From Actinomycetota bacterium (GTDB lineage: Bacteria; Actinomycetota; Nitriliruptoria; Nitriliruptorales; Nitriliruptoraceae): DNA of 64,000 bases. A program made the position numbers and the translations under genes. Within the stretch, counting starts at the first letter, position 1, and every line of letters begins with the position of its first letter. The DNA lies in contig JAHWKY010000008.1 in the NCBI GenBank assembly GCA_019347575.1, forward strand, positions 1-64,000, in the 5' to 3' direction. Of this stretch, positions 1 through 64,000 are shown piece by piece. The notes beneath the pieces are model-generated. The model searched no databases, was not told the origin of the DNA, and saw only the letters and a list, made by a program, of their open reading frames with translations.

Positions 1-1062
1 CATCTGGTTCAGCCCGCTGGCGACCTCGCCGATCTCGTCACCACTGACGATCGGGACCCGGGCGGTCAGGTCACCCGACCCGAGGCGCTTGTTGGCCTCC
101 ACCAGCGGCCGGACCTGGCGCAGGATCGCGCGCGACACCAGCGCCCCGACCGCGACGATGCCGACGAGCGCGAGCAGCAGGACCAGGGTCAGACGCAGGC
201 CCGTGCCCCGGAGGTCGGCGAAGGCCGACTCGGCGGACAGCGTCACGGCCACCGTCCCGCGGACCTCGCCCTGCAGGCCGTACGGGGCGTAGAGGGTGTG
301 CACCTCGGACCCGTCGATCTCGCCGACGACACGGACGAGGCGGTCCGGTTCGGGTCCGGTGTCCGCTGCCACCTCCGGCGTCGTGCCGGTCGCGGCCAGC
401 GGTCGCCCCGACTCCTCGAACAGCGCCAGGCCGCCACCGTCGAGACGTGCCGCGAGGTCGCCCGCCGCCAGTCCTTCCAGGACGCCGCTGATGTCCTGCG
501 CGACGACGGCTGCGCCGACCGGGGCGCACGGGTCGGTGCCGGAGCAGATCGGGGCGGCGATCGCCAGCAACGCGGACGCGTCGGTGGCGACGAACCCGGC
601 GTGCTTGTTCCCGTCCTCGCTCGCCAGTGCCGCGGCGATGAACGTGGTGCCCGCATCGAACGTGATGCCGCTGGGTGTACCGGCCGATCCCAGCGACGCG
701 AGCGGTCTCCCGTCCGTGTCGAGGACCGCGACCGCGTCGAGCTCGCCCTTCAGAGCGACCACGGACCGGAGCAGGTCCGCCGACGCCGCGGGGTCGCCTT
801 CGGTGACGGCGGCCGCCATCCCCTCGAGGTTGGCGGCGAGGTTGGCCGACTCCAGCAGGTACAGCTCGCGCTGCTGCAGCGTGCTGCGAACCTGGAGGGA
901 AGCCTCCTGGAGGTCGCGGTTGAGGGCCGACTGCGCCCGCGACGCCTGATCGCGGATCATGACGAACGCCCCGAACGCTCCGACGATCACCAACAGGGTC
1001 GCGAACGGGATGAGCAGCTTCCAGAACAGCCGCAGCTCACGGAACCGGCGGGTCGGGTTCAC
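1..1062 (-). CDS. membrane sensor with extracellular domain and HAMP linker (3' end outside window)
   Basis: The 354 visible residues read as a transmembrane helix near residues 13-33, an extracytoplasmic sensing region of about 245 residues, a second helix near 283-305 (LTLVLLLALVGIVAVGALV) and the start of a HAMP domain (RPLVEANKRLGSGDLTARV, then SGDEIGEVASGLNQM). The output domain lies beyond position 1, so it could be a histidine kinase, chemoreceptor, cyclase or diguanylate enzyme. GTG at 1062 is chosen because GAGGAGAG lies just upstream. It starts 22 bases after the stop of the upstream propeller gene, so it is probably the last gene of a three-gene operon; signal transduction from the propeller proteins is an inference. 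Confidence 0.85.
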   Translation of the reverse strand, partial: MNPTRRFRELRLFWKLLIPFATLLVIVGAFGAFVMIRDQASRAQSALNRDLQEASLQVRSTLQQRELYLLESANLAANLEGMAAAVTEGDPAASADLLRSVVALKGELDAVAVLDTDGRPLASLGSAGTPSGITFDAGTTFIAAALASEDGNKHAGFVATDASALLAIAAPICSGTDPCAPVGAAVVAQDISGVLEGLAAGDLAARLDGGGLALFEESGRPLAATGTTPEVAADTGPEPDRLVRVVGEIDGSEVHTLYAPYGLQGEVRGTVAVTLSAESAFADLRGTGLRLTLVLLLALVGIVAVGALVSRAILRQVRPLVEANKRLGSGDLTARVPIVSGDEIGEVASGLNQM

Positions 1063-1084
1063 GGCTCTCTCCTCTCGGGGGCGC

Positions 1085-3346
1085 TCACAGCGGCACCCAG
1101 AAGTCGTGCAGGAACAGGTCGTAGCCGAACAGGCCGTTGTGGTCGTTCTCGTCGAGGTTGTCGGCCTGGCTGGAGAACACCACGGTGCTGCCATCGGACG
1201 AGATGAACGACCACCTCGTGCAGCCGTTCGCTGCCTCGCCGGAGGTCGCCACCGACACCCGGGTGGTGGTCCCGGCGACGCGGTCGCGCACGAACGCGTC
1301 GGTACCCGGCGCGCAGTTGACGTTGCCCGTCTCCGGGTGGTGCTCACCGGGCGACTCGGGCGCCAGGTTGGAGGCGGCGGACTCGAACGTGACGTAGCGC
1401 CCGTCCGCGGAGATCGAGCTGCGGATCTGGTTGAAGTAGATCCGCTGCTCGATCTGCTGGTCGGCCACCTGCGGCTCCCCCGCGGAGTTGACGGTGGCCA
1501 TCTCCATCACCCCGGTCTCGAGGTCGTAGACGAACACGTCGGCGACGCTGTTGACGTCGCGGGGCCAGAGGTTGGTCGCCTGCGACGAGAACGCGACGAA
1601 GCGGCCGTCGTCGGACACGATCGGCACGTACGTCGCCCCGTTGGCGGGCTGGCCGTCGTAGCCCAGGCTCGCGTGGACGGTCTCGCCGGTGCGCAGGTCG
1701 CGTGCGTACACCTGCGGTGCCTGGAGGAATCCGGAGTTGTACTGCGGGCCGCCATCGATCGGCTGGATCTCCCCACCGTCCCACGCGCGGTAGACCACGA
1801 CGTTGCCGTCGGCGGAGATGCTCGGCATGTTCGCGTCGGCGTGCTCCGGCAGCGACGCCAGCATGGTCTCTCCGGTCCAGCGGTCGTGGCGGTACACCGC
1901 GGTGACGCTGCGGCTGTCCAACCCGGTGGGTCCCCATCCATCGGGTTCCTCGACCAGGCCACGCATCCAGCTCCAGAACACCACGTAGCGGCCGTCCGGG
2001 GTCATGTCGAACTCGCGCAGGAAGTAGCAGGAGTCCCGGACCGGCGGGCCGTCACGACCGCCGAAGCGCTCGCAGATCGCCGCTTCGACGAGCAGCAACG
2101 TCTCGGGCGGGGGCGGGGTCCCTTGCTCGCCGTGGCTCGACACCGACACCCGGGTGGTCTGGCCGGTGTGCCGGTCGCGGACGAACAGGTCCCACTCGTC
2201 GTTGGTGTCGTTGGGCACCAGGTTGGTCGCGGCGGACCAGAACGCGACGTAGCGGCCGTCGGCCGAGACCGCGTTGCGGACCGCCGAGCCGCTGCGCTCG
2301 TTGCCGGGTTCCCCGTCGGAGTTCACCGAGACCTGCTCGGTCACCCCGGTCACCCGGTCGTAGAGGAACACGTCCTGGTACTCGTCATCTCCCAGCGGGA
2401 CCTGGCTCTCGGCACAGCGGTACGGCCAGGTCGCGGAGTGGTACGACTCGTACACCACGTAGCGGCCGTCGGCGCTCATCGCCGGGTATTTCGCCGGATG
2501 CGGGATCGGGAAGTACGGGTGCACGTCGACCGGCAGGCACGACGCCTCCGACCACGTCGCGTCGCCGAGGTGGGGCACACGCGTGGTGGTGCCGAGCGGG
2601 TCGAGAGCGAACCGGATCTCACGCGCCCCGAGCGGGGCGCTGACCTGGAAGAAGTAGGTCGTTCCCGCCTCCGCCGGGAACCGCACCCCCGACGCTCCCG
2701 ACAGCGTGTCGTCGCAGCCGAGCACGTCGAGATCGTCCAGCGACGCCCCGACGAACACCCCCAGGGCCGTGGCGCTGCCGCGGGCCGCGACATGAGCCGT
2801 CAGCCCCACGGTCCGCTCGGTCGTGTAGCGGTACCACAGGGTCGGGCCGGCACGAGCACACGAGTCCGGCTCCCCGGGCTGCCGAGAGGCGCTGGACGCG
2901 TCCGTCGTCGCGGTGAACGGCACCGATGGGACCTCGTACGCCTCGTCGAAGGTGTCGTTGTCGGGGGGGTGGGTGACCTCGACGCGCGCCGCCGGAACCA
3001 CCGGCGGATCAGCCTCGGCCGCCAGCGCCGGCGCGCCCGCCGCCGGTCCCGGCGGAGGGGACACAGCGTCAGCATCCGCCGCCGACGGTGCGGCCAGCCC
3101 CAGCACCTCGGCGATGAACGCCTCGGTGAGCTGCGCGATCGTCCCCCGCAACGCGGAGTAATCGAGGGCGACGCCCCCCGACGCCCCGCTCAACAGCTCC
3201 CGGTCCGGGGTCGACAGCCCCACCTGCACCGCCCCGAACAGCACCAGCCACGCCGCCAACCCCGCACCGACGAGACGCGACGTGGCGAGCGTCCCGAGGC
3301 GACGCGCACCCGCAGCGCGGCGAAGTCGTGGAAGGAGGACGATCAC
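1085..3346 (-). CDS. membrane-anchored PD40 (TolB/WD40-like) beta-propeller protein, copy B
   Basis: A 753-residue protein with one N-terminal membrane helix (about residues 25-45, ending in QVGLSTPD), a conserved helical block to about residue 86, a Pro/Ala-rich linker, a beta-sandwich resembling the pre-peptidase C-terminal domain (GPTLWYRYTTERTVGLTAHV, then AEAGTTYFFQVSAPLG, about 150-250) and about seven PD40 blades (SADGRYVVYES, SADGRYVAFWS, SDDGRFVAFSS and others). PD40 folds are known as protein- or glycan-binding platforms in TolB and peptidases; no catalytic domain is visible. GTG at 3346 overlaps the stop of copy A by four bases, so translation is coupled. It is a paralogue of the preceding gene; ligand unknown. 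Confidence 0.85.
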   Translation of the reverse strand: MIVLLPRLRRAAGARRLGTLATSRLVGAGLAAWLVLFGAVQVGLSTPDRELLSGASGGVALDYSALRGTIAQLTEAFIAEVLGLAAPSAADADAVSPPPGPAAGAPALAAEADPPVVPAARVEVTHPPDNDTFDEAYEVPSVPFTATTDASSASRQPGEPDSCARAGPTLWYRYTTERTVGLTAHVAARGSATALGVFVGASLDDLDVLGCDDTLSGASGVRFPAEAGTTYFFQVSAPLGAREIRFALDPLGTTTRVPHLGDATWSEASCLPVDVHPYFPIPHPAKYPAMSADGRYVVYESYHSATWPYRCAESQVPLGDDEYQDVFLYDRVTGVTEQVSVNSDGEPGNERSGSAVRNAVSADGRYVAFWSAATNLVPNDTNDEWDLFVRDRHTGQTTRVSVSSHGEQGTPPPPETLLLVEAAICERFGGRDGPPVRDSCYFLREFDMTPDGRYVVFWSWMRGLVEEPDGWGPTGLDSRSVTAVYRHDRWTGETMLASLPEHADANMPSISADGNVVVYRAWDGGEIQPIDGGPQYNSGFLQAPQVYARDLRTGETVHASLGYDGQPANGATYVPIVSDDGRFVAFSSQATNLWPRDVNSVADVFVYDLETGVMEMATVNSAGEPQVADQQIEQRIYFNQIRSSISADGRYVTFESAASNLAPESPGEHHPETGNVNCAPGTDAFVRDRVAGTTTRVSVATSGEAANGCTRWSFISSDGSTVVFSSQADNLDENDHNGLFGYDLFLHDFWVPL

Positions 3347-5601
3347 GGCAGCACCGCGAAGTCGTGGAAGAACAGGTCGCCGCCCCAGTCGCCGTTGATG
3401 TCGTCCTCAACGAGGTTGTCGGCAGCGCTGAAGTAGACAACGGTGCCACCGTCGGCGGAGATGAACGGGGCGGCCGAGCAGCGGTTGCCCGGCTCGCCGG
3501 AGCTCGACACCGAGACGAGCAGGGTCGTACCCGCCACGCGGTCGCGGACGAAGACGTCGCTGCCGGCGGGGCAGTTGCCGGCGGCCGTGTCGGGGCCCTG
3601 ATCACGCCCCGAGTCCGAGTCGAGGTTGCTCGCGGTGGACTCGAAGGCGATGTAACGGCCGTCAGCGGAGATCGAGGGGAAGTGGTCGGCGTACGCGGTC
3701 CGCTCGTCGTCGATCTGCTGCTCCTCGGCGGAGTTGACGCTGACGAGCTCGAGTTCCCCACTCCCGAGGTCGGCGACGAACACGTCCGCGACGCCGTTGC
3801 GGTCGTGCGGCACGAGGTTGGTCGCCGACGAGGTGAAGGCAACGTAGCGACCATCGTCGGAGATCTTCGGCGGGCCCATGGAGGCGTCGGCGAGCCGGCC
3901 GTCGTGCCCGCGGGTCAGCATCCGCGTCTCGCCGGTGGTCAGGTCGCGCACGAACACCTGCGCCCACCACCGGTCGGGGAGCGGTGGTGGGTAGTCCTCG
4001 CGGCCCGGCAGCGGCGGATCGTCCTCCCCGCCCGGCAGGGGCTGGAACTGGTCGTGGACGGCGATGTAGGCGATCCGCGTGCCGTCGCTGGAGATGGTGG
4101 GGAAGGCTGCGTCCGCCTGGCTGAGTAGCGAGACCTTGATCGTCTCGCCCGTAACGCGGTCGTTGCGGTAGACGGGCTTGCGATCACGGGGCGCGTCGGC
4201 GTCCTCGACGAGACCGACGAGGTCGCTGCCGAACACCACGTAGCGACCGTCGGGGGTCATGTCGACGGTCCGGCGCCAGTGACAGCGGTCACGGACGGGG
4301 GGGCCGTCCTTGCCCCCGAAGGTCTCGCACCGGCGGTAGTGAAAGTCGTACCAGGGGTCCAACGGCGGAGGCCGGCCCTCCGCCCCGTCGCTCGACAGCG
4401 AGACGCGGGTGGTCTCGCCCGCCACCCGGTCGCGCACGAAGAGATCCCACGTACCGTTGGTGTCGTCGGGGACGAGGTTGGAGGCGTTGGACCAGAACGC
4501 GACGAAGCGACCGTCGGCCGAGATCGCCGCGCGATATATGCCGCTGCGCTCGTTGCCGGGTTCCTCCTCCGACGAGACCGACACCATCTCGGTGACGCCG
4601 GTGACGCGGTCGTACACGAACACGTCGAGGTAGTCATCCGACCCCAGCGGCACGCGGTGCTCGGGACAGTGGTGGGTGAAGGTCTCCGAGTAGTGGTTCG
4701 CGAAGACCGCGAACCGGCCGTCGTCGCTCAGCACCGGCGGCTGCGGTGACATGGGAGCCGGGTACGGCCCGAACTCGACGGGTTCGCAGGACGCGTCCGC
4801 GAACGTCTCGTCGCTCTGAGACGGCATGCGCGTGGTCGTCCCCAGCGCGTCGAGGCCGAACCGGACCTGGTTCGCGCCGAGCGGCGCAGCGACCTGGAAG
4901 CGGTAGGTCGTACCCGCCTCGGCGAGGAAGCGCACCACGGCCGGTCCCGACGCGCTGCCGTCGCAGCCGAGAGCCTCGAGCCGATCGAGGTCGACCCCGA
5001 CGAAGACCGCGACCGCGGCGGCGCTGCCACGGGCGACCGAGTGGGCCGTCAGGGCGGCGGTGCGGTCGGCCGTGTAGCGGTACCACAGCGTCGGCCCCGT
5101 CGCCGCGCACGAGGACGGCTCCCCGCCCTGCCGTGAGGCCGACGACGGGTCCGTCCGCGCCGCGAACGGCACCGACGACACGGGGTACGCGTCGCCGAAG
5201 GCGTCGTTGTCCGGCGCATGCACGACCTCGACTTGGCCGGCAGGTGCCACGACGTCCGGTGCCGTGGTCGGTGCGGCTACCGCACCCGGCGCCGGCTGGG
5301 GTGCCGGACCGGAGGGTTCCCTCCCGCCGCTCGTCGCGTCGGCCAGTCCGAGCACCTCGGCGATGAACGCCTCGGTGAGCTGCGCGATGGTCCCCCGCAG
5401 CGCGCTGTAGTCCAGGGCGGCGCCGGCCGACGCCCCGCTCAGCAGCTCCCGGTCGGGGGTCGACAGCCCGACCTGCACCGCCCCGAACAGCACCAGCCAC
5501 GCGGCCATGCCGGCACCGAAGAGACGCGAGGTGGCGAGCGCCCCGAGGTGACGCGCACCCGCGACCCCCGGGCTCCGCTCGGTCCGCTGCGACGCTGCCA
5601 T
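3343..5601 (-). CDS. membrane-anchored PD40 (TolB/WD40-like) beta-propeller protein, copy A
   Basis: This 752-residue paralogue of the next gene has the same order: membrane helix (about residues 27-46), conserved helical block (LDYSALRGTIAQLTEAF), Pro/Ala linker, PPC-like sandwich (GPTLWYRYTADRTAALTAHS), then about seven PD40 blades such as SADGRFVAFWSNASNLVPDD. The first 70 or so residues match copy B at roughly 65 of 71 positions, while the propellers are clearly more divergent. ATG at 5601 is preceded by a GGGGGAGG tract about 17 bases upstream, rather far for a ribosome site. It is the first gene of the operon propeller A, propeller B, HAMP sensor, and lies under the long leader shared with the response regulator gene. 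Confidence 0.85.
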   Translation of the reverse strand: MAASQRTERSPGVAGARHLGALATSRLFGAGMAAWLVLFGAVQVGLSTPDRELLSGASAGAALDYSALRGTIAQLTEAFIAEVLGLADATSGGREPSGPAPQPAPGAVAAPTTAPDVVAPAGQVEVVHAPDNDAFGDAYPVSSVPFAARTDPSSASRQGGEPSSCAATGPTLWYRYTADRTAALTAHSVARGSAAAVAVFVGVDLDRLEALGCDGSASGPAVVRFLAEAGTTYRFQVAAPLGANQVRFGLDALGTTTRMPSQSDETFADASCEPVEFGPYPAPMSPQPPVLSDDGRFAVFANHYSETFTHHCPEHRVPLGSDDYLDVFVYDRVTGVTEMVSVSSEEEPGNERSGIYRAAISADGRFVAFWSNASNLVPDDTNGTWDLFVRDRVAGETTRVSLSSDGAEGRPPPLDPWYDFHYRRCETFGGKDGPPVRDRCHWRRTVDMTPDGRYVVFGSDLVGLVEDADAPRDRKPVYRNDRVTGETIKVSLLSQADAAFPTISSDGTRIAYIAVHDQFQPLPGGEDDPPLPGREDYPPPLPDRWWAQVFVRDLTTGETRMLTRGHDGRLADASMGPPKISDDGRYVAFTSSATNLVPHDRNGVADVFVADLGSGELELVSVNSAEEQQIDDERTAYADHFPSISADGRYIAFESTASNLDSDSGRDQGPDTAAGNCPAGSDVFVRDRVAGTTLLVSVSSSGEPGNRCSAAPFISADGGTVVYFSAADNLVEDDINGDWGGDLFFHDFAVLP

Positions 5602-5627
5602 GCGATGCTCTCGTACCTCCCCCGGGG

Positions 5628-5728
5628 CGGTTCGACGCGGGCGCGCCCGGAACCTGCCTCAGCGGGTCACGTGGACCCTCCACGTAGCATCGTTCCATCG
5701 CGTGGAACACCCGGTCGTGCCCGGGAAC
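5628..5728 (-). promoter_or_regulatory. leader/operator element, copy 1 (before propeller operon)
   Basis: Read on the minus strand, this stretch contains GTTCC, 15 bases, then the palindrome GTTCCACGCGATGGAAC, then CGATG, and 51 bases further GTCGAACCG followed by a G-rich tract. The same parts with the same spacings stand before the response regulator gene (8358-8458), at nearly the same distance from the start codon (87 versus 84 bases). A local hairpin (ACGTGGA GGG TCCACGT) lies between the two conserved blocks. GGAAC followed about 15 bases on by GTCC also looks like an ECF-type promoter, so operator and promoter may overlap. Confidence 0.6.
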
Positions 5729-5752
5729 AGGGCCCGCCGCGACGGCGCGAGT

Positions 5753-6163
5753 TCAGGGCCGCAGCGACGATGCGTCGAGCTCGAGGTCCAGGACCGAGGC
5801 GACCCGTGCGATGTCCGCGTCGTGCGCGAGCAGCGTGGCGCCGTGCCGGTCAGCGACCGCCACGATCATGCAGTCGACCATCCCCCGTGGGGTGATCCTC
5901 GCCCTACGACAGCCGCGGTAGATCCGAACCGCCCCGTCGAAGTCGGTGACCGCATCGAAGCGCAGCAGATCGAAGCGCTTCAGGAGCCGCCGCAGGTCCG
6001 CCTCACGGGCGTCATCGCGTGCGCCGGCGAGGACCTCCATCACCACGGGCTCGGTGACCGCGACGGCGCCATCCTCCGCGATCAGCTCGGCGAGGCGGAG
6101 GTCGGCCCGACTGCCGGTGGCGCGGTCGTACTCCACCCACGCCGAGGTGTCGACGAGGATCAC
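5753..6163 (-). CDS. vapC: VapC-type PIN-domain ribonuclease toxin
   Basis: This 136-residue protein is a typical PIN toxin in length and motifs: LVDTSAW at the N terminus (Asp5), Glu43 in TEPVVMEVLAGA, Asp97 in GMVDCMIVAVA and Asp115/Asp117 in LLAHDADI form the acidic metal site used by this family to cut tRNA or other RNA. The start overlaps the stop of the antitoxin gene by four bases. The neighbouring antitoxin and its operator-like palindrome support a complete VapBC module. It lies between the propeller operon and a hydrolase remnant. Confidence 0.93.
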   Translation of the reverse strand: MILVDTSAWVEYDRATGSRADLRLAELIAEDGAVAVTEPVVMEVLAGARDDAREADLRRLLKRFDLLRFDAVTDFDGAVRIYRGCRRARITPRGMVDCMIVAVADRHGATLLAHDADIARVASVLDLELDASSLRP

Positions 6164-6372
6164 GACCCGTCGGGCGGTGGCACGTCCTCGGGTGCTTCGG
6201 CGATGGCGTGTGCCCCGCGCATCGCCCTCGCCTCATCGCGCGTCATCGGTTGCCCGGCCAGACGCCGCAGCGCCAGGTCGACCGCCTCGGTCTTGGTGCG
6301 CAGCCCGTAGCGGCGCATGATCGCCTCGACGTACGCGTCCTCGATCTCGATGTTGGTCCGGGTCCTCGCCAT
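6160..6372 (-). CDS. vapB: VapB-type ribbon-helix-helix antitoxin
   Basis: A 70-residue protein beginning MARTRTNIEIEDAYVEAIM, a ribbon-helix-helix DNA-binding segment of the VapB/DUF2191 type (TNIEIED strand, then YGLRTKTEAVDLALRRLAG), followed by an acidic C-terminal tail that would wrap the toxin. ATG at 6372 is preferred over the in-frame GTG at 6387 because family members start with MRTTI/MARTR and because a -10-like TACGAT lies seven bases upstream, which suggests a leaderless message. Its four-base overlap with vapC couples their synthesis. Confidence 0.9.
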   Translation of the reverse strand: MARTRTNIEIEDAYVEAIMRRYGLRTKTEAVDLALRRLAGQPMTRDEARAMRGAHAIAEAPEDVPPPDGS

Positions 6373-6408
6373 ACACCTATCGTACACGTGAGGTGCACGA
6401 CAGGTGTA
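6372..6408. promoter_or_regulatory. operator-like inverted repeat of vapBC
   Basis: Two 12-base arms match in 11 positions (TACACCTATCGT at 6372-6383 and ACGACAGGTGTA at 6397-6408) with a 13-base spacer. The repeat abuts the vapB start codon and covers a -10-like TACGAT. VapBC pairs are known to repress their own promoter through the ribbon-helix-helix antitoxin, so this is the natural autoregulatory site. Confidence 0.7.
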
Positions 6409-6445
6409 CGGCGTACGGTGTGCGGCCGCGGTCGCCGCGCTGAGG

Positions 6446-7077
6446 TCAGTCCAGCCAGAACGCGTTCGGGGCGCGGCGCCCCGTGAAGTCGGAGACCGGC
6501 CGGCCCTCGATCCTGTAGGGGACGCTGCCCATCGTCAGCGGGTCGTAGGTGCCCTGCCCGATCGAGGAGCGGTCGGCGGAGCCGTCGAACACCTCGGCGG
6601 TCAGCCGCTCGGCCGCGGTCCGATCACGCTGGAGGTGCAGATCGAACCAGGCTAGCCCTCCTCGGCGATGCGCTGCAGCAGCGACCAGTACCCCGGCACC
6701 GCTCCAGCCGCGCCATAGCCAGGTGTGAAGACCAGCCCGGGGTAGTTGCCGCGTTCGAGGGGTGCGAACAGCCGCACCTCGAGTGTCGCGCCGTAGCGGT
6801 TGTCGAACGTCGTCTCGAGCATGCGCCCGCGCGTGCCATCCCAGTCGTGGCGGTACACGTCGAGCCAGTAGCGCCAGCCCTCCTCGGTCCCCAGAGCGGC
6901 GCCGATCCCGGGCTCCCGCAGCCGCATCATGTAGTCGGGGTTGAGCATCTGGTCGCGCGCGGTGGCCCCGATGTTCTGGGGCGCCATCAACCGCTCGGGC
7001 TCGACCGGGGGTGCCGCCTGGAACGCCAGCAGCAGCGCGGCGAGCAGAGCCATTGTGGATCCGTGGCGGTAGCGCAT
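6446..7077 (-). pseudogene. remnant of secreted alpha/beta-hydrolase with internal deletion and frameshift
   Basis: An ATG at 7077 with a GGGGAG ribosome site opens a protein with a signal peptide (MALLAALLLAFQAAPP) and the N-terminal part of a hydrolase (ATLEVRLFAPLERGNYPGLVFTPGYG, then YWSLLQRIAEEG), stopping at 6652. A different frame continues directly with AWFDLHLQRDRTAAERL to FWLD and a stop at 6446, which reads like the C terminus of the same family. The nucleophile elbow (GxSxG) and roughly 150 middle residues are missing. The family guess (dienelactone/PET-hydrolase-like) is tentative. The gene cannot make an active enzyme. Confidence 0.7.
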
Positions 7078-7239
7078 GTCGTCTCCCCTCGTGGAGGTGT
7101 GCTACCGGCGGGGCGTGCCCTCACCTGGAACGGCTGGGCTCCACTCGGAACGGTCTGCTGGCACCCGGTCGGGACGGATCAGAACGGCGTAGCAGCAGTC
7201 CGCAGCGGCGGGCGGGAAGCTCGACCCCGACGGGTGACG

Positions 7240-8334
7240 TCACGACAGCTCCCAGTCGACCGGCACCTCCGGGTCGTAGCAGCAGAACGTCCCGGTGCGG
7301 ACCGAGCGGTCGAGGTGGCGGCCGAGCTCGGGGTGCACCTCCTCGATGCGCCTGACCGCACGCCGGATCCCGCGTGTGACCGAGATGCGGGCCCGCTCGA
7401 CGTCCGAGGAGACGGGGCGGTCGCGACCCCCCAGCCCGACCGCCCCGGCCAGCTGCTCGGTAAGCAACTGGAGCTCCTCGCGAGCCCTCGCCGCTCGCTC
7501 CTGGTCACCGAACTCCTCCGCCTCCTCGATGTCGTCCTGCAGCGCCTCCATGCGGTCGCGATACGCCCGCTTGGCGGCACCGTCAAGGGCCGGCCCTGTA
7601 CCCGTGCCCGCCTGCGCCTGTAGACCTTCCTGAGCAGCTGCCGCAGATGTGACCTCGGGGCGGTGGCCCGCACGCGCGGCGACGAGCTCCGCCGCGAGCA
7701 CCTCACGCCCCGGCGCCGCCAGCAGCTCGGCTAGATCGGCGAGGCCCTTTAGGTCGGCGACGTGCGCCGTCCGGCCCTCGAAATCGAGCTTCCAGAACTC
7801 CCCGGACCGACTGAACGTGCCCGACGCGACGCCCTCACTGTCGCTCGCGGCTCGTGAGTCGGACGGCGCGCTTCCGGGCCCACGGATCTGCGACAGCAGC
7901 ACCTCGGCCAGGTGCGGCGGGAACACCAGCTCGCCCGCAGCGACACGACGGATCGCGTCGGCCACCTCCGGTGCACCGGCCGTCTTCAGCAGGTAGCCGG
8001 AGGCGCCGGCCTCGACCGCGCCGACCACCTTGGCGCGGTCGTCGAAGGACGACAGGAACAGCACCCTGACCGTCGGGAGCTCGGCGACGATGCGCCGCGT
8101 CGCGGCTACCCCGTCGATGCCAGGCAGGTCGACGTCCATCACGACGACGTCAGGTGCCGCGCCGGTGATCGCCTCCACAGCCGACTCACCGTCGTCAGCC
8201 TCGGCGATGACCTGACCGGCCCCCTGGCGCTCGATGACCTTCCGCAACGTCTCTCGCCAGAGCGGGTGATCGTCCACGAGCATGACGGTGGGGACCCCGC
8301 TGCTGGGGTTCTCGGCTCCGCGTGACGGTTGCAT
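7240..8334 (-). CDS. response regulator with REC domain and atypical winged-helix-like output domain
   Basis: Residues 15-135 are a receiver domain: acidic pair Asp21/Asp22, phospho-acceptor Asp67 in VVVMDVDLPG, Ser95/Ser96, and Lys117 in GYLLKTAG. The sequence resembles NarL receivers, but no LuxR helix-turn-helix follows. Instead, from about residue 175, SGEFWKLDFEGRTAHVADLKG, a coiled stretch (QDDIEEAEEFGDQERAARAR) and ERARISVTRGIRRAVRRIEE, ending in GTFCCYDPE, match the C-terminal domain I recall at the end of large actinobacterial ATPase or cyclase-like regulators. No kinase gene adjoins. Its leader is shared with the propeller operon. DNA binding by the C-terminal domain is an inference. 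Confidence 0.85.
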   Translation of the reverse strand: MQPSRGAENPSSGVPTVMLVDDHPLWRETLRKVIERQGAGQVIAEADDGESAVEAITGAAPDVVVMDVDLPGIDGVAATRRIVAELPTVRVLFLSSFDDRAKVVGAVEAGASGYLLKTAGAPEVADAIRRVAAGELVFPPHLAEVLLSQIRGPGSAPSDSRAASDSEGVASGTFSRSGEFWKLDFEGRTAHVADLKGLADLAELLAAPGREVLAAELVAARAGHRPEVTSAAAAQEGLQAQAGTGTGPALDGAAKRAYRDRMEALQDDIEEAEEFGDQERAARAREELQLLTEQLAGAVGLGGRDRPVSSDVERARISVTRGIRRAVRRIEEVHPELGRHLDRSVRTGTFCCYDPEVPVDWELS

Positions 8335-8357
8335 GTGGCCGGCACCTTCCCCCTTGC

Positions 8358-8458
8358 CGGTTCGACATCGTTCCCACGCGCTCCTGCGTGGCGTCGATCC
8401 GGGACGGTCTCTCAGGCCATCGTTCCATCGCGTGGAACGGGCCGCCAGTACGGGGAAC
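8358..8458 (-). promoter_or_regulatory. leader/operator element, copy 2 (before response regulator)
   Basis: It has the same architecture as the element before the propeller operon: GTTCC, 15 bases, GTTCCACGCGATGGAAC, CGATG, and 51 bases later GTCGAACCG and a GGGGGAAGG tract. The 21 bases at 8418-8438 are identical to 5688-5708. Here the region between the blocks contains a second GGGAACGATG and a CCACGC/GCGTGG hairpin. GGAAC followed 16 bases on by GTCCC could be an ECF-type promoter. Confidence 0.6.
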
Positions 8459-8496
8459 GCCTCGAACGTGACGGAGCCGTTCGTTCGAGTCGGCGA

Positions 8497-9387
8497 TCAC
8501 CTCTCGGGCGGTGGTGGCGAGTAGGTCCTGATCGTCGGGTAGGCGAACTGGACCCGCGGCTCGAGGTGGAACGCGTCGAGGATGGCGCGCCAGATCTGCT
8601 GCTCGACGCCCCGACGGGTCCTCACCTCGACGAGGACCCGGCCCGTGAGCAGCACACCCGACGTCTCGACCCGCACGTACACCGTCGGCTCGAGGTGGCG
8701 GTAGCGGATCTTGTAGGCCGAGGCGGCCTCGCGGATCTGTCGGCCAGCGGCCTCGCTGACGTCCGGGGAGTGCGCGTTCATCGCCTCGAGGATCAGCTCC
8801 TCGGCGCGATGCCAGTCGGACTCGAACGTGACGAGCACCGGCAGCTCGTGCCAGACGTAGCTGAACCCCTCGGTGTAGGACCCGATGGGCTCGGTGAACA
8901 CCTTGCCGTTCGGGACGTGCACGATGCGGCCGGTGGACTGGTCGGCGTCGACCCAGTTCCCGATCTCGAGCAGCGAGAAGCGGAACATGCGCACGTCGAC
9001 GACGTCGCCCTTGTGCCCCGCGATCTCGATGCGGTCGTCGACGCGGAGGGGACGACGCAGCACGATGTAGACCCATCCCGCGAAGTTCTTGAGCACGTCC
9101 GACAGCGCGATGGCGATACCGGCCGCGGTCAGACCGAGGAACGTGCCGAGACCGCCGAGCGCCTCGAACCAGATCGCGACGACCGCGATGACGCCGACGA
9201 GGACGGCGACGTAGGTCGTGCCCTTGCGTGTGCGGTAGAGGATCTCGATGTCGTCCGGTGAGCGTCGGATCAACGCTCGGGCGACGATCGTCCGCCCCAG
9301 GATCAGCACGAGGATCACGACCCCCGTGAGGATGAGCTTGGTGTGGGTCGTGGACGACAGCCCGAGCCACTCGGTCAGACCCTCCAC
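8497..9387 (-). CDS. MscS-family mechanosensitive channel
   Basis: The 296-residue protein has three predicted membrane helices in the first 115 residues; the third carries the Gly/Ala-rich pore pattern LGLTAAGIAIALSDVLKNFAGW. It is followed by the MscS beta domain (RPLRVDDRIEIAGHKGDVVDVRMF, then VHVPNGKVFTEPIGSY) and the cytoplasmic alpha/beta domain. MscS channels release solutes on hypo-osmotic shock. The length is close to the classical family. It is divergent from the MFS gene with 96 bases between them. Confidence 0.92.
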   Translation of the reverse strand: MEGLTEWLGLSSTTHTKLILTGVVILVLILGRTIVARALIRRSPDDIEILYRTRKGTTYVAVLVGVIAVVAIWFEALGGLGTFLGLTAAGIAIALSDVLKNFAGWVYIVLRRPLRVDDRIEIAGHKGDVVDVRMFRFSLLEIGNWVDADQSTGRIVHVPNGKVFTEPIGSYTEGFSYVWHELPVLVTFESDWHRAEELILEAMNAHSPDVSEAAGRQIREAASAYKIRYRHLEPTVYVRVETSGVLLTGRVLVEVRTRRGVEQQIWRAILDAFHLEPRVQFAYPTIRTYSPPPPER

Positions 9388-9483
9388 GCACCGCCTCCGG
9401 AACCGCCGCGTCCGGCGCCTACGGTAGTGCGCTCACGCCGCTGGCTCCGTCAGGGGCGTACGACGTCGCAGACGGAGGTGATC

Positions 9484-10683
9484 GTGCCGGACGGTGAGGA
9501 GGCGAGGCCACCGCTGCTGCTCATCTTCGCCATCACCGCGACGGGGATCACCGGCAACACCCTGGTCGCACCCGTGATCCCCGATCTGGTCGACGGGCTG
9601 GGTGCGTCGCGGTCACTGGCGGGACTCGTGCTGTCGGCCGCCACCCTGCCCGGCATCGCACTCGCCCCGGTCATCGGGCTGCTGGCCGACCGGTTCGGTC
9701 GCCGCGAGGTGCTCGCCCCGTGCCTCGCGTTGTTCGGAGTCGCCGGGGCGCTCGCCGGCCTCGCTCCGAACTTCTGGGTGCTCATCGTCGCTCGCTTCCT
9801 CCAGGGCGCCGGCTCGGCCGGGTTGGTCAACCTCGCGGTGGTCCTCATCGGCGACAACTGGGACGGCACCGAGCGGGCCACGGTGATGGGCCGCAACTCC
9901 GCAGTGCTGACCGTCGGTGTCGCGGTCCTGCCCCCGTTGGGAGGTGGCCTCGCCGAGCTCGGCGGGTTCCGCGCCCCGTTCGTGATCTACCCCGTCTCGC
10001 TCATCACCGCGTGGGCGGTCCTGCGCTACCTGCCGCGCACGCCACGCAGCGACGTCCGCATCGCCGAGCGCTTCCGTGGTGCGCTGCCCTACCTGCGCGA
10101 ACCCGGCGCGCTCGCGCTGTTCGCCACCGCCGCGATCCTGTTCGTAACGATCTTCGGTGTGCTGCTGACCGTGCTGCCGCTGTACCTGCAGGACACGTTC
10201 GGGATGGGCGCAGGGCTGCGGGGCGTGCTGCTCGGCCTGCCCGCGATCACGGCCACCGTCGTGGCCTTGAACCTCGGCCGCATCACCGCACGTCGGGGGC
10301 GGAGAGGCGTCGTGCGGGCATCGCTGGTCGTGTACGCGGTCGCGTTGGCGGCGCTCACGGCCGGCGCGAGCCTGATCGTGATCGTCCCGGCGCTCCTGGT
10401 GTTCGGGGCGGGTGAGGGGCTGCTGCTGCCGACCCTGCAGGACGCGGCCGCCGGTCACGCCCCGACCGAGTCACGCGGGACGGTCGTCGCGACCTTCGTC
10501 AGCGCGGCGAGGTTCGGTCAGACGGTCGGGCCGATCGGGGCGAGCGCGATGTACGACGACGTCGGGGCGCGGGCGACCTTCGCCGCCGGAGGCGTGCTCC
10601 TGACCGCGGCGCTCGCGACCATCGCGCCCCGCGCGGTCTCGCAGCCCGACGCCTCCGTCGAGCCCCGGGTCCCGCAGCGATGA
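9484..10683 (+). CDS. MFS transporter, probable drug or metabolite exporter
   Basis: A 399-residue protein with 12 predicted membrane helices. The loop motif between helices 2 and 3 (GLLADRFGRREVLA) is the MFS motif A, and the N-terminal half resembles DHA1-type exporters. GTG at 9484 is chosen because GGAGGTGA lies immediately upstream; a longer reading from 9343 would add a basic, non-homologous extension. The substrate cannot be told from sequence. It converges with the acyl-CoA dehydrogenase gene. Confidence 0.9.
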   Translation: MPDGEEARPPLLLIFAITATGITGNTLVAPVIPDLVDGLGASRSLAGLVLSAATLPGIALAPVIGLLADRFGRREVLAPCLALFGVAGALAGLAPNFWVLIVARFLQGAGSAGLVNLAVVLIGDNWDGTERATVMGRNSAVLTVGVAVLPPLGGGLAELGGFRAPFVIYPVSLITAWAVLRYLPRTPRSDVRIAERFRGALPYLREPGALALFATAAILFVTIFGVLLTVLPLYLQDTFGMGAGLRGVLLGLPAITATVVALNLGRITARRGRRGVVRASLVVYAVALAALTAGASLIVIVPALLVFGAGEGLLLPTLQDAAAGHAPTESRGTVVATFVSAARFGQTVGPIGASAMYDDVGARATFAAGGVLLTAALATIAPRAVSQPDASVEPRVPQR

Positions 10684-10690
10684 CGACGAG

Positions 10691-10732
10691 GTTGAAGAGT
10701 TGGGTACGCGTACACGTACTCAACGCTTCAAC
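10691..10732. terminator. long inverted repeat between convergent genes
   Basis: Arms of 18 bases (10691-10708 and 10715-10732) pair at 16 positions around a six-base loop. It lies between the stops of the MFS exporter and the acyl-CoA dehydrogenase, with no T-run. It probably stops transcription from both sides. Confidence 0.6.
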
Positions 10733-10737
10733 GCCGA

Positions 10738-11952
10738 TCAGGTGGGGAGGTAGCGCTTGAGCTCGCGCTTGGCCAGCGACATCTCGTGGACCTCATCGGG
10801 TCCGTCGGCCATGCGCAGCGTCCGCGCGTGCACCCACATCATCGCGAGCGGCGTGTCGTCGGTGAACCCCATCGCCCCGTGCGCCTGGATGGCCTTGTCG
10901 ATGACCCACTCGGCCATGGACGGGGCGACGATCTTGATCGCGCTGACCTCGACGCGCGCACCCTTGACGCCGACGGTGTCCATCAGCCAGGCGGTCTTCA
11001 TGACGAGCAGGCGCGCCTGCTCGATGCGGACCCGTGCCTGCGCGATCCACTGCTGGATGACGCCCTGCCGGGCGAGCGGCTTGCCGAACGCCTCGCGCGC
11101 GATGACGCGTTCGCACATCAGGTCGAAGGCTCGCTCGGCCATCCCGATGAGCCGCATGCAGTGGTGGATGCGCCCCGGTCCGAGCCGAGCCTGCGCCAGG
11201 CCGAAGCCGCCTCCCTCCTCACCGATGAGGTTGGACACCGGGACGCGGACGTCCTCGAAAGCCAGCTCGGGATGGCCCCCCTTGGGGTCGAGCGCCCCGT
11301 AGACCGGCAGCTCACGCACGATGCGGACACCGGGGGTCTCCATCGGCACGAGCACGAAGCTCTGCTGGTGGTAGGGGTCGGCGTCGGGGTCGGTCTTGCC
11401 CATGAAGATGCAGATGGCGGCGTCGGCGTGGCCTGCTCCTGACGTGAACCACTTGCGCCCGTTGATGACGTAGTCGTCGCCGTCGCGCTCGATGCGGCTC
11501 TGGATGTTGGTCGCGTCGGAGCTGGCGACGTCGGGCTCGGTCATCGCGAAGCAGGAGCGGATCTCGCCCTCGAGCAGCGGCACGAGCCAGCGCTCCTGCT
11601 GCTCCGGCGTGCCGAACTCGGCGAGGATCTCCATGTTGCCGGTGTCGGGCGCGGAGCAGTTGCACGCCTCCGGTGCCAGCATCGGCGAGCGGCCCATGAT
11701 CTCGCACAGCGGGGCGTACTCGCGGTTGGTCAGCCCGGCGCCCCACTTCTCGTTGGGCAGGAAGAGGTTCCACAGCCCGCGCTTGCGCGCCTCGAGCTTG
11801 AGCTCTGCCAGGATCGGCGGCGTCGCGTGCCGGTCACCGCTGGCCTCGAGCTGCTCGCGGTAGACGGGCTCAGCGGGGTAGACGCTCGCGTCCATGAAGT
11901 CCGCCAGCTCCTCCTGGAGCTGCTTCGTGCGGTCGGACAGCTCGAACTCCAC
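10738..11952 (-). CDS. acyl-CoA dehydrogenase
   Basis: The 404-residue protein is a FAD-dependent acyl-CoA dehydrogenase, introducing the alpha-beta double bond in fatty-acid or branched-chain catabolism. Visible motifs are [16 protein letters not shown] (FAD/substrate loop), [13 protein letters not shown], the helical C-terminal domain with [13 protein letters not shown], and [15 protein letters not shown] near the end. The sequence resembles the ACAD10/11-like bacterial group that carries the MTEP motif. GTG at 11952 has GGAGG six bases upstream; a reading from 12687 would add unrelated sequence across the repeat-bearing intergenic region. The enoyl-CoA hydratase for the next step lies upstream on the same strand. 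Confidence 0.93.
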
Positions 11953-12030
11953 GGGGCGCCTCCGGGTATGGCGGATGGACCCCGACGCTAGCGCCCGGAA
12001 GGCAACAGAAGGGTCCCCCGACGATGCACA

Positions 12031-12056
12031 GCCGCCGACACCGCGCTGTCGGCGGC
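12031..12056. terminator. GC-rich hairpin upstream of acyl-CoA dehydrogenase gene
   Basis: Perfect 10-base arms GCCGCCGACA and TGTCGGCGGC surround a six-base loop. No T-run follows on either strand. It may end transcripts from the upstream hydratase gene or act in the leader of the dehydrogenase gene. Confidence 0.4.
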
Positions 12057-12071
12057 GGGTAACAACGAAGC

Positions 12072-12101
12072 CCGGATCGACGACGCGGAGCGGCGTCGCC
12101 A
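12072..12101. repeat. 30-base palindromic repeat, copy 1
   Basis: These 30 bases recur exactly at 12143-12172, 71 bases later. The core CGACGACGCGGAGCGGCGTCG is imperfectly self-complementary. A diverged third copy lies at 44611-44637. Confidence 0.75.
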
Positions 12102-12142
12102 GAGGAAGGACCGCGCTCTCGGCTGCGGGGGGATGGCGAGGG

Positions 12143-12172
12143 CCGGATCGACGACGCGGAGCGGCGTCGCCA
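12143..12172. repeat. 30-base palindromic repeat, copy 2
   Basis: Exact copy of 12072-12101, in the same orientation. Two copies with unlike spacers do not make a CRISPR array; a small REP-like family is more likely. Confidence 0.75.
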
Positions 12173-12341
12173 ATAAATGGTGTCGCCCCGGTCGACGTCC
12201 CCCCCTCTCGGGGGTTCTGCCTACCGGGGCAACGCGGGGGACAGTAGGCGCTCGGTCGACCCTTGGCAAGAGGAGATCCGGACGTGACCGCGGGGCGCAC
12301 GGAGGAACCGACGCACGTGCGCCACGCGTTCGGGTCGCGCC

Positions 12342-13154
12342 CTACTCGGAGGCCGGCCCTTCGAAGGCAGGGGGGCGCTTCTCGCGGATGGCGGCCATGC
12401 CCTCGCGGACGTCGGGGCCCGAGAAGCCCAGGAACTCGTAGGCGAGGGACGCGTCGAAGGTCGGACCGAACGTCCGCAGCCAGTTGTTGAGGGTCAGCTT
12501 GGTGAACCGGATGGCGGACTGGCTGCTGGCGGCGAGCTTGCGGGCGACCTCCAGCGCCCGATCGCGGGTCGCGCCGTCGTCGACGACGAGGGAGACGAGT
12601 CCGATGCGCTCGGCTTCCTCCCCCGACACCGGCTCGCACGTCAGCAGGTGGTACTTGGCCTTGGCCATGCCGCACAGCAGCGGCCACACGATGGCGGCGT
12701 GGTCGCCTGCGGCGACGCCGAGGCGCGTGTGCCCGTCGATGATGCGCGCGCTGCGCCCCGCGATCGAGATGTCGGCGAGCAGCCCGACGACCAGGCCGGC
12801 ACCGACGGCCGGACCTTCCATCGCGGAGACGATCGGCTTGGCGCAGTTGATGACGTTGTAGACCAGGTCCCGTGCCTCGCGCAGCACGCGGATGCGTGTG
12901 GCGAAGTCGTCGGCCATGTCGCGGACGAGATCCAGGTCGCCCCCGCTCGAGTAGACCTCACCCTCGCCTCGGATGATCGCGACGCGCGTCTCCGGGTCGC
13001 GATCGACCTCGAGCCACACCTCCGCGAGCTCGCGGTGACCGTCGTGGTCGAGTGAGTTGAGCCGACCGGGGTTGTCCATGATGATCTCGAGCAGGTGCTG
13101 CTCGGGGCGTTCGATGCGCAGGTTGGTGAAGCGTGCGTAGCGATCGTCGGTCAC
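12342..13154 (-). CDS. enoyl-CoA hydratase/isomerase family protein
   Basis: A 270-residue crotonase-fold protein. The oxyanion-hole segments are visible as [15 protein letters not shown] and [23 protein letters not shown], and [21 protein letters not shown] covers the active-site helix region. In this sequence the usual catalytic Glu of hydratases is not obvious at the second position, so isomerase or another crotonase activity is possible. GTG at 13154 follows a GAGGAGG about nine bases upstream. With the acyl-CoA dehydrogenase downstream it suggests a short acyl-CoA degradation set. Confidence 0.88.
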
Positions 13155-13315
13155 GGCTCGAGCCTCCTCGGATGCGTCGCATCCTGACACACCGGCGCGC
13201 ACCGACTAGACCACGCGAGCGACCTTGGCAAGAAGAAGATGTAGAAGTTGCTGCATTCCTGACCGAACTACCCGTAGTCTTCCGCGTGGCAGCCACTCCG
13301 TCAGGGAGGGATCGC

Positions 13316-13570
13316 GTGGCACCAGCGAAGAAGTCGGCCAAGAAGAAGACCACCAAGAAGGCCCCGGCCAAGAAGAAGTCGCCTGCGAAGAAGAAGGCGA
13401 CGAAGAAGAAGGCCCCGGCCAAGAAGAAGTCGACGAAGAAGGCCCCGGCCAAGAAGAAGGCCAGCAAGAAGAAGGCCACGAAGAAGAAGGCCCCGGCCAA
13501 GAAGAAGTCGACGAAGAAGGCCCCGGCCAAGAAGAAGGCCACCAAGCGCAAGTCGACGAAGAAGAAGTAA
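13316..13570 (+). CDS. histone H1-like lysine/alanine-rich DNA-binding protein
   Basis: An 84-residue protein made almost wholly of Lys, Ala, Pro, Thr and Ser in repeats such as [19 protein letters not shown]. It has no folded domain. Such tails bind DNA non-specifically and compact the nucleoid, as in bacterial H1-like proteins and the C-terminal tails of actinobacterial HU. No HU core is present upstream, so it stands alone. GTG at 13316 follows GGGAGGG at ideal distance. Nearly every Lys is AAG, and the gene has a 64-base internal duplication. A strong terminator follows. Confidence 0.85.
13400..13541 (+). repeat. 64-base direct duplication inside the histone-like gene
   Basis: Positions 13400-13463 are repeated without visible change at 13478-13541 (78-base period, in frame). 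This makes the protein length prone to change by slippage or recombination. Confidence 0.8.
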
Positions 13571-13585
13571 CTGGCCAGACCCCAC

Positions 13586-13613
13586 GGAACCCCCGGCACC
13601 CGCCGGGGGTTCC
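13586..13613. terminator. strong hairpin terminator
   Basis: A perfect 12-base stem (GGAACCCCCGGC and its complement) with a four-base loop, followed on the plus strand by TCCCTCGTCT. It lies between the histone-like gene and the convergent DUF1206 gene and can serve both. Confidence 0.8.
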
Positions 13614-13637
13614 CTCGTCTACGGGTGACCCGACCGA

Positions 13638-14444
13638 TCAGTCGAGGTCGCGGACCTCGGCGTACCGCACCATCGCGAGCAGGAACGCGCCGTACAGCCC
13701 GAACCCGAGCGCGACCGCCCCGACGAGCCAGGGCCCGTGCGCGGTCCCGCTCAGCTCACGCAGTGCGCCGTCGAGCCCGACACCTCCCGAGTCGAAGGTC
13801 AGCGCGGAGTGCACGATGAACGCGCCGACGAGTCCGAAGCCGAGGGCGCGCCCCGCATGCCCGGCCGACCCCAGTGGCTCGAGCCACGCCCGGGTCGCGT
13901 CACCGATGCGGCGTTCCTCGAGATCCTCGAGGAAGCTGCGGCTGATGGCTTGGTAGCCCTGGTACGCGGCGATCCCGAGCACGACGACGCCGACGCCCGC
14001 GACGATCCACGCTCCCCCGGTCCACTCGAGGACCGTCCTCGTCACCGACCGCTCGCTGCTGGTTCCACCACCCGCACCGACCGCCTCACGTGCGGTGAGC
14101 AGGGCGAGACCGGTGTACAGCAGCGCGCGGAACGCGAACGCGACGCGCATGGCCCAGGCGGGGAGGTCACGTTCCTCGCGCGGTCCGCGGTAGGCCTGCA
14201 CCGCCCGCCACACGGCGTACGCGGCGAAGGCGACCGTAAGCGCGATGAGCAGCGCGCGACCGAACGGCTGCTTGGCGATGGCCTCGATCGCACCCTGGGC
14301 ACTGGCGTTGCCCGATCCCCGCGATCCGCCGAGCACGACCTGCGCCGCCAGGACGGCCAGGACGGCGTAGAGCAGGCCACGTCCGGCGAGGCCAGCGCGT
14401 GCGAGCCGTTCGAGCGTCGCGTCGTCGACCAAGCGTTGCCCCAC
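13638..14444 (-). CDS. DUF1206 family membrane protein
   Basis: The 268-residue protein has six predicted membrane helices arranged as three repeats of the two-helix DUF1206 unit (ARAGLAGRGLLYAVLAVLA; MRVAFAFRALLYTGLALLT; GHAGRALGFGLVGAFIVHSA). The family is common in actinobacteria and of unknown function. GTG at 14444 follows GGGAGGTAGG. It is divergent from the first PAP2-kinase gene. Confidence 0.88.
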   Translation of the reverse strand: MGQRLVDDATLERLARAGLAGRGLLYAVLAVLAAQVVLGGSRGSGNASAQGAIEAIAKQPFGRALLIALTVAFAAYAVWRAVQAYRGPREERDLPAWAMRVAFAFRALLYTGLALLTAREAVGAGGGTSSERSVTRTVLEWTGGAWIVAGVGVVVLGIAAYQGYQAISRSFLEDLEERRIGDATRAWLEPLGSAGHAGRALGFGLVGAFIVHSALTFDSGGVGLDGALRELSGTAHGPWLVGAVALGFGLYGAFLLAMVRYAEVRDLD

Positions 14445-14639
14445 CGCCCTACCTCCCTCCACGGTCCGCTCGCCGAGCGCTCCTCGGCCCGGCGATGAGT
14501 ATGCCGAGGCGCGGAGGCGTGGGGCCGCCCCCCGCCCTACCCGCGTCGGTGTCCCTGCCGCTCGTGCGGACGAACGGCCGGGGAGGCTCGGTGCCCTGCC
14601 GGGTCGATACTCGGATGAAGCTGCGCTGCGAGAGGTGCT

Positions 14640-16351
14640 GTGTCCGCCGAGGCTGAACGGCCCGTGCTCGAGCGCGTCGACGCCGACGCGGAGTCTGCGG
14701 CTGCCCCGGAAGCCGGACACCAGGAGGGCGCTCGCCGTCGACGCCCGACCGGCGAACCCCCTCCACTACCGGCTGCCCAGCGCTGGCGTGGGTACCGCTG
14801 GGGGATCGTGGCCTTCATCGCTGCGGTTGCTTCGCTGTTCGCGCTGGCGTACAGCGACAGCGATGTCGTCGCCCGCGCCGACGAGGCGCTCAACCGGGGC
14901 GCGGTGGCGCTGCGCACGGACCTGAGCGTCGCGCTCGCGGAGGTCCTCTCGGGTCTGACCAACGAGTGGACCCTGCGGATCCTGCGGTGGGGGACCATCG
15001 CGGTGCTGCTCGCTGTCCGGCGCATCCGTCACCTGCTGGTCTTCGTGGGCGCGATCCTCGTGGTCGAGTGGGCGACCGCCCTCCTCAACTACGCGATCAC
15101 GCGACCCCGGCCGATGGTCCCGATCGTCGGTGCGTGGGAGGGCTTCAGCCACCCGTCCCGTCCCGTCGCGGGCCTGGTCGTGACGCTCATCGGTATGCGC
15201 AGCGTGCTCGTCCCGCCCGGCCCGTGGCGCGGTCGCGTCGCCTCGATCATCGGAGTTCTGACCGCGGTGGTCGGGATCGCGCGCGTCCTGCTGGGCGTCG
15301 ACCACCCGACCGACGTGCTCGTCGCAGCCGCCCTCGGCGCCGGCGTCGGGTTCCTCGCGTTGCGACTCCTCGCACCGAGCAACATCGTGCCGGTGGTGTA
15401 CCGGAGGGGGGAGACCGCCCACGTCGACCTGACGCCGGAGCGCCTCGCCGCGATCCGTGACGCCGCCCGCGACCAACTCGGCCTCGCGGTCGCCGACATC
15501 GAACTGCACGCGACGGAAGGATCAGCCGGATCGACGCCGCTGCGGGTGCAGCTCGCAGACCCGAGTACGGAGCGAGACACCGTCTTCGCCAAGCTCTACA
15601 CCCACCACCACGTGCGCTCCGATCGCTCGTACAAGTTGGGGCGCCTGCTGCTCTACGGGGCGTTGGAGGACGAGGCACCGTTCGCGAGCGTGCGCCACCT
15701 CGTGCTCTACGAGGACCACATGACGCGGGTCATGCGCGACGCCGGGCTGCCGGTACCGGCGCCGCTCGGGATCATCGAGATCACCCCGGCACGCGAGTAC
15801 GCGATCCTGTTCGAGTACCTCGCCGACGGTGACGAGCTCGACGCGGTCGAGGTGGACGAGGAGCTGATCGACCAGGCCTGGAGCTGGTCCAGAACCTGTG
15901 GGGCGCAGGGATCGCTCACCGCGACCTCAAGCCGGGCAACCTGCTGGTCGTCGACGGGGACCTCCGACTGGTCGACACCGCCTTCGCACAGGTGCGCCCT
16001 TCCCCGTGGCGGCAGGCGGTCGATCTCGGGGCGATGATGCTCGTGCTCGCGCTGGGGTCGGACGCCGAGACCGTCTACGCGCGTGCGAGCGAGCGCTTCA
16101 GCCAGGAGGAACTCGGCGAGGCGTTCGCGGCCACGCGCGGGTTCGCCATACCGGCTCAGCTCCGCGACAGGCTCGAGGTCGATGGCCGCGACCTGCTCGG
16201 CCGCTTCCGCGAGCTGGCGCCCGCGCACGCCCCGATCCGCATGCACCGGTGGGGGCGGCGGCGGATCGCAGCCGCCGTCGGCGTGGTCCTGGCCGCGGCG
16301 CTGTTCGGGGGGCTGACGTGGGTGTCGTTCACGACGGCGGGGATGCTGTGA
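14640..16351 (+). pseudogene. PAP2-like membrane domain fused to a protein-kinase-like domain, frameshifted near 15878
   Basis: From GTG 14640, residues 50-250 form a six-helix PAP2-fold domain (ITRPRPMVPIVGAWEGFSHP, ARVLLGVDHPTDVLVA), then a kinase-like domain. The frame runs into nonsense after EELIDQAWSW; shifting to the frame used from 15880 restores ELVQNLWGAGIAHRDLKPGN and LVDTAFAQ, and continues through a C-terminal membrane helix to the stop at 16351. One missing C in the GGCC at 15876-15878 explains it, either true mutation or sequence error. The PAP2 motifs are degenerate: no Lys before RPRP, SGH replaced by HPS, and the last His replaced by Asp with His shifted by one. The kinase loop HRDLKPGN is intact. 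If the frame is repaired it is a 570-residue protein. Confidence 0.75.
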
Positions 16352-16896
16352 AGACGTCGACTCTCGCCGTCGTGTTCGCGCTGGCGGTCAGCGTCGGCTG
16401 TGAAGGCGACCTGCCCGCCTCAGCGCCGACGTGCGATGCCCTCGAGACCGTCGCGACGCAGGCACAGGCGTTGCCCGCTGCCGAGCAGCTCCCCTGCCTG
16501 GAGGAGGTCCCCCTCGGCTGGACCGTCACGACGTTCGAGGTCGAGCGCGGCGTCGCCAGCTTCAACCTCAGTCACGACATCGCGGGGAGCGACGTCGTCG
16601 TGGTGGCACTGATGGAGCGATGCGTCTCCGCCGAGCAAGCCGAGCCGGTCGAGCTCGCGCCCGGCGAGGACCAGGAGCGGATCCACGTGCAGTCTCAGAC
16701 CACGTACGAGGCCGAGCGCTTCCACGCGATCGAGGGTGGCTGCATCGTCACGACCCTCGCGTTCGACGGAGAAGGGTGGGGTAACGCGCTCGAGCAGATC
16801 GAGCCCGTGCTGACGACCACACCACGTGACGTTCTCGCGGAACGCCTCCGTGAAGCGTCCGATGGCGCGCTGGACCTCGACCGCATGCGACGTTGA
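16348..16896 (+). CDS. probable lipoprotein of unknown function
   Basis: This 182-residue protein starts VKTSTLAVVFALAVSVGCEG, a short signal peptide ending at a cysteine, so lipid attachment is likely although the lipobox is not canonical. No known domain is recognised; five further cysteines occur, including EQLPCLEE, MERCVSAEQ and EGGCIVTT. The GTG start overlaps the stop of the PAP2-kinase gene by three bases (CTGTGA), so the two are translationally coupled and probably work together at the membrane. Confidence 0.75.
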   Translation: MKTSTLAVVFALAVSVGCEGDLPASAPTCDALETVATQAQALPAAEQLPCLEEVPLGWTVTTFEVERGVASFNLSHDIAGSDVVVVALMERCVSAEQAEPVELAPGEDQERIHVQSQTTYEAERFHAIEGGCIVTTLAFDGEGWGNALEQIEPVLTTTPRDVLAERLREASDGALDLDRMRR

Positions 16897-16930
16897 CCCG
16901 GCGGAGGCCACGGCGCCGCCGCGAACCTGG

Positions 16931-18016
16931 TCACGTCCGTGACGCGGAGCGCTCGACGTCATCTGGCCCCACCGACGCACCGTCCTCACCCTCGCGCCAA
17001 TCGCTGCGGTGGCGCCACACGAGGTAGGTGAGCCCGCCGAGCGGCACGGGAAGCAGGTAGGTCAGAGTGCGGAAGGCCAGCACAGCGGCCACGACCAGGC
17101 TCTTGTCCGCCCCCATCGCCACGAACGCCCCGACGTAGCCCAGCTCGATCATGCCGACCGCTCCTGGCGTCAGGGGGATGGCGGTGACGAGCCGAGCGAA
17201 CGCGAACCCGGCCAGCGCCTCCGCGAAGCTCAGCTCGTCCGCGCCGACACCAACGAGGCGCAGCGTGGTGTACAGCACAGCGAACAGCGACAGATGTCCG
17301 ACCACCGTGGCGATCGTCAGGACGTGCCACCGGCGCTGGAGCAGCTCGATGGAGTCCTCGCGGAAGCGTGCCGCCTTGTCGTCCCAGTCCTGGACCGGGC
17401 CCTTGCCGGCGAGACCGATGATCTTCGAAGCGACGTTCCCGGCCACCGCGCCGACCCGGCGTGCCAACTCCTCGCTACGGAGCACGAGGTAGAGGAGGAC
17501 GACCGCGACACCGAGGACGAGCAGTCCGATGACGCTGACGACGGCCAGACGGCCGTTCCCTCCGCCGGTGAGCGCCAGCAGAGCCAGTGCGACGATCGGC
17601 ATCCCGAGCTTGACGAAGTTGTTCCACACGGCGGTCACGAGCACGTAGCGCCCGATCTCGCCTGGGGCGAAGTCCCACGATGCGAGCATCGCCGTCGACA
17701 CGCCCACGCCCACTCCCCCGCCGGCGGGGACGGTGTTGGCCACCGCGGTGGACGAGAGGTTGACGGTCGCCGCTTGGCCGAAGCTCAGGCCGGGCAGCGC
17801 CGCCATCGTGACCCACCAGTAGGTCACCTGGTTCCACAGCGTCACGGCGGCGAGACCGGTCCACGCGAGCGCGCCGATATCGCGGAGGTGGCGCCACACC
17901 TCCCGCATGTCGGTGATCCTCGGAAGGACGCCCACGAAGATCCCGACGACGATCGCGACCGCGAGCGCGGCCTTCAACATCCTCGTCGTGCGTGACGGGT
18001 CCGATGAACCGGACAC
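16931..18016 (-). CDS. UPF0104 / lysylphosphatidylglycerol synthase-type transmembrane protein
   Basis: The 361-residue protein has about eight membrane helices and the family's landmarks: NLSSTAVANTVPAGGGVGVGV, RLVTAIPLTPGAVGMIELGYVGAFVAMG and a C-terminal YLLPVPLGGLTYLVWRH. It corresponds to the membrane (flippase-like) half of MprF without the catalytic lysyl-transferase half. GTG at 18016 follows GGGGAGGT. It lies between, and on the opposite strand from, two PAP2-kinase genes; a role in moving or modifying envelope lipids is an inference from family and context. Confidence 0.88.
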   Translation of the reverse strand: MSGSSDPSRTTRMLKAALAVAIVVGIFVGVLPRITDMREVWRHLRDIGALAWTGLAAVTLWNQVTYWWVTMAALPGLSFGQAATVNLSSTAVANTVPAGGGVGVGVSTAMLASWDFAPGEIGRYVLVTAVWNNFVKLGMPIVALALLALTGGGNGRLAVVSVIGLLVLGVAVVLLYLVLRSEELARRVGAVAGNVASKIIGLAGKGPVQDWDDKAARFREDSIELLQRRWHVLTIATVVGHLSLFAVLYTTLRLVGVGADELSFAEALAGFAFARLVTAIPLTPGAVGMIELGYVGAFVAMGADKSLVVAAVLAFRTLTYLLPVPLGGLTYLVWRHRSDWREGEDGASVGPDDVERSASRT

Positions 18017-18155
18017 GGGACCTCCCCTGGGACCGCTCCAATGTGCCCGAGCCGATCGTCTGACGTGCCCTGACCACGCGGCCATCCGGGCCGTGACCGG
18101 CCCGCAGCTACCTTCCCCGTCACGCCGCCCCATCGTCGGGTGCCAGGAGCGTTCT

Positions 18156-19580
18156 GTGCCGGAGAAGTACGCGGACTCTCCGATGCGTCGTCAGCGCGTC
18201 CGACACGCCTCGGACGTGGTCCGCGTCGCGGTCGGGGTCATCACCCTCGCGCTCGCGTCACTGCCCATCCGACCCGACCGCGTCGGGCGCTCGGAGACCG
18301 GCGCCTTCGACCTGATCAACGGCATCACGGACCTCGTCTACGCCCCCGTCTGGGTGGTCATGCAGCTCGGGGCGTTCTTCGCGGTACCGGTGCTGGTCGT
18401 GCTCGCGCTGATCCTCGGACGTCGGCGGCTCGCGCTCGACCTGGGTGTCGTCGGCACGGCGTCGTGGCTCATCGGCCGGGTCCTCAAGGACGCGTTCGGC
18501 CGGCCGCGCCCCGGTGGGCTGCTCGAGATCGTCACGGTCCGCGGCAGCGAGGCTGTGGGCATGGGCTTCGTCTCGGGCCACACCGCGGTCGCCGTCGGTC
18601 TCGCGACAGCGGCGGCCCCTCACCTGCCGCGGCGCTACCGCTGGATCCTGTGGGTGCTGGCGAGCGTGGTCGGGTTGTCGCGGATCTACGTCGGGGCACA
18701 CCTGCCGCTGGATGTCGTCGGTGGTGCGGGGCTGGGGTTCGCGGTCGGGGCGCTGTTCCGCCTCACCATCGGCACGCCCACCGGTCGCCCCGAACCGGCA
18801 CGTGTCGAGGCCACCCTCACGAAGCTGGGGTTCGGCATCAGCAGGCTGGAACCAGCTCACGTGCCCGCACACGTCTCCGCTCCCTACCACGCCCACCTCG
18901 ACGACGGCAGCCAGGTGTTCATCAAGCTGGTCGCGGAGGAGATCCCCGACCGCGACCTGATCTACCGCGCGTGGCGCGCGGTCGCCCGCCGCCGATCGAA
19001 GCACGAGCAGCGCTTCCGCTCGCCACGCTCGCAGGTCGATCACGAGGCCGCGCTCGCGCTCGCGGCGGAACGCGCCGGCGTGCGCACACCAGAGGTGATC
19101 GCGGCCCGCAGCCTCGACGGAGGAACGGGCCTCCTGGCGTTCCGGTGGGTCGAGGGCCAGTCGATGGAGGCGAGCGCGTCGGTATCGCGCGACGACCTGA
19201 GTGCGTTCTGGGAGCAGGTCGACACGCTGCACCGGGCGGGCATCGCTCACGGCGGACTCGTCGGTGCGAACGTGATCCTCGGAGAGGCGGGGCCGTGGCT
19301 GGTCGACTTCGGCTACGCCGAGATGCTCGCCGACGACCTGCTCCTCGAGGAGGACGTGCTCGAAGCGCTGATCTCGCTGTCGCTGCGGTACGGACCGGAT
19401 GAGGTCGTCGCCACCGCGCTCGAGGTGCTCGGACCCGACCGCGTCGACCGGGCTCTGGCTCATGGTGACGACGCCCGCCTCAGCCCGGCGACGACCGAGG
19501 AGTTGCGCGACCAGCCGGAGGTGCTCGATCGGCTCGTCGCCGTGCGCGCGTCCACGAGCGTCGCCCCCGAACGCAGCTGA
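18156..19580 (+). CDS. PAP2 phosphatase domain fused to a kinase-like domain
   Basis: A 474-residue protein. Residues about 30-215 are a PAP2 domain with complete motifs: KDAFGRPRP, GFVSGHTAVAVG and SRIYVGAHLPLD, so lipid-phosphate phosphatase activity (for example on undecaprenyl or phosphatidylglycerol phosphate) is plausible. Residues about 225-474 are kinase-like, with VFIKLV as the probable ATP-binding Lys, but the catalytic loop reads HGGLVGANVIL, lacking the usual Asp, while the metal-binding VDFG is kept. It is therefore the mirror image of the first paralogue. GTG at 18156 follows AGGAG. Confidence 0.85.
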   Translation: MPEKYADSPMRRQRVRHASDVVRVAVGVITLALASLPIRPDRVGRSETGAFDLINGITDLVYAPVWVVMQLGAFFAVPVLVVLALILGRRRLALDLGVVGTASWLIGRVLKDAFGRPRPGGLLEIVTVRGSEAVGMGFVSGHTAVAVGLATAAAPHLPRRYRWILWVLASVVGLSRIYVGAHLPLDVVGGAGLGFAVGALFRLTIGTPTGRPEPARVEATLTKLGFGISRLEPAHVPAHVSAPYHAHLDDGSQVFIKLVAEEIPDRDLIYRAWRAVARRRSKHEQRFRSPRSQVDHEAALALAAERAGVRTPEVIAARSLDGGTGLLAFRWVEGQSMEASASVSRDDLSAFWEQVDTLHRAGIAHGGLVGANVILGEAGPWLVDFGYAEMLADDLLLEEDVLEALISLSLRYGPDEVVATALEVLGPDRVDRALAHGDDARLSPATTEELRDQPEVLDRLVAVRASTSVAPERS

Positions 19581-19611
19581 CATCCCTGGCGGGGCCGTAC
19601 CCTCCCTGACC

Positions 19612-21600
<1,989 letters not shown>

Positions 21601-21602
21601 CC

Positions 21603-21641
21603 GGGAGCAGCTACCCGCGCTCAGCGCGGTGAACTGCTCCC
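21603..21641 (+). terminator. nested hairpin after ABC-F gene
   Basis: Outer arms GGGAGCAG/CTGCTCCC (21603-21610 and 21634-21641) enclose a second stem CCGCGCT/AGCGCGG. It begins three bases after the stop codon. No T-run follows. Confidence 0.5.
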
Positions 21642-21715
21642 GCTCGTGGGGCGAGGTCGACGTCCGGCCACGGGTGTCCTGCACGCCGGCAGGAACCGGT
21701 CCGTACGCTGGGGCC

Positions 21716-22885
21716 ATGCCCGCGACACAGCTCACCGATGGCGTGCTGAGCTGGGCCGGCGACCTCGACGAGGGCACCGTCCAGCAGGCGCGCAACACCG
21801 CGCAGGTCCCGGTGGTGACGGGGCACGTCGCACTCATGCCCGATGCCCACCTGGGCTACGGGGCGACGGTCGGATCGGTGATCCCGACCGAGGGAGCGAT
21901 CATCCCCTCGGCCGTGGGGGTGGACATCGGGTGTGGGATGGTCGCGGTCGAGACCGACCTCGACGCGTCCGACCTCCCCGACGACCTGCGGCCGCTGTTG
22001 TCGCGCGTAGGGGAAGCGATCCCGGCCGGCGTCGGCCAGGGCCACGACCACGCGCGCGTGGGCGCTGCCTGGCTCGACGAGCAGCCGGACACCCCCGAGC
22101 TCGTACAGACGTCGGACCGCGAGCGCCGGCGCGCCGCCGAGCAGTTCGGGACGTTGGGATCGGGCAACCACTTCGTCGAGGTGTGCCTCGACGAGCGGGA
22201 CACGGTCTGGGCCGTGCTCCACTCGGGCAGCCGCGGGGTGGGCAACACCCTCGCGCAGCGCCACATCGACCGTGCCAAGGGACTGCTGAAGCAGCGACAC
22301 GAGTCGCTCGCCGACCCCGACCTCGCCTACGTCGTCGAGGGCACCGCCGAGTTCCGTGAGTACGTCAACGACCTCGAGTGGGCCCAGCGCTACGCCTACG
22401 CCAACCGCGAGCGCATGGTCGACCTCGTCCTGCACGAGCTGTTCGACGAGGTCGGCAAGGGACGCGAGGTCGATCGGGTGAACTGTCACCACAACTACGC
22501 CGCTCGGGAACACCACGACGGTCGCGAGCTGTGGATCACGCGCAAGGGCGCGATCCGTGCCCGCGAGGGCGACCGGGGCGTGATCCCCGGCTCGATGGGC
22601 GCGTCGAGCTACATCGTGCGCGGCCTCGGCAACCCTCTCGCCTACGAGTCCGCGGCGCACGGGGCGGGGCGCAAGATGTCGCGGCGGCAGGCCAAGAAGC
22701 GCTTCGCGACCACCGACCTGGCCGAGGCGATGGGTGATCGGACCTGGTTGTCGGATCATGCCGGCAAGCTCCTCGACGAGATTCCGGCGGCCTACAAGGA
22801 CATCGACGAGGTCATGGAGCGCCAGCGCGACCTCGTCCAGGTCGAGCGCCGGCTCCGTCAGGTCCTCAACTACAAGGGCACCTGA
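21716..22885 (+). CDS. rtcB: RtcB RNA ligase
   Basis: The 389-residue protein matches the bacterial RtcB family in length and metal-site motifs: MPDAHLGYGATVGS, VGVDIGCGMVA (Cys/Asp metal ligands), GSGNHFVEV, HSGSRGVGN, VNCHHNYA and the guanylylation-site segment PGSMGASSYIVRG followed by HGAGRKMSRR. RtcB joins RNA 3'-phosphate or 2',3'-cyclic phosphate to 5'-OH ends using GTP and Mn, and repairs RNA cut by toxins or stress nucleases. No RtcA or RtcR neighbour is seen. ATG at 21716 lacks a strong ribosome site. Confidence 0.95.
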   Translation: MPATQLTDGVLSWAGDLDEGTVQQARNTAQVPVVTGHVALMPDAHLGYGATVGSVIPTEGAIIPSAVGVDIGCGMVAVETDLDASDLPDDLRPLLSRVGEAIPAGVGQGHDHARVGAAWLDEQPDTPELVQTSDRERRRAAEQFGTLGSGNHFVEVCLDERDTVWAVLHSGSRGVGNTLAQRHIDRAKGLLKQRHESLADPDLAYVVEGTAEFREYVNDLEWAQRYAYANRERMVDLVLHELFDEVGKGREVDRVNCHHNYAAREHHDGRELWITRKGAIRAREGDRGVIPGSMGASSYIVRGLGNPLAYESAAHGAGRKMSRRQAKKRFATTDLAEAMGDRTWLSDHAGKLLDEIPAAYKDIDEVMERQRDLVQVERRLRQVLNYKGT

Positions 22886-22901
22886 CCGTCTCTCCGTGGC
22901 A

Positions 22902-22949
22902 CTTCGTCCCCCACATCGCCTGGATATCCGACCAGACCGGGGGACGAAG
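22902..22949. terminator. inverted repeat after rtcB
   Basis: Eleven-base perfect arms CTTCGTCCCCC (22902-22912) and GGGGGACGAAG (22939-22949) are separated by 26 bases. It lies 17 bases after the rtcB stop. Confidence 0.55.
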
Positions 22950-22961
22950 CGCCGAGGGGAG

Positions 22962-23013
22962 GCGAACTTGAATATCTGGGGGCACTCAGGCGTGCCCACG
23001 TATTCAAGCTCGC
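22962..23013. terminator. inverted repeat after AAA ATPase gene
   Basis: Arms 22962-22974 and 23001-23013 match at 12 of 13 positions and enclose an inner GGGCAC/GTGCCC stem. The right arm covers the stop codon of the convergent AAA ATPase gene. It faces the rtcB hairpin next to it. Confidence 0.55.
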
Positions 23014-24188
23014 TCGCGGAGGTAGGCGTCGAGGCCGGGGAGGGCGAACGCGACGCGGCCGTGGCCGTCGGGGCGCAGCAGGCCGCGCTCGATGAGCCGC
23101 TGTCGGGCCCAGCCCCACTCCCCCGCTGTGCCGCCGAGCTCCTCGGCGATGCGCCCCGACCGCCGCTCATCCTCACCCAGTGCCGCCACGGCCTCGAGGT
23201 AGCGCCGCTCGGTGTCGGGCACCTCGGCGAGCCGGGAGCGGAACACGGCGGCGGCCTCGCGTCTCCCCGCCCGCACCCCCGCCCGCGCCGACTCGACGGA
23301 GATGACCTCGTGCTCGCTTCGATCGGCAGCCACGTTCCAGACCTCGTACCCCATGAGCTGGACGAAGTAGGGGTAGCCCCCTGCCGCGTCGAGCACGGAC
23401 GCCAGCGCATCGCGCGCGAACACGACGCCGTGCTCCTCGGCGGGGATCGTCAGCGCCTCGGTCGCGGCGGCGTCGCTGAGCAACCCGAGCTCGTGCTCGC
23501 GCACCCGTTCCGCGTACGTCGACGACGCTGCCCGCATCGCCGAGCGAGCGTGGGCGAGTCCAGCCACCACGGCGAGGATGGGTAGGTGCTGGCCGGGCTC
23601 GGGTTCGAACTTCGCGGCACGTTGCAGCGCCGCGAACAGCGGACCCATCTGCTCGGGCGGCATCACCTGGATCTCGTCGATCGTCAGCAGCACGGCGGTG
23701 TCGTTGGCCCAGGCCGCCTCGGCCACCGCTTCGAGGACGTCCCCAAGGTCGGTGGCGAGGTCGCCGCTGCGGCCGCGCGCGCTCGCGTCGACCTCGACGC
23801 CCAGCTCCAGGCCGGCGTGGACGACGCTGAACGCGGCCAGCACCGCCAGCGCACGCTGGACGTGCTCGCCGACGCGCGCGTCGAGGTCGTGCGCGGTGAG
23901 CGTGCGCTGCAGGTCGCGCAGCAGCGGCACGAAGACGTCGCCCGTCCGGCTGGCCTCGACGTCGACGACCCACGCCCCGTCCTCGCGCGCCGCAGCCGTG
24001 AGCTCGGCCAGCACTGCGGTCTTGCCCATGCCGCGATCACCGGAGACGAGGCGGGGCTGCTCGTAGATCCCGCGCTGGACACGCCGCAGCGCGGCCTCGA
24101 GGTCGGCGAACTCGGGCTCGCGCCCCGCCAGCGCCGGCGGCACGATGCCGAAGCCCGGCACGTAGGGGTTGTCGTCCCGTCGCAACAC
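23004..24188 (-). CDS. AAA-type ATPase of the Orc1/STAND-like group
   Basis: The 394-residue protein has Walker A SGDRGMGKTAV, Walker B AVLLTIDEIQV and a likely sensor segment ILAVVAGLA, then a helical lid (GYPYFVQLMGYEVWN) and a C-terminal winged-helix domain (RRSGRIAEELGG, QRLIERGLLR). It begins with NPYVPGFGIVPPALAGRE, the typical entry to an AAA_16-like module. Such proteins occur as stand-alone ATPases of unknown role, sometimes near defence or mobile loci; nothing here fixes the function. It converges with rtcB. Confidence 0.8.
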   Translation of the reverse strand: MLRRDDNPYVPGFGIVPPALAGREPEFADLEAALRRVQRGIYEQPRLVSGDRGMGKTAVLAELTAAAREDGAWVVDVEASRTGDVFVPLLRDLQRTLTAHDLDARVGEHVQRALAVLAAFSVVHAGLELGVEVDASARGRSGDLATDLGDVLEAVAEAAWANDTAVLLTIDEIQVMPPEQMGPLFAALQRAAKFEPEPGQHLPILAVVAGLAHARSAMRAASSTYAERVREHELGLLSDAAATEALTIPAEEHGVVFARDALASVLDAAGGYPYFVQLMGYEVWNVAADRSEHEVISVESARAGVRAGRREAAAVFRSRLAEVPDTERRYLEAVAALGEDERRSGRIAEELGGTAGEWGWARQRLIERGLLRPDGHGRVAFALPGLDAYLRERA

Positions 24189-24368
24189 CCCTCACCACCT
24201 CCTGCCAGCGACGCTAACTTTAGCAGCGCTGGCAGACCACGTCCGTGCGGCTCTGTCGCGAGCAGCCACCTCCAGACGTGGAGCGGTTGCTCGGTCCTCG
24301 CCTTCGGGGCAGGGAACGGGGGGTCGCGGGGCGAAGCATGCGGTGACACGTCCGACGAGGGATAAACC

Positions 24369-26129
24369 GTGCGCACCCGCATCCTGACACTGCTCGTGGC
24401 CGTCGCGGCCGTGGTCGCCGGCATCGCCGCCGCGCCCGCCCCGACGCTCACGACCTCGTCCGCCGCGCTCGCCAGCGCCCCCGAGGGCAGCACCTGGTAC
24501 GAGACGTGGATCACGACGCCGGACGGCGAGGACCTCCACGTCGACGTCATGCGCCCCGAGGGCCTCGACGACAGCGTGCAGACCCCGGTGATCCTGGTCG
24601 TCAGCCCCTACCTCGGGCTCGGATCCAGCGTGGTTGTCGCCAACGTCCCAAGCTCACAGGCACCCGGCCCGGTCGACCGCTTCTTCGACTTCTACGAGGG
24701 CGCGCAGGTCTTCGACCGTGGCTACACCGTCGTGCAGGTGAGCCTGCGCGGCACGGGCGGAAGCTCCGGCTGCCTCGACATCCTCGGTCCCGGCGAGCAG
24801 CTCGACGTCGCCACGGCGGTCGAGTTCGCGCGCACCGCCCCGTTCTCCACCGGCCACGTCGGCATGTACGGGAAGAGCTACGACGCCAACACCGGCGCGG
24901 TGGCCGCCGCGCTCGGCCCCGAGGGTCTCGACGCCATCGTCGCGCAGGCGATCGCGCCGGACCGCTACCGCGGCTCCTACAACGACCGCGTCCGGCTGCT
25001 CCAGTCGCTGCTCTACCCCACGGCCGCGTACGGGCTCCAGGGCGAGGGCGGCTTCTCGTCGCAGAACGACACGCGCTACATCGCCAACTCGGTGAGCCAC
25101 TCGGCTGACTGTCAGGTCGGCCTGCTCGAGCACTACCTCGACGACGAGTCGGCGCACTTCTGGCGCGTCCGCGACTTCGTCGACCGCGCTCAGCGCTCCG
25201 AGGTGCCGACCTTCATCACCACCGGCTACCTCGACAACGCGACCAACATCGGGGCCGGGGCGCTGGACCTGTTCAACTCGCTCCAGGGCCCCAAGAAGCT
25301 GTGGATCGGCTGGTGGGAGCACGTCCGCGGCAACGACATGGATGGTGGCCGTCTCCTGATGGGACGCGCGGGCTTCTTCGACGAGGTCATGCGCTTCTTC
25401 GACCATCACGTGAAGAAGGTCCCGCTCGAGGATGCCCCGTGGACCGACGACCCGATCATCGCGGCCCAGAGCAACGACGGGACCTGGCGCAGCGAGACCC
25501 AGTGGCCCGCGGCTGACGCGGTCGCCCTCGAGGGCGCGCTGCTGTCCGGCACCTTCGAGGACGACGGTCGCAACCAGGGAACGCAGGGAACGGGCTTCGG
25601 TCCCGGCGGCTTCGTCACGTTCCAGCCCACCCGCGGGCACGGCACGTGGACGTTCTCACCACCGCTCGAGCACGCCGCACACCTGGGTGGCCTCCCGACC
25701 GCGACCGTGGACGTGACTCCGGTCGTCCCGCGTACCAACGTGGTGGTCAACCTCTACGACGTCGCCCCGGACGGCCGCGCGACCTACATCACGCGGGGCG
25801 CGGCGCTGGTCGATGCGGCCGGGCCCAAGGACATCACGCTGTGGCCGACCGACTGGAAGTTCGCGGCCGGCCACCGCGTCGGCGTGCTGGTCTCGGGCGC
25901 GAACGGCGAGGCCTACACCCACGTGCCGACCCGCACGACCGTGACGGTCAACGGCGGGAGCGTGTCGCTGCCGTGGCTGACGTACGAGCGGGTCAGCGAC
26001 ATCCAGGGCGACTCCAACCCCCGGCTCGAGTCGTTCCTGGCGAGCGCCCCGTTCCCCGTGACCGACGACCCGCCCGAACGCACCAGCGAGGACTTCACGC
26101 TCCCCGCCCCACTGCAACCCAAGCCCTGA
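24369..26129 (+). CDS. secreted CocE/NonD family serine hydrolase
   Basis: A 586-residue exported protein with a signal peptide (ILTLLVAVAAVVAGIAAAPAP). The alpha/beta-hydrolase core has TPDGEDLHVDVMRPEG, GYTVVQVSLRGTGGSSGCLD and the nucleophile elbow GMYGKSYD; the C-terminal jelly-roll part (PWLTYERV to the end) is that of X-Pro dipeptidyl-peptidase/CocE proteins. The substrate, peptide or ester, is not determined. GTG at 24369 follows a weak GAGGGA. It stands 107 bases ahead of a broken lyase-like gene. Confidence 0.88.
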   Translation: MRTRILTLLVAVAAVVAGIAAAPAPTLTTSSAALASAPEGSTWYETWITTPDGEDLHVDVMRPEGLDDSVQTPVILVVSPYLGLGSSVVVANVPSSQAPGPVDRFFDFYEGAQVFDRGYTVVQVSLRGTGGSSGCLDILGPGEQLDVATAVEFARTAPFSTGHVGMYGKSYDANTGAVAAALGPEGLDAIVAQAIAPDRYRGSYNDRVRLLQSLLYPTAAYGLQGEGGFSSQNDTRYIANSVSHSADCQVGLLEHYLDDESAHFWRVRDFVDRAQRSEVPTFITTGYLDNATNIGAGALDLFNSLQGPKKLWIGWWEHVRGNDMDGGRLLMGRAGFFDEVMRFFDHHVKKVPLEDAPWTDDPIIAAQSNDGTWRSETQWPAADAVALEGALLSGTFEDDGRNQGTQGTGFGPGGFVTFQPTRGHGTWTFSPPLEHAAHLGGLPTATVDVTPVVPRTNVVVNLYDVAPDGRATYITRGAALVDAAGPKDITLWPTDWKFAAGHRVGVLVSGANGEAYTHVPTRTTVTVNGGSVSLPWLTYERVSDIQGDSNPRLESFLASAPFPVTDDPPERTSEDFTLPAPLQPKP

Positions 26130-26235
26130 ACGCCTCCCTCCCCCACCCTGGGGGCAGTCGTCTGACTGGCGTCGTCGTTACTCCCGGTACTCCGGGACTT
26201 CCGCCAACACAGAGTCCGGGGCAGGCGTGCGAGGG

Positions 26236-27269
26236 ATGAACGACGGCGGTGACGACCGGGGCACGGTCCCACCCACCGACACCCGGACGCCGGTGCCGCA
26301 GCCGGTGCCGCTCGACACATCGCCGACGGTCACCCCGACCTCGATCGCGACCACCGAGGCGACCCCGACGCCGCAGGCGGAGCCGGTGTACGAGGAGTTC
26401 GCGCTACCGCCTGGGACCGGCCCGCACGACGTCGCCCCGGCCCCCGACGGGACCGTCTGATTCACGGGCCAGCGCAACGGTGTGCTGGGACGGCTCGACC
26501 CGGCGACCGGCGAGGTCGAGGAAGTCGACCTCGGCAACGGGTCGGCGCCGCACGGCGTGATCGTCGGACCGGACGGCGCAGCGTGGGTGACCGACGGCGG
26601 ACGCAACGCGATCCAGCGCGTCGACCATGACAGGCTCGAGGTCGCCGAGTTCCCGCTCCCGAGCGCGAACGCCAACCTCAACACCGCCGCGTTCGACGGC
26701 GACGGAACGCTGTGGTTCACGGGTCAGTCCGGCGTCTACGGCAGCGTCGATGGGGCAACCGGCGAGGTGGAGGTCCACGACGCGCCCCGCGGCCGCGGGC
26801 CCTACGGCATCGCGTCTACCCCCGACGGGACGGGTACTCGTCGCTGGCGGGCAGCTACATCGCTCGGATCGACGGGCCCGACGGCGGCCTCACGGTCTTC
26901 GACGTCCCGACCGACGGCGGCGGAGCGCGCCGCATCTGGAGCGACAGCGGCGGCGACCTGTGGGTGACGGAGTGGTTCGCCGGCAAGCTCGCGCGCTTCG
27001 ACCCCGACACCGAGACCTGGACCGAGTGGGACCTGCCGACCGACGGGGCGCAGCCGTACGCGGTGTTCGTCGACGACCGCGACCTCGTGTGGGTGACCGA
27101 CTTCGCCAGCGATGCCCTGGTCCGATTCGACCCCACCACCGAGGAGTTCACCTCGTTCTCGTTCCCCACGCCTGGTGCCGAGGTGCGCCAGCTCCTCGGC
27201 CGCCCCGGCGAGGTGTGCGCTGTCGGGTCGGCGGTCGGCACCGCGATCCTTCTGCGTACCGCGGCGTGA
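26236..27269 (+). pseudogene. virginiamycin B lyase-like (NHL-type) beta-propeller, broken by a stop and a frameshift
   Basis: The reading starts with a Thr/Pro-rich stretch, then propeller repeats of the streptogramin lyase type: GPHDVAPAPDGTV, SAPHGVIVGPDGAAWVTDGG, GDGTLWFTGQ, GGDLWVTEWFAGKLARFDP and DLVWVTDFASDALVRFDP. A TGA at 26458-26460 stands where the repeat pattern wants Trp (DGTV-W-FTGQ). A frameshift near 26832 moves the downstream part (YSSLAGSYIARIDGP onward) to another frame. Two independent lesions make assembly error less likely. Many such proteins are not antibiotic lyases, so resistance should not be assumed. No signal peptide is visible. Confidence 0.75.
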
Positions 27270-27386
27270 GGCCCGCGTGACCGGTCGGACAGGGCCACGA
27301 GGGCGTCGCGCCGTCTAGCGTGAGCGACCGTCACGAGCGGACACCGCGGGGAGGCGGCGCGTGTGGATCTCGGTTGAGCAGCCGGC

Positions 27387-28334
27387 GTGAGGTTCGCGGC
27401 GACCCCGACGCTCGACACCGATGGTCCGGTCGCGGAAGCGATGGCCGATCTGTGGTGGCTGATGCTCGCGCTCGGCGCGCTCGTCTTCGTCCTCTTCCTC
27501 GCTCTGCTCATCAGGGGACTCCTCCGCGGGGCGCCGGAAGGTGTCGACGACGAGGAGCACCACCGCAGACTGACCCGGCGGTGGATCGGCCTAGGGGGGG
27601 TCGCGTTGCCCGCGATCGTGATCTCCGTCGTGTTCGGCGCGACCCTGCGGACGATGGCGGACGTGCCCTCGGACACATCCGTGGATGCGCTCGAGGTGCA
27701 GGTCACCGGGCACCAGTTCTGGTACGAGGTCCGCTACCCCCAGCACGGCATCGTCACCGCCAACGAGATCCACCTTCCGGTCGGCCGCCAGATCGAGTTC
27801 CGGTTGACGTCCGCGGACGTGATCCACAGCTTCTGGATCCCCGCGCTGGGCGGCAAGCTCGACATGCTCCCCGAGCGGACCAACACGCTCGTCCTGCAGG
27901 CAGACGAACCCGGGGTGCACACCAGCCGCTGCGCGGAGTTCTGTGGGCTCCAGCACGCGCTCATGGGCATGGTCGTCGTGGTGGAACCCGCCGACGAGTT
28001 CGACGCCTGGGTCGAACGCCACGTCTCGTTCACCGAGCCGGAGTCGCCAGGGGCACGCGAAGGACGCGGGGTGTTCATCAGCGCCGGCTGCGTCGAGTGC
28101 CACGCCTTCCGCGGCGGGGAGCAGATCCGTGGTGACGGCCCACCGGGGCCCGACCTCACGTGGCTGACCGAGCGCCGCACGCTGGGTGCGGCCACGATCC
28201 CCAACACCGAGCAGAACCTCATCGACTGGATCACCGATCCCCACGTGTTCAAGGAGGGGATCGAGATGCCTGCCAGCACGTTGACCCGCACCCAGCTCGA
28301 TGCGCTGCTCGCCTACCTCCGAGCCGACGGATGA
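27387..28334 (+). CDS. ctaC: cytochrome c oxidase subunit II with C-terminal cytochrome c domain (operon 1)
   Basis: The 315-residue protein has two membrane helices, the CuA domain and a haem-c tail, as in caa3-type oxidases. CuA ligands are visible in VIHSFWIPALGGKLD and RCAEFCGLQHALMGM; the haem site is CVECH with Met in EMPAST as likely axial ligand. Unlike the second copy in this window it has no lipobox. It accepts electrons from cytochrome c or another donor and passes them to the fused subunit I. The stop overlaps the next start by four bases (ATGA). Confidence 0.95.
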   Translation: MRFAATPTLDTDGPVAEAMADLWWLMLALGALVFVLFLALLIRGLLRGAPEGVDDEEHHRRLTRRWIGLGGVALPAIVISVVFGATLRTMADVPSDTSVDALEVQVTGHQFWYEVRYPQHGIVTANEIHLPVGRQIEFRLTSADVIHSFWIPALGGKLDMLPERTNTLVLQADEPGVHTSRCAEFCGLQHALMGMVVVVEPADEFDAWVERHVSFTEPESPGAREGRGVFISAGCVECHAFRGGEQIRGDGPPGPDLTWLTERRTLGAATIPNTEQNLIDWITDPHVFKEGIEMPASTLTRTQLDALLAYLRADG

Positions 28335-30919
28335 GCGAGCACGAGCCCTCGGGCAGCGGGGCGGCAACACCGCACGCGGGCCGATCGCCGTCGGGGGCCC
28401 GGACCCCCACGATCGAGGAGCCACGGACCCACGAGGAGCTCGACCGGCTGTGGGCCGACCCCCCCGGCTTGTGGGGACAGCTCAAGGCGGTTCAGAACGA
28501 CAACATCGGCGTGCGGCTGATGCTGACCGGCTTCTTCTTCCTGCTGCTGGGTGGCAGCTTCGACTCGCTGCTCATGCGCGCTCAGCTCGCGTTCCCGGAG
28601 AGCGATCTGCTGGGCGCGCAGCTGTACAACGAGCTGTTCACCAACCACGGCTCGGTGACGATGTTCCTCGTCATCTTGCCCATCTTCGAGGGCTTCGCGA
28701 TCCTGCTGCTGCCGATCATGCTCGGCACCCGCGAGATGCCGTTCCCGCGCCTCGGGGCGTTCGCGTACTGGACGTTCCTGTTCGGGGGCCTGCTGTACTA
28801 CAGCAGCACACTGTTCCAGCTCGTCCCCGACGCCGGCTGGTTCGCCTACGTCCCGTTGAGCGGACCCGAGTTCTCACCCGACCTTGCGATCGACTTCTGG
28901 GTGCTGGGCCTGGGCGTGGCCGAGGTCGGAGCGATCGCCGCTGCGGTCGAGATCATCATCGGCGTGTGCAAGATGCGGGCCCCGGGGATGACCATCACCC
29001 GCGTCCCGCTGTTCGCGTGGGCGATGCTGATCACCTCGTTCATGATCCTGTTCGCGTTCACGCCGCTGATCATCGGCAGCCTGCTGCTCGAGCTCGAGCG
29101 CGGCTTCGGTGCACGGTTCTTCGACATCAGCCGGGGCGGCAGCTCGCTGCTGTGGCAGCACCTGTTCTGGATCTTCGGACACCCCGAGGTCTACATCCAG
29201 TTCCTGCCCGCGACCGGCATCGTGTCGATGATCGTGCCCACCTTCACCCGGCACCGCATGGTCGGCTACGGCTGGATCGTCGGCGCCATGGTGGGGATCG
29301 GGTTCCTGTCGTTCGGGCTGTGGGCCCACCACATGTTCGCCACCGGCCTGTCGCCACTGGTTCTGAGCTTCTTCGCAGCGGCGAGCATGGCCATCGCCAT
29401 CCCGGCCGGGGTGCAGATCTTCGCTTGGCTCGCCACGATCTGGTCGGGGCGGGTGGTGTGGAAGACGCCGTTCCTGTTCGTCGTCGGGTTCCTGGTGATC
29501 TTCGTCATCGGAGGGATCACCGGCGTGATGACGGCGGCGGTGCCGTTCGACCTGCAGATCCACGACACCTACTTCGTGGTCGCTCACCTCCACTACGTGC
29601 TGATCGGCGGCGTCGCGTTCCCCATCTTCGCCGGCGTCTACTACTGGTGGCCCAAGTTCACCGGGAGGATGCTCAACGAGCGACTCGGACGCTGGAACTT
29701 CTGGCTGCTGTTCGTCGGCGTGAACGTCGCGTTCTGGCCCATGCACCGCCTCGGACTGATGGGGATGCCCCGGCGGGTCTACACCTACGAGGCCGGGCTG
29801 GGCTGGGACCTGCTCAACCTGATCTCGTCGATCGGGGTCCTGATCATCTTCGCCGGCATCGGCGTGTTCATCCTCAACCTCATCGTCAGCTGGCGCCACG
29901 GAGAGGAAGCCGGCCACAACCCCTGGGGCGCCGACAGCCTCGAGTGGGCGGTCGCGTCACCACCAGTCGAACACGGGTGGTCGATCGTGCCGCTGATCCG
30001 CAGCCGCCACCCGCTGTGGGACCAGTCGCAGCTCGAGCGCGGCGACCCCAAGCTGGAGCGGTTCGTGCGAGCGCTGGCCGAGTGGCCTCTGCGCTGGCGC
30101 GCTGCCGTGGTGGTCGGTACCGCCGACGCCCGACCCCAGGAGGTCTTCCGCGTCGCCGACCCCTCGATCTGGCCCTTCTTCGCCGGTGGCGGTGTGGTGC
30201 TGATCTTCCTCGCCGAACTCGCCAAGCTGCGGTGGGGAGCGCTGGTCGGGGCGCTCGTCGTCGTGGTCGCCGCGATCGGCTGGAACTGGCCCCGCGAGGC
30301 GCCCATGTCGCCGGAGGAGGAGGCCGAGTTCGAGGAGGAGCACAACGTCGCGGTGAACGCGGGTGGGAGCGTCATCATCGCGCGGTGGGGCGTGGGATTG
30401 GCCATCCTGTTCGTCGCGATCGCGTTCTCTGCGCTGCTGCTGAGCTACTTCTACCTGCGGCTCGAGAACCCCGCCTGGCCCCCGTTGGGGGTACCCGACC
30501 CTGGGCTGCTGTGGACGGGAACCGCCGGTGCGCTGCTCCTCGCGAGCGGTGTCGCCGTCCACCGCGCCGTGAGTGCGATCGCGCGCGGGCAACGACGACC
30601 GTTCCTCGTCGGCCTCGGGGCGACGCTGCTCCTCGGTGTCGCCGGTACCGCGGTCCAGCTGATCGAGGTCGCCCGGTGGGGTGTGGGGCTGCAGGACCAC
30701 GCCTACGGCTCCATCGTCCTCACCCTCGCCGGGTTCATCATCACGGGCTTCGGCGCCGCCACGATCATGGTGCTCGCGACCCTGTACTGGTCGGTGCGCG
30801 GCATCTACAGCGAGCAGCGCTACGCCCCGCTCATCAACGTCTCGCGGTTCTGGACCGCGATGGTCGCGATCTGGCTGGTCGGCTTCGGCACGCTCGCTCT
30901 GGGACCCCAGCTCGTATGA
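28331..30919 (+). CDS. ctaD: cytochrome c oxidase subunits I and III fused (operon 1)
   Basis: An 862-residue fusion. Residues about 60-590 are subunit I: low-spin haem His in FTNHGSVTMF, the His-Tyr site in FGHPEVYI, CuB histidines in LWAHHMF, and HDTYFVVAHLHYV. Residues about 650-862 are a short subunit III. Residues that line the proton channels in classical A1 oxidases differ: GTREMPFPRLG replaces the D-channel GxxDxxFPRxN, and PAGVQIFAW replaces PTGxKxFxW, so the K-channel Thr and Lys are Ala and Gln. I/III fusions are known in caa3 oxidases. Proton pumping may differ from the second oxidase. Confidence 0.93.
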   Translation: MSEHEPSGSGAATPHAGRSPSGARTPTIEEPRTHEELDRLWADPPGLWGQLKAVQNDNIGVRLMLTGFFFLLLGGSFDSLLMRAQLAFPESDLLGAQLYNELFTNHGSVTMFLVILPIFEGFAILLLPIMLGTREMPFPRLGAFAYWTFLFGGLLYYSSTLFQLVPDAGWFAYVPLSGPEFSPDLAIDFWVLGLGVAEVGAIAAAVEIIIGVCKMRAPGMTITRVPLFAWAMLITSFMILFAFTPLIIGSLLLELERGFGARFFDISRGGSSLLWQHLFWIFGHPEVYIQFLPATGIVSMIVPTFTRHRMVGYGWIVGAMVGIGFLSFGLWAHHMFATGLSPLVLSFFAAASMAIAIPAGVQIFAWLATIWSGRVVWKTPFLFVVGFLVIFVIGGITGVMTAAVPFDLQIHDTYFVVAHLHYVLIGGVAFPIFAGVYYWWPKFTGRMLNERLGRWNFWLLFVGVNVAFWPMHRLGLMGMPRRVYTYEAGLGWDLLNLISSIGVLIIFAGIGVFILNLIVSWRHGEEAGHNPWGADSLEWAVASPPVEHGWSIVPLIRSRHPLWDQSQLERGDPKLERFVRALAEWPLRWRAAVVVGTADARPQEVFRVADPSIWPFFAGGGVVLIFLAELAKLRWGALVGALVVVVAAIGWNWPREAPMSPEEEAEFEEEHNVAVNAGGSVIIARWGVGLAILFVAIAFSALLLSYFYLRLENPAWPPLGVPDPGLLWTGTAGALLLASGVAVHRAVSAIARGQRRPFLVGLGATLLLGVAGTAVQLIEVARWGVGLQDHAYGSIVLTLAGFIITGFGAATIMVLATLYWSVRGIYSEQRYAPLINVSRFWTAMVAIWLVGFGTLALGPQLV

Positions 30920-31410
30920 GTGCGGAGGAGCGACCTGTGGACGATCCGGCCGAGGCCGACGGGGCGCGCTCGCCGTCGCACGGGACACCCGCGCCGGTCG
31001 AGATCGCCACCGACATCCGCCAGCGCAGCATCTGGGCCATCTTCCTGCTCGGCCCGGTCACGTGGTTCGCCCACTTCATGGTCGTCTACCTCGTCGCCGA
31101 GGCCGGCTGCACGGGCGACGGTCCGGGCCTGACCGTCTTCGATCCGCCGGTGCCCGTAGCCCTGACGCTGATCGCGACGGTCCCCGCTGTGACGGTGTGC
31201 GCGGCCGGCGCGGTGTGGGGGTTCCGCCGCTGGCGCCTCGGGCTGCGCGCACTCGAGGCCGGGCCCGACGAGGCGGAGGAGCTGCCCGACGGACTCGCGG
31301 CCGGCCGGGGTCCTCCTGGCCTGGCGTTCGTCGGGTTCCTGCTCAGCACCTTCTTCCTCGTGGCGGTGCTGTACACCGCCGCCCCCGCGACCATCCTCGG
31401 ACCATGCTGA
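30916..31410 (+). CDS. small membrane protein of oxidase operon 1
   Basis: A 164-residue protein with a charged 40-residue N terminus and three predicted membrane helices (IWAIFLLGPVTWFAHFMVVY, a second near residues 75-100, a third near 140-160). It starts within the stop of the fused oxidase gene (ATGA) and overlaps ctaG by seven bases, so it is made with the oxidase. It may play the part of subunit IV or an assembly factor; no named family is recognised. Confidence 0.75.
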   Translation: MSAEERPVDDPAEADGARSPSHGTPAPVEIATDIRQRSIWAIFLLGPVTWFAHFMVVYLVAEAGCTGDGPGLTVFDPPVPVALTLIATVPAVTVCAAGAVWGFRRWRLGLRALEAGPDEAEELPDGLAAGRGPPGLAFVGFLLSTFFLVAVLYTAAPATILGPC

Positions 31411-32261
31411 TGGTGACGCTCGCCCACGCTGGCAGACCCGTCGCGCCCCACGACGTGTGGTCGTCGTGGAACCTCGACCCGCTGCTCGTGCTACTGCTCG
31501 TCGGGGCGCTGTGGCTGCACCGGCGTGGCCGGGCGCAGGGACCACGACCGCAGGACGTGTGGCGGCATCGCGCGTTCGTGGGCGCCATCGCCGTCCTCGC
31601 CGTGGCGCTGCTGTCGCCGCTCGAGGTGACGTCCGGGGCCCTGGCGTCCGCGCACATGGTCCAGCACGTCCTGCTCGTGCTGGTGGCGGCGCCCCTGCTC
31701 GCGGTCAGCGCCCCGGCCAGCACCCTGCTGCGCGGGATGCCGCTGCGGGTGCGACGGGCCAGCGGGCTGATCCGTCACGGTCTGGGTGAGCAGCGGTCCG
31801 CGTGGCTGCGCTTGCCGACCCACCCGGTGACGGTGCTGGTGCTCCACGTCGGTGTGCTGTGGTTCTGGCACAGTGCGGCGGCCTACGACGCCGCGCTCGG
31901 CAACGAGGCCATCCACGCGGCCGAGCACACCAGCTTCCTCGTGACCGCCCTGCTCTTCTGGCGGGTGGTGGTCGGGCCCCGGACCGCAGCGCGCGTCCCC
32001 GGTGGTCTCGGCGTGCTACTGGTCTTCGGGGCGGCGATGGCCAGCGTCATGCTGTCGCTGCTGCTGACCTTCGCCCCGACCCCGTGGTACCGGGGGTACA
32101 CGGGCACCACCGCGGCCTGGGGGCTGGACCAACTCGCCGACCAGCAGCTCGCGGGCGTGCTGATGTGGGTACCGGCCGGAGCGATCCACGTCGGGATCGC
32201 CTTGGCTCTGTTCGCGGCGTGGCTGCGGGGCTCCCCCGGCGAGTCCTACGCATCGAGGTAG
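31404..32261 (+). CDS. ctaG: CtaG (Caa3-type) cytochrome oxidase assembly protein
   Basis: The 285-residue protein has about seven membrane helices and the landmarks of the CtaG_caa3 family: SAHMVQHVLLVLVAAPLLAVSAP, HVGVLWFWHSAAAYDAAL, HAAEHTSFLVTALLFW and DQLADQQLAGVLMWVPAG. This family is required for making active caa3 oxidase and is distinct from the Cox11-type CtaG. It overlaps the preceding gene by seven bases and ends operon 1; an inverted repeat covers its stop codon. Confidence 0.92.
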   Translation: MLMVTLAHAGRPVAPHDVWSSWNLDPLLVLLLVGALWLHRRGRAQGPRPQDVWRHRAFVGAIAVLAVALLSPLEVTSGALASAHMVQHVLLVLVAAPLLAVSAPASTLLRGMPLRVRRASGLIRHGLGEQRSAWLRLPTHPVTVLVLHVGVLWFWHSAAAYDAALGNEAIHAAEHTSFLVTALLFWRVVVGPRTAARVPGGLGVLLVFGAAMASVMLSLLLTFAPTPWYRGYTGTTAAWGLDQLADQQLAGVLMWVPAGAIHVGIALALFAAWLRGSPGESYASR

Positions 32262-32296
32262 GCGGAAGTTGACCTGTGAGGTCAAGAACCGCCTAC
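32258..32296. terminator. bidirectional inverted repeat between ctaG and fabI
   Basis: The arms GTAGGCGG-AAG-TTGACC and GGTCAA-GAA-CCGCCTAC pair around a five-base loop with a symmetric internal bulge. It begins at the ctaG stop codon and ends 10 bases before the fabI stop, so it can end both operons. Confidence 0.65.
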
Positions 32297-32306
32297 ACGG
32301 ATGCGG

Positions 32307-33107
32307 TCACGCCCCGAGCGCGTGGACGCCGCCGTCGACGTGGACGATCTCGCCGGTGACCGCGATCGACCAGTCGCTGAGCAGCGCGCACACGGTGCGG
32401 GCGACCGGCTCGGGGTCGCGCGCATCCCAGCCCAGCGGGGCGCGGTCGGCCCAGACGTCCTCGAAGCCGCCGAAGCCCTCGATGCTGCGGGCAGCGACCG
32501 TGTGCAGGGGACCGGCGGCGACGAGGTTCACGCGCACGCCCCGTGGCCCCAGGTCACGGGCGAGGTAGCGGGCGGTGGACTCGAGCCCGGCCTTGGCGAC
32601 GCCCATCCAGTCGTAGCCCGGCCACGCCACCGACGCGTCGAAGTCGAGGCCGACCATCGCCGACCGCCCAGTGCTCCCGGCGCCCGTCCCACGCCTGGCC
32701 GCCGCCTCCATCAAGGGCGCGAGCGCCCGGCCGAGTGCCGCCAGCGAGTACGTCGAGACGTGGAAGGCGGTGGCGACGTCCTCCCACGGGGCGTCGAGGA
32801 AGCCGCCCCCGAGGCACGACGGCGGGGCGAACGCGACCGCGTGGACCACGCCGTCGACGGCACCCCAGCGCTCGTCGAGCTGCTTGGCCACCTGGGCGAG
32901 GTCGACCTCGGAGGTGACGTCGAGCTCGAGCACGTCGGGCGTGCTCGGCAGGCGCCTCGCGGTCGTCTCGGTCAGGCGACGGGCACGACCGAAGCTGGTG
33001 AGCACGACCTCGGCGCCCTGCTCCTGTGCGAGTCGGGCGACGTGGAACGCGATCGAGCGCGGGTCGAGCACGCCGGTCACGAGCAGGCGCTTCCCATCGA
33101 GCAGCAT
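32307..33107 (-). CDS. fabI: enoyl-[acyl-carrier-protein] reductase (FabI/InhA type)
   Basis: The 266-residue SDR protein catalyses the last step of each FAS-II cycle with NADH. It has the FabI nucleotide site (KRLLVTGVLDPRSIAFHVARL), the catalytic YDWMGVAKAG (Tyr-x6-Lys), and the PLHTVAARSI substrate loop, close to mycobacterial InhA (RTLAAMSAI region). ATG at 33107 follows GGAGGAAG. It is the last gene of the long lipid operon, 11 bases after acpS. Confidence 0.93.
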   Translation of the reverse strand: MLLDGKRLLVTGVLDPRSIAFHVARLAQEQGAEVVLTSFGRARRLTETTARRLPSTPDVLELDVTSEVDLAQVAKQLDERWGAVDGVVHAVAFAPPSCLGGGFLDAPWEDVATAFHVSTYSLAALGRALAPLMEAAARRGTGAGSTGRSAMVGLDFDASVAWPGYDWMGVAKAGLESTARYLARDLGPRGVRVNLVAAGPLHTVAARSIEGFGGFEDVWADRAPLGWDARDPEPVARTVCALLSDWSIAVTGEIVHVDGGVHALGA

Positions 33108-33118
33108 GCTTCCTCCGT

Positions 33119-33490
33119 TCACGTGGCGGCGTCGCCAAGGGTCGCGTTTTCGGCGACGAAGGCGATGGCGACACCGCCGTCGTGACTGAGCGACAGCGCG
33201 AGCAGCGAGGGCTCGCCGCGCACGTACAGCACCGGAGCGCCATCGGGAGCGCTGCGGACCTCGACCTGCTGCCAGCCGAGCTGCAGGTCCCCCAGCGCCT
33301 TGCGGGTCGCCTCCTTGGCCGCGAAGCGAGCGGCGAGGCGCGCGACCTCGGTCGCCGACCCGTCGAGGACGTCGCCGCGGCGCGCGTCCGCAAGCTCGGT
33401 GGGCGTGAAGATCCGGTCGCGGAAGCCGACCTGACGCGCCAGCACTCCAGCGAGGCGCTCGACCTGCACGATGTCCACCCCCACCCGCAT
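33119..33490 (-). CDS. acpS: holo-ACP synthase
   Basis: A 123-residue AcpS: VGVDIVQVERLAGVL at the N terminus carries the Mg-binding Asp, and RFAAKEATRKALGD is the second family motif with the catalytic Glu/Lys. It transfers 4'-phosphopantetheine from CoA to the acyl carrier protein encoded upstream in the same operon. The ATG overlaps the stop of the acyltransferase gene (TGATG). Confidence 0.94.
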   Translation of the reverse strand: MRVGVDIVQVERLAGVLARQVGFRDRIFTPTELADARRGDVLDGSATEVARLAARFAAKEATRKALGDLQLGWQQVEVRSAPDGAPVLYVRGEPSLLALSLSHDGGVAIAFVAENATLGDAAT

Positions 33491-34155
33491 CAGCTGCTCC
33501 TCGCGAGCATCCGGTCGGCGCGTGGTGCGCCGCTGAGCTCGACCAGGGCGTCGTGGAGCGCACTCGCGAACTCTCGCCGGGCGGCGGGCGTGTCGTCCGG
33601 AGGCAGTAGCGGGGCGCCGTAGCGGACCGACACCGCGCCCCGCCGGGGGCGGGGCGCTCGCCCCACCGGCCACACAGCGGCGCTGCCCGACAGCCCGACC
33701 GGGACGACAGCACAGCCGGTCGCGGCGGCGAGGCGCGCCACCCCGCTACGCGGCCGGTGGACGCGACCATCCCGGCTGCGGCCCCCCTCGGGGTAGACGA
33801 CCACGGCGCAGCCACGTCCCAGCAGCGCCGCGACTTGGTCCATCGCCGCGGCGTCGCCCTCGTCGCGTCGGACCGGGATCAACCCGAGGCGCGGCAGCGC
33901 CCGCCCCAGCACCGGCACGCGCGTGAGGTAGTCGGCGCCGAGGAAGTGCAGCGCTCGCCGGCTGGTAGCCCCGATGGCGATGGAGTCGAGGTGCGAGGTG
34001 TGGTTGGCCGCGATGAGCACCCCGCCGGTCAGCGGCAGGTACCCGGCGCCCCGCACCTCGAGCCGTAGCCACGACCGCACAACCGGGCCAGCGCTGCGAC
34101 GTACCCACGACGGGGCGGCAGAGACGGCGGCGGAGGTCATCGGCAGCGCGCTCAC
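33490..34155 (-). CDS. PlsC-type 1-acyl-glycerol-3-phosphate acyltransferase family protein
   Basis: The 221-residue protein has the acyltransferase motifs NHTSHLD (His-x4-Asp, catalytic), GLIPVRRDEGD and VVYPEGGRSRDG. The family moves acyl chains from acyl-ACP or acyl-CoA to lysophosphatidate or related lipids at the inner membrane face. GTG at 34155 is chosen for its GTGA overlap with the preceding stop; ATG at 34140 is the alternative. Its place in the FAS-II operon ties phospholipid assembly to acyl-chain supply. Confidence 0.88.
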   Translation of the reverse strand: MSALPMTSAAVSAAPSWVRRSAGPVVRSWLRLEVRGAGYLPLTGGVLIAANHTSHLDSIAIGATSRRALHFLGADYLTRVPVLGRALPRLGLIPVRRDEGDAAAMDQVAALLGRGCAVVVYPEGGRSRDGRVHRPRSGVARLAAATGCAVVPVGLSGSAAVWPVGRAPRPRRGAVSVRYGAPLLPPDDTPAARREFASALHDALVELSGAPRADRMLARSS

Positions 34156-35636
34156 TGCGGCAGGTTGTCGTGGACGAAGCCCGGGACACGCGCCCCGCGC
34201 AACGACGCGAGCAGCGAGGACAGCACGCGCCGGGTGTCGGACGGGGCGATGATCTCGTCGACGCTGCCCCGCCGCGCGGCCAACGTGACGCCCATCGCGT
34301 CCTCGCGGTAGCGCTGCACGAGGTCGTCGCGGACGTCCGGTTCGGCCTCGAGGTCGCGGCGGAAGATCACGTCGACGGCACCCTCGGCACCCATCACGGC
34401 CAGCTCCGCGCCGGGCCACGCGACGACCGCGTCGGCGCCGAGCGAGCGCGAGTTCATGACGATGTACGCGCCGCCGAAGGCCTTGCGCAGCACGACCGTG
34501 ACCCGCGGGACCGTGGCGGAGGCGAACGCGTGCAGCAGCTTGGCGCCCTTGCGGATCACCCCGCCGGACTCCTGCGCCGTTCCGGGGAGGAACCCGGGGA
34601 CGTCGACGAGCACGACCAGGGGGATGCCGAAGGCGTCGCAGAAGCGCACGAAGCGGGCGCCCTTCTCGCTGGCGCTGAGGTCGAGTACGCCGGCGAGCCA
34701 GCGAGCCTGGTTGGCGACCACGCCGACGGTCTCGCCGTCGATGCGGGCGAACCCGGTGACGAGGTTGCGCGCCCAGTCCGGCTGGACCTCCAGGAGCCGT
34801 CCACCGTCGGCGATGCCGCGGACCACGTCGCGGACGTCGTAGGGCTCGCGCCCGTCCGCGGGGACGACGCCGTCGAGGTCGACGTCAACGGGAGCCAGTG
34901 ACGGGGTGACCGGCGGGCGCTCCGACGACGACGAGGGGAGGTAGGCGAGCAGGTCGCGGACGAGCTCGAACGCCGCGGCATCGTCGGGGACGATGAAGTG
35001 GGCGCAGCCGCTTCGGGTGGTGTGCAGCTCGGGCCCACCGAGGGTGCGGCTGTCGACGTCCTCGCCGGTGACCGCCTTCACGACGCGTGGTCCGGTGAGG
35101 AACATGTACGCCTCGTCGCTCATGACGACGAAGTCCATGAGCGCCGGCGAGTAGACCGCCCCGCCGGCGCAGGGCCCCAGCACGACCGCGACCTGGGGGA
35201 CACGTCCGGACGCGGCGACGTTGGCACGGAACACCTGCCCGTAGCCGTCGAGCGCGGCGACACCCTCCTGGATGCGCGCCCCGCCCGAGTCGTTGATGCC
35301 GACCACCGGGACACCACCGCGCGCGGCCGCGCTGATGGTGCGGGCGATCTTGTCGGCGTGGGCCTCGCCCAGCGAGCCGCCGAGGACGCGCCGGTCCTGC
35401 GCGTACAGCCCGACGGGACGACCGTCGATCGTGGCGTTGCCGGCGACGACGCCATCGCCGTCGGGGCGGCGGCGGTCGAGCCCGAACGTGATCGCTCGGT
35501 GCTGGCGCTGCGAGCCGAGCTCGATGAACGAGCCGACGTCCACGAACCGGTCGATGCGGCCGCGAGCGCTGTCCTCGGGTACGAACGACGCGCTATGGGC
35601 GGCCGGTGTCTCGGCGGTGGCGAGCGACTCACTCAC
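34152..35636 (-). CDS. acyl-CoA carboxylase carboxyltransferase (beta) subunit
   Basis: The 494-residue protein is of the acetyl/propionyl-CoA carboxyltransferase type (AccD5/PccB-like): GVVAGNATIDGRPVGLYAQDRRVLGGSLGEAH, INDSGGARIQEGV, and VDVPGFLPGTAQESGGVIRKGAKLL, then RKAFGGAYIVM in the second crotonase-fold half. It transfers CO2 from biotin to acyl-CoA, here probably to make malonyl-CoA for the operon. No biotin carboxylase lies nearby. GTG at 35636 follows AGGAGG. The neighbouring biotinyl-like protein lacks a biotinylation Lys, so the true carrier must be elsewhere. Confidence 0.93.
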   Translation of the reverse strand: MSESLATAETPAAHSASFVPEDSARGRIDRFVDVGSFIELGSQRQHRAITFGLDRRRPDGDGVVAGNATIDGRPVGLYAQDRRVLGGSLGEAHADKIARTISAAARGGVPVVGINDSGGARIQEGVAALDGYGQVFRANVAASGRVPQVAVVLGPCAGGAVYSPALMDFVVMSDEAYMFLTGPRVVKAVTGEDVDSRTLGGPELHTTRSGCAHFIVPDDAAAFELVRDLLAYLPSSSSERPPVTPSLAPVDVDLDGVVPADGREPYDVRDVVRGIADGGRLLEVQPDWARNLVTGFARIDGETVGVVANQARWLAGVLDLSASEKGARFVRFCDAFGIPLVVLVDVPGFLPGTAQESGGVIRKGAKLLHAFASATVPRVTVVLRKAFGGAYIVMNSRSLGADAVVAWPGAELAVMGAEGAVDVIFRRDLEAEPDVRDDLVQRYREDAMGVTLAARRGSVDEIIAPSDTRRVLSSLLASLRGARVPGFVHDNLPQ

Positions 35637-35657
35637 GTAGCGGTTCCTCCTGGGTCG

Positions 35658-36884
35658 TCAGACGGCGGTCAGGACGAGCACGGCGTTCTGGCCACCGAAG
35701 CCGAACGAGTTCGAGACGGCGACGGGCACTGACTGCTCGCGGGCGCTGTCGAGCACGATGTCGAGGTCCACCTCGGGGTCGGGGGAACGCAGGCCCGCCG
35801 TCGGCGGGACCAGGCCGTCGCGGATAGCGAGCGCGGTCAGCACCGCCTCGACCGCTCCGGCGGCCCCGAGGAGGTGACCGGTGACGCCCTTGGTGGAACT
35901 CACCGCGATGTGGTCGGTCGCGGTGCCGAACACGCTCCGGATCGCACGCGCCTCGGCGGCGTCGTTGAGCGGCGTCGAGGTGCCGTGAGCGTTGATGTGC
36001 ACGACGTCGTCGGCGCCGAGATCGGCGGCGGCCAGCGCGCGGCGCATGGCGAGCGCAGCGCCGGAGCCGTCCTCTGGCGGTGCGGTGGCGTGGTGGGCGT
36101 CCGCGGACGCGCCGACTCCCGCGACGCACGCGACCGGACGCGCCCCGCGGGCTCGTGCGTCCTCCTCGCGTTCGAGCACGACGATGCCGGCGCCCTCCCC
36201 CATCACGAAACCGTCACGCTCCACGTCGAACGGCCGCGACGCGGTGGTGGGGTCGGGGTTGCGGGACAGGGCACCCATCTGGTCGAAGGCCGCGACCGAC
36301 AGGGGCGTGATGCCGCCCTCGACGCCGCCGGCGACGGCGACGTCGGCGCTACCGGATCGCAGCAGGTCGCGCGCGACGTGAATGGCGGTGGCACCGCTGG
36401 CGCACGCGGTGTTCACGGTGAGGTTGGGGCCGCGCGCGCCGGTGCGGATCGAGATCGCCCCGGCGGCGGAGTTGGCCAGCATGCGCGGGATGAACAGCGG
36501 GCTCACCCGCCCCGGCCCCCGCTCGAGGAACCGGGCGCACTCCTGCTCCCAGGTCGCGGCGCCGCCGATGCCGCATCCGAGCACGACCGCGACGCGATCG
36601 GGATCGGGCAGCTCGCCGAGGCCCGCGTCCTTCAGCGCCTCGGCGGCTGCGATGAGCGCGAGGTGGGTGTAGCGGTCCATGCGCCGCCCCGCGCCCCGTC
36701 CGAGCTCGGCGTCGGGGTCGAACGCCGGGGCGCGGCACGACAGCGTCACACCGACCCCGGCCGCCGAGAGGGCGTCGTCGTGGGCCGCGGTCGACTTCCC
36801 GGCGATGATGGTCTCCCACGTGGCGTCGACCCCGCGGCCTGCGGGCGTGAGCAGCCCCAGTCCGGTGATGACGACGTGGGTCAT
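35658..36884 (-). CDS. fabF: beta-ketoacyl-ACP synthase II
   Basis: The 408-residue protein condenses malonyl-ACP with acyl-ACP. The Cys-His-His triad is visible in NTACASGATA, INAHGTSTPLND and KGVTGHLLGAAGA. ATG at 36884 (MTHVVITGLG) is the natural start; the preceding GGGGGGAGGT, its ribosome site, is supplied by a copy of a palindromic repeat. It lies between acpP and the carboxyltransferase gene. Confidence 0.95.
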   Translation of the reverse strand: MTHVVITGLGLLTPAGRGVDATWETIIAGKSTAAHDDALSAAGVGVTLSCRAPAFDPDAELGRGAGRRMDRYTHLALIAAAEALKDAGLGELPDPDRVAVVLGCGIGGAATWEQECARFLERGPGRVSPLFIPRMLANSAAGAISIRTGARGPNLTVNTACASGATAIHVARDLLRSGSADVAVAGGVEGGITPLSVAAFDQMGALSRNPDPTTASRPFDVERDGFVMGEGAGIVVLEREEDARARGARPVACVAGVGASADAHHATAPPEDGSGAALAMRRALAAADLGADDVVHINAHGTSTPLNDAAEARAIRSVFGTATDHIAVSSTKGVTGHLLGAAGAVEAVLTALAIRDGLVPPTAGLRSPDPEVDLDIVLDSAREQSVPVAVSNSFGFGGQNAVLVLTAV

Positions 36885-36931
36885 ACCTCCCCCCTCAGGG
36901 GGGAGGGGCCGGCGTTGCCGGCCTGGGGGGT
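36885..36931. repeat. GC-rich double-hairpin repeat (SD-donating family), copy 1
   Basis: The element consists of two palindromes: CCTCCCCCCT/AGGGGGGAGG and GGCCGGCGTTGCCGGCC, then TGGGGGGT. On the minus strand it ends in GGGGGGAGGT directly before the fabF ATG. Three more copies lie at 52038-52215 before prmA. Confidence 0.85.
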
Positions 36932-36943
36932 GGAGAGAGAACG

Positions 36944-37186
36944 TCACGCTACGGCTCCGGCCTGCGCGGCGGCCGCGTCCACGGCGTCGCCGACCGTCTC
37001 GATCGAGGCGAGCTGCTCGTCCTCGATGCGGATGCCGGTGCGCTCCTCGATGAGCAGGGTCAGCTCGACGAGGTCGAGCGAGTCGAGGTCGAGCGAGTAG
37101 AAGGTCGTGTCACGGGTGATCGTCTCCTCGGGGATGGCGAACGTCTCGGTGAGGATGGTCACGAACGTGTCGTACAGCTCCTGCAT
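36944..37186 (-). CDS. acpP: acyl carrier protein
   Basis: An 80-residue acidic four-helix protein with the phosphopantetheine attachment Ser in YSLDLDSLDLVELTLLIEE. It carries growing acyl chains for the Fab enzymes around it. ATG at 37186; the downstream gap to fabF is bridged by the palindromic repeat. Confidence 0.95.
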   Translation of the reverse strand: MQELYDTFVTILTETFAIPEETITRDTTFYSLDLDSLDLVELTLLIEERTGIRIEDEQLASIETVGDAVDAAAAQAGAVA

Positions 37187-37248
37187 GGGTCTCTCCCGGT
37201 TCGTTTGCGGTTCGTTCGCGGTCCGGCCGTCGTCGACCGGAGGTGTGA

Positions 37249-37986
37249 TCAGGCAGCGGCGCCCCCGTCGACCGGCAGGACCGCGCCGGTGATGGCAGCG
37301 GCACCGTCGGAGGCGAGGAACGCCACGGCGGCGGCGACCTCGTCGGGGCGGACGGAGCGGCCGAGCGGGGCCAGCGCCACGAGATCGCGTCGGGCGTCCT
37401 CGCCCAGCGAGGCCGTCATGGCGGTCTCGACGAACCCGGGCGCGACGGCGTTGACCGTGATGCCCTTGCGTCCCACCTCGCGGGCCAGCGACTTCGTGAA
37501 GCCGATCAGTCCGGCCTTGGCCGCGCCGTAGGCGGTCTGTCCCGCGTTGCCGCGCAACCCGACGATCGAGGACACGTTGACGATGCGGCCCCAGCGCGCT
37601 CGCAGCATCGGGCGCAATGCGGCGCGCGAGGCGAGGTAGGCGCCGCGGAGGTCGACGTCGAGCGTGCGGTCCCAGCGCTCCGGTTCGAGCCGCAGGAGCA
37701 GTTCGTCGTCGGCGATGCCGGCGTTGTTGACCAGCACGGAGAGGTCGCCGGCCTCGGACGCGCGCATGACCGCCGACGCGACCGAAGTGGGGTCGGTGAC
37801 GTCGATGGCGACCGACTCGGCGGCGTCGCAGTCGGCGACGACCTTGGCAGCCGCCTCGGCATCCGAGCGGCACCCGACGAGCACGTGGTAGCCAGCGGCG
37901 GACAGGCTGCGGCACACGGCGGCGCCGATGCCACCGCTGCCGCCGGTGACGAGCGCCACACGGTCGGGACGAGTGGTCGCGGTCAC
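37249..37986 (-). CDS. fabG: 3-oxoacyl-ACP reductase
   Basis: The 245-residue SDR protein has the NADPH site TGGSGGIGAAVC, LVNNAGIADD, the active-site Ser in NVSSIVGLRGN and Tyr-x3-Lys in YGAAKAGL, and a C terminus VDGGAAA typical of FabG. It reduces 3-ketoacyl-ACP. GTG at 37986 overlaps the fabH stop by four bases. Confidence 0.93.
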   Translation of the reverse strand: MTATTRPDRVALVTGGSGGIGAAVCRSLSAAGYHVLVGCRSDAEAAAKVVADCDAAESVAIDVTDPTSVASAVMRASEAGDLSVLVNNAGIADDELLLRLEPERWDRTLDVDLRGAYLASRAALRPMLRARWGRIVNVSSIVGLRGNAGQTAYGAAKAGLIGFTKSLAREVGRKGITVNAVAPGFVETAMTASLGEDARRDLVALAPLGRSVRPDEVAAAVAFLASDGAAAITGAVLPVDGGAAA

Positions 37987-39005
37987 GGCCCCACCTCCCA
38001 TCCGCTCAGCAGCGCGGAGCCCCACGTCAGGCCGCCACCGAACGCGGTCACGAGGACCCGTGCCCCGGGCGCGATCCGACCGGCGGCGGCGGCGTCGGCC
38101 AGCGCGAGCGGGATGGAGGCCGCGGAGGTGTTGGCGTGCCGGTCGACGGTCACGTGAGCACGAGCCGGATCGATGCCCACCCGTGCGGTGACGGCGTCGA
38201 GGATGCGGGCGTTCGCCTGGTGTCCGACGAACAGGTCGACGTCGTCGGGCGTCAGTCCCGCTGCGTCGAGCACCGCCAGCGACGAGGCCGCCATGCGCCG
38301 GACCGCGTGGCGGTACACCTCCCGGCCGTGCATGTGCAGGAGGTGGTCGCGGGGCTCGCTCGAACGGGGCGTGCGCGACCCGCCGGCGGGGACGATCAGT
38401 AGCTCGGCGAGGTCGCCGTCCGCGCCGAGGTCGAACGGGCCGACCGTGCCCGCACCGGCGGCGAGCACGACCGCACCGGCGCCGTCACCGAAGAGCACGG
38501 CGGTCGAGCGGTCGGTCCAGTCGATGATGCGGCTGAGCGTCTCGGCGCCGATCAACACGACCGGCCCACCTCCGGCGGCGACCAGCCCGGCAGCCAACCG
38601 GATCCCGTACACGAAGCCCGAGCACGCCGCGTTCAGGTCGAAGGCCGGGGCGGTGGTACCCAGGCGAGCCGCGACCAGCGTCGCCGTCGCCGGCAGGGTG
38701 TGATCGGGCGTGCAGGTGGCCACGATGACGGCGCCGAGGTCGGCCGCGGCGAGGTCGGCGTCGGCGAGCGCCGCCTTCCCGGCGGCGAGCGCGAGGTCCG
38801 AGGTCGCGACGTGGTCGGCCGCGAGGTGGCGTTGACCGATGCCCGTGCGGTCGCGGACCCACGCGTCGGAGGTGTCAAGGGTCGCCGCGAGCTCGTCGTT
38901 GGAAACGGCGCGCTCGGGCAGGTGTGCCCCGATGCCCGCGATCCCCACGGCGATCGCGCCATCGGGGGGCGCGACGGCGGGATCGGTTAGCGTCGCGACA
39001 GCCAC
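37983..39005 (-). CDS. fabH: beta-ketoacyl-ACP synthase III
   Basis: The 340-residue protein starts fatty-acid synthesis by condensing acyl-CoA with malonyl-ACP. Catalytic Cys in FDLNAACSGFVYG, His in FVGHQANARIL and Asn in RHANTSAASIPLAL are all present. GTG at 39005 lies 19 bases inside the preceding gene, and the stop overlaps fabG, so the block is translationally coupled. Confidence 0.95.
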   Translation of the reverse strand: MAVATLTDPAVAPPDGAIAVGIAGIGAHLPERAVSNDELAATLDTSDAWVRDRTGIGQRHLAADHVATSDLALAAGKAALADADLAAADLGAVIVATCTPDHTLPATATLVAARLGTTAPAFDLNAACSGFVYGIRLAAGLVAAGGGPVVLIGAETLSRIIDWTDRSTAVLFGDGAGAVVLAAGAGTVGPFDLGADGDLAELLIVPAGGSRTPRSSEPRDHLLHMHGREVYRHAVRRMAASSLAVLDAAGLTPDDVDLFVGHQANARILDAVTARVGIDPARAHVTVDRHANTSAASIPLALADAAAAGRIAPGARVLVTAFGGGLTWGSALLSGWEVGP

Positions 39006-39223
39006 AGCACCGCCTCTCCGGCCGTGACGGCCTGCGTCGGCGCGGCGAGCGCCCCGCCGATGAACCCACGGACCGCGGATACCAGCTCGCGTCGGCCGCT
39101 CGAGCCGTGCACCACGGCGACGACGTCGCCGGCGTGGACGGCGGTGCCGGGGTCGGCGAGGCGCTCGACGCGGCCGTCGACGGGGGTGGTGACGACGGCG
39201 CAGGGTGGGACGATGACGGTCAC
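38987..39223 (-). CDS. biotinyl/lipoyl-like single-domain protein without the usual modified lysine
   Basis: A 78-residue protein read as VTVIVPPCAVVTTPVDGRVE, RLADPGTAVHAGDVVAVVHG and LAAPTQAVTAGEAVLWL, which follows the strand pattern of a biotinyl/lipoyl hammerhead domain. At the hairpin where such domains carry AMKM or DKA it has GSSGRRELVSAV, with no Lys anywhere in the protein. Its GTG overlaps the fabD stop by four bases and its end overlaps fabH by 19, so it is a fixed part of the operon. It may be a structural or regulatory decoy for carboxylase; function not known. Confidence 0.7.
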   Translation of the reverse strand: MTVIVPPCAVVTTPVDGRVERLADPGTAVHAGDVVAVVHGSSGRRELVSAVRGFIGGALAAPTQAVTAGEAVLWLSRR

Positions 39224-40170
39224 CGGTTCGCTCCTGTGGGGACCAGCGCCCGGTCCGCCAGGCGGTCGGCGAGGCTGGCCAGGCTCTGGGGCGTGTCGAT
39301 CGAGATCGCGTCGGTTCCCCGCAGGCTCCGGCGGGCGAGCCCGCGGAGCACGCCGCCAGGCCCGACCTCGACGACCAGGTCGAGGTCGAAGGTGGCGAGC
39401 CGATCCTGTACCTCGCGCCACCGGACGGGAGCGAGCACGCCCTCGGTCAACCCGCGGCGGACGGCACCGCCCGTCGTGAGGACCCGGGCGTCGACGCCGC
39501 TGAGGAGGTCAACGGCTGGATCGGTGAGGTCGGTGCGGCGCAGGTGCGCATCGACGCGGACCATGGCAGGCGTCATCGCGGGTGAGTGGAACGCGCCCTC
39601 GACCGTGAGCGGCAGCACCCGAGCGCCGGCCTCGCGTGCACGTTCGACCGCCGCGTCGAGGGCGGCGTGTGGACCCGACAGCACGACCTGACCGGGTGCG
39701 TTGCGGTTGGCGACGGTCACCTCCGGCGTGGCGGCGAGCACCGCTTCGACGGTCTCGTCGTCGAGGCCGAGCAGCGCGGTCATCGTGCCGGGGGCGCCGG
39801 CGCACGCGGCCGCCATCGCCGCTCCGCGCTCGAGCGCCAGCAGTGCGCCGTCCCGGACCGACAGGCTCCCCGCCGCGACCGTGGCCGCGACCTCGCCCAG
39901 GCTGTGACCGGCGACGAGGACCGGGCTGATGCCCGTCTCGGTCAGCGCACGCCACGCCGCGATGCTGACCGCGTAGACGGCGGGTTGCGCAACGGCGGTG
40001 CGGGCGCAGGCCTCGGCGTCGTCCCCCAGTGCGCGCAGATCCCGACCGACGATCTCGCTGATCTCGTCGATGGTCCGCTTCGCGGTCGCGTGGCCGTCCC
40101 ACGCACTGACCATGCCGGCGGCGTGAGAACCCTGGCCGGGGAAGAGGAACGCGGTCCGCAGCTCAGCCAC
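39220..40170 (-). CDS. fabD: malonyl-CoA:ACP transacylase
   Basis: The 316-residue protein loads malonate onto ACP. It has the oxyanion Gln in FLFPGQGSHAAGM, the nucleophile Ser in VLVAGHSLGEVAA and the catalytic His in VEGAFHSPAM. GTG at 40170 lies eight bases inside the ECF sigma factor gene, coupling the two. Confidence 0.94.
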   Translation of the reverse strand: MAELRTAFLFPGQGSHAAGMVSAWDGHATAKRTIDEISEIVGRDLRALGDDAEACARTAVAQPAVYAVSIAAWRALTETGISPVLVAGHSLGEVAATVAAGSLSVRDGALLALERGAAMAAACAGAPGTMTALLGLDDETVEAVLAATPEVTVANRNAPGQVVLSGPHAALDAAVERAREAGARVLPLTVEGAFHSPAMTPAMVRVDAHLRRTDLTDPAVDLLSGVDARVLTTGGAVRRGLTEGVLAPVRWREVQDRLATFDLDLVVEVGPGGVLRGLARRSLRGTDAISIDTPQSLASLADRLADRALVPTGANR

Positions 40171-40732
40171 GATGGTCCTCCAGCTCGTGGCGGAGCGCGG
40201 CGAGCGTGCGGTAGGTGAGGGTCCTCACCGCGCCGGGCGTGATCCCGAGTTCGGCGCCGACCTCGTCGGCGCTGCGTCCCTCGACGTAGCGCAGGTAGGT
40301 CGCGCGGCGCGCCTGCTCACCCTCGATACGACCGAGGATCTCCCAGACGGCGGCACGCTGGTCGGTGGCCACATCAGCGGGTTCGGCCGCGATGGTCGGT
40401 CGTGCCTCGGGCACGACCGTCTCCCGGCCGCGGCCGCGGAACCAGTTCTTGAGCGTGTTGTGGGCGATGCGCCACAGCCACGACCGGCGGGTCGACTCAC
40501 CGCGGAAGCCGTGCCAGCCGCGGTAGGCGCGGGCGAAGGTCTCGGCCGCCAGTTCGTCGCCGTCGGCGTCGCTGCCGGTGCGGGCCCGCAGCCACGCCTG
40601 CATGGTCGCCAGCTCGGCCTGGTAGATCTGCTCGAAGCGCTCCTCGGGGGGTTCGGGGCGGGACTGCTCGTCGGGGGCGTTCACGGTTGACGGCCGCCGT
40701 ACGAGTGGGCGGCCGTGCACGTCAGCGCTCAC
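40163..40732 (-). CDS. ECF-type sigma-70 family RNA polymerase sigma factor
   Basis: A 189-residue protein with region 2 (LAAETFARAYRGWHGFRG, RSWLWRIAHNTLKNWFRGRG) and region 4 (RRATYLRYVEGRSADEVGAELGITPGAVRTLTYRTLAALR). It is the first gene of the lipid operon. No anti-sigma factor lies next to it on the operon side, although the divergent exported protein is a candidate partner. It may drive its own operon and so control membrane-lipid synthesis, but this is inference. GTG at 40732 follows GGAGAGAG. Confidence 0.9.
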   Translation of the reverse strand: MSADVHGRPLVRRPSTVNAPDEQSRPEPPEERFEQIYQAELATMQAWLRARTGSDADGDELAAETFARAYRGWHGFRGESTRRSWLWRIAHNTLKNWFRGRGRETVVPEARPTIAAEPADVATDQRAAVWEILGRIEGEQARRATYLRYVEGRSADEVGAELGITPGAVRTLTYRTLAALRHELEDHRG

Positions 40733-40778
40733 GCAGCACTCTCTCCGGTCGGGGGCGGCCTCTCCCCCTACTTGACAC

Positions 40779-40798
40779 TGACGTCGACGTCGACGTCA
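40779..40798. promoter_or_regulatory. perfect 20-base palindrome in the divergent promoter region
   Basis: TGACGTCGACGTCGACGTCA is its own complement and stands 47 bases before the sigma-factor start, with TTGACA just upstream on the plus strand. It looks like a binding site for a dimeric regulator of the lipid operon, the divergent gene, or both. The remaining 234-base gap (40733-40966) holds nothing else I recognise. Confidence 0.55.
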
Positions 40799-40966
40799 CT
40801 CCGCACCCCCGGAACGCGCGCTCACCGCGCACCTCGGCCGTTGCAGTGGCAGCTAACCCGCACCCGGAGGACGGGCGATCTCCTTGGCGGTCCGTTGGTT
40901 CTCAGGGGCTTCTCAGGTTCGGGGCGCACCTTGTGAGCACTCGCCCCAGCCGCAGGAGGAGATCCG

Positions 40967-41266
40967 ATGCTCGCCCACAAGACGCTCGCCGGCGCAGCCG
41001 CCGCCATCGCCCTGGCGGGCGGGGCGGTCGCCATCCCGGCGCTCGCCCAGGACGCGACCGCGCCGGCCCAGGAGGAGTCGGTCACCGAGGAGACGGCCCG
41101 TGAGGACCGTCACGCCCAGCGTCGGGCCGCCTTCGCCGAGGCGCTCGCCGAGGAGCTCGATCTGCCGGTCGCGGACGTGCTTGCGACGCCGTTCGCGAAG
41201 ACGGTGGCCCAGGACCTGCCGCGCGGCGGTTCGCAGACCGGCGGAGGAGGGATGGCTCGCAGGTGA
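40967..41266 (+). CDS. small exported protein of unknown function
   Basis: A 99-residue protein with a clear signal peptide (KTLAGAAAAIALAGGAVAIPALAQ) and a charged helical mature part (RRAAFAEALAEELDLPVADVL). GGAGGAG lies before ATG 40967. It is divergent from the sigma factor operon and its stop overlaps the next GTG. No domain with assigned function is recognised. Confidence 0.8.
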   Translation: MLAHKTLAGAAAAIALAGGAVAIPALAQDATAPAQEESVTEETAREDRHAQRRAAFAEALAEELDLPVADVLATPFAKTVAQDLPRGGSQTGGGGMARR

Positions 41267-41424
41267 TCGGCGACCGGTGCCGCAGGCGTGCAGTCCCCAC
41301 AGCGATCGTCGGCGTGCTGCTGATCGCGGGTTGCGCCGCGGGCCCATCACGGCTGGCGCGCAGCACGTCCGATGGGTCCCAGGACCGCCCATCGCCAGCC
41401 ACCACACCGACCCGGCCGCCGTGA
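41263..41424 (+). pseudogene. 5' stub of a lipoprotein gene cut by a deletion
   Basis: From GTG 41263, overlapping the previous stop (GTGA), it reads as a lipoprotein signal (AVPTAIVGVLLIAGCAAG) and about 15 more residues. Beyond about 41383 the same DNA is the antisense of the MATE gene, so the last residues (DRPSPATTPTRPP) are accidental. The rest of the gene appears to be lost. Confidence 0.55.
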
Positions 41425-42445
41425 GTACCGCCACCTCGTCGGTGAGGAGCCCCGGGATCACCGGCACGCCCACCAGCAGCAGCGTGGCGATCGCGATGCC
41501 GCCGACGATGCCCCAGCGCACCAGCTCGCGGGCGGTGGTGCGAGCCTCCTCGATGTCGTCCGCCCCGAGCGCCGTGCCGACCATGGCCTGGGCTGCGATG
41601 GCGAAGCCGTCGAGCAGGAAGCTCACCATTATCCACACCTGCCACAGCACCTGGTGGGCGGCAGCCGTGACCGTGCCGATCCGCGCGGCCGCCGCGGTGA
41701 CCGCGAGCAGACCGAGGAGCAGCGATCCGGTGCGGATGAACAGGTCGCGGCTGATGGCGGCGAGGGCACGGAGCTGGGCGCGGTCGGGCAGCCCGTGGCC
41801 CCTGAGCGGGAGGTCCACGCGGCGCAGCAGCAGCGCGAACGCCACCACGGCGGTGACCTCGGCCGCGACCGTGGCCCACGCCACGCCACCGAGGCCGAAC
41901 CCCAGGCCGAACACGAGCACGGCATCGAGCGCCCCGTTGATGACGTTGGCGACGACGACGATGACCAGCGGGGTGCGGGTGTCGCTGACGCCCCGGAAGG
42001 CCCCGTGCCCGACGTAGCCCAGAAGCAGGAACGGCACGCCCACCGCGCGGATCCGCAGGTAGGAGACCGCCGGTTCGACCAGCGCCTCGACCGCCCCCAA
42101 GGCCCGGACGAGCGGATCCGCGACGACGGCGATGAGCACGGCGACCGCCACGCCGATGCTCGCGGCGACCACACCGGCGTGCGCGACGCGGCGACCCGCG
42201 GCCTCTCGGTCACCCGCGCCGATCGCGCGCGCGACCGTCGCGGTGGTGCCGTAGACGAGGAAGTTGAACACCCAGCTCACCGTGGCGAGCACCGCGACGG
42301 CCAGGCCGAGCGCCCCGAGCTCGGCGGTCCCGATGCGTCCCGCGACCGCGGTGTCGACCAGCCCCAGCAGCGGGTCCGCGACGAGCGTGCCGATGGCCGG
42401 GATCGCGAGCCCGAGGATCCGCCGCCGCCGCTGCGTCGGCGTCAA
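41383..42445 (-). pseudogene. MATE-family efflux protein, 3' end deleted
   Basis: The first 350 or so residues are a good MATE exporter of the DinF-like group: LAIPAIGTLVADPLLGLVDTAVAGRIGTAELGAL, GVSDTRTPLVIVVVANVINGALDAVLVFG, and AAHQVLWQVWIMVSFLLDGFAIAAQAMVG. Homology stops at WWLAMGG, where the last two helices should follow. The frame stays open to 40913, but that tail is the antisense of the exported protein and lipoprotein stub. TTG at 42445 overlaps the preceding stop (TTGA). Drug or metabolite export is probably lost. Confidence 0.75.
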
Positions 42446-42855
42446 CGGGGGAGGCGCCAGCGGTCGCGCCAGGCACGCTCGGCGTCGGCGAAGGCGTCGA
42501 GCGGAGCCACGACCTCCTCGACCGCTCCGAGCAGCTCCTCGAGCTCACCGGTCGTGACCGCGACCTCGCGCGCGCCGTCGATCGCTGAGGCCGACTCGTC
42601 GAGTGCCCGCTCGCACTCCGCCCACACCTGGTGGAGCTCGTCGATCTGCCAGCGGTCCATCCAGTCGCGCGCGTCGGCGATGGCCTGGCCGACCGCGTCG
42701 AGGCCCACCCCGACCGGCGCGGGTTCGACACGACCCGTCGGGAGCGTGCCGAGCAGCAGGCGGCGTGCTCCCTCGATGAGGTCGGCACAGTCGACAAACG
42801 CCTGCCACGCCGGTCGGAGGTCGTCAGGGAGGGGAGGTCTGCGGCGGAGGATCAC
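42442..42855 (-). CDS. hypothetical helical protein
   Basis: A 137-residue acidic, largely helical protein (AVGQAIADARDWMDRWQIDELHQVWAECERAL and SIDGAREVAVTTGELEELL). No domain is recognised and there is no signal or membrane helix. GTG at 42855 overlaps the previous stop by four bases and the gene runs into the MATE start the same way, so it belongs to one operon from the MscS-like channel onward. Confidence 0.65.
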   Translation of the reverse strand: MILRRRPPLPDDLRPAWQAFVDCADLIEGARRLLLGTLPTGRVEPAPVGVGLDAVGQAIADARDWMDRWQIDELHQVWAECERALDESASAIDGAREVAVTTGELEELLGAVEEVVAPLDAFADAERAWRDRWRLPR

Positions 42856-43349
42856 GACCGCCGACGGAGGAAGCGTTCGAAGCCGGTGCCCATGGGGTCC
42901 TCCGCGATGCGGGCGTCCGGGGGGCGGTCCAGCATCTGGACGCGGTCGGCGGGGCGCCCGTAGAGCCGGTAACGGCCCGCCTCCCAGTCCCAGGCGGGAG
43001 CGCCGCGCCGCGTCGCGCGCCACGCGACGGCTCGGCCGATCACGAAGAGCGAGGCGCCGGCGCCGAGACCGATGAGCGCGCCAGCGAGGTCGAGAAGCGC
43101 CACGCCTGCGAGTACCAGGGCGGCGGTCACCGCGGTCCACGTGACCGCCATGAACCGGCGCGTGACGCGCTCGCGGCGTTCCCGCGCCGCCTGGACGTCG
43201 GCGAGGCGAGTGCGGAACCGGGCGGGGCGATCGACGCGCCCCACGCGGTCGACGAGCCGTCGCGCCGGACCGTCGAGCCGATGGCTGGCGCCCCGGCGGC
43301 GGTCCGGGGGAGGACGACGTCCACGACGGTCCGATGCGGTCATCGTCAC
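42852..43349 (-). CDS. hypothetical membrane protein with two helices
   Basis: A 165-residue protein with an Arg-rich N terminus, two close membrane helices (about residues 65-110, VTWTAVTAALVLAGVALLDLAGALIGLGAG) and a soluble C-terminal tail. The layout recalls small cytoplasm-facing envelope proteins, but no family is recognised. GTG at 43349 is chosen for its GTGA overlap with the channel gene; ATG at 43343 is equally possible. Confidence 0.65.
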   Translation of the reverse strand: MTMTASDRRGRRPPPDRRRGASHRLDGPARRLVDRVGRVDRPARFRTRLADVQAARERRERVTRRFMAVTWTAVTAALVLAGVALLDLAGALIGLGAGASLFVIGRAVAWRATRRGAPAWDWEAGRYRLYGRPADRVQMLDRPPDARIAEDPMGTGFERFLRRRS

Positions 43350-44110
43350 CGACCGCCTCGCCGGAGCACGATGACGACCTCGTCGAGCAGGAGGCGGTTG
43401 GGGACCTCGACCTCGCCGTCGTGCGTCGCGAGACGCACGCTGGCGTGACCGATCGCCGTCACGGTTCCGCGGAAACCGGCGACATCGATCTCGTCCCCCA
43501 CGCCCACGATCCTCTCGGCGTGGCGGCCGGCGACGATGTGGCCCACGAGGTCGCGTGAGCCCAGTCCGAGTGCCAGCGCCGCGGCGAGGACGAGGCCCCC
43601 GATGAGCAGCAGCAGCAGTCCCTGGACCAGGCGTACCTCGACGCCGATCTGGTCGGCGGCGACGAGGGCGGCCAGGATCAGCACCGCCCAGAAGCCGGCC
43701 GGGGCGAGGATGTCGGCGGCGGCGGGCTGGTAGCGGGCGAGCACCCGACGTAGCAGCGACCGGAGCGCCACGGCCACGACGTACGCGAGCACGACGATCA
43801 GCAGCGCGAGGAACAGGTCCGGCAGCCGCACGAGGAACGTGCGGGTGGCGTCGGTCAGCCCCAGCTGCGTCGTGCGTGGTCCCGTCAGACGCCCCGCCGC
43901 GAGGAGGACGGTGACGCCGGTGATGACCCAGAAGGTCGCCCCGGCGACGCGCCCGGCTTCGCGGGTGTCCTCCAGCAGCTTGCGCGCGACGACGTTGACG
44001 AGCGCCGCGACCACGGCTGCGAGGGCCGCGCCGACGACGAGGATCAGCGCGGCGGCGATCCACGGCGAGGACGATCCGAAGAGCGCGAGTTCCTGAGCCA
44101 GCGGGGCCAC
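43346..44110 (-). CDS. small MscS-like mechanosensitive channel
   Basis: The 254-residue protein has four to five membrane helices and a short MscS beta domain: LGLGSRDLVGHIVAGRHAERIVGVGDEIDVAGFRGTVTAI and EVPNRLLLDEVVIVL, ending where the larger family members begin their cytoplasmic cage. It resembles the TM_helix/CmpX type. GTG at 44110 follows GGGAGAGGA. It heads a block of GTGA-coupled genes. Confidence 0.82.
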   Translation of the reverse strand: MAPLAQELALFGSSSPWIAAALILVVGAALAAVVAALVNVVARKLLEDTREAGRVAGATFWVITGVTVLLAAGRLTGPRTTQLGLTDATRTFLVRLPDLFLALLIVVLAYVVAVALRSLLRRVLARYQPAAADILAPAGFWAVLILAALVAADQIGVEVRLVQGLLLLLIGGLVLAAALALGLGSRDLVGHIVAGRHAERIVGVGDEIDVAGFRGTVTAIGHASVRLATHDGEVEVPNRLLLDEVVIVLRRGGR

Positions 44111-44195
44111 CTGATCCTCTCCCGGCGATCGTGCGCAGCGTGCCACACGGTGTCGCGGAGGCCGAGCCAGGGGGGCGCGGGCCCGCGGGGCGGGG

Positions 44196-44525
44196 TCAGC
44201 CCGCGTGGCGCTCGATGTGCGCGTCGATGCGCGCCGTCTGCCGGTCGATGCGTGCGCCCAGGTGCGCACCGAGCCGGTCGATCTCGCCGCGGAGTTCGTC
44301 GCGGGTCTGAGCGATCTCGCCGCGCAGCTCGTCGCGCAGCTCGCCCATGTCGCCGCGCAGTTCGTCGCGGGTGCGGGTGCCATCGCCTAGGCACTCAGCG
44401 CGGAGATGCCCCATCTCGGATCGAAGCTCGCGTCCGAGGCCGTCCATCCGGGTCACGAGGAAATACAGCAACCCCAGCATCGTCACGAGCTGGGTGCTGA
44501 TGATCGCCAACGTGTCAGCGGCCAC
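44196..44525 (-). CDS. small membrane-anchored coiled-coil protein
   Basis: About 109 residues: a membrane helix (TLAIISTQLVTMLGLLYFLVT) and a C-terminal coiled coil built on short repeats (RDELRGDMGEL, RDELRGEIAQT, RDELRGEIDRL, ending DRQTARIDAHIERHAG). Such proteins are usually found as DUF-type helical rods. The start is uncertain (GTG 44525). Function unknown. Confidence 0.6.
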   Translation of the reverse strand: MAADTLAIISTQLVTMLGLLYFLVTRMDGLGRELRSEMGHLRAECLGDGTRTRDELRGDMGELRDELRGEIAQTRDELRGEIDRLGAHLGARIDRQTARIDAHIERHAG

Positions 44526-44610
44526 GAGCGCATCGTACGCCGCTATGCCCCCAGCGGTCAGGTGATCGGATCCGCCCTGTGGAGAGCCGCGTGCTCCGGC
44601 TGAGGTCCCT

Positions 44611-44637
44611 ATCGACGCCGCGGATGCGGCGTCGCCA
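44611..44637. repeat. diverged third copy of the 12-kb palindromic repeat; likely terminator of the ABC importer
   Basis: ATCGACGCCGCGGATGCGGC and following GTCGCCA match the 12072 repeat at most positions. Here it forms a GACGCCGC/GCGGCGTC hairpin two bases past the stop of the ABC ATPase gene. Confidence 0.6.
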
Positions 44638-44638
44638 G

Positions 44639-45427
44639 TTACAGGATCTGGCTGAGGAAGAGCTTGGTGCGGTCCTCCTGGGGGTCCTCGAAGAAGTGCT
44701 CGGGGGTCCCGACCTCGACGATCTGGCCGTCGGCCATGAACACGACCCGGTCCGCGACGGCGCGGGCGAAGCCCATCTCGTGGGTGACCACGACCATCGT
44801 CATACCCGACTCGGCCAGCTCGACCATCGCGTCGAGCACCTCCTTGATCATCTCGGGGTCGAGCGCCGAGGTGGGCTCGTCGAAGAGCATGACCTTGGGC
44901 TGCATCGCCAGTGCCCGGGCGATGGCGACGCGTTGCTGCTGACCGCCGGAGAGCTGGCCCGGGAACTTGTGCGCCTGCTCCGGGATCTGGACCCGTTCGA
45001 GTTGGCGCATCCCCTCTTCCTCGGCCTTCTTCTTGGGCCACTTGCGCACCTGGCGGGGCGCGAGGGTGACGTTCTCGAGCACGGTCAGGTGCGGGAAGAG
45101 GTTGAACGACTGGAACACCATGCCGGTCTCGCGCCGGATCTCCTGGATGTTGCGCACGTCGTCCGACAGCTCGATCCCGTCGACGACGATGCGACCGTTG
45201 TCGTGGTGTTCCAGGCGGTTGATGCACCGGATCAAGGTGGACTTGCCCGAGCCCGATGGCCCGATGACGACCACCACCTCCTGCTTGCCGACCACGAGGC
45301 TGATGTCCTCCAGCGCCTGGAAGTCGCCGAAGAACTTGTCGACGGTCTCCATCGTGATGACGGCCTCTCCGGTACCGCCAGCCTTGACCGCGTCGGCGCG
45401 GAGCTCTTCCATGTTCGGTGTGCTCAT
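44639..45427 (-). CDS. aapP: polar amino-acid ABC importer, ATP-binding protein
   Basis: The 262-residue ATPase has Walker [11 protein letters not shown]-loop [12 protein letters not shown], signature QLSGGQQQR, Walker [16 protein letters not shown] and the switch His in [10 protein letters not shown], all in the GlnQ/AapP pattern. It energises uptake through the two permeases encoded just upstream; ATG 45427 overlaps the permease stop by four bases. Confidence 0.94.
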
Positions 45428-46680
45428 CGCGTCCCAACTCCCAGTCGTGTCTCGAGGCGCTGCGAGGCGCGTGACATCGTGAACGTGATGACCCAGTAGA
45501 TGAGTCCCACGAACGCGAAGGTCTCGGGCTGGTAGCCCTGCGACCGGAACTGCAGCTGGCCGAGGACGACCTCGGTGATGCCGAGCAGGTCCTGGATCCC
45601 GATGACCACCAGCAGCGAGGTGTCCTTCAACAGCGAGATGAACTGCCCGATCAGGGCGGGGATCGAGTTGCGCAGCGCCTGGGGCAGCACGATCAGGCGC
45701 GTGATCTTGAGCGGCGACAGTCCGACGGCCTGGCCGGCCTCGGTCTGGCCCTTCGGCACCGACTGCAGGCCGCCCCGCACGACCTCTGCCACGTACGCGG
45801 CGGTGAACAGGGTGATCACGATGATCGCGCGCGGGATCGGTCCGGGCGCGTTCATACCCGGCGGGAACAGGAACCCGAGGGCGAACTGGCCCATGAACAG
45901 CAGCGTGATCAGCGGCACGCCCCGGATCAGCTCGATGTAGCCCACGGCGATCGGCCGGATCAGGGGGAAGGACGAGCGCCGCGCCAGCGCCATGACGACG
46001 CCGATCGGGAAGCTCAGGACGATGCCACCTGCGGAGACGACGACCGTAAGGAGCAGTCCACCGAAGCGGTTGATGTTCCCCGGGTCACCGCCCGTCAGCA
46101 CCAGGAAGGACGCGACCGTCAACACCGTCAGGATCCAGCCGGAGCGCCGCGCGACCCCGTGAGGTAGACGTGGCACGACCCAGCGCGTCGCGTAGCCGAT
46201 CGCGAACGTCGCCAGCACCAGCAGCGTCGGGGTGATGGTGCGGGTCATGGCGAGGACGGCGCCGACCCCGAGCAACGCCGGTGCGGCGATCTTGAGCGAG
46301 CGCTTCCAGTTCGGCACGGCTCCTGCGCGGACGGACAGGCCACCGACCCAACCGCCCGCGGCGGCCACGAGGAAGATCGCGCCCCAGACGTTGGCGAACT
46401 CGAGGCCGGTATCGCCGAACCGCCCGCCCACCATGTACACGTGGAGCGGGCCGTCGAAGATGACCTCCCAGCGCGCGTTGAAGAAGGCGTAGGTGATGGC
46501 CTTCCACGTGAACCAGCCGAGGATCGCCCCGAACACGATCGTGAGGATCGTGTCCTTGACACTGCCGAACAGGTTCTCCTTGGCCCACGTGCCGAGCCTG
46601 CGAGGCGGCACCGGGAGGAGCGGCGTCTCGTCCGCGACCACCGGTTCCTTGGGCGCGTCGTCGATCATCGGGCCGGCCAT
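45424..46680 (-). CDS. aapM: amino-acid ABC importer, permease (AapM-like)
   Basis: A 418-residue membrane protein with extra N-terminal helices as in AapM and the HisM-type permease fold at the C-terminal half: [37 protein letters not shown] and the ATPase-coupling loop [28 protein letters not shown]. It pairs with the upstream permease to form the channel for polar or general L-amino acids. Confidence 0.93.
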
Positions 46681-47849
46681 CAGCGCGTCTCCAGCTGGAG
46701 GCGACGGTTGATGATGTTCGCGATCAGCGAGATCCCGAGGCTGAACGTGAGGTACAGACCCATCAGGATCGTGACGGCCTGGATCTGGGGAGCCGCGTTG
46801 TTGGCGACCGTCTGGTACACACGGGTTATCTCGAAGAAGCCGATCGCCACCCCCAGCGACGAGTTCTTGGTCAGGTTGAGGTACTGACTGGCGAGCGGCG
46901 GGATCATGATCCGGAACGCCTGGGGCAGGATGACGAAGCGGTAGCGCTGGTAGGTGTTGAGCGCGAGGGCGTTGGCCGCCTCACCCTGGCCCTTGTGGAC
47001 CGCCTGGATCGCCCCGCGGACGATCTCGGCCACGTGGCTGGCGGTGTAGAGGGTCAGCGCGAGAGTCAGCGCGGCGTAGTTGATGAAGACGTTGATGCCG
47101 CCGGTGACGAGCCGGCCCTCCACGCTGGGGACGCTGCCGGTCGTGGGCGTGCCCAGCGAGAAGAAGCCGATGAGGATGACCGCGATGAAGGCCACGATCC
47201 CGAACAGGCCACCCCGCGACGGCCTGCCGGTCTTCTCGTTGACCCTGCCGCGCCAGCTCACGACCAGAGCGGTGGTCACCATGGCGATCATGATCACCAC
47301 CAGCACGGTGATGATCGATACCTCGAAGTTGAACCAGGGCACGAAGATGCCGCGGTTGGAGAACACCGCGAGTCCGAGCGGCTCGAGCGGCTCGGTGATC
47401 ACCGGCAGGCTCAACGTCAGGACCGGGCCGAACGAGAGCAGGATCCACAGCAGGACGGGGATGTTGCGGAAGGTCTCGACGTAGACGGTGCCGAACGCGC
47501 GTACGAGGGCGTTGTCGGACAACCGGGAGATACCGATGAGGATGCCGAGGATGGTGCAGACCGGGATACCGAACGCGATCACGCGGATCGTGTTGCCGTA
47601 CCCGACCATGAACGCCTGCCAGATGGACTGGTTGGGGCGGAAGTCGCTGCCGGGGATGTCGACGCCGTAGGGGCGTTCGAGGAAGCCGTAGCCGGTCGGC
47701 AGGCCGGCACGTCGCAGGTTGGTCTGGACGTTGTTGTAGATCCACAGCATGAACGCGATCACCGCGACGGCGACGATGATCTGCCCGACCCAGCGCAGGA
47801 CGCGGATGTCGCGCCACAGCGGCGGCCGGACCGTGGTGGCGGACGCCAC
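46680..47849 (-). CDS. aapQ: amino-acid ABC importer, permease (AapQ-like)
   Basis: A 389-residue permease with AapQ features: an N-terminal helix, a periplasmic segment GYGFLERPYGVDIPGSDF, GNTIRVIAFGIPVCTILGILIGISRLS, TFRNIPVLLWILLSFG, and the coupling loop EAANALALNTYQRYRFVILPQAFRIMIPP. Its stop codon and the next start share one base. A hairpin upstream separates it from the binding-protein gene. Confidence 0.93.
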   Translation of the reverse strand: MASATTVRPPLWRDIRVLRWVGQIIVAVAVIAFMLWIYNNVQTNLRRAGLPTGYGFLERPYGVDIPGSDFRPNQSIWQAFMVGYGNTIRVIAFGIPVCTILGILIGISRLSDNALVRAFGTVYVETFRNIPVLLWILLSFGPVLTLSLPVITEPLEPLGLAVFSNRGIFVPWFNFEVSIITVLVVIMIAMVTTALVVSWRGRVNEKTGRPSRGGLFGIVAFIAVILIGFFSLGTPTTGSVPSVEGRLVTGGINVFINYAALTLALTLYTASHVAEIVRGAIQAVHKGQGEAANALALNTYQRYRFVILPQAFRIMIPPLASQYLNLTKNSSLGVAIGFFEITRVYQTVANNAAPQIQAVTILMGLYLTFSLGISLIANIINRRLQLETR

Positions 47850-47888
47850 GGGACTACCTCCTTCGCGCCGTGGATCACATGCAGAGTA

Positions 47889-47914
47889 GGGGGGCGGGCC
47901 GTGGCCCGCCCCCC
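47889..47914 (-). terminator. intercistronic hairpin between binding protein and permease
   Basis: A perfect 12-base stem (GGGGGGCGGGCC and complement) with a two-base loop. It lies between the solute-binding gene and the permeases of one importer, where it would stop part of the transcripts and protect the binding-protein message, giving more binding protein than permease. Confidence 0.7.
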
Positions 47915-47939
47915 TTTCTGCTAGTCGCCGATCAGGTGA

Positions 47940-49067
47940 TCAACGGTAGGGCGGCGGGTAGTGCAGGCCACCCTCGGTGTACAGCTGGTTCTGGCCCTCG
48001 GGCAGGCCCAGCGGCACGATGTTGCGGTCGTAGATCTCCTGGTAGTTGCCGATCGCCTCGATGACGTCGACGGTCCAGCCCTCGTCGATGCCGAGGCCCG
48101 ATTCGAACTGCGCGTCCTCGCCCGCGCCCTGGCCGATGAAGCGCAGGATCTCGGGGTCGTCACCATCGTAGGTGCCGATGTTCTCCGACGTCAGCCCGAA
48201 CTCCTCCGCCTGGAAGGTCGCGAACACGACCCACTGCACGATGTCGAAGAAGGCATCGTCGCCCTGACGTGTCGCGGGGCCGAGCGGCTCCTTCGACATG
48301 GTCTCGTCGAGGATCCGGACCGAGTCCGGACCACCCGCGAAGGTCTGCTTGAACGAGGCGAGACCCGACTTGTCGGTGGTGTAGCCGTCGCACGCGCCGG
48401 CCTCGAACTGCTGGGTGATCTGCTCCTCGTCGGGCAGCAGCAGCGGCTCGTACTCGATCTGGCGCGCCGCGAACACGGTGGCGAGGTTCAGCTCGGTGGT
48501 CGTACCCGACTGGACACAGATCACCGTGTTCTGCAGGTCGTCGAGGGTCTGGAACTCGCTGTCGGCGTTGACCAGCATGCCCTGTCCGTCGTAGAAGGTC
48601 GTGGCGGTGAACGCCAGACCCAGCGACGAGTCACGGCTGACGGTCCACGTCGTGTTGCGGATCAGCACGTCGACCTCACCCGACTGCAACGCGGTGAACC
48701 GCGTGTCCGCGGTGAGATCCACGAACTCGACCGCCTCGGGGTCACCGAGGATCGCCGCGGCGACGCCCTTGCAGTAGTCGGCGTCGAAGCCGGTGTAGGT
48801 CCCGCCCTCCTGGAGCGAGAAGCCGGCGAGCTGGCCGTTCACGCCACAGCGCAGCGAGCCGCGGTCGCGGACGACATCGAGTGTGCTGGTGCCCGCCCCG
48901 TCCTGACCCGAGGCCTGCGTGCCGTCGGTGCCGTTGACCGCCGTCGGGGACTCGGTGTCGGTCCCCCCGGTGGTGGTGTCGTCGTCATCGTCCCCACCGC
49001 ACGCCGTGGCCACGAGGCCGAACGCGAGCAGTAGGGCCGGGAGCTTGAGTGACTTCCGGATGCGCAC
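47940..49067 (-). CDS. aapJ: amino-acid ABC importer, solute-binding lipoprotein (AapJ-like)
   Basis: The 375-residue protein has a lipoprotein signal (LALLLAFGLVATACGGDDDD), an acidic Thr-rich linker, and a periplasmic-binding-protein type 2 fold: LDVVRDRGSLRCGVNGQLAGFS, GFDADYCKGVAAAILGD, DVLIRNTTWTVSRDSSLGL and DGYTTDKSGLASF, in the general L-amino-acid (AapJ) group. GTG at 49067 follows GGGAGGG. It captures amino acids outside the membrane for the permeases downstream. Confidence 0.93.
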   Translation of the reverse strand: MRIRKSLKLPALLLAFGLVATACGGDDDDDTTTGGTDTESPTAVNGTDGTQASGQDGAGTSTLDVVRDRGSLRCGVNGQLAGFSLQEGGTYTGFDADYCKGVAAAILGDPEAVEFVDLTADTRFTALQSGEVDVLIRNTTWTVSRDSSLGLAFTATTFYDGQGMLVNADSEFQTLDDLQNTVICVQSGTTTELNLATVFAARQIEYEPLLLPDEEQITQQFEAGACDGYTTDKSGLASFKQTFAGGPDSVRILDETMSKEPLGPATRQGDDAFFDIVQWVVFATFQAEEFGLTSENIGTYDGDDPEILRFIGQGAGEDAQFESGLGIDEGWTVDVIEAIGNYQEIYDRNIVPLGLPEGQNQLYTEGGLHYPPPYR

Positions 49068-49228
49068 CTGTTCCCTCCCTTGGTGGATGGTGGCTGGTCG
49101 CAGGTGCGCCGATCTGGCGTCCCCCACGGACCTACTACGAGCCTAGGAGGATGACGGGCCGCGTGTCACCCTCTCCCGCGCGGCGACCGCATGTCGCGCG
49201 AGCCTGGGTGCGTGCCGGCCCCATGCCC

Positions 49229-50473
49229 TCAGCTCCGGACGAAACGGGCGACGACCTCGATGTGGTGGGTCATGGGGAACAGGTCCAGAGGTACCGCCCG
49301 GGTGAGCCGGTAGCCGCTGCGGGTGAGCGCTCTGGTGTCCCGCGCCAGCGCGGCCACGTCGCAGGCGACGTAGGCGATGACCTCCGGTCCGAGCGCGGCC
49401 AGGTCGGCCGCGAGGTCCGCGCCTGCGCCCCGCCGGGGCGGGTCGAGCACGACGACATCGGGGCGGCGCACGCCGGGGTCCCGACTCACCTCCCCGACGA
49501 ACCGTTCCACCGGCGCGGTCACGACCTCGACGTCGACGCCGGCCTCCCCGGCGTTGCGCCGGGCCCACGCGGTGGCCGGGGCGTGCCCCTCGACCGCGGT
49601 GACGACCGCCCCGCCCGCAGCGAGCGGCAGCGACAGCAGGCCGACACCGGCGTACAGGTCCCACACGTGTCGCCCCCCGACCGCCCCCACCGCGGTGAGC
49701 ACCTCCTCGACGATGGCCTCCGCACCGCCCGGGTTCACCTGGAAGAAGCACGATGCGTCGTAGCGGTAGGTGAAGCCGGCGATGATCGAGCTCATGACGC
49801 CGTCTCCCCGCAGCGGTGCGACGCTGCCGTCCGGCTGGGCGAGCGCGACGTCGAAGCTGCCCTCGGGGATGTCGAGCGGGCCAGGGCCCGGGTGGAGCAC
49901 GGCGACCCGTCCCGAGTACGGCGCACGCACCGTCACCTCGGACGCGCCGGTCCGGTCACCGACCTCCTCGCGGAGCAGCTGGGACAGCTCGTGGAGGATG
50001 AGGCAGTCGGCGATCGGCACGACCTCGTGCGAGCCGGCGGCGTGGAACCCCAGACGGCCGTCGTCCGCCGCGTGGAACCGGGCCGACTCGCGGTAGCGCA
50101 CGTCGGGACCGACGGCGCGGATCTCGTCCACCGGCGGAGCCTCGATGCCGCCGAGCCGCTCGAGTTGCTCGCGCACGACGCGCGTCTTCATCACTCGCTG
50201 CCGGGCAGGCACGACGTGCTGCAGGTCGCAGCCACCGCACTCGGGGACGTAGGGGCAGGGCGGTTCGACCCGGTCGGGGCTCGGGGTCACCACCTCGACG
50301 AGCTCCGCTCGTGCCCACCGCTTCTTGTCCTCCACGACCCGGATGCGCACCCGTTCGCCCGGGATGGCGCGCCCCACGAACACGGCGCGGCCGTCGGGTA
50401 ACCGTCCCACCGCCTCGCCGCCGTGGGCGATGCCGTGGAGGTCGACCTCGACCGTCGGTTCCTTCTCCTTCAC
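49229..50473 (-). CDS. TrmA/RumA-family tRNA/rRNA (uracil-5) methyltransferase
   Basis: The 414-residue protein has an N-terminal TRAM domain, an iron-sulphur site (CPYVPECGGC with a later Cys in IADCLI), the SAM-binding region HVWDLYAGVGLLSLPLAAGG, VVVLDPPRRGAGAD and the catalytic Cys in VIAYVACDVAALARD. It methylates U at position 5 in rRNA or tRNA; which site cannot be told. GTG at 50473 overlaps the lipoprotein stop by four bases. Confidence 0.92.
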   Translation of the reverse strand: MKEKEPTVEVDLHGIAHGGEAVGRLPDGRAVFVGRAIPGERVRIRVVEDKKRWARAELVEVVTPSPDRVEPPCPYVPECGGCDLQHVVPARQRVMKTRVVREQLERLGGIEAPPVDEIRAVGPDVRYRESARFHAADDGRLGFHAAGSHEVVPIADCLILHELSQLLREEVGDRTGASEVTVRAPYSGRVAVLHPGPGPLDIPEGSFDVALAQPDGSVAPLRGDGVMSSIIAGFTYRYDASCFFQVNPGGAEAIVEEVLTAVGAVGGRHVWDLYAGVGLLSLPLAAGGAVVTAVEGHAPATAWARRNAGEAGVDVEVVTAPVERFVGEVSRDPGVRRPDVVVLDPPRRGAGADLAADLAALGPEVIAYVACDVAALARDTRALTRSGYRLTRAVPLDLFPMTHHIEVVARFVRS

Positions 50474-51213
50474 TCGATCTCCACGGCGTCGATGGCTGAG
50501 CGGATCAGGTCGAGGTGGGCCCCGCCCCGCTCGGCGTAGGCGTGGATGGCCTCGAGGTCGGAGCTGCGGACGGCCGCCAGGGCCCAGGCGAGCGCCCGCG
50601 TGCCCTCGCCGGCGAGTTCGGCGACCGCCACCTCCACCTCCTCGAGGCGGCCCGCCTCGATCGCGTCCCGGATCGACTCGAGCACCCCGCCCGCGTCCTG
50701 CTGCCACACCCCGATGTCGCCGGCGACGGGATCGCGCAGCAGATCGACGACGTCGCCGCCGGCCGCCCCAGCCGCTCGCGCCGCGGTGAGGGTGCGGGAG
50801 AACACGTCGCCGTAGTGCTCGCCGTCGTCGAGCCGCTCGGTCGGCCCCGGGAAGAGCGGCGCTGCCCGCGGCGTGGCCGTTGCCCCGTCGCCGTCGAGGT
50901 CTCCCACGAGGTCGGGGTCGGCGGACAGCAGGTGGACGGCTCGCTCGGCGGCGGCGCGAGCGACGGCGACGTCCGGGGCGTTCGCGGCCTCCTGCAACGC
51001 ACCGTGCGCCGCCTCCAGGGTCGCGTCGAGCTCCTCGACCGTGTCGACGAGCGCCCCCTTCCGGGGGTCGGGTGCGTCGAGGTCGGGGCCAGTGGGCTCC
51101 ACCGTCACGCCGTCCTCGGTCCCCAGTTCGGGCGGGGCGCACGCGGCAGCCATCACGACTAGGACCGCCGTCGTGAGCAGCGGAACGAGGGGGAGCGGTC
51201 GCACGGGACTCAC
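50470..51213 (-). CDS. lipoprotein of unknown function
   Basis: A 247-residue protein with a lipobox signal (LLTTAVLVVMAAACAPPE) and an Ala/Glu/Asp-rich helical mature part (VDTVEELDATLEAAHGALQEAAN, VVDLLRDPVAGDIGVWQQDAGGVLES). No domain with assigned role is recognised. It overlaps both neighbours by four bases, which ties it to prmA and the methyltransferase gene in expression but not obviously in function. Confidence 0.75.
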   Translation of the reverse strand: MSPVRPLPLVPLLTTAVLVVMAAACAPPELGTEDGVTVEPTGPDLDAPDPRKGALVDTVEELDATLEAAHGALQEAANAPDVAVARAAAERAVHLLSADPDLVGDLDGDGATATPRAAPLFPGPTERLDDGEHYGDVFSRTLTAARAAGAAGGDVVDLLRDPVAGDIGVWQQDAGGVLESIRDAIEAGRLEEVEVAVAELAGEGTRALAWALAAVRSSDLEAIHAYAERGGAHLDLIRSAIDAVEIE

Positions 51214-52037
51214 GGTGTCGCAGCGGTGGTTGTCGCTGGCCGGGACAACAGGAGGGCGAGCCAGCCGTCCTCCTCGGCGCGCTCGAGCAGTACCGCCCCG
51301 AGCTGCGCCAGCAGCTCGATCACCTCCGTGCCGCGGTCGGCTCGGATGCCGCTGAGGATCAGGTCGCCGTCAGGGCGTGTGGCCGCGACGAGGTCGGGGG
51401 CGAGGTCGATGATGGTGCCGGTCACGAGGTTGGCGAGGACGAGGTCGAAGGTCGTCTCCGCCACCTCGACCGAGCCGACCCGCAGCTCCGGGGTGACGGC
51501 GTTGCGGGCCGCGTTGGCGGCGGCTACCTCGACCGCCGTCGGGTCCGTGTCGATGCCCACGGTCCTGGCGGCGCCCAGGCGTTCGGCGGCCAGGGCCAGG
51601 ATCCCGCTGCCGGTGCCCACGTCGAGGACCTCGCGTCCCACCACCTCCAGCGACTGCAGCAGCTCGAGGCAGCGGCGGGTGGTGGCGTGGTGGCCGGTGC
51701 CGAACGCCTGCTCGGGGTCGATCACGATGGTGATGTCCTCCGGCAGGGGAGAGTGGTCGATCCAGCTCGGGGCGATCACGATCCGCCCGACCCGGACGGT
51801 ACCGAGTTCACGTTTCCACTCGGACAGCCAGTCGCGCTCCTCCTCGACCTCCCAGCGGCCACCGGGCGGCACGGCTTCGTCGTCGCGGCGGTCGAACCAC
51901 GCCACGGTGGCATCGTCCTGTTCCCACACGCCCAGCGCGTCGGCCTGCCACAGCCGGGTGACCAGCAGGTCCCGCTCGTTGCGGGGCGGGGCGCCGAGCA
52001 GGGTGTAGCGGTGCGTGGTCGAGGCCTGATCGGTCAT
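51210..52037 (-). CDS. prmA: ribosomal protein L11 methyltransferase
   Basis: A 275-residue PrmA-type enzyme: substrate-recognition N terminus, DPEQAFGTGHHATTRRCLELLQ, VLDVGTGSGILALAAERLGA, IDTDPTAVEVAAANAARN and LVLANLVTGTIIDLAPDL. It methylates ribosomal protein L11. The ATG at 52037 is preceded by GGGGGGAGGT from the palindromic repeat, the same arrangement as at fabF. Downstream genes overlap it. Confidence 0.9.
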   Translation of the reverse strand: MTDQASTTHRYTLLGAPPRNERDLLVTRLWQADALGVWEQDDATVAWFDRRDDEAVPPGGRWEVEEERDWLSEWKRELGTVRVGRIVIAPSWIDHSPLPEDITIVIDPEQAFGTGHHATTRRCLELLQSLEVVGREVLDVGTGSGILALAAERLGAARTVGIDTDPTAVEVAAANAARNAVTPELRVGSVEVAETTFDLVLANLVTGTIIDLAPDLVAATRPDGDLILSGIRADRGTEVIELLAQLGAVLLERAEEDGWLALLLSRPATTTAATP

Positions 52038-52215
52038 ACCTCCCCCCTGGAGGGGGGAGGGGCCGGCGTTGCCGGCCTGGGGGGTGAGGCCTGATCGGTC
52101 ATCCCTCCCCCCTCGCGGGGGGTGGGGCCGGGGTGGCCGGCCTGGGGGGGGACCCCGGCTCGGTCATACCTCCCCCCTCGAGGGGGGAGGGGCCGGCGTT
52201 GCCGGCCTGGGGGGT
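52038..52215. repeat. three tandem copies of the SD-donating palindromic repeat
   Basis: Copies lie at 52038-52085, about 52103-52150 and 52168-52215 with a 65-base period that includes GAGGCCTGATCGGTCAT or a variant. Each copy has the two palindromes seen at 36885-36931. On the minus strand each is followed by an ATGAC, so the prmA start region has been triplicated; only the copy nearest prmA leads into the gene. The middle copy is the most diverged. Confidence 0.85.
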
Positions 52216-52231
52216 GAGGCCTGGTGCGTCT

Positions 52232-53212
52232 TCACGGGTCCTCCTGGAAGAGGTCGCGTGCGCTCGGGCGCGATCCGTACCCGGGTTCGCGTGGCCAGGG
52301 CACGCCGGCGCGTTCGGCCGCTGCTATCCCGATGACCAGCGGGAGCAGCGCCGCGAGGGCCCACCCGGGCTGACCGGTCAGGGTCGTGGCGGCCAGACCC
52401 TGGGTGGTCAGGGCGGCGACCCCGGTCGCCGCCCACACGGTGTCGCGGCTGACCAGACCGTAGAGGCCGCTGGCGATGGCGACCACCAGGCCGATGACGG
52501 TCCACCATTCATCGAGCGCGTCGCCGGAGCCGCAGAGGCGCTCGAGTCCGGGCAGTTCGATGGCCTTGAGCAGCAGCACGCCGTTCACGGTGATGACACC
52601 GGTGATCTCCAGCCCGCGGCCAGGCTGGACCCGCCACCGTGCGGTGCGGTGCACGGTGCCGACGACGAGTGCCCCGATGGCCAGCAGCAGGACCGGGTCG
52701 AGCCGTGGGACCGGGACGCTGAACTCCGGCCCGATGATGCAGTGCGCGAACCGCTGGGTGTTGGAGGCCGGTAGCGCGAGGACGATCATCCACTGCACCA
52801 CGCCGAGCGTGACGAGCCGACGCTCCGACAGCGCGTAGCCCGCGGCGAGGAACGCGGCACCGATGCCGAGGAGGAAGCGGTCGAGCTCGGCCCCCTCGGG
52901 GTGGATCGCCGCCTGCGCACCGACCGCGACGAGGGCGAGGCCGGCGACGATCGTCGTCGTGCCGAGAGCGCTCGGCTGACGGTCCTGCGTCGCAGCGTGC
53001 GCAGCCGGCCCGCTCCGCCCCGCGCGGTCGCGCCACACGCCGCCCGCGACGAGCGCTGCGCCGACGACGAGTTGCACCGCCGCGGCGGCGGTGGTTCCGG
53101 GGGTCGCGACCGCCGTGACGGCCGTGACCAGCAACGCGAGCGCAGCAGCGGCGACCAGGCGGATGCCCCGCCGAGCCAGGTCGGTGACCCGGCGGGGCGG
53201 CGGCGTGGTCAC
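52232..53212 (-). CDS. polytopic membrane protein of unknown function
   Basis: A 326-residue protein with about nine predicted membrane helices and short loops (IRLVAAAALALLVTAVTAVA at the start, LLLAIGALVVGTV in the middle, ALAALLPLVIGIAAAERAG near the end). No family is recognised with certainty. GTG at 53212 follows GGAGGGAG. It lies ahead of the repeat cluster and prmA. Confidence 0.75.
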   Translation of the reverse strand: MTTPPPRRVTDLARRGIRLVAAAALALLVTAVTAVATPGTTAAAAVQLVVGAALVAGGVWRDRAGRSGPAAHAATQDRQPSALGTTTIVAGLALVAVGAQAAIHPEGAELDRFLLGIGAAFLAAGYALSERRLVTLGVVQWMIVLALPASNTQRFAHCIIGPEFSVPVPRLDPVLLLAIGALVVGTVHRTARWRVQPGRGLEITGVITVNGVLLLKAIELPGLERLCGSGDALDEWWTVIGLVVAIASGLYGLVSRDTVWAATGVAALTTQGLAATTLTGQPGWALAALLPLVIGIAAAERAGVPWPREPGYGSRPSARDLFQEDP

Positions 53213-53254
53213 GCTCCCTCCGGTGGCTGGACGACGCACTAGCTTCTCATGAGT

Positions 53255-53310
53255 GTGGCCCCGTACGACGGGGGGACGCACGGGGCCACTGGTGCGGCCG
53301 AAGCCGCACC
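53255..53310. other. two adjacent perfect hairpins in a divergent intergenic region
   Basis: GTGGCCCCGT (53255-53264) pairs with ACGGGGCCAC (53280-53289), and GGTGCGGC-CGAA-GCCGCACC (53291-53310) follows at once. They lie between the start of the membrane protein gene (minus) and the start of the unknown plus-strand gene, so they are in a leader rather than after a gene. Confidence 0.5.
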
Positions 53311-53384
53311 GTGCGGAGGATGACACAGAACGTGGTCAGGAACGACACCGACGCGATGCGACATCCGCGCAGCGCACGTCCGTG

Positions 53385-53945
53385 ATGGCCTCGGCTGGCA
53401 CCCCGGTCGCGGTGTTCGCCGTCGACGGTGAGCTGCTGCTGCGACTCGAGGCGGTGTTCGGTCCGCCGTTGGACTCCTACCTCAACGGCTGGCAGGTGTG
53501 GCTCGAGGAGGTCACGGAGGACAACCTCCCCGATGGCGTGCCCGCGCCTGTCGATGACGTGACCCTCGAGTTCCGCCTCCACCCCCCGGCCGGGTTCGAA
53601 CAACCGGAGGGGTTGTCGCACCACGACCTGTGGGACGAGGTCGCGGTCCCGCTCGCGGACGCGCGGGCCGAGGGCGAGCCGTTCCCGGTGAGCTTCGAGC
53701 TGGGCACGGAGACGCGGCGGCTCGACGACGTGTGGACGTTGCTGGAGGTCTTCCCGGCGTACGGTGAGGACGTCACGCCCGACCTGGTTCGGATGTGGGC
53801 GCAGGCGTGGCTCGGCCGCGTGGCCCTCGGCGTGGGGCGTGTCGATCACGCCACGCTCGGCGGCCGGTGGAAGCGCGAGGGCAACCGCTTCGATCTCGCC
53901 GGCGCCATACGACGATCGCTCGGCCTCGGAGGTGGGGGGGAGTGA
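53385..53945 (+). CDS. hypothetical protein
   Basis: A 186-residue acidic soluble protein (PVAVFAVDGELLLRLEAVFG, VTLEFRLHPPAGFEQPEGL, VTPDLVRMWAQAWLGRVALG). No signal, membrane helix or known domain is recognised. Codon use fits the surroundings. ATG at 53385 is preferred over the adjacent GTG. It lies 62 bases before the histidine kinase gene on the same strand. Confidence 0.65.
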   Translation: MASAGTPVAVFAVDGELLLRLEAVFGPPLDSYLNGWQVWLEEVTEDNLPDGVPAPVDDVTLEFRLHPPAGFEQPEGLSHHDLWDEVAVPLADARAEGEPFPVSFELGTETRRLDDVWTLLEVFPAYGEDVTPDLVRMWAQAWLGRVALGVGRVDHATLGGRWKREGNRFDLAGAIRRSLGLGGGGE

Positions 53946-54007
53946 GCGTGCCCGGCCGGCGTCGGATGCTGACACCGTAGGAGGGGCATGCCCCGTACCA
54001 TCCGGGC

Positions 54008-55750
54008 ATGTCATCGGTGGGGTCGTCGGAGGACGAGGGTGCCGCCCACGCTCCCCTCGCACGTGGTGGCGATGACACGGCGGCGTCCGCGCTCCGCCTC
54101 GCCGAGGTGGTGCGCGATCACCTCGACCCCGATGCCGGCCTCGACGCCCTCTCCGGCCTGCTCGCACGGATCGCCGGCGTGCTCGGCTACCCCGCCGCGT
54201 CCCTGTACCGCCTCGAGGGGCGCGCGCTCGTCAACGTCGCCTCGTCGGGGTTCCCCGATGACGTCCCGCAGCGGCTGCCGCGCGACGCGGGGATCATGGG
54301 AGCGGCCGTCACCGCGGACGAGGCGGTGGTGTGCCGCGACTCACAGGCCGATGAGCGGTGGGTCGACGGCAGTGGTGGTGCGCACCGGTCGGGTGTCGCC
54401 GTCCCGATGCGTCTGGGCGGCCGAACGTGGGGCGTGCTCGTGATCGAGGCCCTGGAGGTGGATGCGTTCGACCCGGCCACCGTCGTCCAGCTCACCCCCG
54501 TCGCGGACGAGCTCGCGTGGGCGCTCGAGGCCATACGGCTGCACGAGCTCGCCCTAGAGCAGGCCCACCACGAGGAGCGCCTGCGCCGGGGCCTCGAGGC
54601 GGCCGCCGCCGTGATCTCCGCGGGGCTGCAGGATCCGGATCTCGACATCGCCATCGACCGAATGGTGCGAGAGGTCCGAGAGCAGCTCGGATGGGAGTCG
54701 CTGGCTGTGCTCCTCCGCCGTGACGAGACGCTGGAGGTGGCCGCCGCCTACGGGTACGCCGACCATGTGGCGGGGATGCGGTTCTCGATGGCGCGGGGGA
54801 TCCTCGGGCACGTCGCCATGACGGGACGGCCGTACCTGGCCCGGGACACCCGTGACGATCCGTTCTACGACGCGGTCGTGCACGAGACCCGCAGCGAGAT
54901 CTGCGCCCCGCTCCGCGTCGCCGGTCAGGTGCGCGGGGTCATCAACGCCGAGAGCCCGATCCCGAACCGGTTCACGCTTGCCGAGCTCGAACTCATGGAG
55001 CGCATCGCGGAGCAGATGAGCCTCGTGATCCACAACCTCGAGTTGCTAGGAGCCGAGAAGGAGACCGTGGCACGTCTGCACGAGCTCGACCGCTTCAAGT
55101 CGCGCCTGTTGACGCTGGCGTCGCACGAGCTGCGCACACCGCTGACGGTCGTGCTCGGCTTCGCCGAGGTGCTCGCCGAGCACGGCGAGACGCTCGCGCC
55201 CGAGAGCGCCCGCGACTACGCGGTCTCGATCCTGCGCCACGCCACGGGCCTCGGACGGCTCGTCGACCACATGCTCATCGCGTCCGAGATCGAACAGGGC
55301 AGCCTCGACGTCGTCCCGACGCGGGTGGAGCTGCTGCCGTTGGTGGCCGAGCTCATCTCCGAGATCGATGCGCAGATCGAGGTCCGTCCTGGTCTCGACG
55401 AGGTGGCGGTTCGGGCCGACCCCTTCCGTCTGCGGCAGGTCCTCTCTGCGCTCATCGACAACGCGGCGAAGTACGCCGGGGATGGCGTCATCCAACTCGA
55501 TGCTCGGGTCGACGGTGCCACGACGACGCTGCTGCTGCGGGACGAGGGGCCCGGAATCCCCGGACCGGAGCGTGAGCGGGTCTTCGAGCTGTTCCACCAG
55601 ATCGGCGAGCACGGCATCGCGGGGCGGCGGGGCGTCGGCCTCGGCCTCACCATCGCCCGCGACCTCGTCAAGCTGATGGACGGCGACCTCCGCCTCGCCT
55701 CCGCCGAAGGCTACGGCGTCACCTTCCTGATCGACCTCCCCACCGGGTAA
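54008..55750 (+). CDS. cytoplasmic sensor histidine kinase with two GAF domains
   Basis: The 580-residue protein has no membrane helix. Residues about 35-180 and 195-350 are GAF domains (GVLGYPAASLYRLEG to WGVLVIEA; LGWESLAVLLRRDETLEVAAAYG to RSEICAPLRVAGQVRGVINAE). The dimerisation domain has the phospho-His in ASHELRTPLTVVLGF near residue 372, and the ATPase domain has LSALIDNAAKYAG, DEGPGIPGPE and GVGLGLTIARDLV. No response regulator adjoins; the orphan regulator at 7240 is one possible partner. The signal read by the GAF domains is unknown. Confidence 0.92.
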   Translation: MSSVGSSEDEGAAHAPLARGGDDTAASALRLAEVVRDHLDPDAGLDALSGLLARIAGVLGYPAASLYRLEGRALVNVASSGFPDDVPQRLPRDAGIMGAAVTADEAVVCRDSQADERWVDGSGGAHRSGVAVPMRLGGRTWGVLVIEALEVDAFDPATVVQLTPVADELAWALEAIRLHELALEQAHHEERLRRGLEAAAAVISAGLQDPDLDIAIDRMVREVREQLGWESLAVLLRRDETLEVAAAYGYADHVAGMRFSMARGILGHVAMTGRPYLARDTRDDPFYDAVVHETRSEICAPLRVAGQVRGVINAESPIPNRFTLAELELMERIAEQMSLVIHNLELLGAEKETVARLHELDRFKSRLLTLASHELRTPLTVVLGFAEVLAEHGETLAPESARDYAVSILRHATGLGRLVDHMLIASEIEQGSLDVVPTRVELLPLVAELISEIDAQIEVRPGLDEVAVRADPFRLRQVLSALIDNAAKYAGDGVIQLDARVDGATTTLLLRDEGPGIPGPERERVFELFHQIGEHGIAGRRGVGLGLTIARDLVKLMDGDLRLASAEGYGVTFLIDLPTG

Positions 55751-55771
55751 CGGCGCCGCGGTTGGCCTACC

Positions 55772-55837
55772 CCAGAAACCACCGCATCCGATGGTTTCCG
55801 AAGTGCAACGGAAACCATCGGATGCGGTGGTTTCTGG
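55772..55837. terminator. perfect 28-base-pair inverted repeat between convergent genes
   Basis: Arms 55772-55799 and 55810-55837 are perfect complements around a 10-base loop; each contains AAACCACCGCATCCGATGG or its complement. It is much longer and less GC-rich than most terminators here, and lies between the histidine kinase and AI-2E gene stops. Confidence 0.75.
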
Positions 55838-55872
55838 AGAGCCGCTTCGCTGCGCTCGCGGCTGGGAACCGC

Positions 55873-57054
55873 CTACGCACCTTCGTCGCCGGGACGCTCC
55901 GGGTCGCGGCCGTACGTGCGGATGTAGTCGGTCTTGCCCAACGGGTCGAGCTCCTTGATGAGCTCGTGCTCGACGATCTCGTGGCGCTCCCCGATGGTGC
56001 TCGCGAGCGCGGTGACGATGGCGGCGACCGGCAGTGCGAGCAGCGCCCCGACCGCCCCGAGCAGCGCGGCGCCGGCGAGTACCGAGATGAACGCGACGGC
56101 GGGGTGCAGCTCCATCGTGCGTGCGGTGATCTTCGGGGCGACGTAGTAGTTCTCGACCTGCTGGTACACGACGATCGCCGCTACGACCCAGATCGCGTCC
56201 GCAGGTTGCTCGCCGGCGAGGGCGATCAGCAGTGGGAGGAAGCCGGCGAGGTAGGTGCCCACGACCGGGATGACGCTCGATACGACGCCGACCCAGACGC
56301 CCAGGGCGATGGCGTACTCGAGGCCGACGAGGGTGAACACGACGGCGTGGAACAGCGCCGAGACGATCGCGGTCACCACGCGGCTGTAGACGTACCCACC
56401 GGTCTTGGCGACGGCGAGCTCCCACATGGTGAGGAACTCGCGCTGCTCTTCCGGCCGGAGGCGACTCACCAGAGCCCGACGTACCCGCGGCCCGTCGGCC
56501 ACGAGGTAGAAGGTCACCAGTCCGATGGTGAGCAGCTGGACGAGTCCGCCCAGCAGCGTCCCGCCGATGCCGAGCAACCCACCCGTGACCTGTCCCGCGA
56601 CGTCCGGAAGCCGGTCGGGCAGGTCGGTCGTGGCGTCGTCGAGCCACGCCGACAGCGACTCACCGATCCCGGGGAGCCGCGCCGCCTGCTCGCTGAGGCC
56701 ACGCACGAGCTCGGGGCCCTGGTCGACCAGCGTGGTGATCTGGTCGATGACGAGCGGGAGCATCGCGGCGATGAACCCGACCGCCAGGAGGAACGACACG
56801 AGGAAGACGACGAACGTGCCGAACCCCCGCCGCATCCCCCGGCGCGCCAGGTACTGCACCGCAGGCTCCATCGCGAAGCTGAGGAACAGGCTGATCAGCA
56901 GGATCACGAGGATCGTGTGCAGCCGCCCCACGATGTTGCGGAAGAGGTCGGTCAGCAGCAGCCCGAGCACCACCCCCAGGCCGATGGTGACGGCGGTGCG
57001 GAGGTCGGGGCGCAACCGTCCGCCCTGGCCTGGACCCTCGGTGACCGGCTCCAT
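55873..57054 (-). CDS. AI-2E family transporter
   Basis: A 393-residue protein with about eight membrane helices and the family marks LLISLFLSFAMEPAVQYLARRGMRRG, GVVSSVIPVVGTYLAGFLPLLIAL, YYVAPKITARTMELHPAVAFISVLAGAALLG. Members are known as Na+/H+ antiporters or small-molecule exporters; autoinducer export is not implied. ATG at 57054 is chosen because homology begins soon after; an earlier ATG at 57099 would add a Thr/Ala-rich piece. Confidence 0.88.
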   Translation of the reverse strand: MEPVTEGPGQGGRLRPDLRTAVTIGLGVVLGLLLTDLFRNIVGRLHTILVILLISLFLSFAMEPAVQYLARRGMRRGFGTFVVFLVSFLLAVGFIAAMLPLVIDQITTLVDQGPELVRGLSEQAARLPGIGESLSAWLDDATTDLPDRLPDVAGQVTGGLLGIGGTLLGGLVQLLTIGLVTFYLVADGPRVRRALVSRLRPEEQREFLTMWELAVAKTGGYVYSRVVTAIVSALFHAVVFTLVGLEYAIALGVWVGVVSSVIPVVGTYLAGFLPLLIALAGEQPADAIWVVAAIVVYQQVENYYVAPKITARTMELHPAVAFISVLAGAALLGAVGALLALPVAAIVTALASTIGERHEIVEHELIKELDPLGKTDYIRTYGRDPERPGDEGA

Positions 57055-57113
57055 CCCCGTACGCTCCTGGCTGGCGTTCGCTGGAGCGTAGGTCAGCACC
57101 CGACAGGAGCGAC

Positions 57114-58031
57114 GTGACAGCGGCGATCCGTACCGAGGGCCTGACCAAGCAGTTCGGCGAGGTCGTGGCGCTCGACGGGCTCGATCTCGAGGTCCGTACC
57201 GGCGAGGTCATGGGTTTCCTGGGGCCCAACGGGGCGGGGAAGACCACGACGACGCGGCTGCTGCTCGACCTGCTCCGTCCCACCCGCGGACGAGCCGAGG
57301 TCCTCGGTCGCGACACCCGCGTCGATGCGCTCGAGGTGCGGGCCCGGACCGGCTACCTCCCCGGTGATCTCGCGCTCCCGGAGCGCTGGACGACCCACGA
57401 GCTGCTGGCCTTCCACGGCCGCCTCCGGGGTGGGCTCGACCGCGGTCACGCCGACGAGCTCGCCGACCGCCTCGGTCTCGATCCGACCCGGCCATTGGGA
57501 GACCTCAGTCGCGGCAACCGTCAGAAGGTCGGGATCGTGCAGGCGTTCGCGTCGCGGTCCGACCTGCTCGTCCTCGACGAGCCTTCCAGCAGCCTGGACC
57601 CGCTCGTGCAGCGTGAGCTGCTCGATCTCGTGCGCGAGGTCCGCGACGACGGCCGGAGCGTGTTCTTCAGCTCGCACGTGCTGTCCGAGGTCGAACGCGT
57701 CGCCGACCGCGTCGCGATCATCCGCGAGGGCCGGTTGCTGCTCGTCGATGACGTCGCCACGCTCAAGGGTCGCTCGCTGGTGCGCATGCACATCCGCTTC
57801 GACCGTCCGCCTCCGCTCGACGAGTTCGCCCGGCTCGAGGCCGTGCGCGAGGCCACCGCGGAGGACGGGACGCTGCACCTGGTCGTGGAGGGATCACCGG
57901 ACGCGGTGATCAAGCTCGCCGCGAGGTACCGCGTCGAGACCTTCGTCAGCGACGAGGCAGCCCTCGAGGAGATCTTCCTCACCTACTACACGCGCGGTCG
58001 GAGCCCCAGCGAGGAGCGGGGCCGTGTCTGA
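57114..58031 (+). CDS. ABC-2 type exporter ATPase (system 1)
   Basis: The 305-residue ATPase has Walker A GPNGAGKTTTT, signature DLSRGNRQKVG and Walker B LLVLDEPSSSLDP, plus the C-terminal extension common to CcmA/DrrA-like exporters. GTG at 57114 follows AGGAG. Its stop lies eight bases inside the permease gene, so ATPase and permease are coupled. Substrate unknown. Confidence 0.92.
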   Translation: MTAAIRTEGLTKQFGEVVALDGLDLEVRTGEVMGFLGPNGAGKTTTTRLLLDLLRPTRGRAEVLGRDTRVDALEVRARTGYLPGDLALPERWTTHELLAFHGRLRGGLDRGHADELADRLGLDPTRPLGDLSRGNRQKVGIVQAFASRSDLLVLDEPSSSLDPLVQRELLDLVREVRDDGRSVFFSSHVLSEVERVADRVAIIREGRLLLVDDVATLKGRSLVRMHIRFDRPPPLDEFARLEAVREATAEDGTLHLVVEGSPDAVIKLAARYRVETFVSDEAALEEIFLTYYTRGRSPSEERGRV

Positions 58032-58818
58032 TCTCTCCATCGCCACACGCTGGTTCGCCGACCAGCGCCGCGCGCTGATCGGCTGGACGCTGGGAGCCGT
58101 CGCGCTGATCATGATCATCGTTGCGACCTACCCGGCGATCCGTGACAGCCCCGAGCTCTCGTCGTTCGTCGAGGACCTGCCCGAGTTCATGCGTGCCATC
58201 GTCGGTGAGGAGATCACCTCTCCGGCCGGGTACCTCGGGGCGCGCCTGTTCTCGACCTCGCTGCCGGTGCTGCTGCTGATCTACCTCATCGGCCGCGCCA
58301 CGAACGCGATCGCCGGCGACGAGCGCGACGGCAAGCTCGAGCTGCTGCTCTCCGAGCCGATCACGCGTCGTCGCGTGGTGCTCCAACGTGGTCTCGCGCT
58401 CGCGGTCGCGGCGATCGTCATCTGTGCGGCCAGCTGGGTCACGATCGTGGTGGGCGGACTCCCGGTCGACCTCGGCCTACCTGCCGGTGACGTGGTCGCC
58501 GCGCTCGTCAGCACTCTCCTGCTCGGTCTGGCGCACGCAGCGGTGGCACTGGCGGTCGGTGCGGGGAGCGGGAGCAAGGGTGCCGCGACCGGGGCGGCTG
58601 CGGTCGTCGCGTTCGCGGGGTGGCTCCTGTACGGCCTCGCCCCGATGGTCGACGTCATCGAGGACGTCGTGTGGTTGTCGCCGTGGCACCACGCGCTCGC
58701 GGCCGACCCGATCCGCGACGGCTTCGACGCGGGTGGATCGCTCGTCCTCACCGCCATCGTCGCGGTCGCCACGGTCGTGGCGATCTGGGGCTTCGACCGC
58801 CGCGACGTCGGCGTGTGA
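58024..58818 (+). CDS. ABC-2 type exporter permease (system 1)
   Basis: A 264-residue protein with six membrane helices and the ABC-2 permease pattern (RRALIGWTLGAVALIMIIVATYP, NAIAGDERDGKLELLLSEPITRRRVVLQRG, FAGWLLYGLAPMVDVIEDVVWLSPWHH). Overlap with the ATPase gene defines the pair. It resembles the single-permease exporters of drugs or lipids. Confidence 0.88.
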   Translation: MSDLSIATRWFADQRRALIGWTLGAVALIMIIVATYPAIRDSPELSSFVEDLPEFMRAIVGEEITSPAGYLGARLFSTSLPVLLLIYLIGRATNAIAGDERDGKLELLLSEPITRRRVVLQRGLALAVAAIVICAASWVTIVVGGLPVDLGLPAGDVVAALVSTLLLGLAHAAVALAVGAGSGSKGAATGAAAVVAFAGWLLYGLAPMVDVIEDVVWLSPWHHALAADPIRDGFDAGGSLVLTAIVAVATVVAIWGFDRRDVGV

Positions 58819-58884
58819 GCCGCGACCGCCAGGTGCACGCGTCGGTACGCTCGGGCTTCCGCCCCGATCGAGGTCATCGCTGTC

Positions 58885-59829
58885 GTGACGACCCCTGCCA
58901 TCGTGGTCGCCGGTCTCGTGAAGCGCTACGGCGCCACGACCGCCGTCGACGGGCTGGACCTGTCGGTCCGGACGGGTGAAACGTTCGCCTTGCTCGGGCC
59001 CAACGGGGCGGGGAAGACCACGACCATCGAGTGCTGCGAGGGCTACCGGCGGCCCGACGCCGGCGTGGTGCAGGTGCTCGGGCTCGACCCGGTCCGCGAC
59101 GCGACGCGGCTGCGACCCCGGGTGGGGCTGATGCTCCAGGAGGGCGGCGTCTACCCGACCGCGCGGCCGCTGGAGGTCCTCCAGCTGTTCGCGGCGTTCT
59201 ACGACCGGCCGCGCGAACCCGCGGCGCTGCTGACGCAGGTCGGGCTCGACGACGCGAGCGGGACCCGCTTCCGCGACCTCTCGGGGGGCCAGAAGCAGCG
59301 GCTGTCTCTGGCGCTCGCGCTCGTGGGCGATCCGGAGGTGGTGTTCCTCGACGAGCCCACCGCCGGGCTCGATCCGGCCGCCCGTCGCCAGACGTGGCAG
59401 CACATCCGTGAGCTCAAGGCGCGAGGCGTCACGATCGTCCTGACGACCCACCTGCTGGACGAGGCCGAGGAGCTGGCCGATCGGGTCGCGATCATCGACC
59501 GGGGTCGGTTGATCGCGCTCGGGACACCGGACGAGCTCACCCACGGTGACGCCCCAGCCGAGATCCGGTTCACGGCCCGTCGCGGTCTCGACGTCGCCGC
59601 GATCGGCGCGGCGGTCGGAGCCGCCGTCGAGGAGGAGCGCCCCGGCCGCTACCTGATCCGCGTCGTCGCCACACCGAAGGTCGTCGCGCAGCTCGCGACG
59701 TGGCTGCTCGATCACGACGAACCGCTCGGCGAGCTGCAGGCCGGCAAGCGCAGTCTCGAGGAGGTGTTCCTGCGTCTCACCGCCGAGGAGGAGGCGGGGC
59801 GATCGAGCACCGGGACGGGGCGACGTTGA
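58885..59829 (+). CDS. ABC-2 type exporter ATPase (system 2)
   Basis: The 314-residue ATPase has GPNGAGKTTTIE, LMLQEGGVYPTARP, signature DLSGGQKQRL, VVFLDEPTAGLDP and TTHLLDEAEELADRV, typical of daunorubicin- or NodI-like exporters. It is a different pair from system 1, separated by 66 bases. Its stop overlaps the permease start (TTGA). Confidence 0.92.
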   Translation: MTTPAIVVAGLVKRYGATTAVDGLDLSVRTGETFALLGPNGAGKTTTIECCEGYRRPDAGVVQVLGLDPVRDATRLRPRVGLMLQEGGVYPTARPLEVLQLFAAFYDRPREPAALLTQVGLDDASGTRFRDLSGGQKQRLSLALALVGDPEVVFLDEPTAGLDPAARRQTWQHIRELKARGVTIVLTTHLLDEAEELADRVAIIDRGRLIALGTPDELTHGDAPAEIRFTARRGLDVAAIGAAVGAAVEEERPGRYLIRVVATPKVVAQLATWLLDHDEPLGELQAGKRSLEEVFLRLTAEEEAGRSSTGTGRR

Positions 59830-60635
59830 GTGCCGACCACGTCACCGCCGAGCCCGTGACCTCCGAGCGACGCGCCGGGGTCGCGCGCGGCGATCGCCAC
59901 ACGCCGGTACGGGGCGCGGTCGTGGCCCAGGCGCGGATGGAGCTCGCGCTGCTGCTGCGGTCGGGCGAGAGCCTGCTCGTGACGCTGGGGATCCCGCTCG
60001 GTCTGCTCGTGTTCTTCTCCCGCGTCGACGTGCTGCCGACGGGCGATCTCGAGCCGGTCGACTTCCTGGTCCCGGGCGTCCTGGCCATCTCGGTCATGTC
60101 CACCGGGTTGGTCGCCCTCGCCATACAGACCGCGTTCGAGCGCAAGTACCTCGTCCTCAAGCGGCTCGGTGGGACCCCCCTTCCACGGTGGGGCCTCGTC
60201 GCCGGCAAGGCACTGTCCGCGCTCGCCGTGCTGGCCGTCCAGACACTGCTCATCGTCGCGATCGCGGTCGCCGGCCTCGGATGGTCGGCGTCGGTCGGCG
60301 CCGTCGCCTGGATCACGCTCGCGCTGGTCGTCGGCACGTTCACCTTCAGCGCCATCGGTCTGCTGATCGCCGGCACCTTGCGTGCCGAGGCCACGCTCGC
60401 GGTCGCGAATACGCTCTACCTCGCTCTGCTGCTGGTCAGCGGCCTCGCGTTCGAGTCCGAGACCCTGCCGCGCCCGCTGGAGGTGGTGGGACTGGCACTG
60501 CCGTCCGGGGCGCTGGGCATCGCCCTGCGCGACGCGGTCGATGGCGTCCTGGCGGTCACCCCCCTGCTCACCGTCGTCGCCTGGGGCGTCGCCGCGGCGC
60601 TCGCGGCGGGGCGCTGGTTCCGGTGGGAGCCGTAG
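59826..60635 (+). CDS. ABC-2 type exporter permease (system 2)
   Basis: A 269-residue permease with six membrane helices: LLLRSGESLLVTLGIPLGLLVFF, LVPGVLAISVMSTGLVALAIQTAFERKYLVLKRLGGTPLPRW and LVSGLAFESETLPRPLEVVGLALPSGALG. TTG at 59826 is chosen because it overlaps the ATPase stop by four bases and no ATG or GTG lies near. Substrate unknown. The second oxidase operon starts 95 bases on. Confidence 0.86.
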   Translation: MSADHVTAEPVTSERRAGVARGDRHTPVRGAVVAQARMELALLLRSGESLLVTLGIPLGLLVFFSRVDVLPTGDLEPVDFLVPGVLAISVMSTGLVALAIQTAFERKYLVLKRLGGTPLPRWGLVAGKALSALAVLAVQTLLIVAIAVAGLGWSASVGAVAWITLALVVGTFTFSAIGLLIAGTLRAEATLAVANTLYLALLLVSGLAFESETLPRPLEVVGLALPSGALGIALRDAVDGVLAVTPLLTVVAWGVAAALAAGRWFRWEP

Positions 60636-60730
60636 TCGCGGGCGTGGGTGGAGACGGTTCCGAACGTGGCAGGGTGCTCCGCTAGCCTCCGCATCCCCTT
60701 GCTCGGATCTCGGGTGGCGGACAAGGAGAC

Positions 60731-61807
60731 GTGACGTTGGGCGACCCACGCACGTGGCGGTGCCGTGCCCGGTGGCTGCTCCCACTCGCCGCGGTCGCCG
60801 CCCTCAGCGCCTGCTCCGGCGAGCAGACGGCACTCGACCCGCAGGGACCGTTCGCGGAGCGCCCCGACGACCTGTTCCGAGTGGTCTTCTGGATCGCCGT
60901 CGGGGTTTTCGTGCTCGTCCAGGGCCTGATCATCGTCGCGGTCCTGAAGTTCCGCGACCGCGGGGATGACGAGACGCTGCCGGTGCAGACCCACGGCAAC
61001 ACCAAGCTCGAGATCCTGTGGACCGTCATCCCGGCGCTCATCCTGGCGGGCATCGCCGTCCCGACCGTCCAGTCCATCTTCGAGCTGTCCGAGGAGCCCG
61101 ATGGAGCCGTGACCATCGAGGTGTTCGGCCACCGCTGGTGGTGGGAGTACCAGTACCCCGAGGCCGGCGTCGAGACCGCGAACGAGATGGTCATCCCCGT
61201 CGGCCGCCCGGTGCGCCTGGTCATGACGGCCGAGGAAGCCGACCAGCCCGATGTCGGCGTGATCCACAGCTTCTGGGTCCCCGCCCTCGCGGGGAAGCAG
61301 GACGTGATCCCCGGCCGCATCACGACCCTCAACATCCAGGCCGACACCGAGGGCCGCTACCTGGGCCAGTGCGCCGAGTACTGTGGTCTCAGCCACGCCA
61401 ACATGCGCCTGCGCGTGATCGCGGTGCCGCCCGACGAGTTCGACCAGTGGCTCGAGGAGCAGGCCGCGGACGCGCCACGGCCCGACGAGGGAACGCTCGA
61501 AGCGGAGGGAGAGCAGCTCTTCTTCGGTGGGGCGTGCGTGGGCTGCCACGCCGTGCGGGGCGTCGAGGTGGACGGCACCCGTGCCACGGGCAACGTCGGG
61601 CCCGACCTGACCCACTTCGCGACCCGCGAGGAGTTCGCCGGCGCCATCTTCGAGGTCAACGAGGACAACCTCGCCGAGTGGCTCGAGGACCCGCCGGCGA
61701 TGAAGCCCATGACCCCGGACGAGCGGCCCTCGCTCGGCATGCCCGACCTGGGGCTGAAGCCCGACGAGATCCGTGCCCTGGTCGCCTACCTGCTCAGCCT
61801 GACGTAG
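60731..61807 (+). CDS. ctaC: cytochrome c oxidase subunit II with C-terminal cytochrome c domain (operon 2)
   Basis: A 358-residue lipoprotein form of subunit II: lipobox LAAVAALSAC, two membrane helices, CuA ligands in VIHSFWVPALAGKQD and QCAEYCGLSHANM, and a haem-c domain with CVGCH and PMTPDERPSLGMP. GTG at 60731 follows AAGGAG. It passes electrons to the conventional subunit I encoded 13 bases on. Confidence 0.95.
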   Translation: MTLGDPRTWRCRARWLLPLAAVAALSACSGEQTALDPQGPFAERPDDLFRVVFWIAVGVFVLVQGLIIVAVLKFRDRGDDETLPVQTHGNTKLEILWTVIPALILAGIAVPTVQSIFELSEEPDGAVTIEVFGHRWWWEYQYPEAGVETANEMVIPVGRPVRLVMTAEEADQPDVGVIHSFWVPALAGKQDVIPGRITTLNIQADTEGRYLGQCAEYCGLSHANMRLRVIAVPPDEFDQWLEEQAADAPRPDEGTLEAEGEQLFFGGACVGCHAVRGVEVDGTRATGNVGPDLTHFATREEFAGAIFEVNEDNLAEWLEDPPAMKPMTPDERPSLGMPDLGLKPDEIRALVAYLLSLT

Positions 61808-61820
61808 AGGAGCGCAACCG

Positions 61821-63701
<1,881 letters not shown>

Positions 63702-63740
63702 ACCGCCACACCGGCGGAACCGCGACGGAAGGAGCGCCCC

Positions 63741-64000
63741 GTGTCCACGGCGGCACACGAGACGTCACTGGGTCTCGACCACCGCAAGGTCGCGATCTGG
63801 GCCTTCCTCGGGTCGGAGTTCCTGTTCTTCGGCGCGTTCATCTCCTCGTTCCTGCTCTACCAGAACGACGTCAACGAGGGTCCCGGCGTCGAGCTCTTCG
63901 ACATCCCGTTCACCTCGGTCAGCTCGTTCGTGCTGCTGATGAGCTCGGTGACGATGGTGCTCGCCCACTCCGCGCACGTGCGCGGCGACATGCGCCGCAT
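63741..64000 (+). CDS. ctaE: cytochrome c oxidase subunit III, N-terminal part (cut by window end)
   Basis: The 86 visible residues (VSTAAHETSLGLDHRKVAIWAFLGSEF onward) cover the first two membrane helices: the segment AIWAFLGSEFLFFGAFISSF is the subunit III signature. GTG at 63741 follows GGAAGGAG. In contrast with operon 1, subunit III is a separate protein here. The gene continues past 64000. Confidence 0.92.
   Translation, partial: MSTAAHETSLGLDHRKVAIWAFLGSEFLFFGAFISSFLLYQNDVNEGPGVELFDIPFTSVSSFVLLMSSVTMVLAHSAHVRGDMRR

Follow-up and report, generated by a model that had tools for sequence, protein, structure and literature searches.

A conserved actinobacterial envelope gene module with a putative kinase and an intact PAP2 domain on separate proteins beside a flippase-like gene

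A locus of four genes (positions 14,640 to 19,580) in a 64,000-nucleotide stretch of an Actinomycetota bacterium (GCA_019347575.1 JAHWKY010000008.1:1-64000, hereafter the window; the assembly holding it is 4.9 Mb) is, judging from sequence comparison, one copy of a conserved actinobacterial module. The module consists of a PAP2–kinase fusion protein (K1) and a lipoprotein (LIP), usually together with a flippase-like protein (FLP) and a live PAP2 domain, and sometimes with an OpuAC lipoprotein. By its motifs, catalysis is divided between proteins: K1 is the only consistently intact kinase, and the intact PAP2 domain sits on a separate protein, here a second PAP2–kinase fusion (K2). The occurrence together of a kinase, a phosphatase, a flippase-like gene and an outside lipoprotein suggests a role in controlling an envelope lipid. 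Our leading reading, built on sequences and structure models and held tentatively at close to even confidence, is that K1 is a sensor of such a lipid that controls the flippase or its partner, with the live PAP2 domain as the dephosphorylating enzyme.

In the window, K1 is encoded on the plus strand in two parts. The first (14,640–15,878) comprises a PAP2-like pseudo-phosphatase membrane domain and the N-lobe of a RIO-like kinase, and the second (15,878–16,351) holds, in a shifted frame, the kinase C-lobe, which includes AHRDLKPGN, followed by a C-terminal transmembrane helix. All three PAP2 motifs are broken, as an earlier note on this DNA had claimed: C1 reads NYAITRPRP without the catalytic lysine, C2 reads HPSRP in place of PSGH, and C3, ARVLLGVDHPTD, has an aspartate for the nucleophile histidine. 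The Pfam PAP2 score is barely above the cut-off (27.8 versus 27.2 bits). The same note described the kinase loop HRDLKPGN as intact; the loop is present, and intact in all scorable relatives, but it lies outside the open reading frame that starts at 14,640 and so in another frame than the PAP2 half. The coding frame switches from that of 14,640 to that of 15,878 within 15,870–15,886 (+), at about 15,878. The shifted frame is stop-free, shares 58–65% identity with an intact relative and overlaps the start of LIP at GTGA, which argues for a recent or artefactual break; K1 occupies a single frame in genome G042 and many others. The break may be an assembly error or mark a recent pseudogene. Programmed frameshifting was considered and rejected, as visual inspection showed no slippery site and a second assembly (L136, 7,321–8,966), in which K1 also forms two overlapping frames, is split at a different position. 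Upstream of K1 lies a repetitive Lys/Ala-rich open reading frame (13,133–13,570, +) that resembles a histone H1-like tail protein.

Searching the class yielded K1 genes in G000, G005, G018, G031, G042, G051 and G053, and a phylum-wide profile search of 396 genomes added many more, with up to three copies per genome. Motifs were scored in neighbourhoods retrieved across the phylum, with a duplicated G042 row counted once. The C1 lysine is found in none of 36 scored genes and the C2 histidine in 1 of 37, and the C3 nucleophile is absent from all 36 (Asp in 30, Asn in 4, Ala and Phe in 1 each), so that K1 does not carry the motifs of an active PAP2 phosphatase (C1 KX6RP, C2 PSGH, C3 SRX5HX3D). 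Nevertheless, almost every K1 keeps the C1 Arg-Pro and C2 Ser, and most keep the C3 Arg and Asp, a pattern that suits a phosphate-binding pocket without catalysis. In the kinase half, HRDxKxxN and the Mg-binding Asp occur in 36/36 scored genes and the beta3 Lys in 35/36, the sole exception sitting at the L136 frame break, while DFG is replaced by D-x-A/F. By these motifs K1 qualifies as an active eukaryote-like or RIO-type kinase, the window copy having its loop out of frame. The kinase half is also the better conserved (mean major-residue frequency 0.72, versus 0.50 for the PAP2 half). The alignment over the family that the earlier note had called for thus gives a dead PAP2 half in 36 of 36 K1 genes and an intact kinase loop wherever one could be scored, and invariant kinase residues combined with universal PAP2 loss indicate strong selection on K1. 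As far as sequences go, the division of labour is a pattern of the family, not a quirk of the window.

A model of the K1 kinase domain (pLDDT 88) has RIO1 and protein kinases as its best PDB matches, the likeness to RIO/Bud32 being remote (Foldseek TM ~0.4–0.55), and profiles of the Kdo/WaaP and APH small-molecule kinases give weak scores too. A lipid or sugar substrate is possible for the putative kinase; a protein substrate is at least as likely as a lipid carrier, because the fold is nearest to RIO1/Bud32. Several K1 genes depart from the usual layout. Those of G031 and G005 have an N-terminal extension that looks cyclase-like by eye and gives nothing significant in Pfam, and some members of the window's family (L068, 569–1,030; L067; L071) carry an extra soluble N-terminal region of ~150 aa, likewise without a Pfam match. 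L112 (7,556–13,408) and L114 each have two K1 genes, one at either end of a set made up of LIP, PAP2 and FLP; the PAP2 half of the second K1 diverges further (FPSWP).

The gene after K1 encodes LIP (16,348–16,896, +). Its start overlaps the K1 stop codon (GTGA), which couples the two translationally, and it has a lipobox-like Cys, in line with the coupled lipoprotein that had been proposed. Across the phylum LIP follows K1 in 35/39 loci, the remaining four having K1 at a contig end, and in 16 genes it is fused to the K1 C-terminus behind the last transmembrane helix. With the fusion point beyond the last hydrophobic segment, LIP would face the outside of the cell and the kinase the cytoplasm. 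Several of the LIP-fused K1 paralogues occur alone, without module neighbours. LIP has no match in Pfam, NCBIfam or the PDB sequences. Assignment to a known fold was rejected: the model is confident (pLDDT 93) and its weak matches include LpqN of M. tuberculosis and PsbP, at values insufficient for a claim (E about 0.016–0.02, TM 0.33–0.34).

On the opposite strand, FLP (16,931–18,016, −) matches PF03706 over positions 4–302 of 302 (76.7 bits against a cut-off of 33.4) and is a member of that family; its longest open reading frame opens at 18,133, and the GTG at 18,016 agrees with relatives. Of the MprF-type protein described earlier, the flippase domain stands and the synthase domain is absent, and identity with bifunctional MprF was rejected, since PF03706 is the sole match and the MprF score, 41.2 bits, falls far short of the cut-off of 600. 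FLP is hence a stand-alone PF03706 flippase-like protein. An FLP gene lies within 4 kb of K1 in 21/39 loci, and about half of the K1 loci have no PAP2 or FLP gene within that distance, partly because contigs end. The same four genes as in the window recur in G042 (L036), of the same class and another family, where FLP, K1 and LIP overlap on one strand and K2 is divergent from FLP. Gene order, overlap and fusion thus tie the K1 and PAP2 parts to the flippase and LIP.

In 13/39 loci an orphan OpuAC lipoprotein (PF04069, glycine betaine-binding) stands beside K1 within 4 kb, as at L112 (6,474–7,523) and L069 (3,384–4,355), and no ABC transporter was seen among the conserved neighbours. This association, with OpuAC-type scores of 149.5 and 137.6 bits, would fit a system for quaternary-amine (choline or betaine) lipid headgroups in which the OpuAC lipoprotein would bind the ligand. 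We regard that explanation as very improbable, since the window locus has no OpuAC, nor have two thirds of all loci, the OpuAC genes of the window's own genome are on other contigs, and the conserved neighbours include no choline-lipid enzyme.

A separate PAP2 gene is found within 4 kb of K1 in 19/39 loci, and in 9 of the 14 loci with full 4-kb flanks (the other 5 have none). All three catalytic motifs are retained in 20/21 full-length neighbouring PAP2 proteins, a set that includes the window K2 and one gene 6 kb away; by the motifs KX6RP, SGH and RX5HX3D, K2 and the stand-alone partners would be active PAP2 enzymes. At a density of ~1.4 PAP2 genes per Mb in ten K1 genomes, chance would account for ~1.4% per locus, and the nominal P for 19/39 is about 2e-25, which is indicative only because the loci share descent. 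Co-occurrence of the active halves, which the earlier note had suggested looking for, is therefore far above chance. The strict pair of two fusions that it envisaged does not extend in the same way, given that K1 and a PAP2–kinase K2 are found together in three places only (the window, L036 in G042, and L177 in G091, where K1, LIP and K2 stand in a row) and most partners are PAP2-only. What holds across the family is a dead-PAP2, live-kinase K1 with a live PAP2 elsewhere. Opposite degeneration of a strict K1–K2 pair was accordingly dropped as a general rule, with most partners PAP2-only and 5/14 loci without PAP2.

In a tree of PAP2 domains, all K1 halves fall into a single clade (99/91), and stand-alone partners with the motif FPSGH form a separate clade that groups with them (100/98, under biased sampling of the outgroup). 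The remaining partners are intermixed with the PAP2 halves of K2-type fusions, and the K2 proteins of the window and G042 group with a PAP2-only gene of L140 (99/92). This mixing makes it probable that partners have gone back and forth several times between fusion and a PAP2-only form.

K2 itself (18,156–19,580, +) consists of an intact PAP2 domain (18,432–18,764, +; Pfam 66.1 bits) followed by a RIO-like kinase domain. Its PAP2 motifs KDAFGRPRP, VSGH and SRIYVGAHLPLD are complete and its kinase loop, HGGL, lacks the catalytic Asp, both as first described. The loop reads IAHGGLVGAN (HGGLVGAN at 19,248–19,271, +); the beta3 Lys and DFG are present, and the pairing of HRD Asp and loop Asn expected of an active eukaryote-like or RIO-type kinase is not. 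The G042 protein reads HGDL, and the change from Asp to Gly, private to the window among the K2 proteins compared, is a two-base difference (GGA versus GAC). Bud32 is the top kinase profile match of K2, and in a contig scan with K2 alone the single match, L005, covered part of the PAP2 region. Identity with SepP (NF047884), the top NCBIfam match, was rejected at 51.5 bits against a curated cut-off of 250.

Among K1-bearing genomes, flippase-less K2-type proteins and their close kin number seven (one each in the window and G042, three in G104, two in G091). The PAP2 motifs are retained in 7/7 and the kinase is damaged in 6/7: the window and L178 have no catalytic Asp, and L175, L176, L177 and L180 have no loop Asn. 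The remaining one, from G042, keeps both residues but ends early. Complementarity with K1 thus recurs, but with most of these kinases damaged the K2 kinase is, on its sequence, a fading extra, not a required part. K2 is divergent from FLP at L176 in G104, and FLP, PAP2 and kinase share one 944-aa open frame at L180 (2,894–5,377) of the same genome, with the flippase first, unlike the usual order in PAP2–kinase–flippase fusions.

The K2 kinase clade, distinct from that of K1 (100/100) and marked by long branches, is common to these long PAP2–kinase–flippase proteins, named records of which (in Mycolicibacterium and Actinomyces oris) read 'lysylphosphatidylglycerol synthase domain-containing protein'. 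Both halves are intact in the fusions of G046, G081, G248, G099 and a Mycolicibacterium plasmid. The counter-case to a divided labour, a protein with two intact halves, hence does exist in this second family and never in K1. Other fusions combine a PAP2 domain without motifs with an intact kinase loop (G358, G208), and in all sampled genomes of family f23 and in the window's own family both halves are dead. The f23 fusions retain both dead enzyme halves beside the flippase, which suits a binding or regulatory role. On the Mycolicibacterium gilvum plasmid pMSPYR101 (L174, 4,528–7,659), which is mobilizable, an intact stand-alone PAP2 gene directly precedes an all-motif-intact fusion close to a metal-transport gene.

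Either half has been lost many times in these relatives, the K2 kinases lie on long branches and the window K1 is itself frameshifted, all of which would agree with ordinary decay, K1 and K2 being relics of an ancestral PAP2–kinase fusion whose opposite losses are coincidental and functionally uncoupled. We consider this improbable. The catalytic residues of the K1 kinase are invariant and its PAP2 loss is universal, PAP2 genes adjoin K1 far more often than chance allows, and the gene order and the fusions recur in several families.

A more serious rival, although one we think rather unlikely, is a lipid cycle in which the K1 kinase phosphorylates a lipid carrier inside (a polyprenol or lipid-linked sugar, for example), FLP flips it and the PAP2 domain of K2 dephosphorylates it outside. 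PAP2 enzymes act on lipid phosphates, the live kinase and live PAP2 domain are on different proteins beside a flippase, and the Kdo/WaaP lipid-sugar kinases, which share the fold, score weakly. However, the best fold and profile matches are RIO1, Bud32 and protein kinases, not lipid kinases, the PAP2–kinase–flippase fusions can lose their catalytic halves yet keep the flippase, and many K1 genes have no PAP2 nearby. We favour a lipid-sensing membrane kinase regulating a flippase or phosphatase over a plain cycle of lipid phosphorylation, on the strength of sequences and models: the K1 kinase model resembles RIO1 and protein kinases, LIP is fused like an outside sensor, K1 paralogues exist without a nearby flippase or PAP2, and flippase fusions keep dead enzyme halves. 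In such a regulatory system, the dead PAP2 half of K1 would bind a phosphorylated envelope lipid without hydrolysing it and, with LIP, would sense that lipid or an outside ligand and control the cytoplasmic kinase; the target of kinase regulation would be the flippase or its partner, and, once the lipid had been flipped, the live PAP2 domain would dephosphorylate it on the outer face. More speculatively, and with somewhat less confidence, K1 may represent a bacterial membrane receptor kinase of a new class: a dead lipid phosphatase would serve as its lipid-sensing transmembrane domain, LIP would lie on the outside and a RIO-like kinase on the inside, and its targets would be a flippase and a live phosphatase.

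The component families are known. The closest relatives are the PAP2–kinase–flippase fusions (for example WP_013470206.1 of the M. gilvum plasmid), annotated 'lysylphosphatidylglycerol synthase (transmembrane) domain-containing protein', which hold the same three domain families in one chain and whose kinases group with that of K2, although K2 has no flippase domain; K1, in contrast, forms its own clade, in which the PAP2 half is dead throughout and LIP is the partner. FLP is a full-length match to the MprF flippase domain (PF03706) but lacks the lysyl-phosphatidylglycerol synthase domain. K2 and the other partners keep the motifs of PAP2-type undecaprenyl-pyrophosphate phosphatases (SepP, BcrC/PgpB), but K2 scores far under the curated SepP cut-off and bears a kinase-like domain. 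Among atypical kinases, Bud32 is the best K2 profile and RIO1 is among the best matches of the K1 model, whereas the K1 kinase is membrane-tethered, fused to PAP2 and LIP, and has D-x-A/F for DFG. A parallel in principle would be MviN (Rv3910) of mycobacteria, which has been proposed to flip lipid II and carries a kinase-like regulatory domain; there too a flippase would be under a kinase-like regulator, but its flippase fold and kinase family differ and the likeness is one of analogy only. M. tuberculosis Rv0585c, mentioned in two papers, may be linked to the module. The open-access literature searched held no prior description of a module of PAP2, kinase and flippase, which may still have been described elsewhere, and the module, the universal dead-PAP2, live-kinase design of K1 and LIP are absent from Pfam and NCBIfam. 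The module thus appears to be widespread in actinobacteria and undescribed.

For most actinobacteria, the proteins that move, phosphorylate and recycle envelope lipids are still to be settled. A module with a split between kinase and phosphatase and a link, through fusions and gene order, to a flippase of a family also found in mycobacteria and other actinobacteria offers concrete, testable proteins and residues, and suggests how pseudo-phosphatase and pseudokinase domains get reused as membrane sensors.

Follow-up and report, generated by a model that had tools for sequence, protein, structure and literature searches.

A fused caa3-type oxidase without the K-channel Lys and Thr, and with a D route that seems rebuilt with acidic residues

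The window analysed here, a stretch of 64,000 nucleotides from an Actinomycetota bacterium, encodes two oxidase operons, and the first raises the question of how protons are supplied to an enzyme in which most of the known channel residues have changed. By the textbook account of A-family oxidases, the active-site Tyr receives one or two protons per cycle through the K route. An earlier note had described a fused I/III oxidase at 28331-30919 lacking the classical residues of both the D and the K channel. Judged by its ligands, operon and conservation, the enzyme seems to be a genuine O2-reducing respiratory oxidase of a widespread bacterial group, in which the absence of K-channel residues and a D route rebuilt with extra acidic residues appear to be a clade-wide trait and not a lone oddity.

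The two operons and their channel residues

The genes of operon 1, followed by those of operon 2, are:

27387-28334, + strand: subunit II, caa3-type, with a CuA site (CAEFCGLQHALM) and a C-terminal haem c motif CVECH; start codon putative
28331-30919, + strand: 862-aa fusion of subunits I and III, running from an ATG at 28331 to a stop codon whose last base is 30919; of type III (K-less, with three added Glu)
30916-31410, + strand: small membrane protein, 164 aa, an operon member conserved among close relatives
31404-32261, + strand: Caa3_CtaG assembly factor (Pfam PF09678, E=2.4e-53)
60731-61807, + strand: subunit II of operon 2, which carries the haem c motif CVGCH and retains the K-channel entrance Glu (TKLEILWT)
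61821-63701, + strand: conventional subunit I of operon 2, type I by alignment

The open reading frame at 28331-30919 contains both Pfam COX1 (residues 59-504) and Pfam COX3 (606-850) and thus encodes a genuine I/III fusion, in agreement with the earlier note. Subunit II matched COX2 (E=7e-18) and Cytochrom_C (E=7.5e-8), and the Pfam search of the 30916-31410 protein returned no family. The combination of coxB, a COX1-3 fusion and CtaG within one operon is that of COX operon type a, and a CtaA match (haem A) is present in the same genome. The upstream peptidase S15 and Vgb-like genes were rejected as partners, with homologues at 1/69 and 0/69 type III loci, respectively. The AlphaFold2 model of the I+III protein (pLDDT 90.6, pTM 0.92) places helices at residues 96-131 and 184-214.

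Channel residues were assigned by alignment in P. denitrificans numbering, from the list in PMC3084760. Along the D channel Y35 is replaced by L, N113 by I124, D124 by E135 (within REMPFP), N131 by G142, S134 by A145, S193 by A201 and N199 by E207, and E278 is retained as E286; identity at the published residues is 1/8 (Glu278 alone, with Asp124 as Glu), which departs from the A1 D-channel set. The K channel departs from the A1 set as well, with Y280 and S291 retained as Y288 and S299 and T351 and K354 replaced by A359 and Q362 (2/4 kept, Lys and Thr gone). All six His of the haem and CuB ligands (H106, H284, H333, H334, H419 and H421) are kept, as is the helix VI active-site Tyr. The alignment of operon 1 subunit I showed neither a substitute Lys nor the Tyr-Ser motif of A2. 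The altered sites, all on the + strand, are:

27588-27590, +: Gly codon at the K-channel entrance Glu site of subunit II (alignment columns)
28688-28690, +: new Glu120 in transmembrane helix 2 (P. denitrificans site 109; helix 96-131), one turn off the Asn113 site
28733-28735, +: Glu135 replacing the entrance Asp124 (alignment)
28922-28924, +: new Glu198 (P. denitrificans site 190; helix 184-214)
28949-28951, +: Glu207 replacing Asn199, type III-defining (alignment)
29183-29194, +: Pro285-Tyr288 of HPEVY, with Glu286 (E278) and active-site Tyr288 (Y280) kept
29405-29416, +: Ala359 (site T351) to Gln362 (site K354), K-channel Thr and Lys lost

These assignments bear out what had been claimed of individual residues: the Glu-Met-Pro in place of the D-channel Asp segment, the Gly for a conserved Asn, the Ala/Gln for the K-channel Thr/Lys, the complete set of haem and copper ligands, and an operon 2 enzyme with every channel residue (all twelve are kept in 61821-63701). 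The broader statement that both channels are lacking stands for the K channel, where it is strengthened by loss at both ends of the route. It was overstated for the D channel, where Glu135 is still an acid, Glu278 is kept, and sites 109, 190 and 199 have each become Glu in the clade. The earlier note did not mention the changes N113 to I and N199 to E, the new E120 and E198, or the missing entrance Glu of subunit II. Among rows more than 60% identical to the window protein (18, the window protein itself being counted twice), I124, E135, G142, E207 and Q362 occur in 18/18, and the changes are therefore not due to chance.

Classification and relatives of the oxidase

The window protein scored 671.3 bits against TIGR02891 (cut-off 670.75) and has the six His and helix VI Tyr of the A family, together with the A1 motif XGHPEVY with Glu278, in the form FGHPEVY. 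By motif, profile score and tree it is neither an ordinary A2 nor a B type, either of which would have refuted the earlier note. The A2 type was rejected because the motif is FGHPEVY and not YSHP and Lys354 is absent, while elsewhere 8/8 YSHP (A2-like) rows keep Lys354; the B type was rejected on a SoxB score of 66.7 bits against a cut-off of 700 and on a tree in which two B-type rows fall apart from it. The protein passes the NCBI 'cytochrome c oxidase subunit I' model, so that automated annotation hides the K-less design; plasmid-borne relatives are annotated simply as ctaD.

A degenerate or non-oxidase protein, whether a pseudogene or an enzyme that reduces something else, such as NO, might be suspected from the many changed channel residues, but this reading is disfavoured and considered highly improbable. 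The frame is open, and codon differences in four pairs (0.06-0.10 at the second position versus 0.29-0.32 at the third) indicate purifying selection. Metal ligands and the active-site Tyr are invariant in 97/97 type III rows, and the cross-linkable Tyr, absent from NO reductases according to passages of PMC3084760, is present here as Tyr288.

The subunit I set comprised 215 rows, made up of 213 unique sequences together with the two proteins of the window. Because they were gathered for their similarity to the window protein, the counts do not measure prevalence. Type III accounts for 126/215 rows, drawn from Actinomycetota, Pseudomonadota, Planctomycetota and Chloroflexota, and has Glu at the Asn199 site, with Asn113 replaced by a hydrophobic residue and Lys354 missing in 126/126. 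Cultured hosts of type III complexes include Blastococcus capsensis (L034, 71% identical) and Sphingobium lactosutens (L039). The new Glu at site 190 is likewise found in 126/126 type III rows, and this site is Gly in 26/26 K-containing rows of a smaller alignment with 97 type III rows. Site 109 is Glu in 122/126 (K in 2, Q in 2) and is Glu in none of the rows with Lys354. Median column conservation among the 97 type III rows is 0.73, and E198 and E207 fall within the 73 invariant columns; of these two, E207 had helped define the group and E198 had not. The I+III fusion was discarded as a hallmark of type III, as unfused members exist (e.g., L014, L015 and L016).

In three genomes (G001, G025 and that of the window) a conventional oxidase occurs together with a K-less one and a K-less/Glu-rebuilt one, which makes all three designs comparable in one cell. 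A K-less enzyme as sole oxidase could not be established from G004, which has one HCO and no bd oxidase but is a 420-contig draft; G017, from the same genus, carries a second HCO.

Loss of the K route and proton supply

The K-channel entrance Glu of subunit II, which we take to be E78 of P. denitrificans, is present in 6/6 A2-like and 39/40 type I rows and in 0/14 type II and 0/120 type III rows; it is kept in 45/46 rows with Lys354. A tree with A2-like and Chloroflexota rows united types II and III in one clade (SH-aLRT 100), with type III supported at 99 and type II alone unsupported at 30; in a first tree, without A2-like rows, type II was paraphyletic. Both trees were quick, without bootstrap, and rooted on long B branches. 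Given that types II and III group in a single clade and that both lack the entrance Glu, a single loss of the K route is probable, affecting both of its ends, the subunit I Lys and the subunit II Glu. Loss rather than gain is favoured by moderately supported nesting (85-99) in the B-rooted quick tree. The residues, their conservation, the double K loss and the clade are read directly from the aligned sequences.

An altered K route may survive, using Gln362 with Ser299, Tyr288, bound water and a different entrance, with the new Glu serving structure, pumping or pKa tuning. Tyr280 is conserved throughout, the window protein retains Ser291 (found in 16/18 close relatives), a polar Gln occupies the Lys site in 87/97 type III rows, and passages of PMC3084760 describe K-like routes without Lys in the B and C families. 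Conversely, the Lys site is Ile in the other 10/97 rows, Ser291 is Ala in 68/97, and the entrance acid is gone with no acid within four columns of its site in any of the 134 type II and III subunit II rows. This possibility is regarded as unlikely, though a serious alternative.

The preferred reading, to which roughly even credence is given, is that the product of the operon at 27387-32261 is a functional A-family cytochrome c oxidase of the caa3 type, drawing its chemical protons mainly through a rebuilt carboxylate route in the D region. A working oxidase is favoured by the retention of all metal ligands and the Tyr and by an intact operon with CtaG and haem c. In the clade the K proton route would have disappeared with the subunit I lysine and the subunit II entrance Glu, and in the sub-clade of the window enzyme the Asn/Ser lining of the D route would have given way to hydrophobic residues and membrane-embedded Glu (sites 109, 190 and 199), placed between the acidic entrance (124) and Glu278. 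Electrons would pass as usual from haem c to CuA, haem a and haem a3/CuB, and chemical protons, including those that canonical enzymes take via K, would enter by the carboxylate route. The D route thus looks rebuilt with carboxylates, not lost, in a putative geometry, and we infer that the enzyme turns over well and that the new Glu line one path and carry protons. E198, three residues before the Ser193 site (i-3), may point away from the channel.

Canonical K-lysine mutants (K362M) are severely inhibited, and 4/126 type III rows are without Glu at 109; both count against the preferred reading. Site 124 is Asn in 7/126 type III rows, a change that blocks the D route of canonical enzymes according to passages of PMC8361435, and hence the entrance may differ or the proposed route may fail. 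The strongest form of the proposal, that a large natural A-family branch reduces O2 to water without any K route, with every chemical proton, including that of the active-site Tyr, arriving via a D-region glutamate relay, in some members even with the entrance Asp changed to Asn, is offered tentatively and on the doubtful side.

It is also conceivable, if rather improbable, that O2 is reduced with few or no protons pumped, an altered asparagine gate decoupling the pump and the enzyme serving as an electron sink; the earlier note had likewise suggested that the enzyme may pump less and may serve different oxygen or energy conditions. N113, N131 and N199 are all replaced in the window protein, pumping can be reduced or abolished, with turnover kept, by one substitution close to the D entrance (passages of PMC8361435), the title of PDB 3ehb names a decoupling D-pathway mutant of P. 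denitrificans, and a Lys354 oxidase (type I or A2-like) is also present in 14/15 genomes examined. However, site 278 is Glu or Asp in 97/97 type III rows, the new invariant transmembrane-helix Glu suggests a maintained proton function, and the canonical D route, which carries all pumped protons (PMC8079940), here looks rebuilt and not degraded. A widespread clade without the K Lys and entrance Glu, and with conserved new Glu elsewhere, amounts to a natural experiment on which routes are needed and on pump gating.

Comparison with known systems

The window enzyme resembles the A1-type aa3/caa3 oxidases of P. denitrificans, R. sphaeroides and mitochondria in GHPEVY with Glu278, all ligands and CuA, and its model superposes on 1ar1_A (Z 40.1, rmsd 1.8 over 502). 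It differs from them in having 1/8 D and 2/4 K residues, no subunit II entrance Glu and three new Glu. The best Foldseek match of the model was 2yev_A, the I+III protein of Thermus thermophilus caa3 (TM 0.82 by query, ~35% identity), which shares the fusion and the haem c on subunit II; unlike the window enzyme, the Thermus oxidase is presumably an A2 type with both channels.

The COX1-3 fusion with CtaG in the operon is shared with the proteobacterial COX operon type a (PMC4013037; A1 subtype a in PMC6431628), in whose main-text passages a missing K route and new Glu are not described. A named proteobacterial type III operon (L159, on an Aminobacter plasmid) has coxB, a fused ctaD, a small ORF and an assembly protein. 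Family A oxidases with a lost or variant K channel are reported in passages of PMC8239418 from archaea and iron oxidisers, and the type III clade may overlap with them. In the main texts of openly accessible literature, neither a bacterial A-family clade without both K-route ends nor the added glutamates of type III was found described.

The sole relative with physiology found is CaaA of B. cenocepacia H111, whose caaBAC operon, as described in passages of PMC11742914, shares the fused I+III and the cytochrome c-fused subunit II followed by a small membrane protein, and is expressed solely when nutrients are limiting on solid medium. Its gene order is that of a type II enzyme: the B. multivorans counterpart by gene order differs from the window protein in keeping the Asn residues, with Ala at K354 and Trp at E278.

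The channel residues and operon of the fused oxidase

The fused oxidase is an A-family caa3 enzyme that is A1-like through its glutamate motif, yet it fails the A1 tests for both the D and K channels. Aligned to the second oxidase of the window (61821-63701) and compared with the channel residues listed in the available text of PMC3084760 (P. denitrificans numbering), the window protein keeps one of eight D-channel residues (Glu278; Asp124 is replaced by Glu), two of four K-channel residues (Tyr280 and Ser291, with Ala in place of Thr351 and Gln in place of Lys354) and all six His ligands. The second oxidase retains 8/8 and 4/4 of the channel residues. The earlier note had described a subunit I/III fusion that lacks the classical channel residues and keeps its metal ligands, next to a conventional oxidase with every channel residue, and this observation is confirmed; its interpretation, another proton route or reduced pumping, is supported in part. 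Further changes had been missed, specifically Asn113 to Ile, Asn199 to Glu, Ser134 and Ser193 to Ala, and Tyr35 to Leu. A literature search found no paper describing this residue combination, and a prior listing in supplements is possible. The genes of the operon are:

27387-28334, + strand: subunit II gene encoding a CuA motif and, at the C-terminal end, the haem c site CVECH; its 3' end is overlapped by the 28331-30919 ORF
28331-30919, + strand: fused subunits I and III, 862 residues, Pfam COX1 (59-504) and COX3 (606-850) on a single chain
3' of the 28331-30919 ORF: membrane protein of 164 aa, assigned to no Pfam family
31404-32261, downstream of the window protein: Caa3_CtaG assembly factor

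Close relatives share this gene order, and an Aminobacter plasmid has it with a smaller third gene. A CtaA match occurs in the window's own genome, ~5 kb outside the window. Gene content, recurring order and the CtaA match therefore identify a caa3-type oxidase operon. The beta-propeller resembling virginiamycin B lyase that can be read at 26482-27269 (+) is apparently divided between different frames, 26482-26967 and 26712-27269, which suggests either a frameshift or an error in the sequence.

Type III oxidases as a clade

The loss of Lys354 combined with Glu199 is a property of a clade and no lone oddity. Loci were collected through similarity to the window protein and the COX1 family, and the counts are therefore no estimate of prevalence. 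The first set of 148 typed rows comprised 26 of type I (Lys354 present), 25 of type II (without Lys, all Asn residues kept) and 97 of type III (without Lys, Glu199). Three window-protein glutamates mark type III: E198 (site 190) is Glu in 97/97 rows and Gly in 26/26 type I rows, E207 (site 199) is Glu in 97/97, Glu199 being part of the type definition, and E120 (site 109) is Glu in 94/97 (K in two, Q in one), where type I has mostly Ala, Ser or Thr. Both E198 and E207 fall within the 73 invariant type III columns (median column conservation 0.73). Enlarging the set to 215 rows (213 unique ones and two window references) gave 126 type III, 54 type I, 25 type II, eight A2-like (YSHP, Lys kept) and two B-type rows. 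Among the type III rows, E198 was present in 126/126 and E120 in 122/126 (K in two, Q in two), site 113 was hydrophobic in all 126 and Lys354 occurred in none; no Lys354 row of this set had Glu at site 199. Matches (E <= 1e-160) were found in 39 of 398 sampled Pseudomonadota genomes, and all 30 loci fetched were type III. The window's own sub-clade is rarer: 12 of 396 sampled Actinomycetota genomes, including the window's own, encode a match with an identity of 65% or more.

In a quick, weakly rooted tree of 120 thinned rows, A2-like and B rows included, types II and III formed one clade (SH-aLRT 100) and type III a clade within it (99), both nested among Lys-containing rows; type II was paraphyletic in an earlier quick tree without the A2-like rows. 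The simplest reading is that the K route was lost once and that type III afterwards gained its three Glu. The available text of PMC8239418 discusses family A as having lost the K channel repeatedly, using an archaeal tree, with K-channel variants in its supplement.

A fourth clade-typical glutamate, E254 (window 29090-29092), lies close to the end of the fifth helix, and its column is Glu in 97/97 type III and 12/25 type II rows; most type I rows have Met, Thr or Leu there. Paracoccus rhizosphaerae (L081) encodes two distinct type III oxidases, at 1-1431 (-) and 4995-7592 (+), inside one 12.6-kb stretch.

The K-route entrance and a proposed carboxylate relay

The K route of canonical enzymes begins near a subunit II Glu, as described in the portion of PMC8361435 consulted. 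Neighbouring subunit II genes keep this entrance Glu in 6/6 A2-like and 39/40 type I rows, the one exception having Leu with an acid at most four columns away, and lack it in 14/14 type II and 120/120 type III rows, none of these 134 rows having an acid within four columns of the site. This alignment covered 182 rows, two of them B-type with a gap at the site (33 of the 213 unique rows were without a usable subunit II). Because subunit II played no part in the type definition, its loss of the Glu supports a true loss of the K route in types II and III. That a modified K route survives in type III is a less likely alternative.

The window protein is predicted to fold like an ordinary A-family oxidase: its model (pLDDT 90.6) matches 2yev_A (TM 0.82) and, from R. 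sphaeroides, 3dtu_C (Z 41.4, rmsd 1.7 over 500). Helix 96-131 carries E120, and helix 184-214 carries both E198 and E207. Because site 109 sits a single turn away from Asn113 in one helix, and site 199 takes the place of a D-channel Asn, E120 and E207, at least, are likely to point towards the D region; E198 may point there or elsewhere. In the proposed mechanism, a carboxylate relay from the entrance acid to Glu286 has taken over from the water/asparagine D route and would also supply the steps fed elsewhere by the K route. Seven type III rows, all Pseudomonadota (L212, L213, L214, L216, L218, L229 and L231), have Asn at site 124, a change that blocks canonical enzymes, which suggests that the D-route entrance itself may have moved.

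In canonical enzymes D conducts every pumped proton, and K supplies one or two of the protons for the chemistry (PMC8079940). According to the consulted portion of PMC8361435, mild changes near the D entrance uncouple pumping, and it is blocked when Asp becomes Asn or Glu becomes Gln. Pumping by type III is therefore not predictable; an enzyme that does not pump is a further, less likely alternative.

Companion oxidases and other alternative oxidases

Of 15 type III genomes examined, 14 additionally encode an oxidase with Lys354, either type I or A2-like, and type III thus looks like an auxiliary oxidase. Types I, II and III occur together in three genomes, the window's own, G001 and G025. The third oxidase of the window's own genome (L140:4349-6301 (-), contig C39) is type II, with intact D-channel Asn residues, Gln at the K-channel Lys and Ser at Thr351. 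In several Pseudomonadota (L041, L046, L039 and L066) the operon lies near cytochrome c domain genes, several of them matching over two or more stretches, which suggests that their type III enzymes are fed by periplasmic dehydrogenases. In Neorhizobium sp. JUb45 (L051, 2243-3878) the type III operon adjoins xdhC and mobA-like genes, hinting at a connection with a molybdenum hydroxylase.

Type II enzymes from Burkholderiales, Nitrosomonadaceae and further taxa carry HPWVY, with Trp replacing Glu278, and their Lys354 site is mostly Ala:

HPWVY type II loci: L070, L071, L093, L098, L103, L105, L109, L110, L111, L125, L242

The remaining type II rows include Asp, Val or Ile at site 278, and the A1 Glu is therefore not fixed in this branch either. 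Deletion strains exist for coxMNOP of P. pseudoalcaligenes, another alternative aa3-type oxidase cluster (PMC5492768, available text). The fused caa3 oxidase of B. cenocepacia is described in the consulted part of PMC11742914 as expressed only under nutrient limitation on solid medium; its B. multivorans counterpart, matched by gene order, is type II, unlike the type III window protein.
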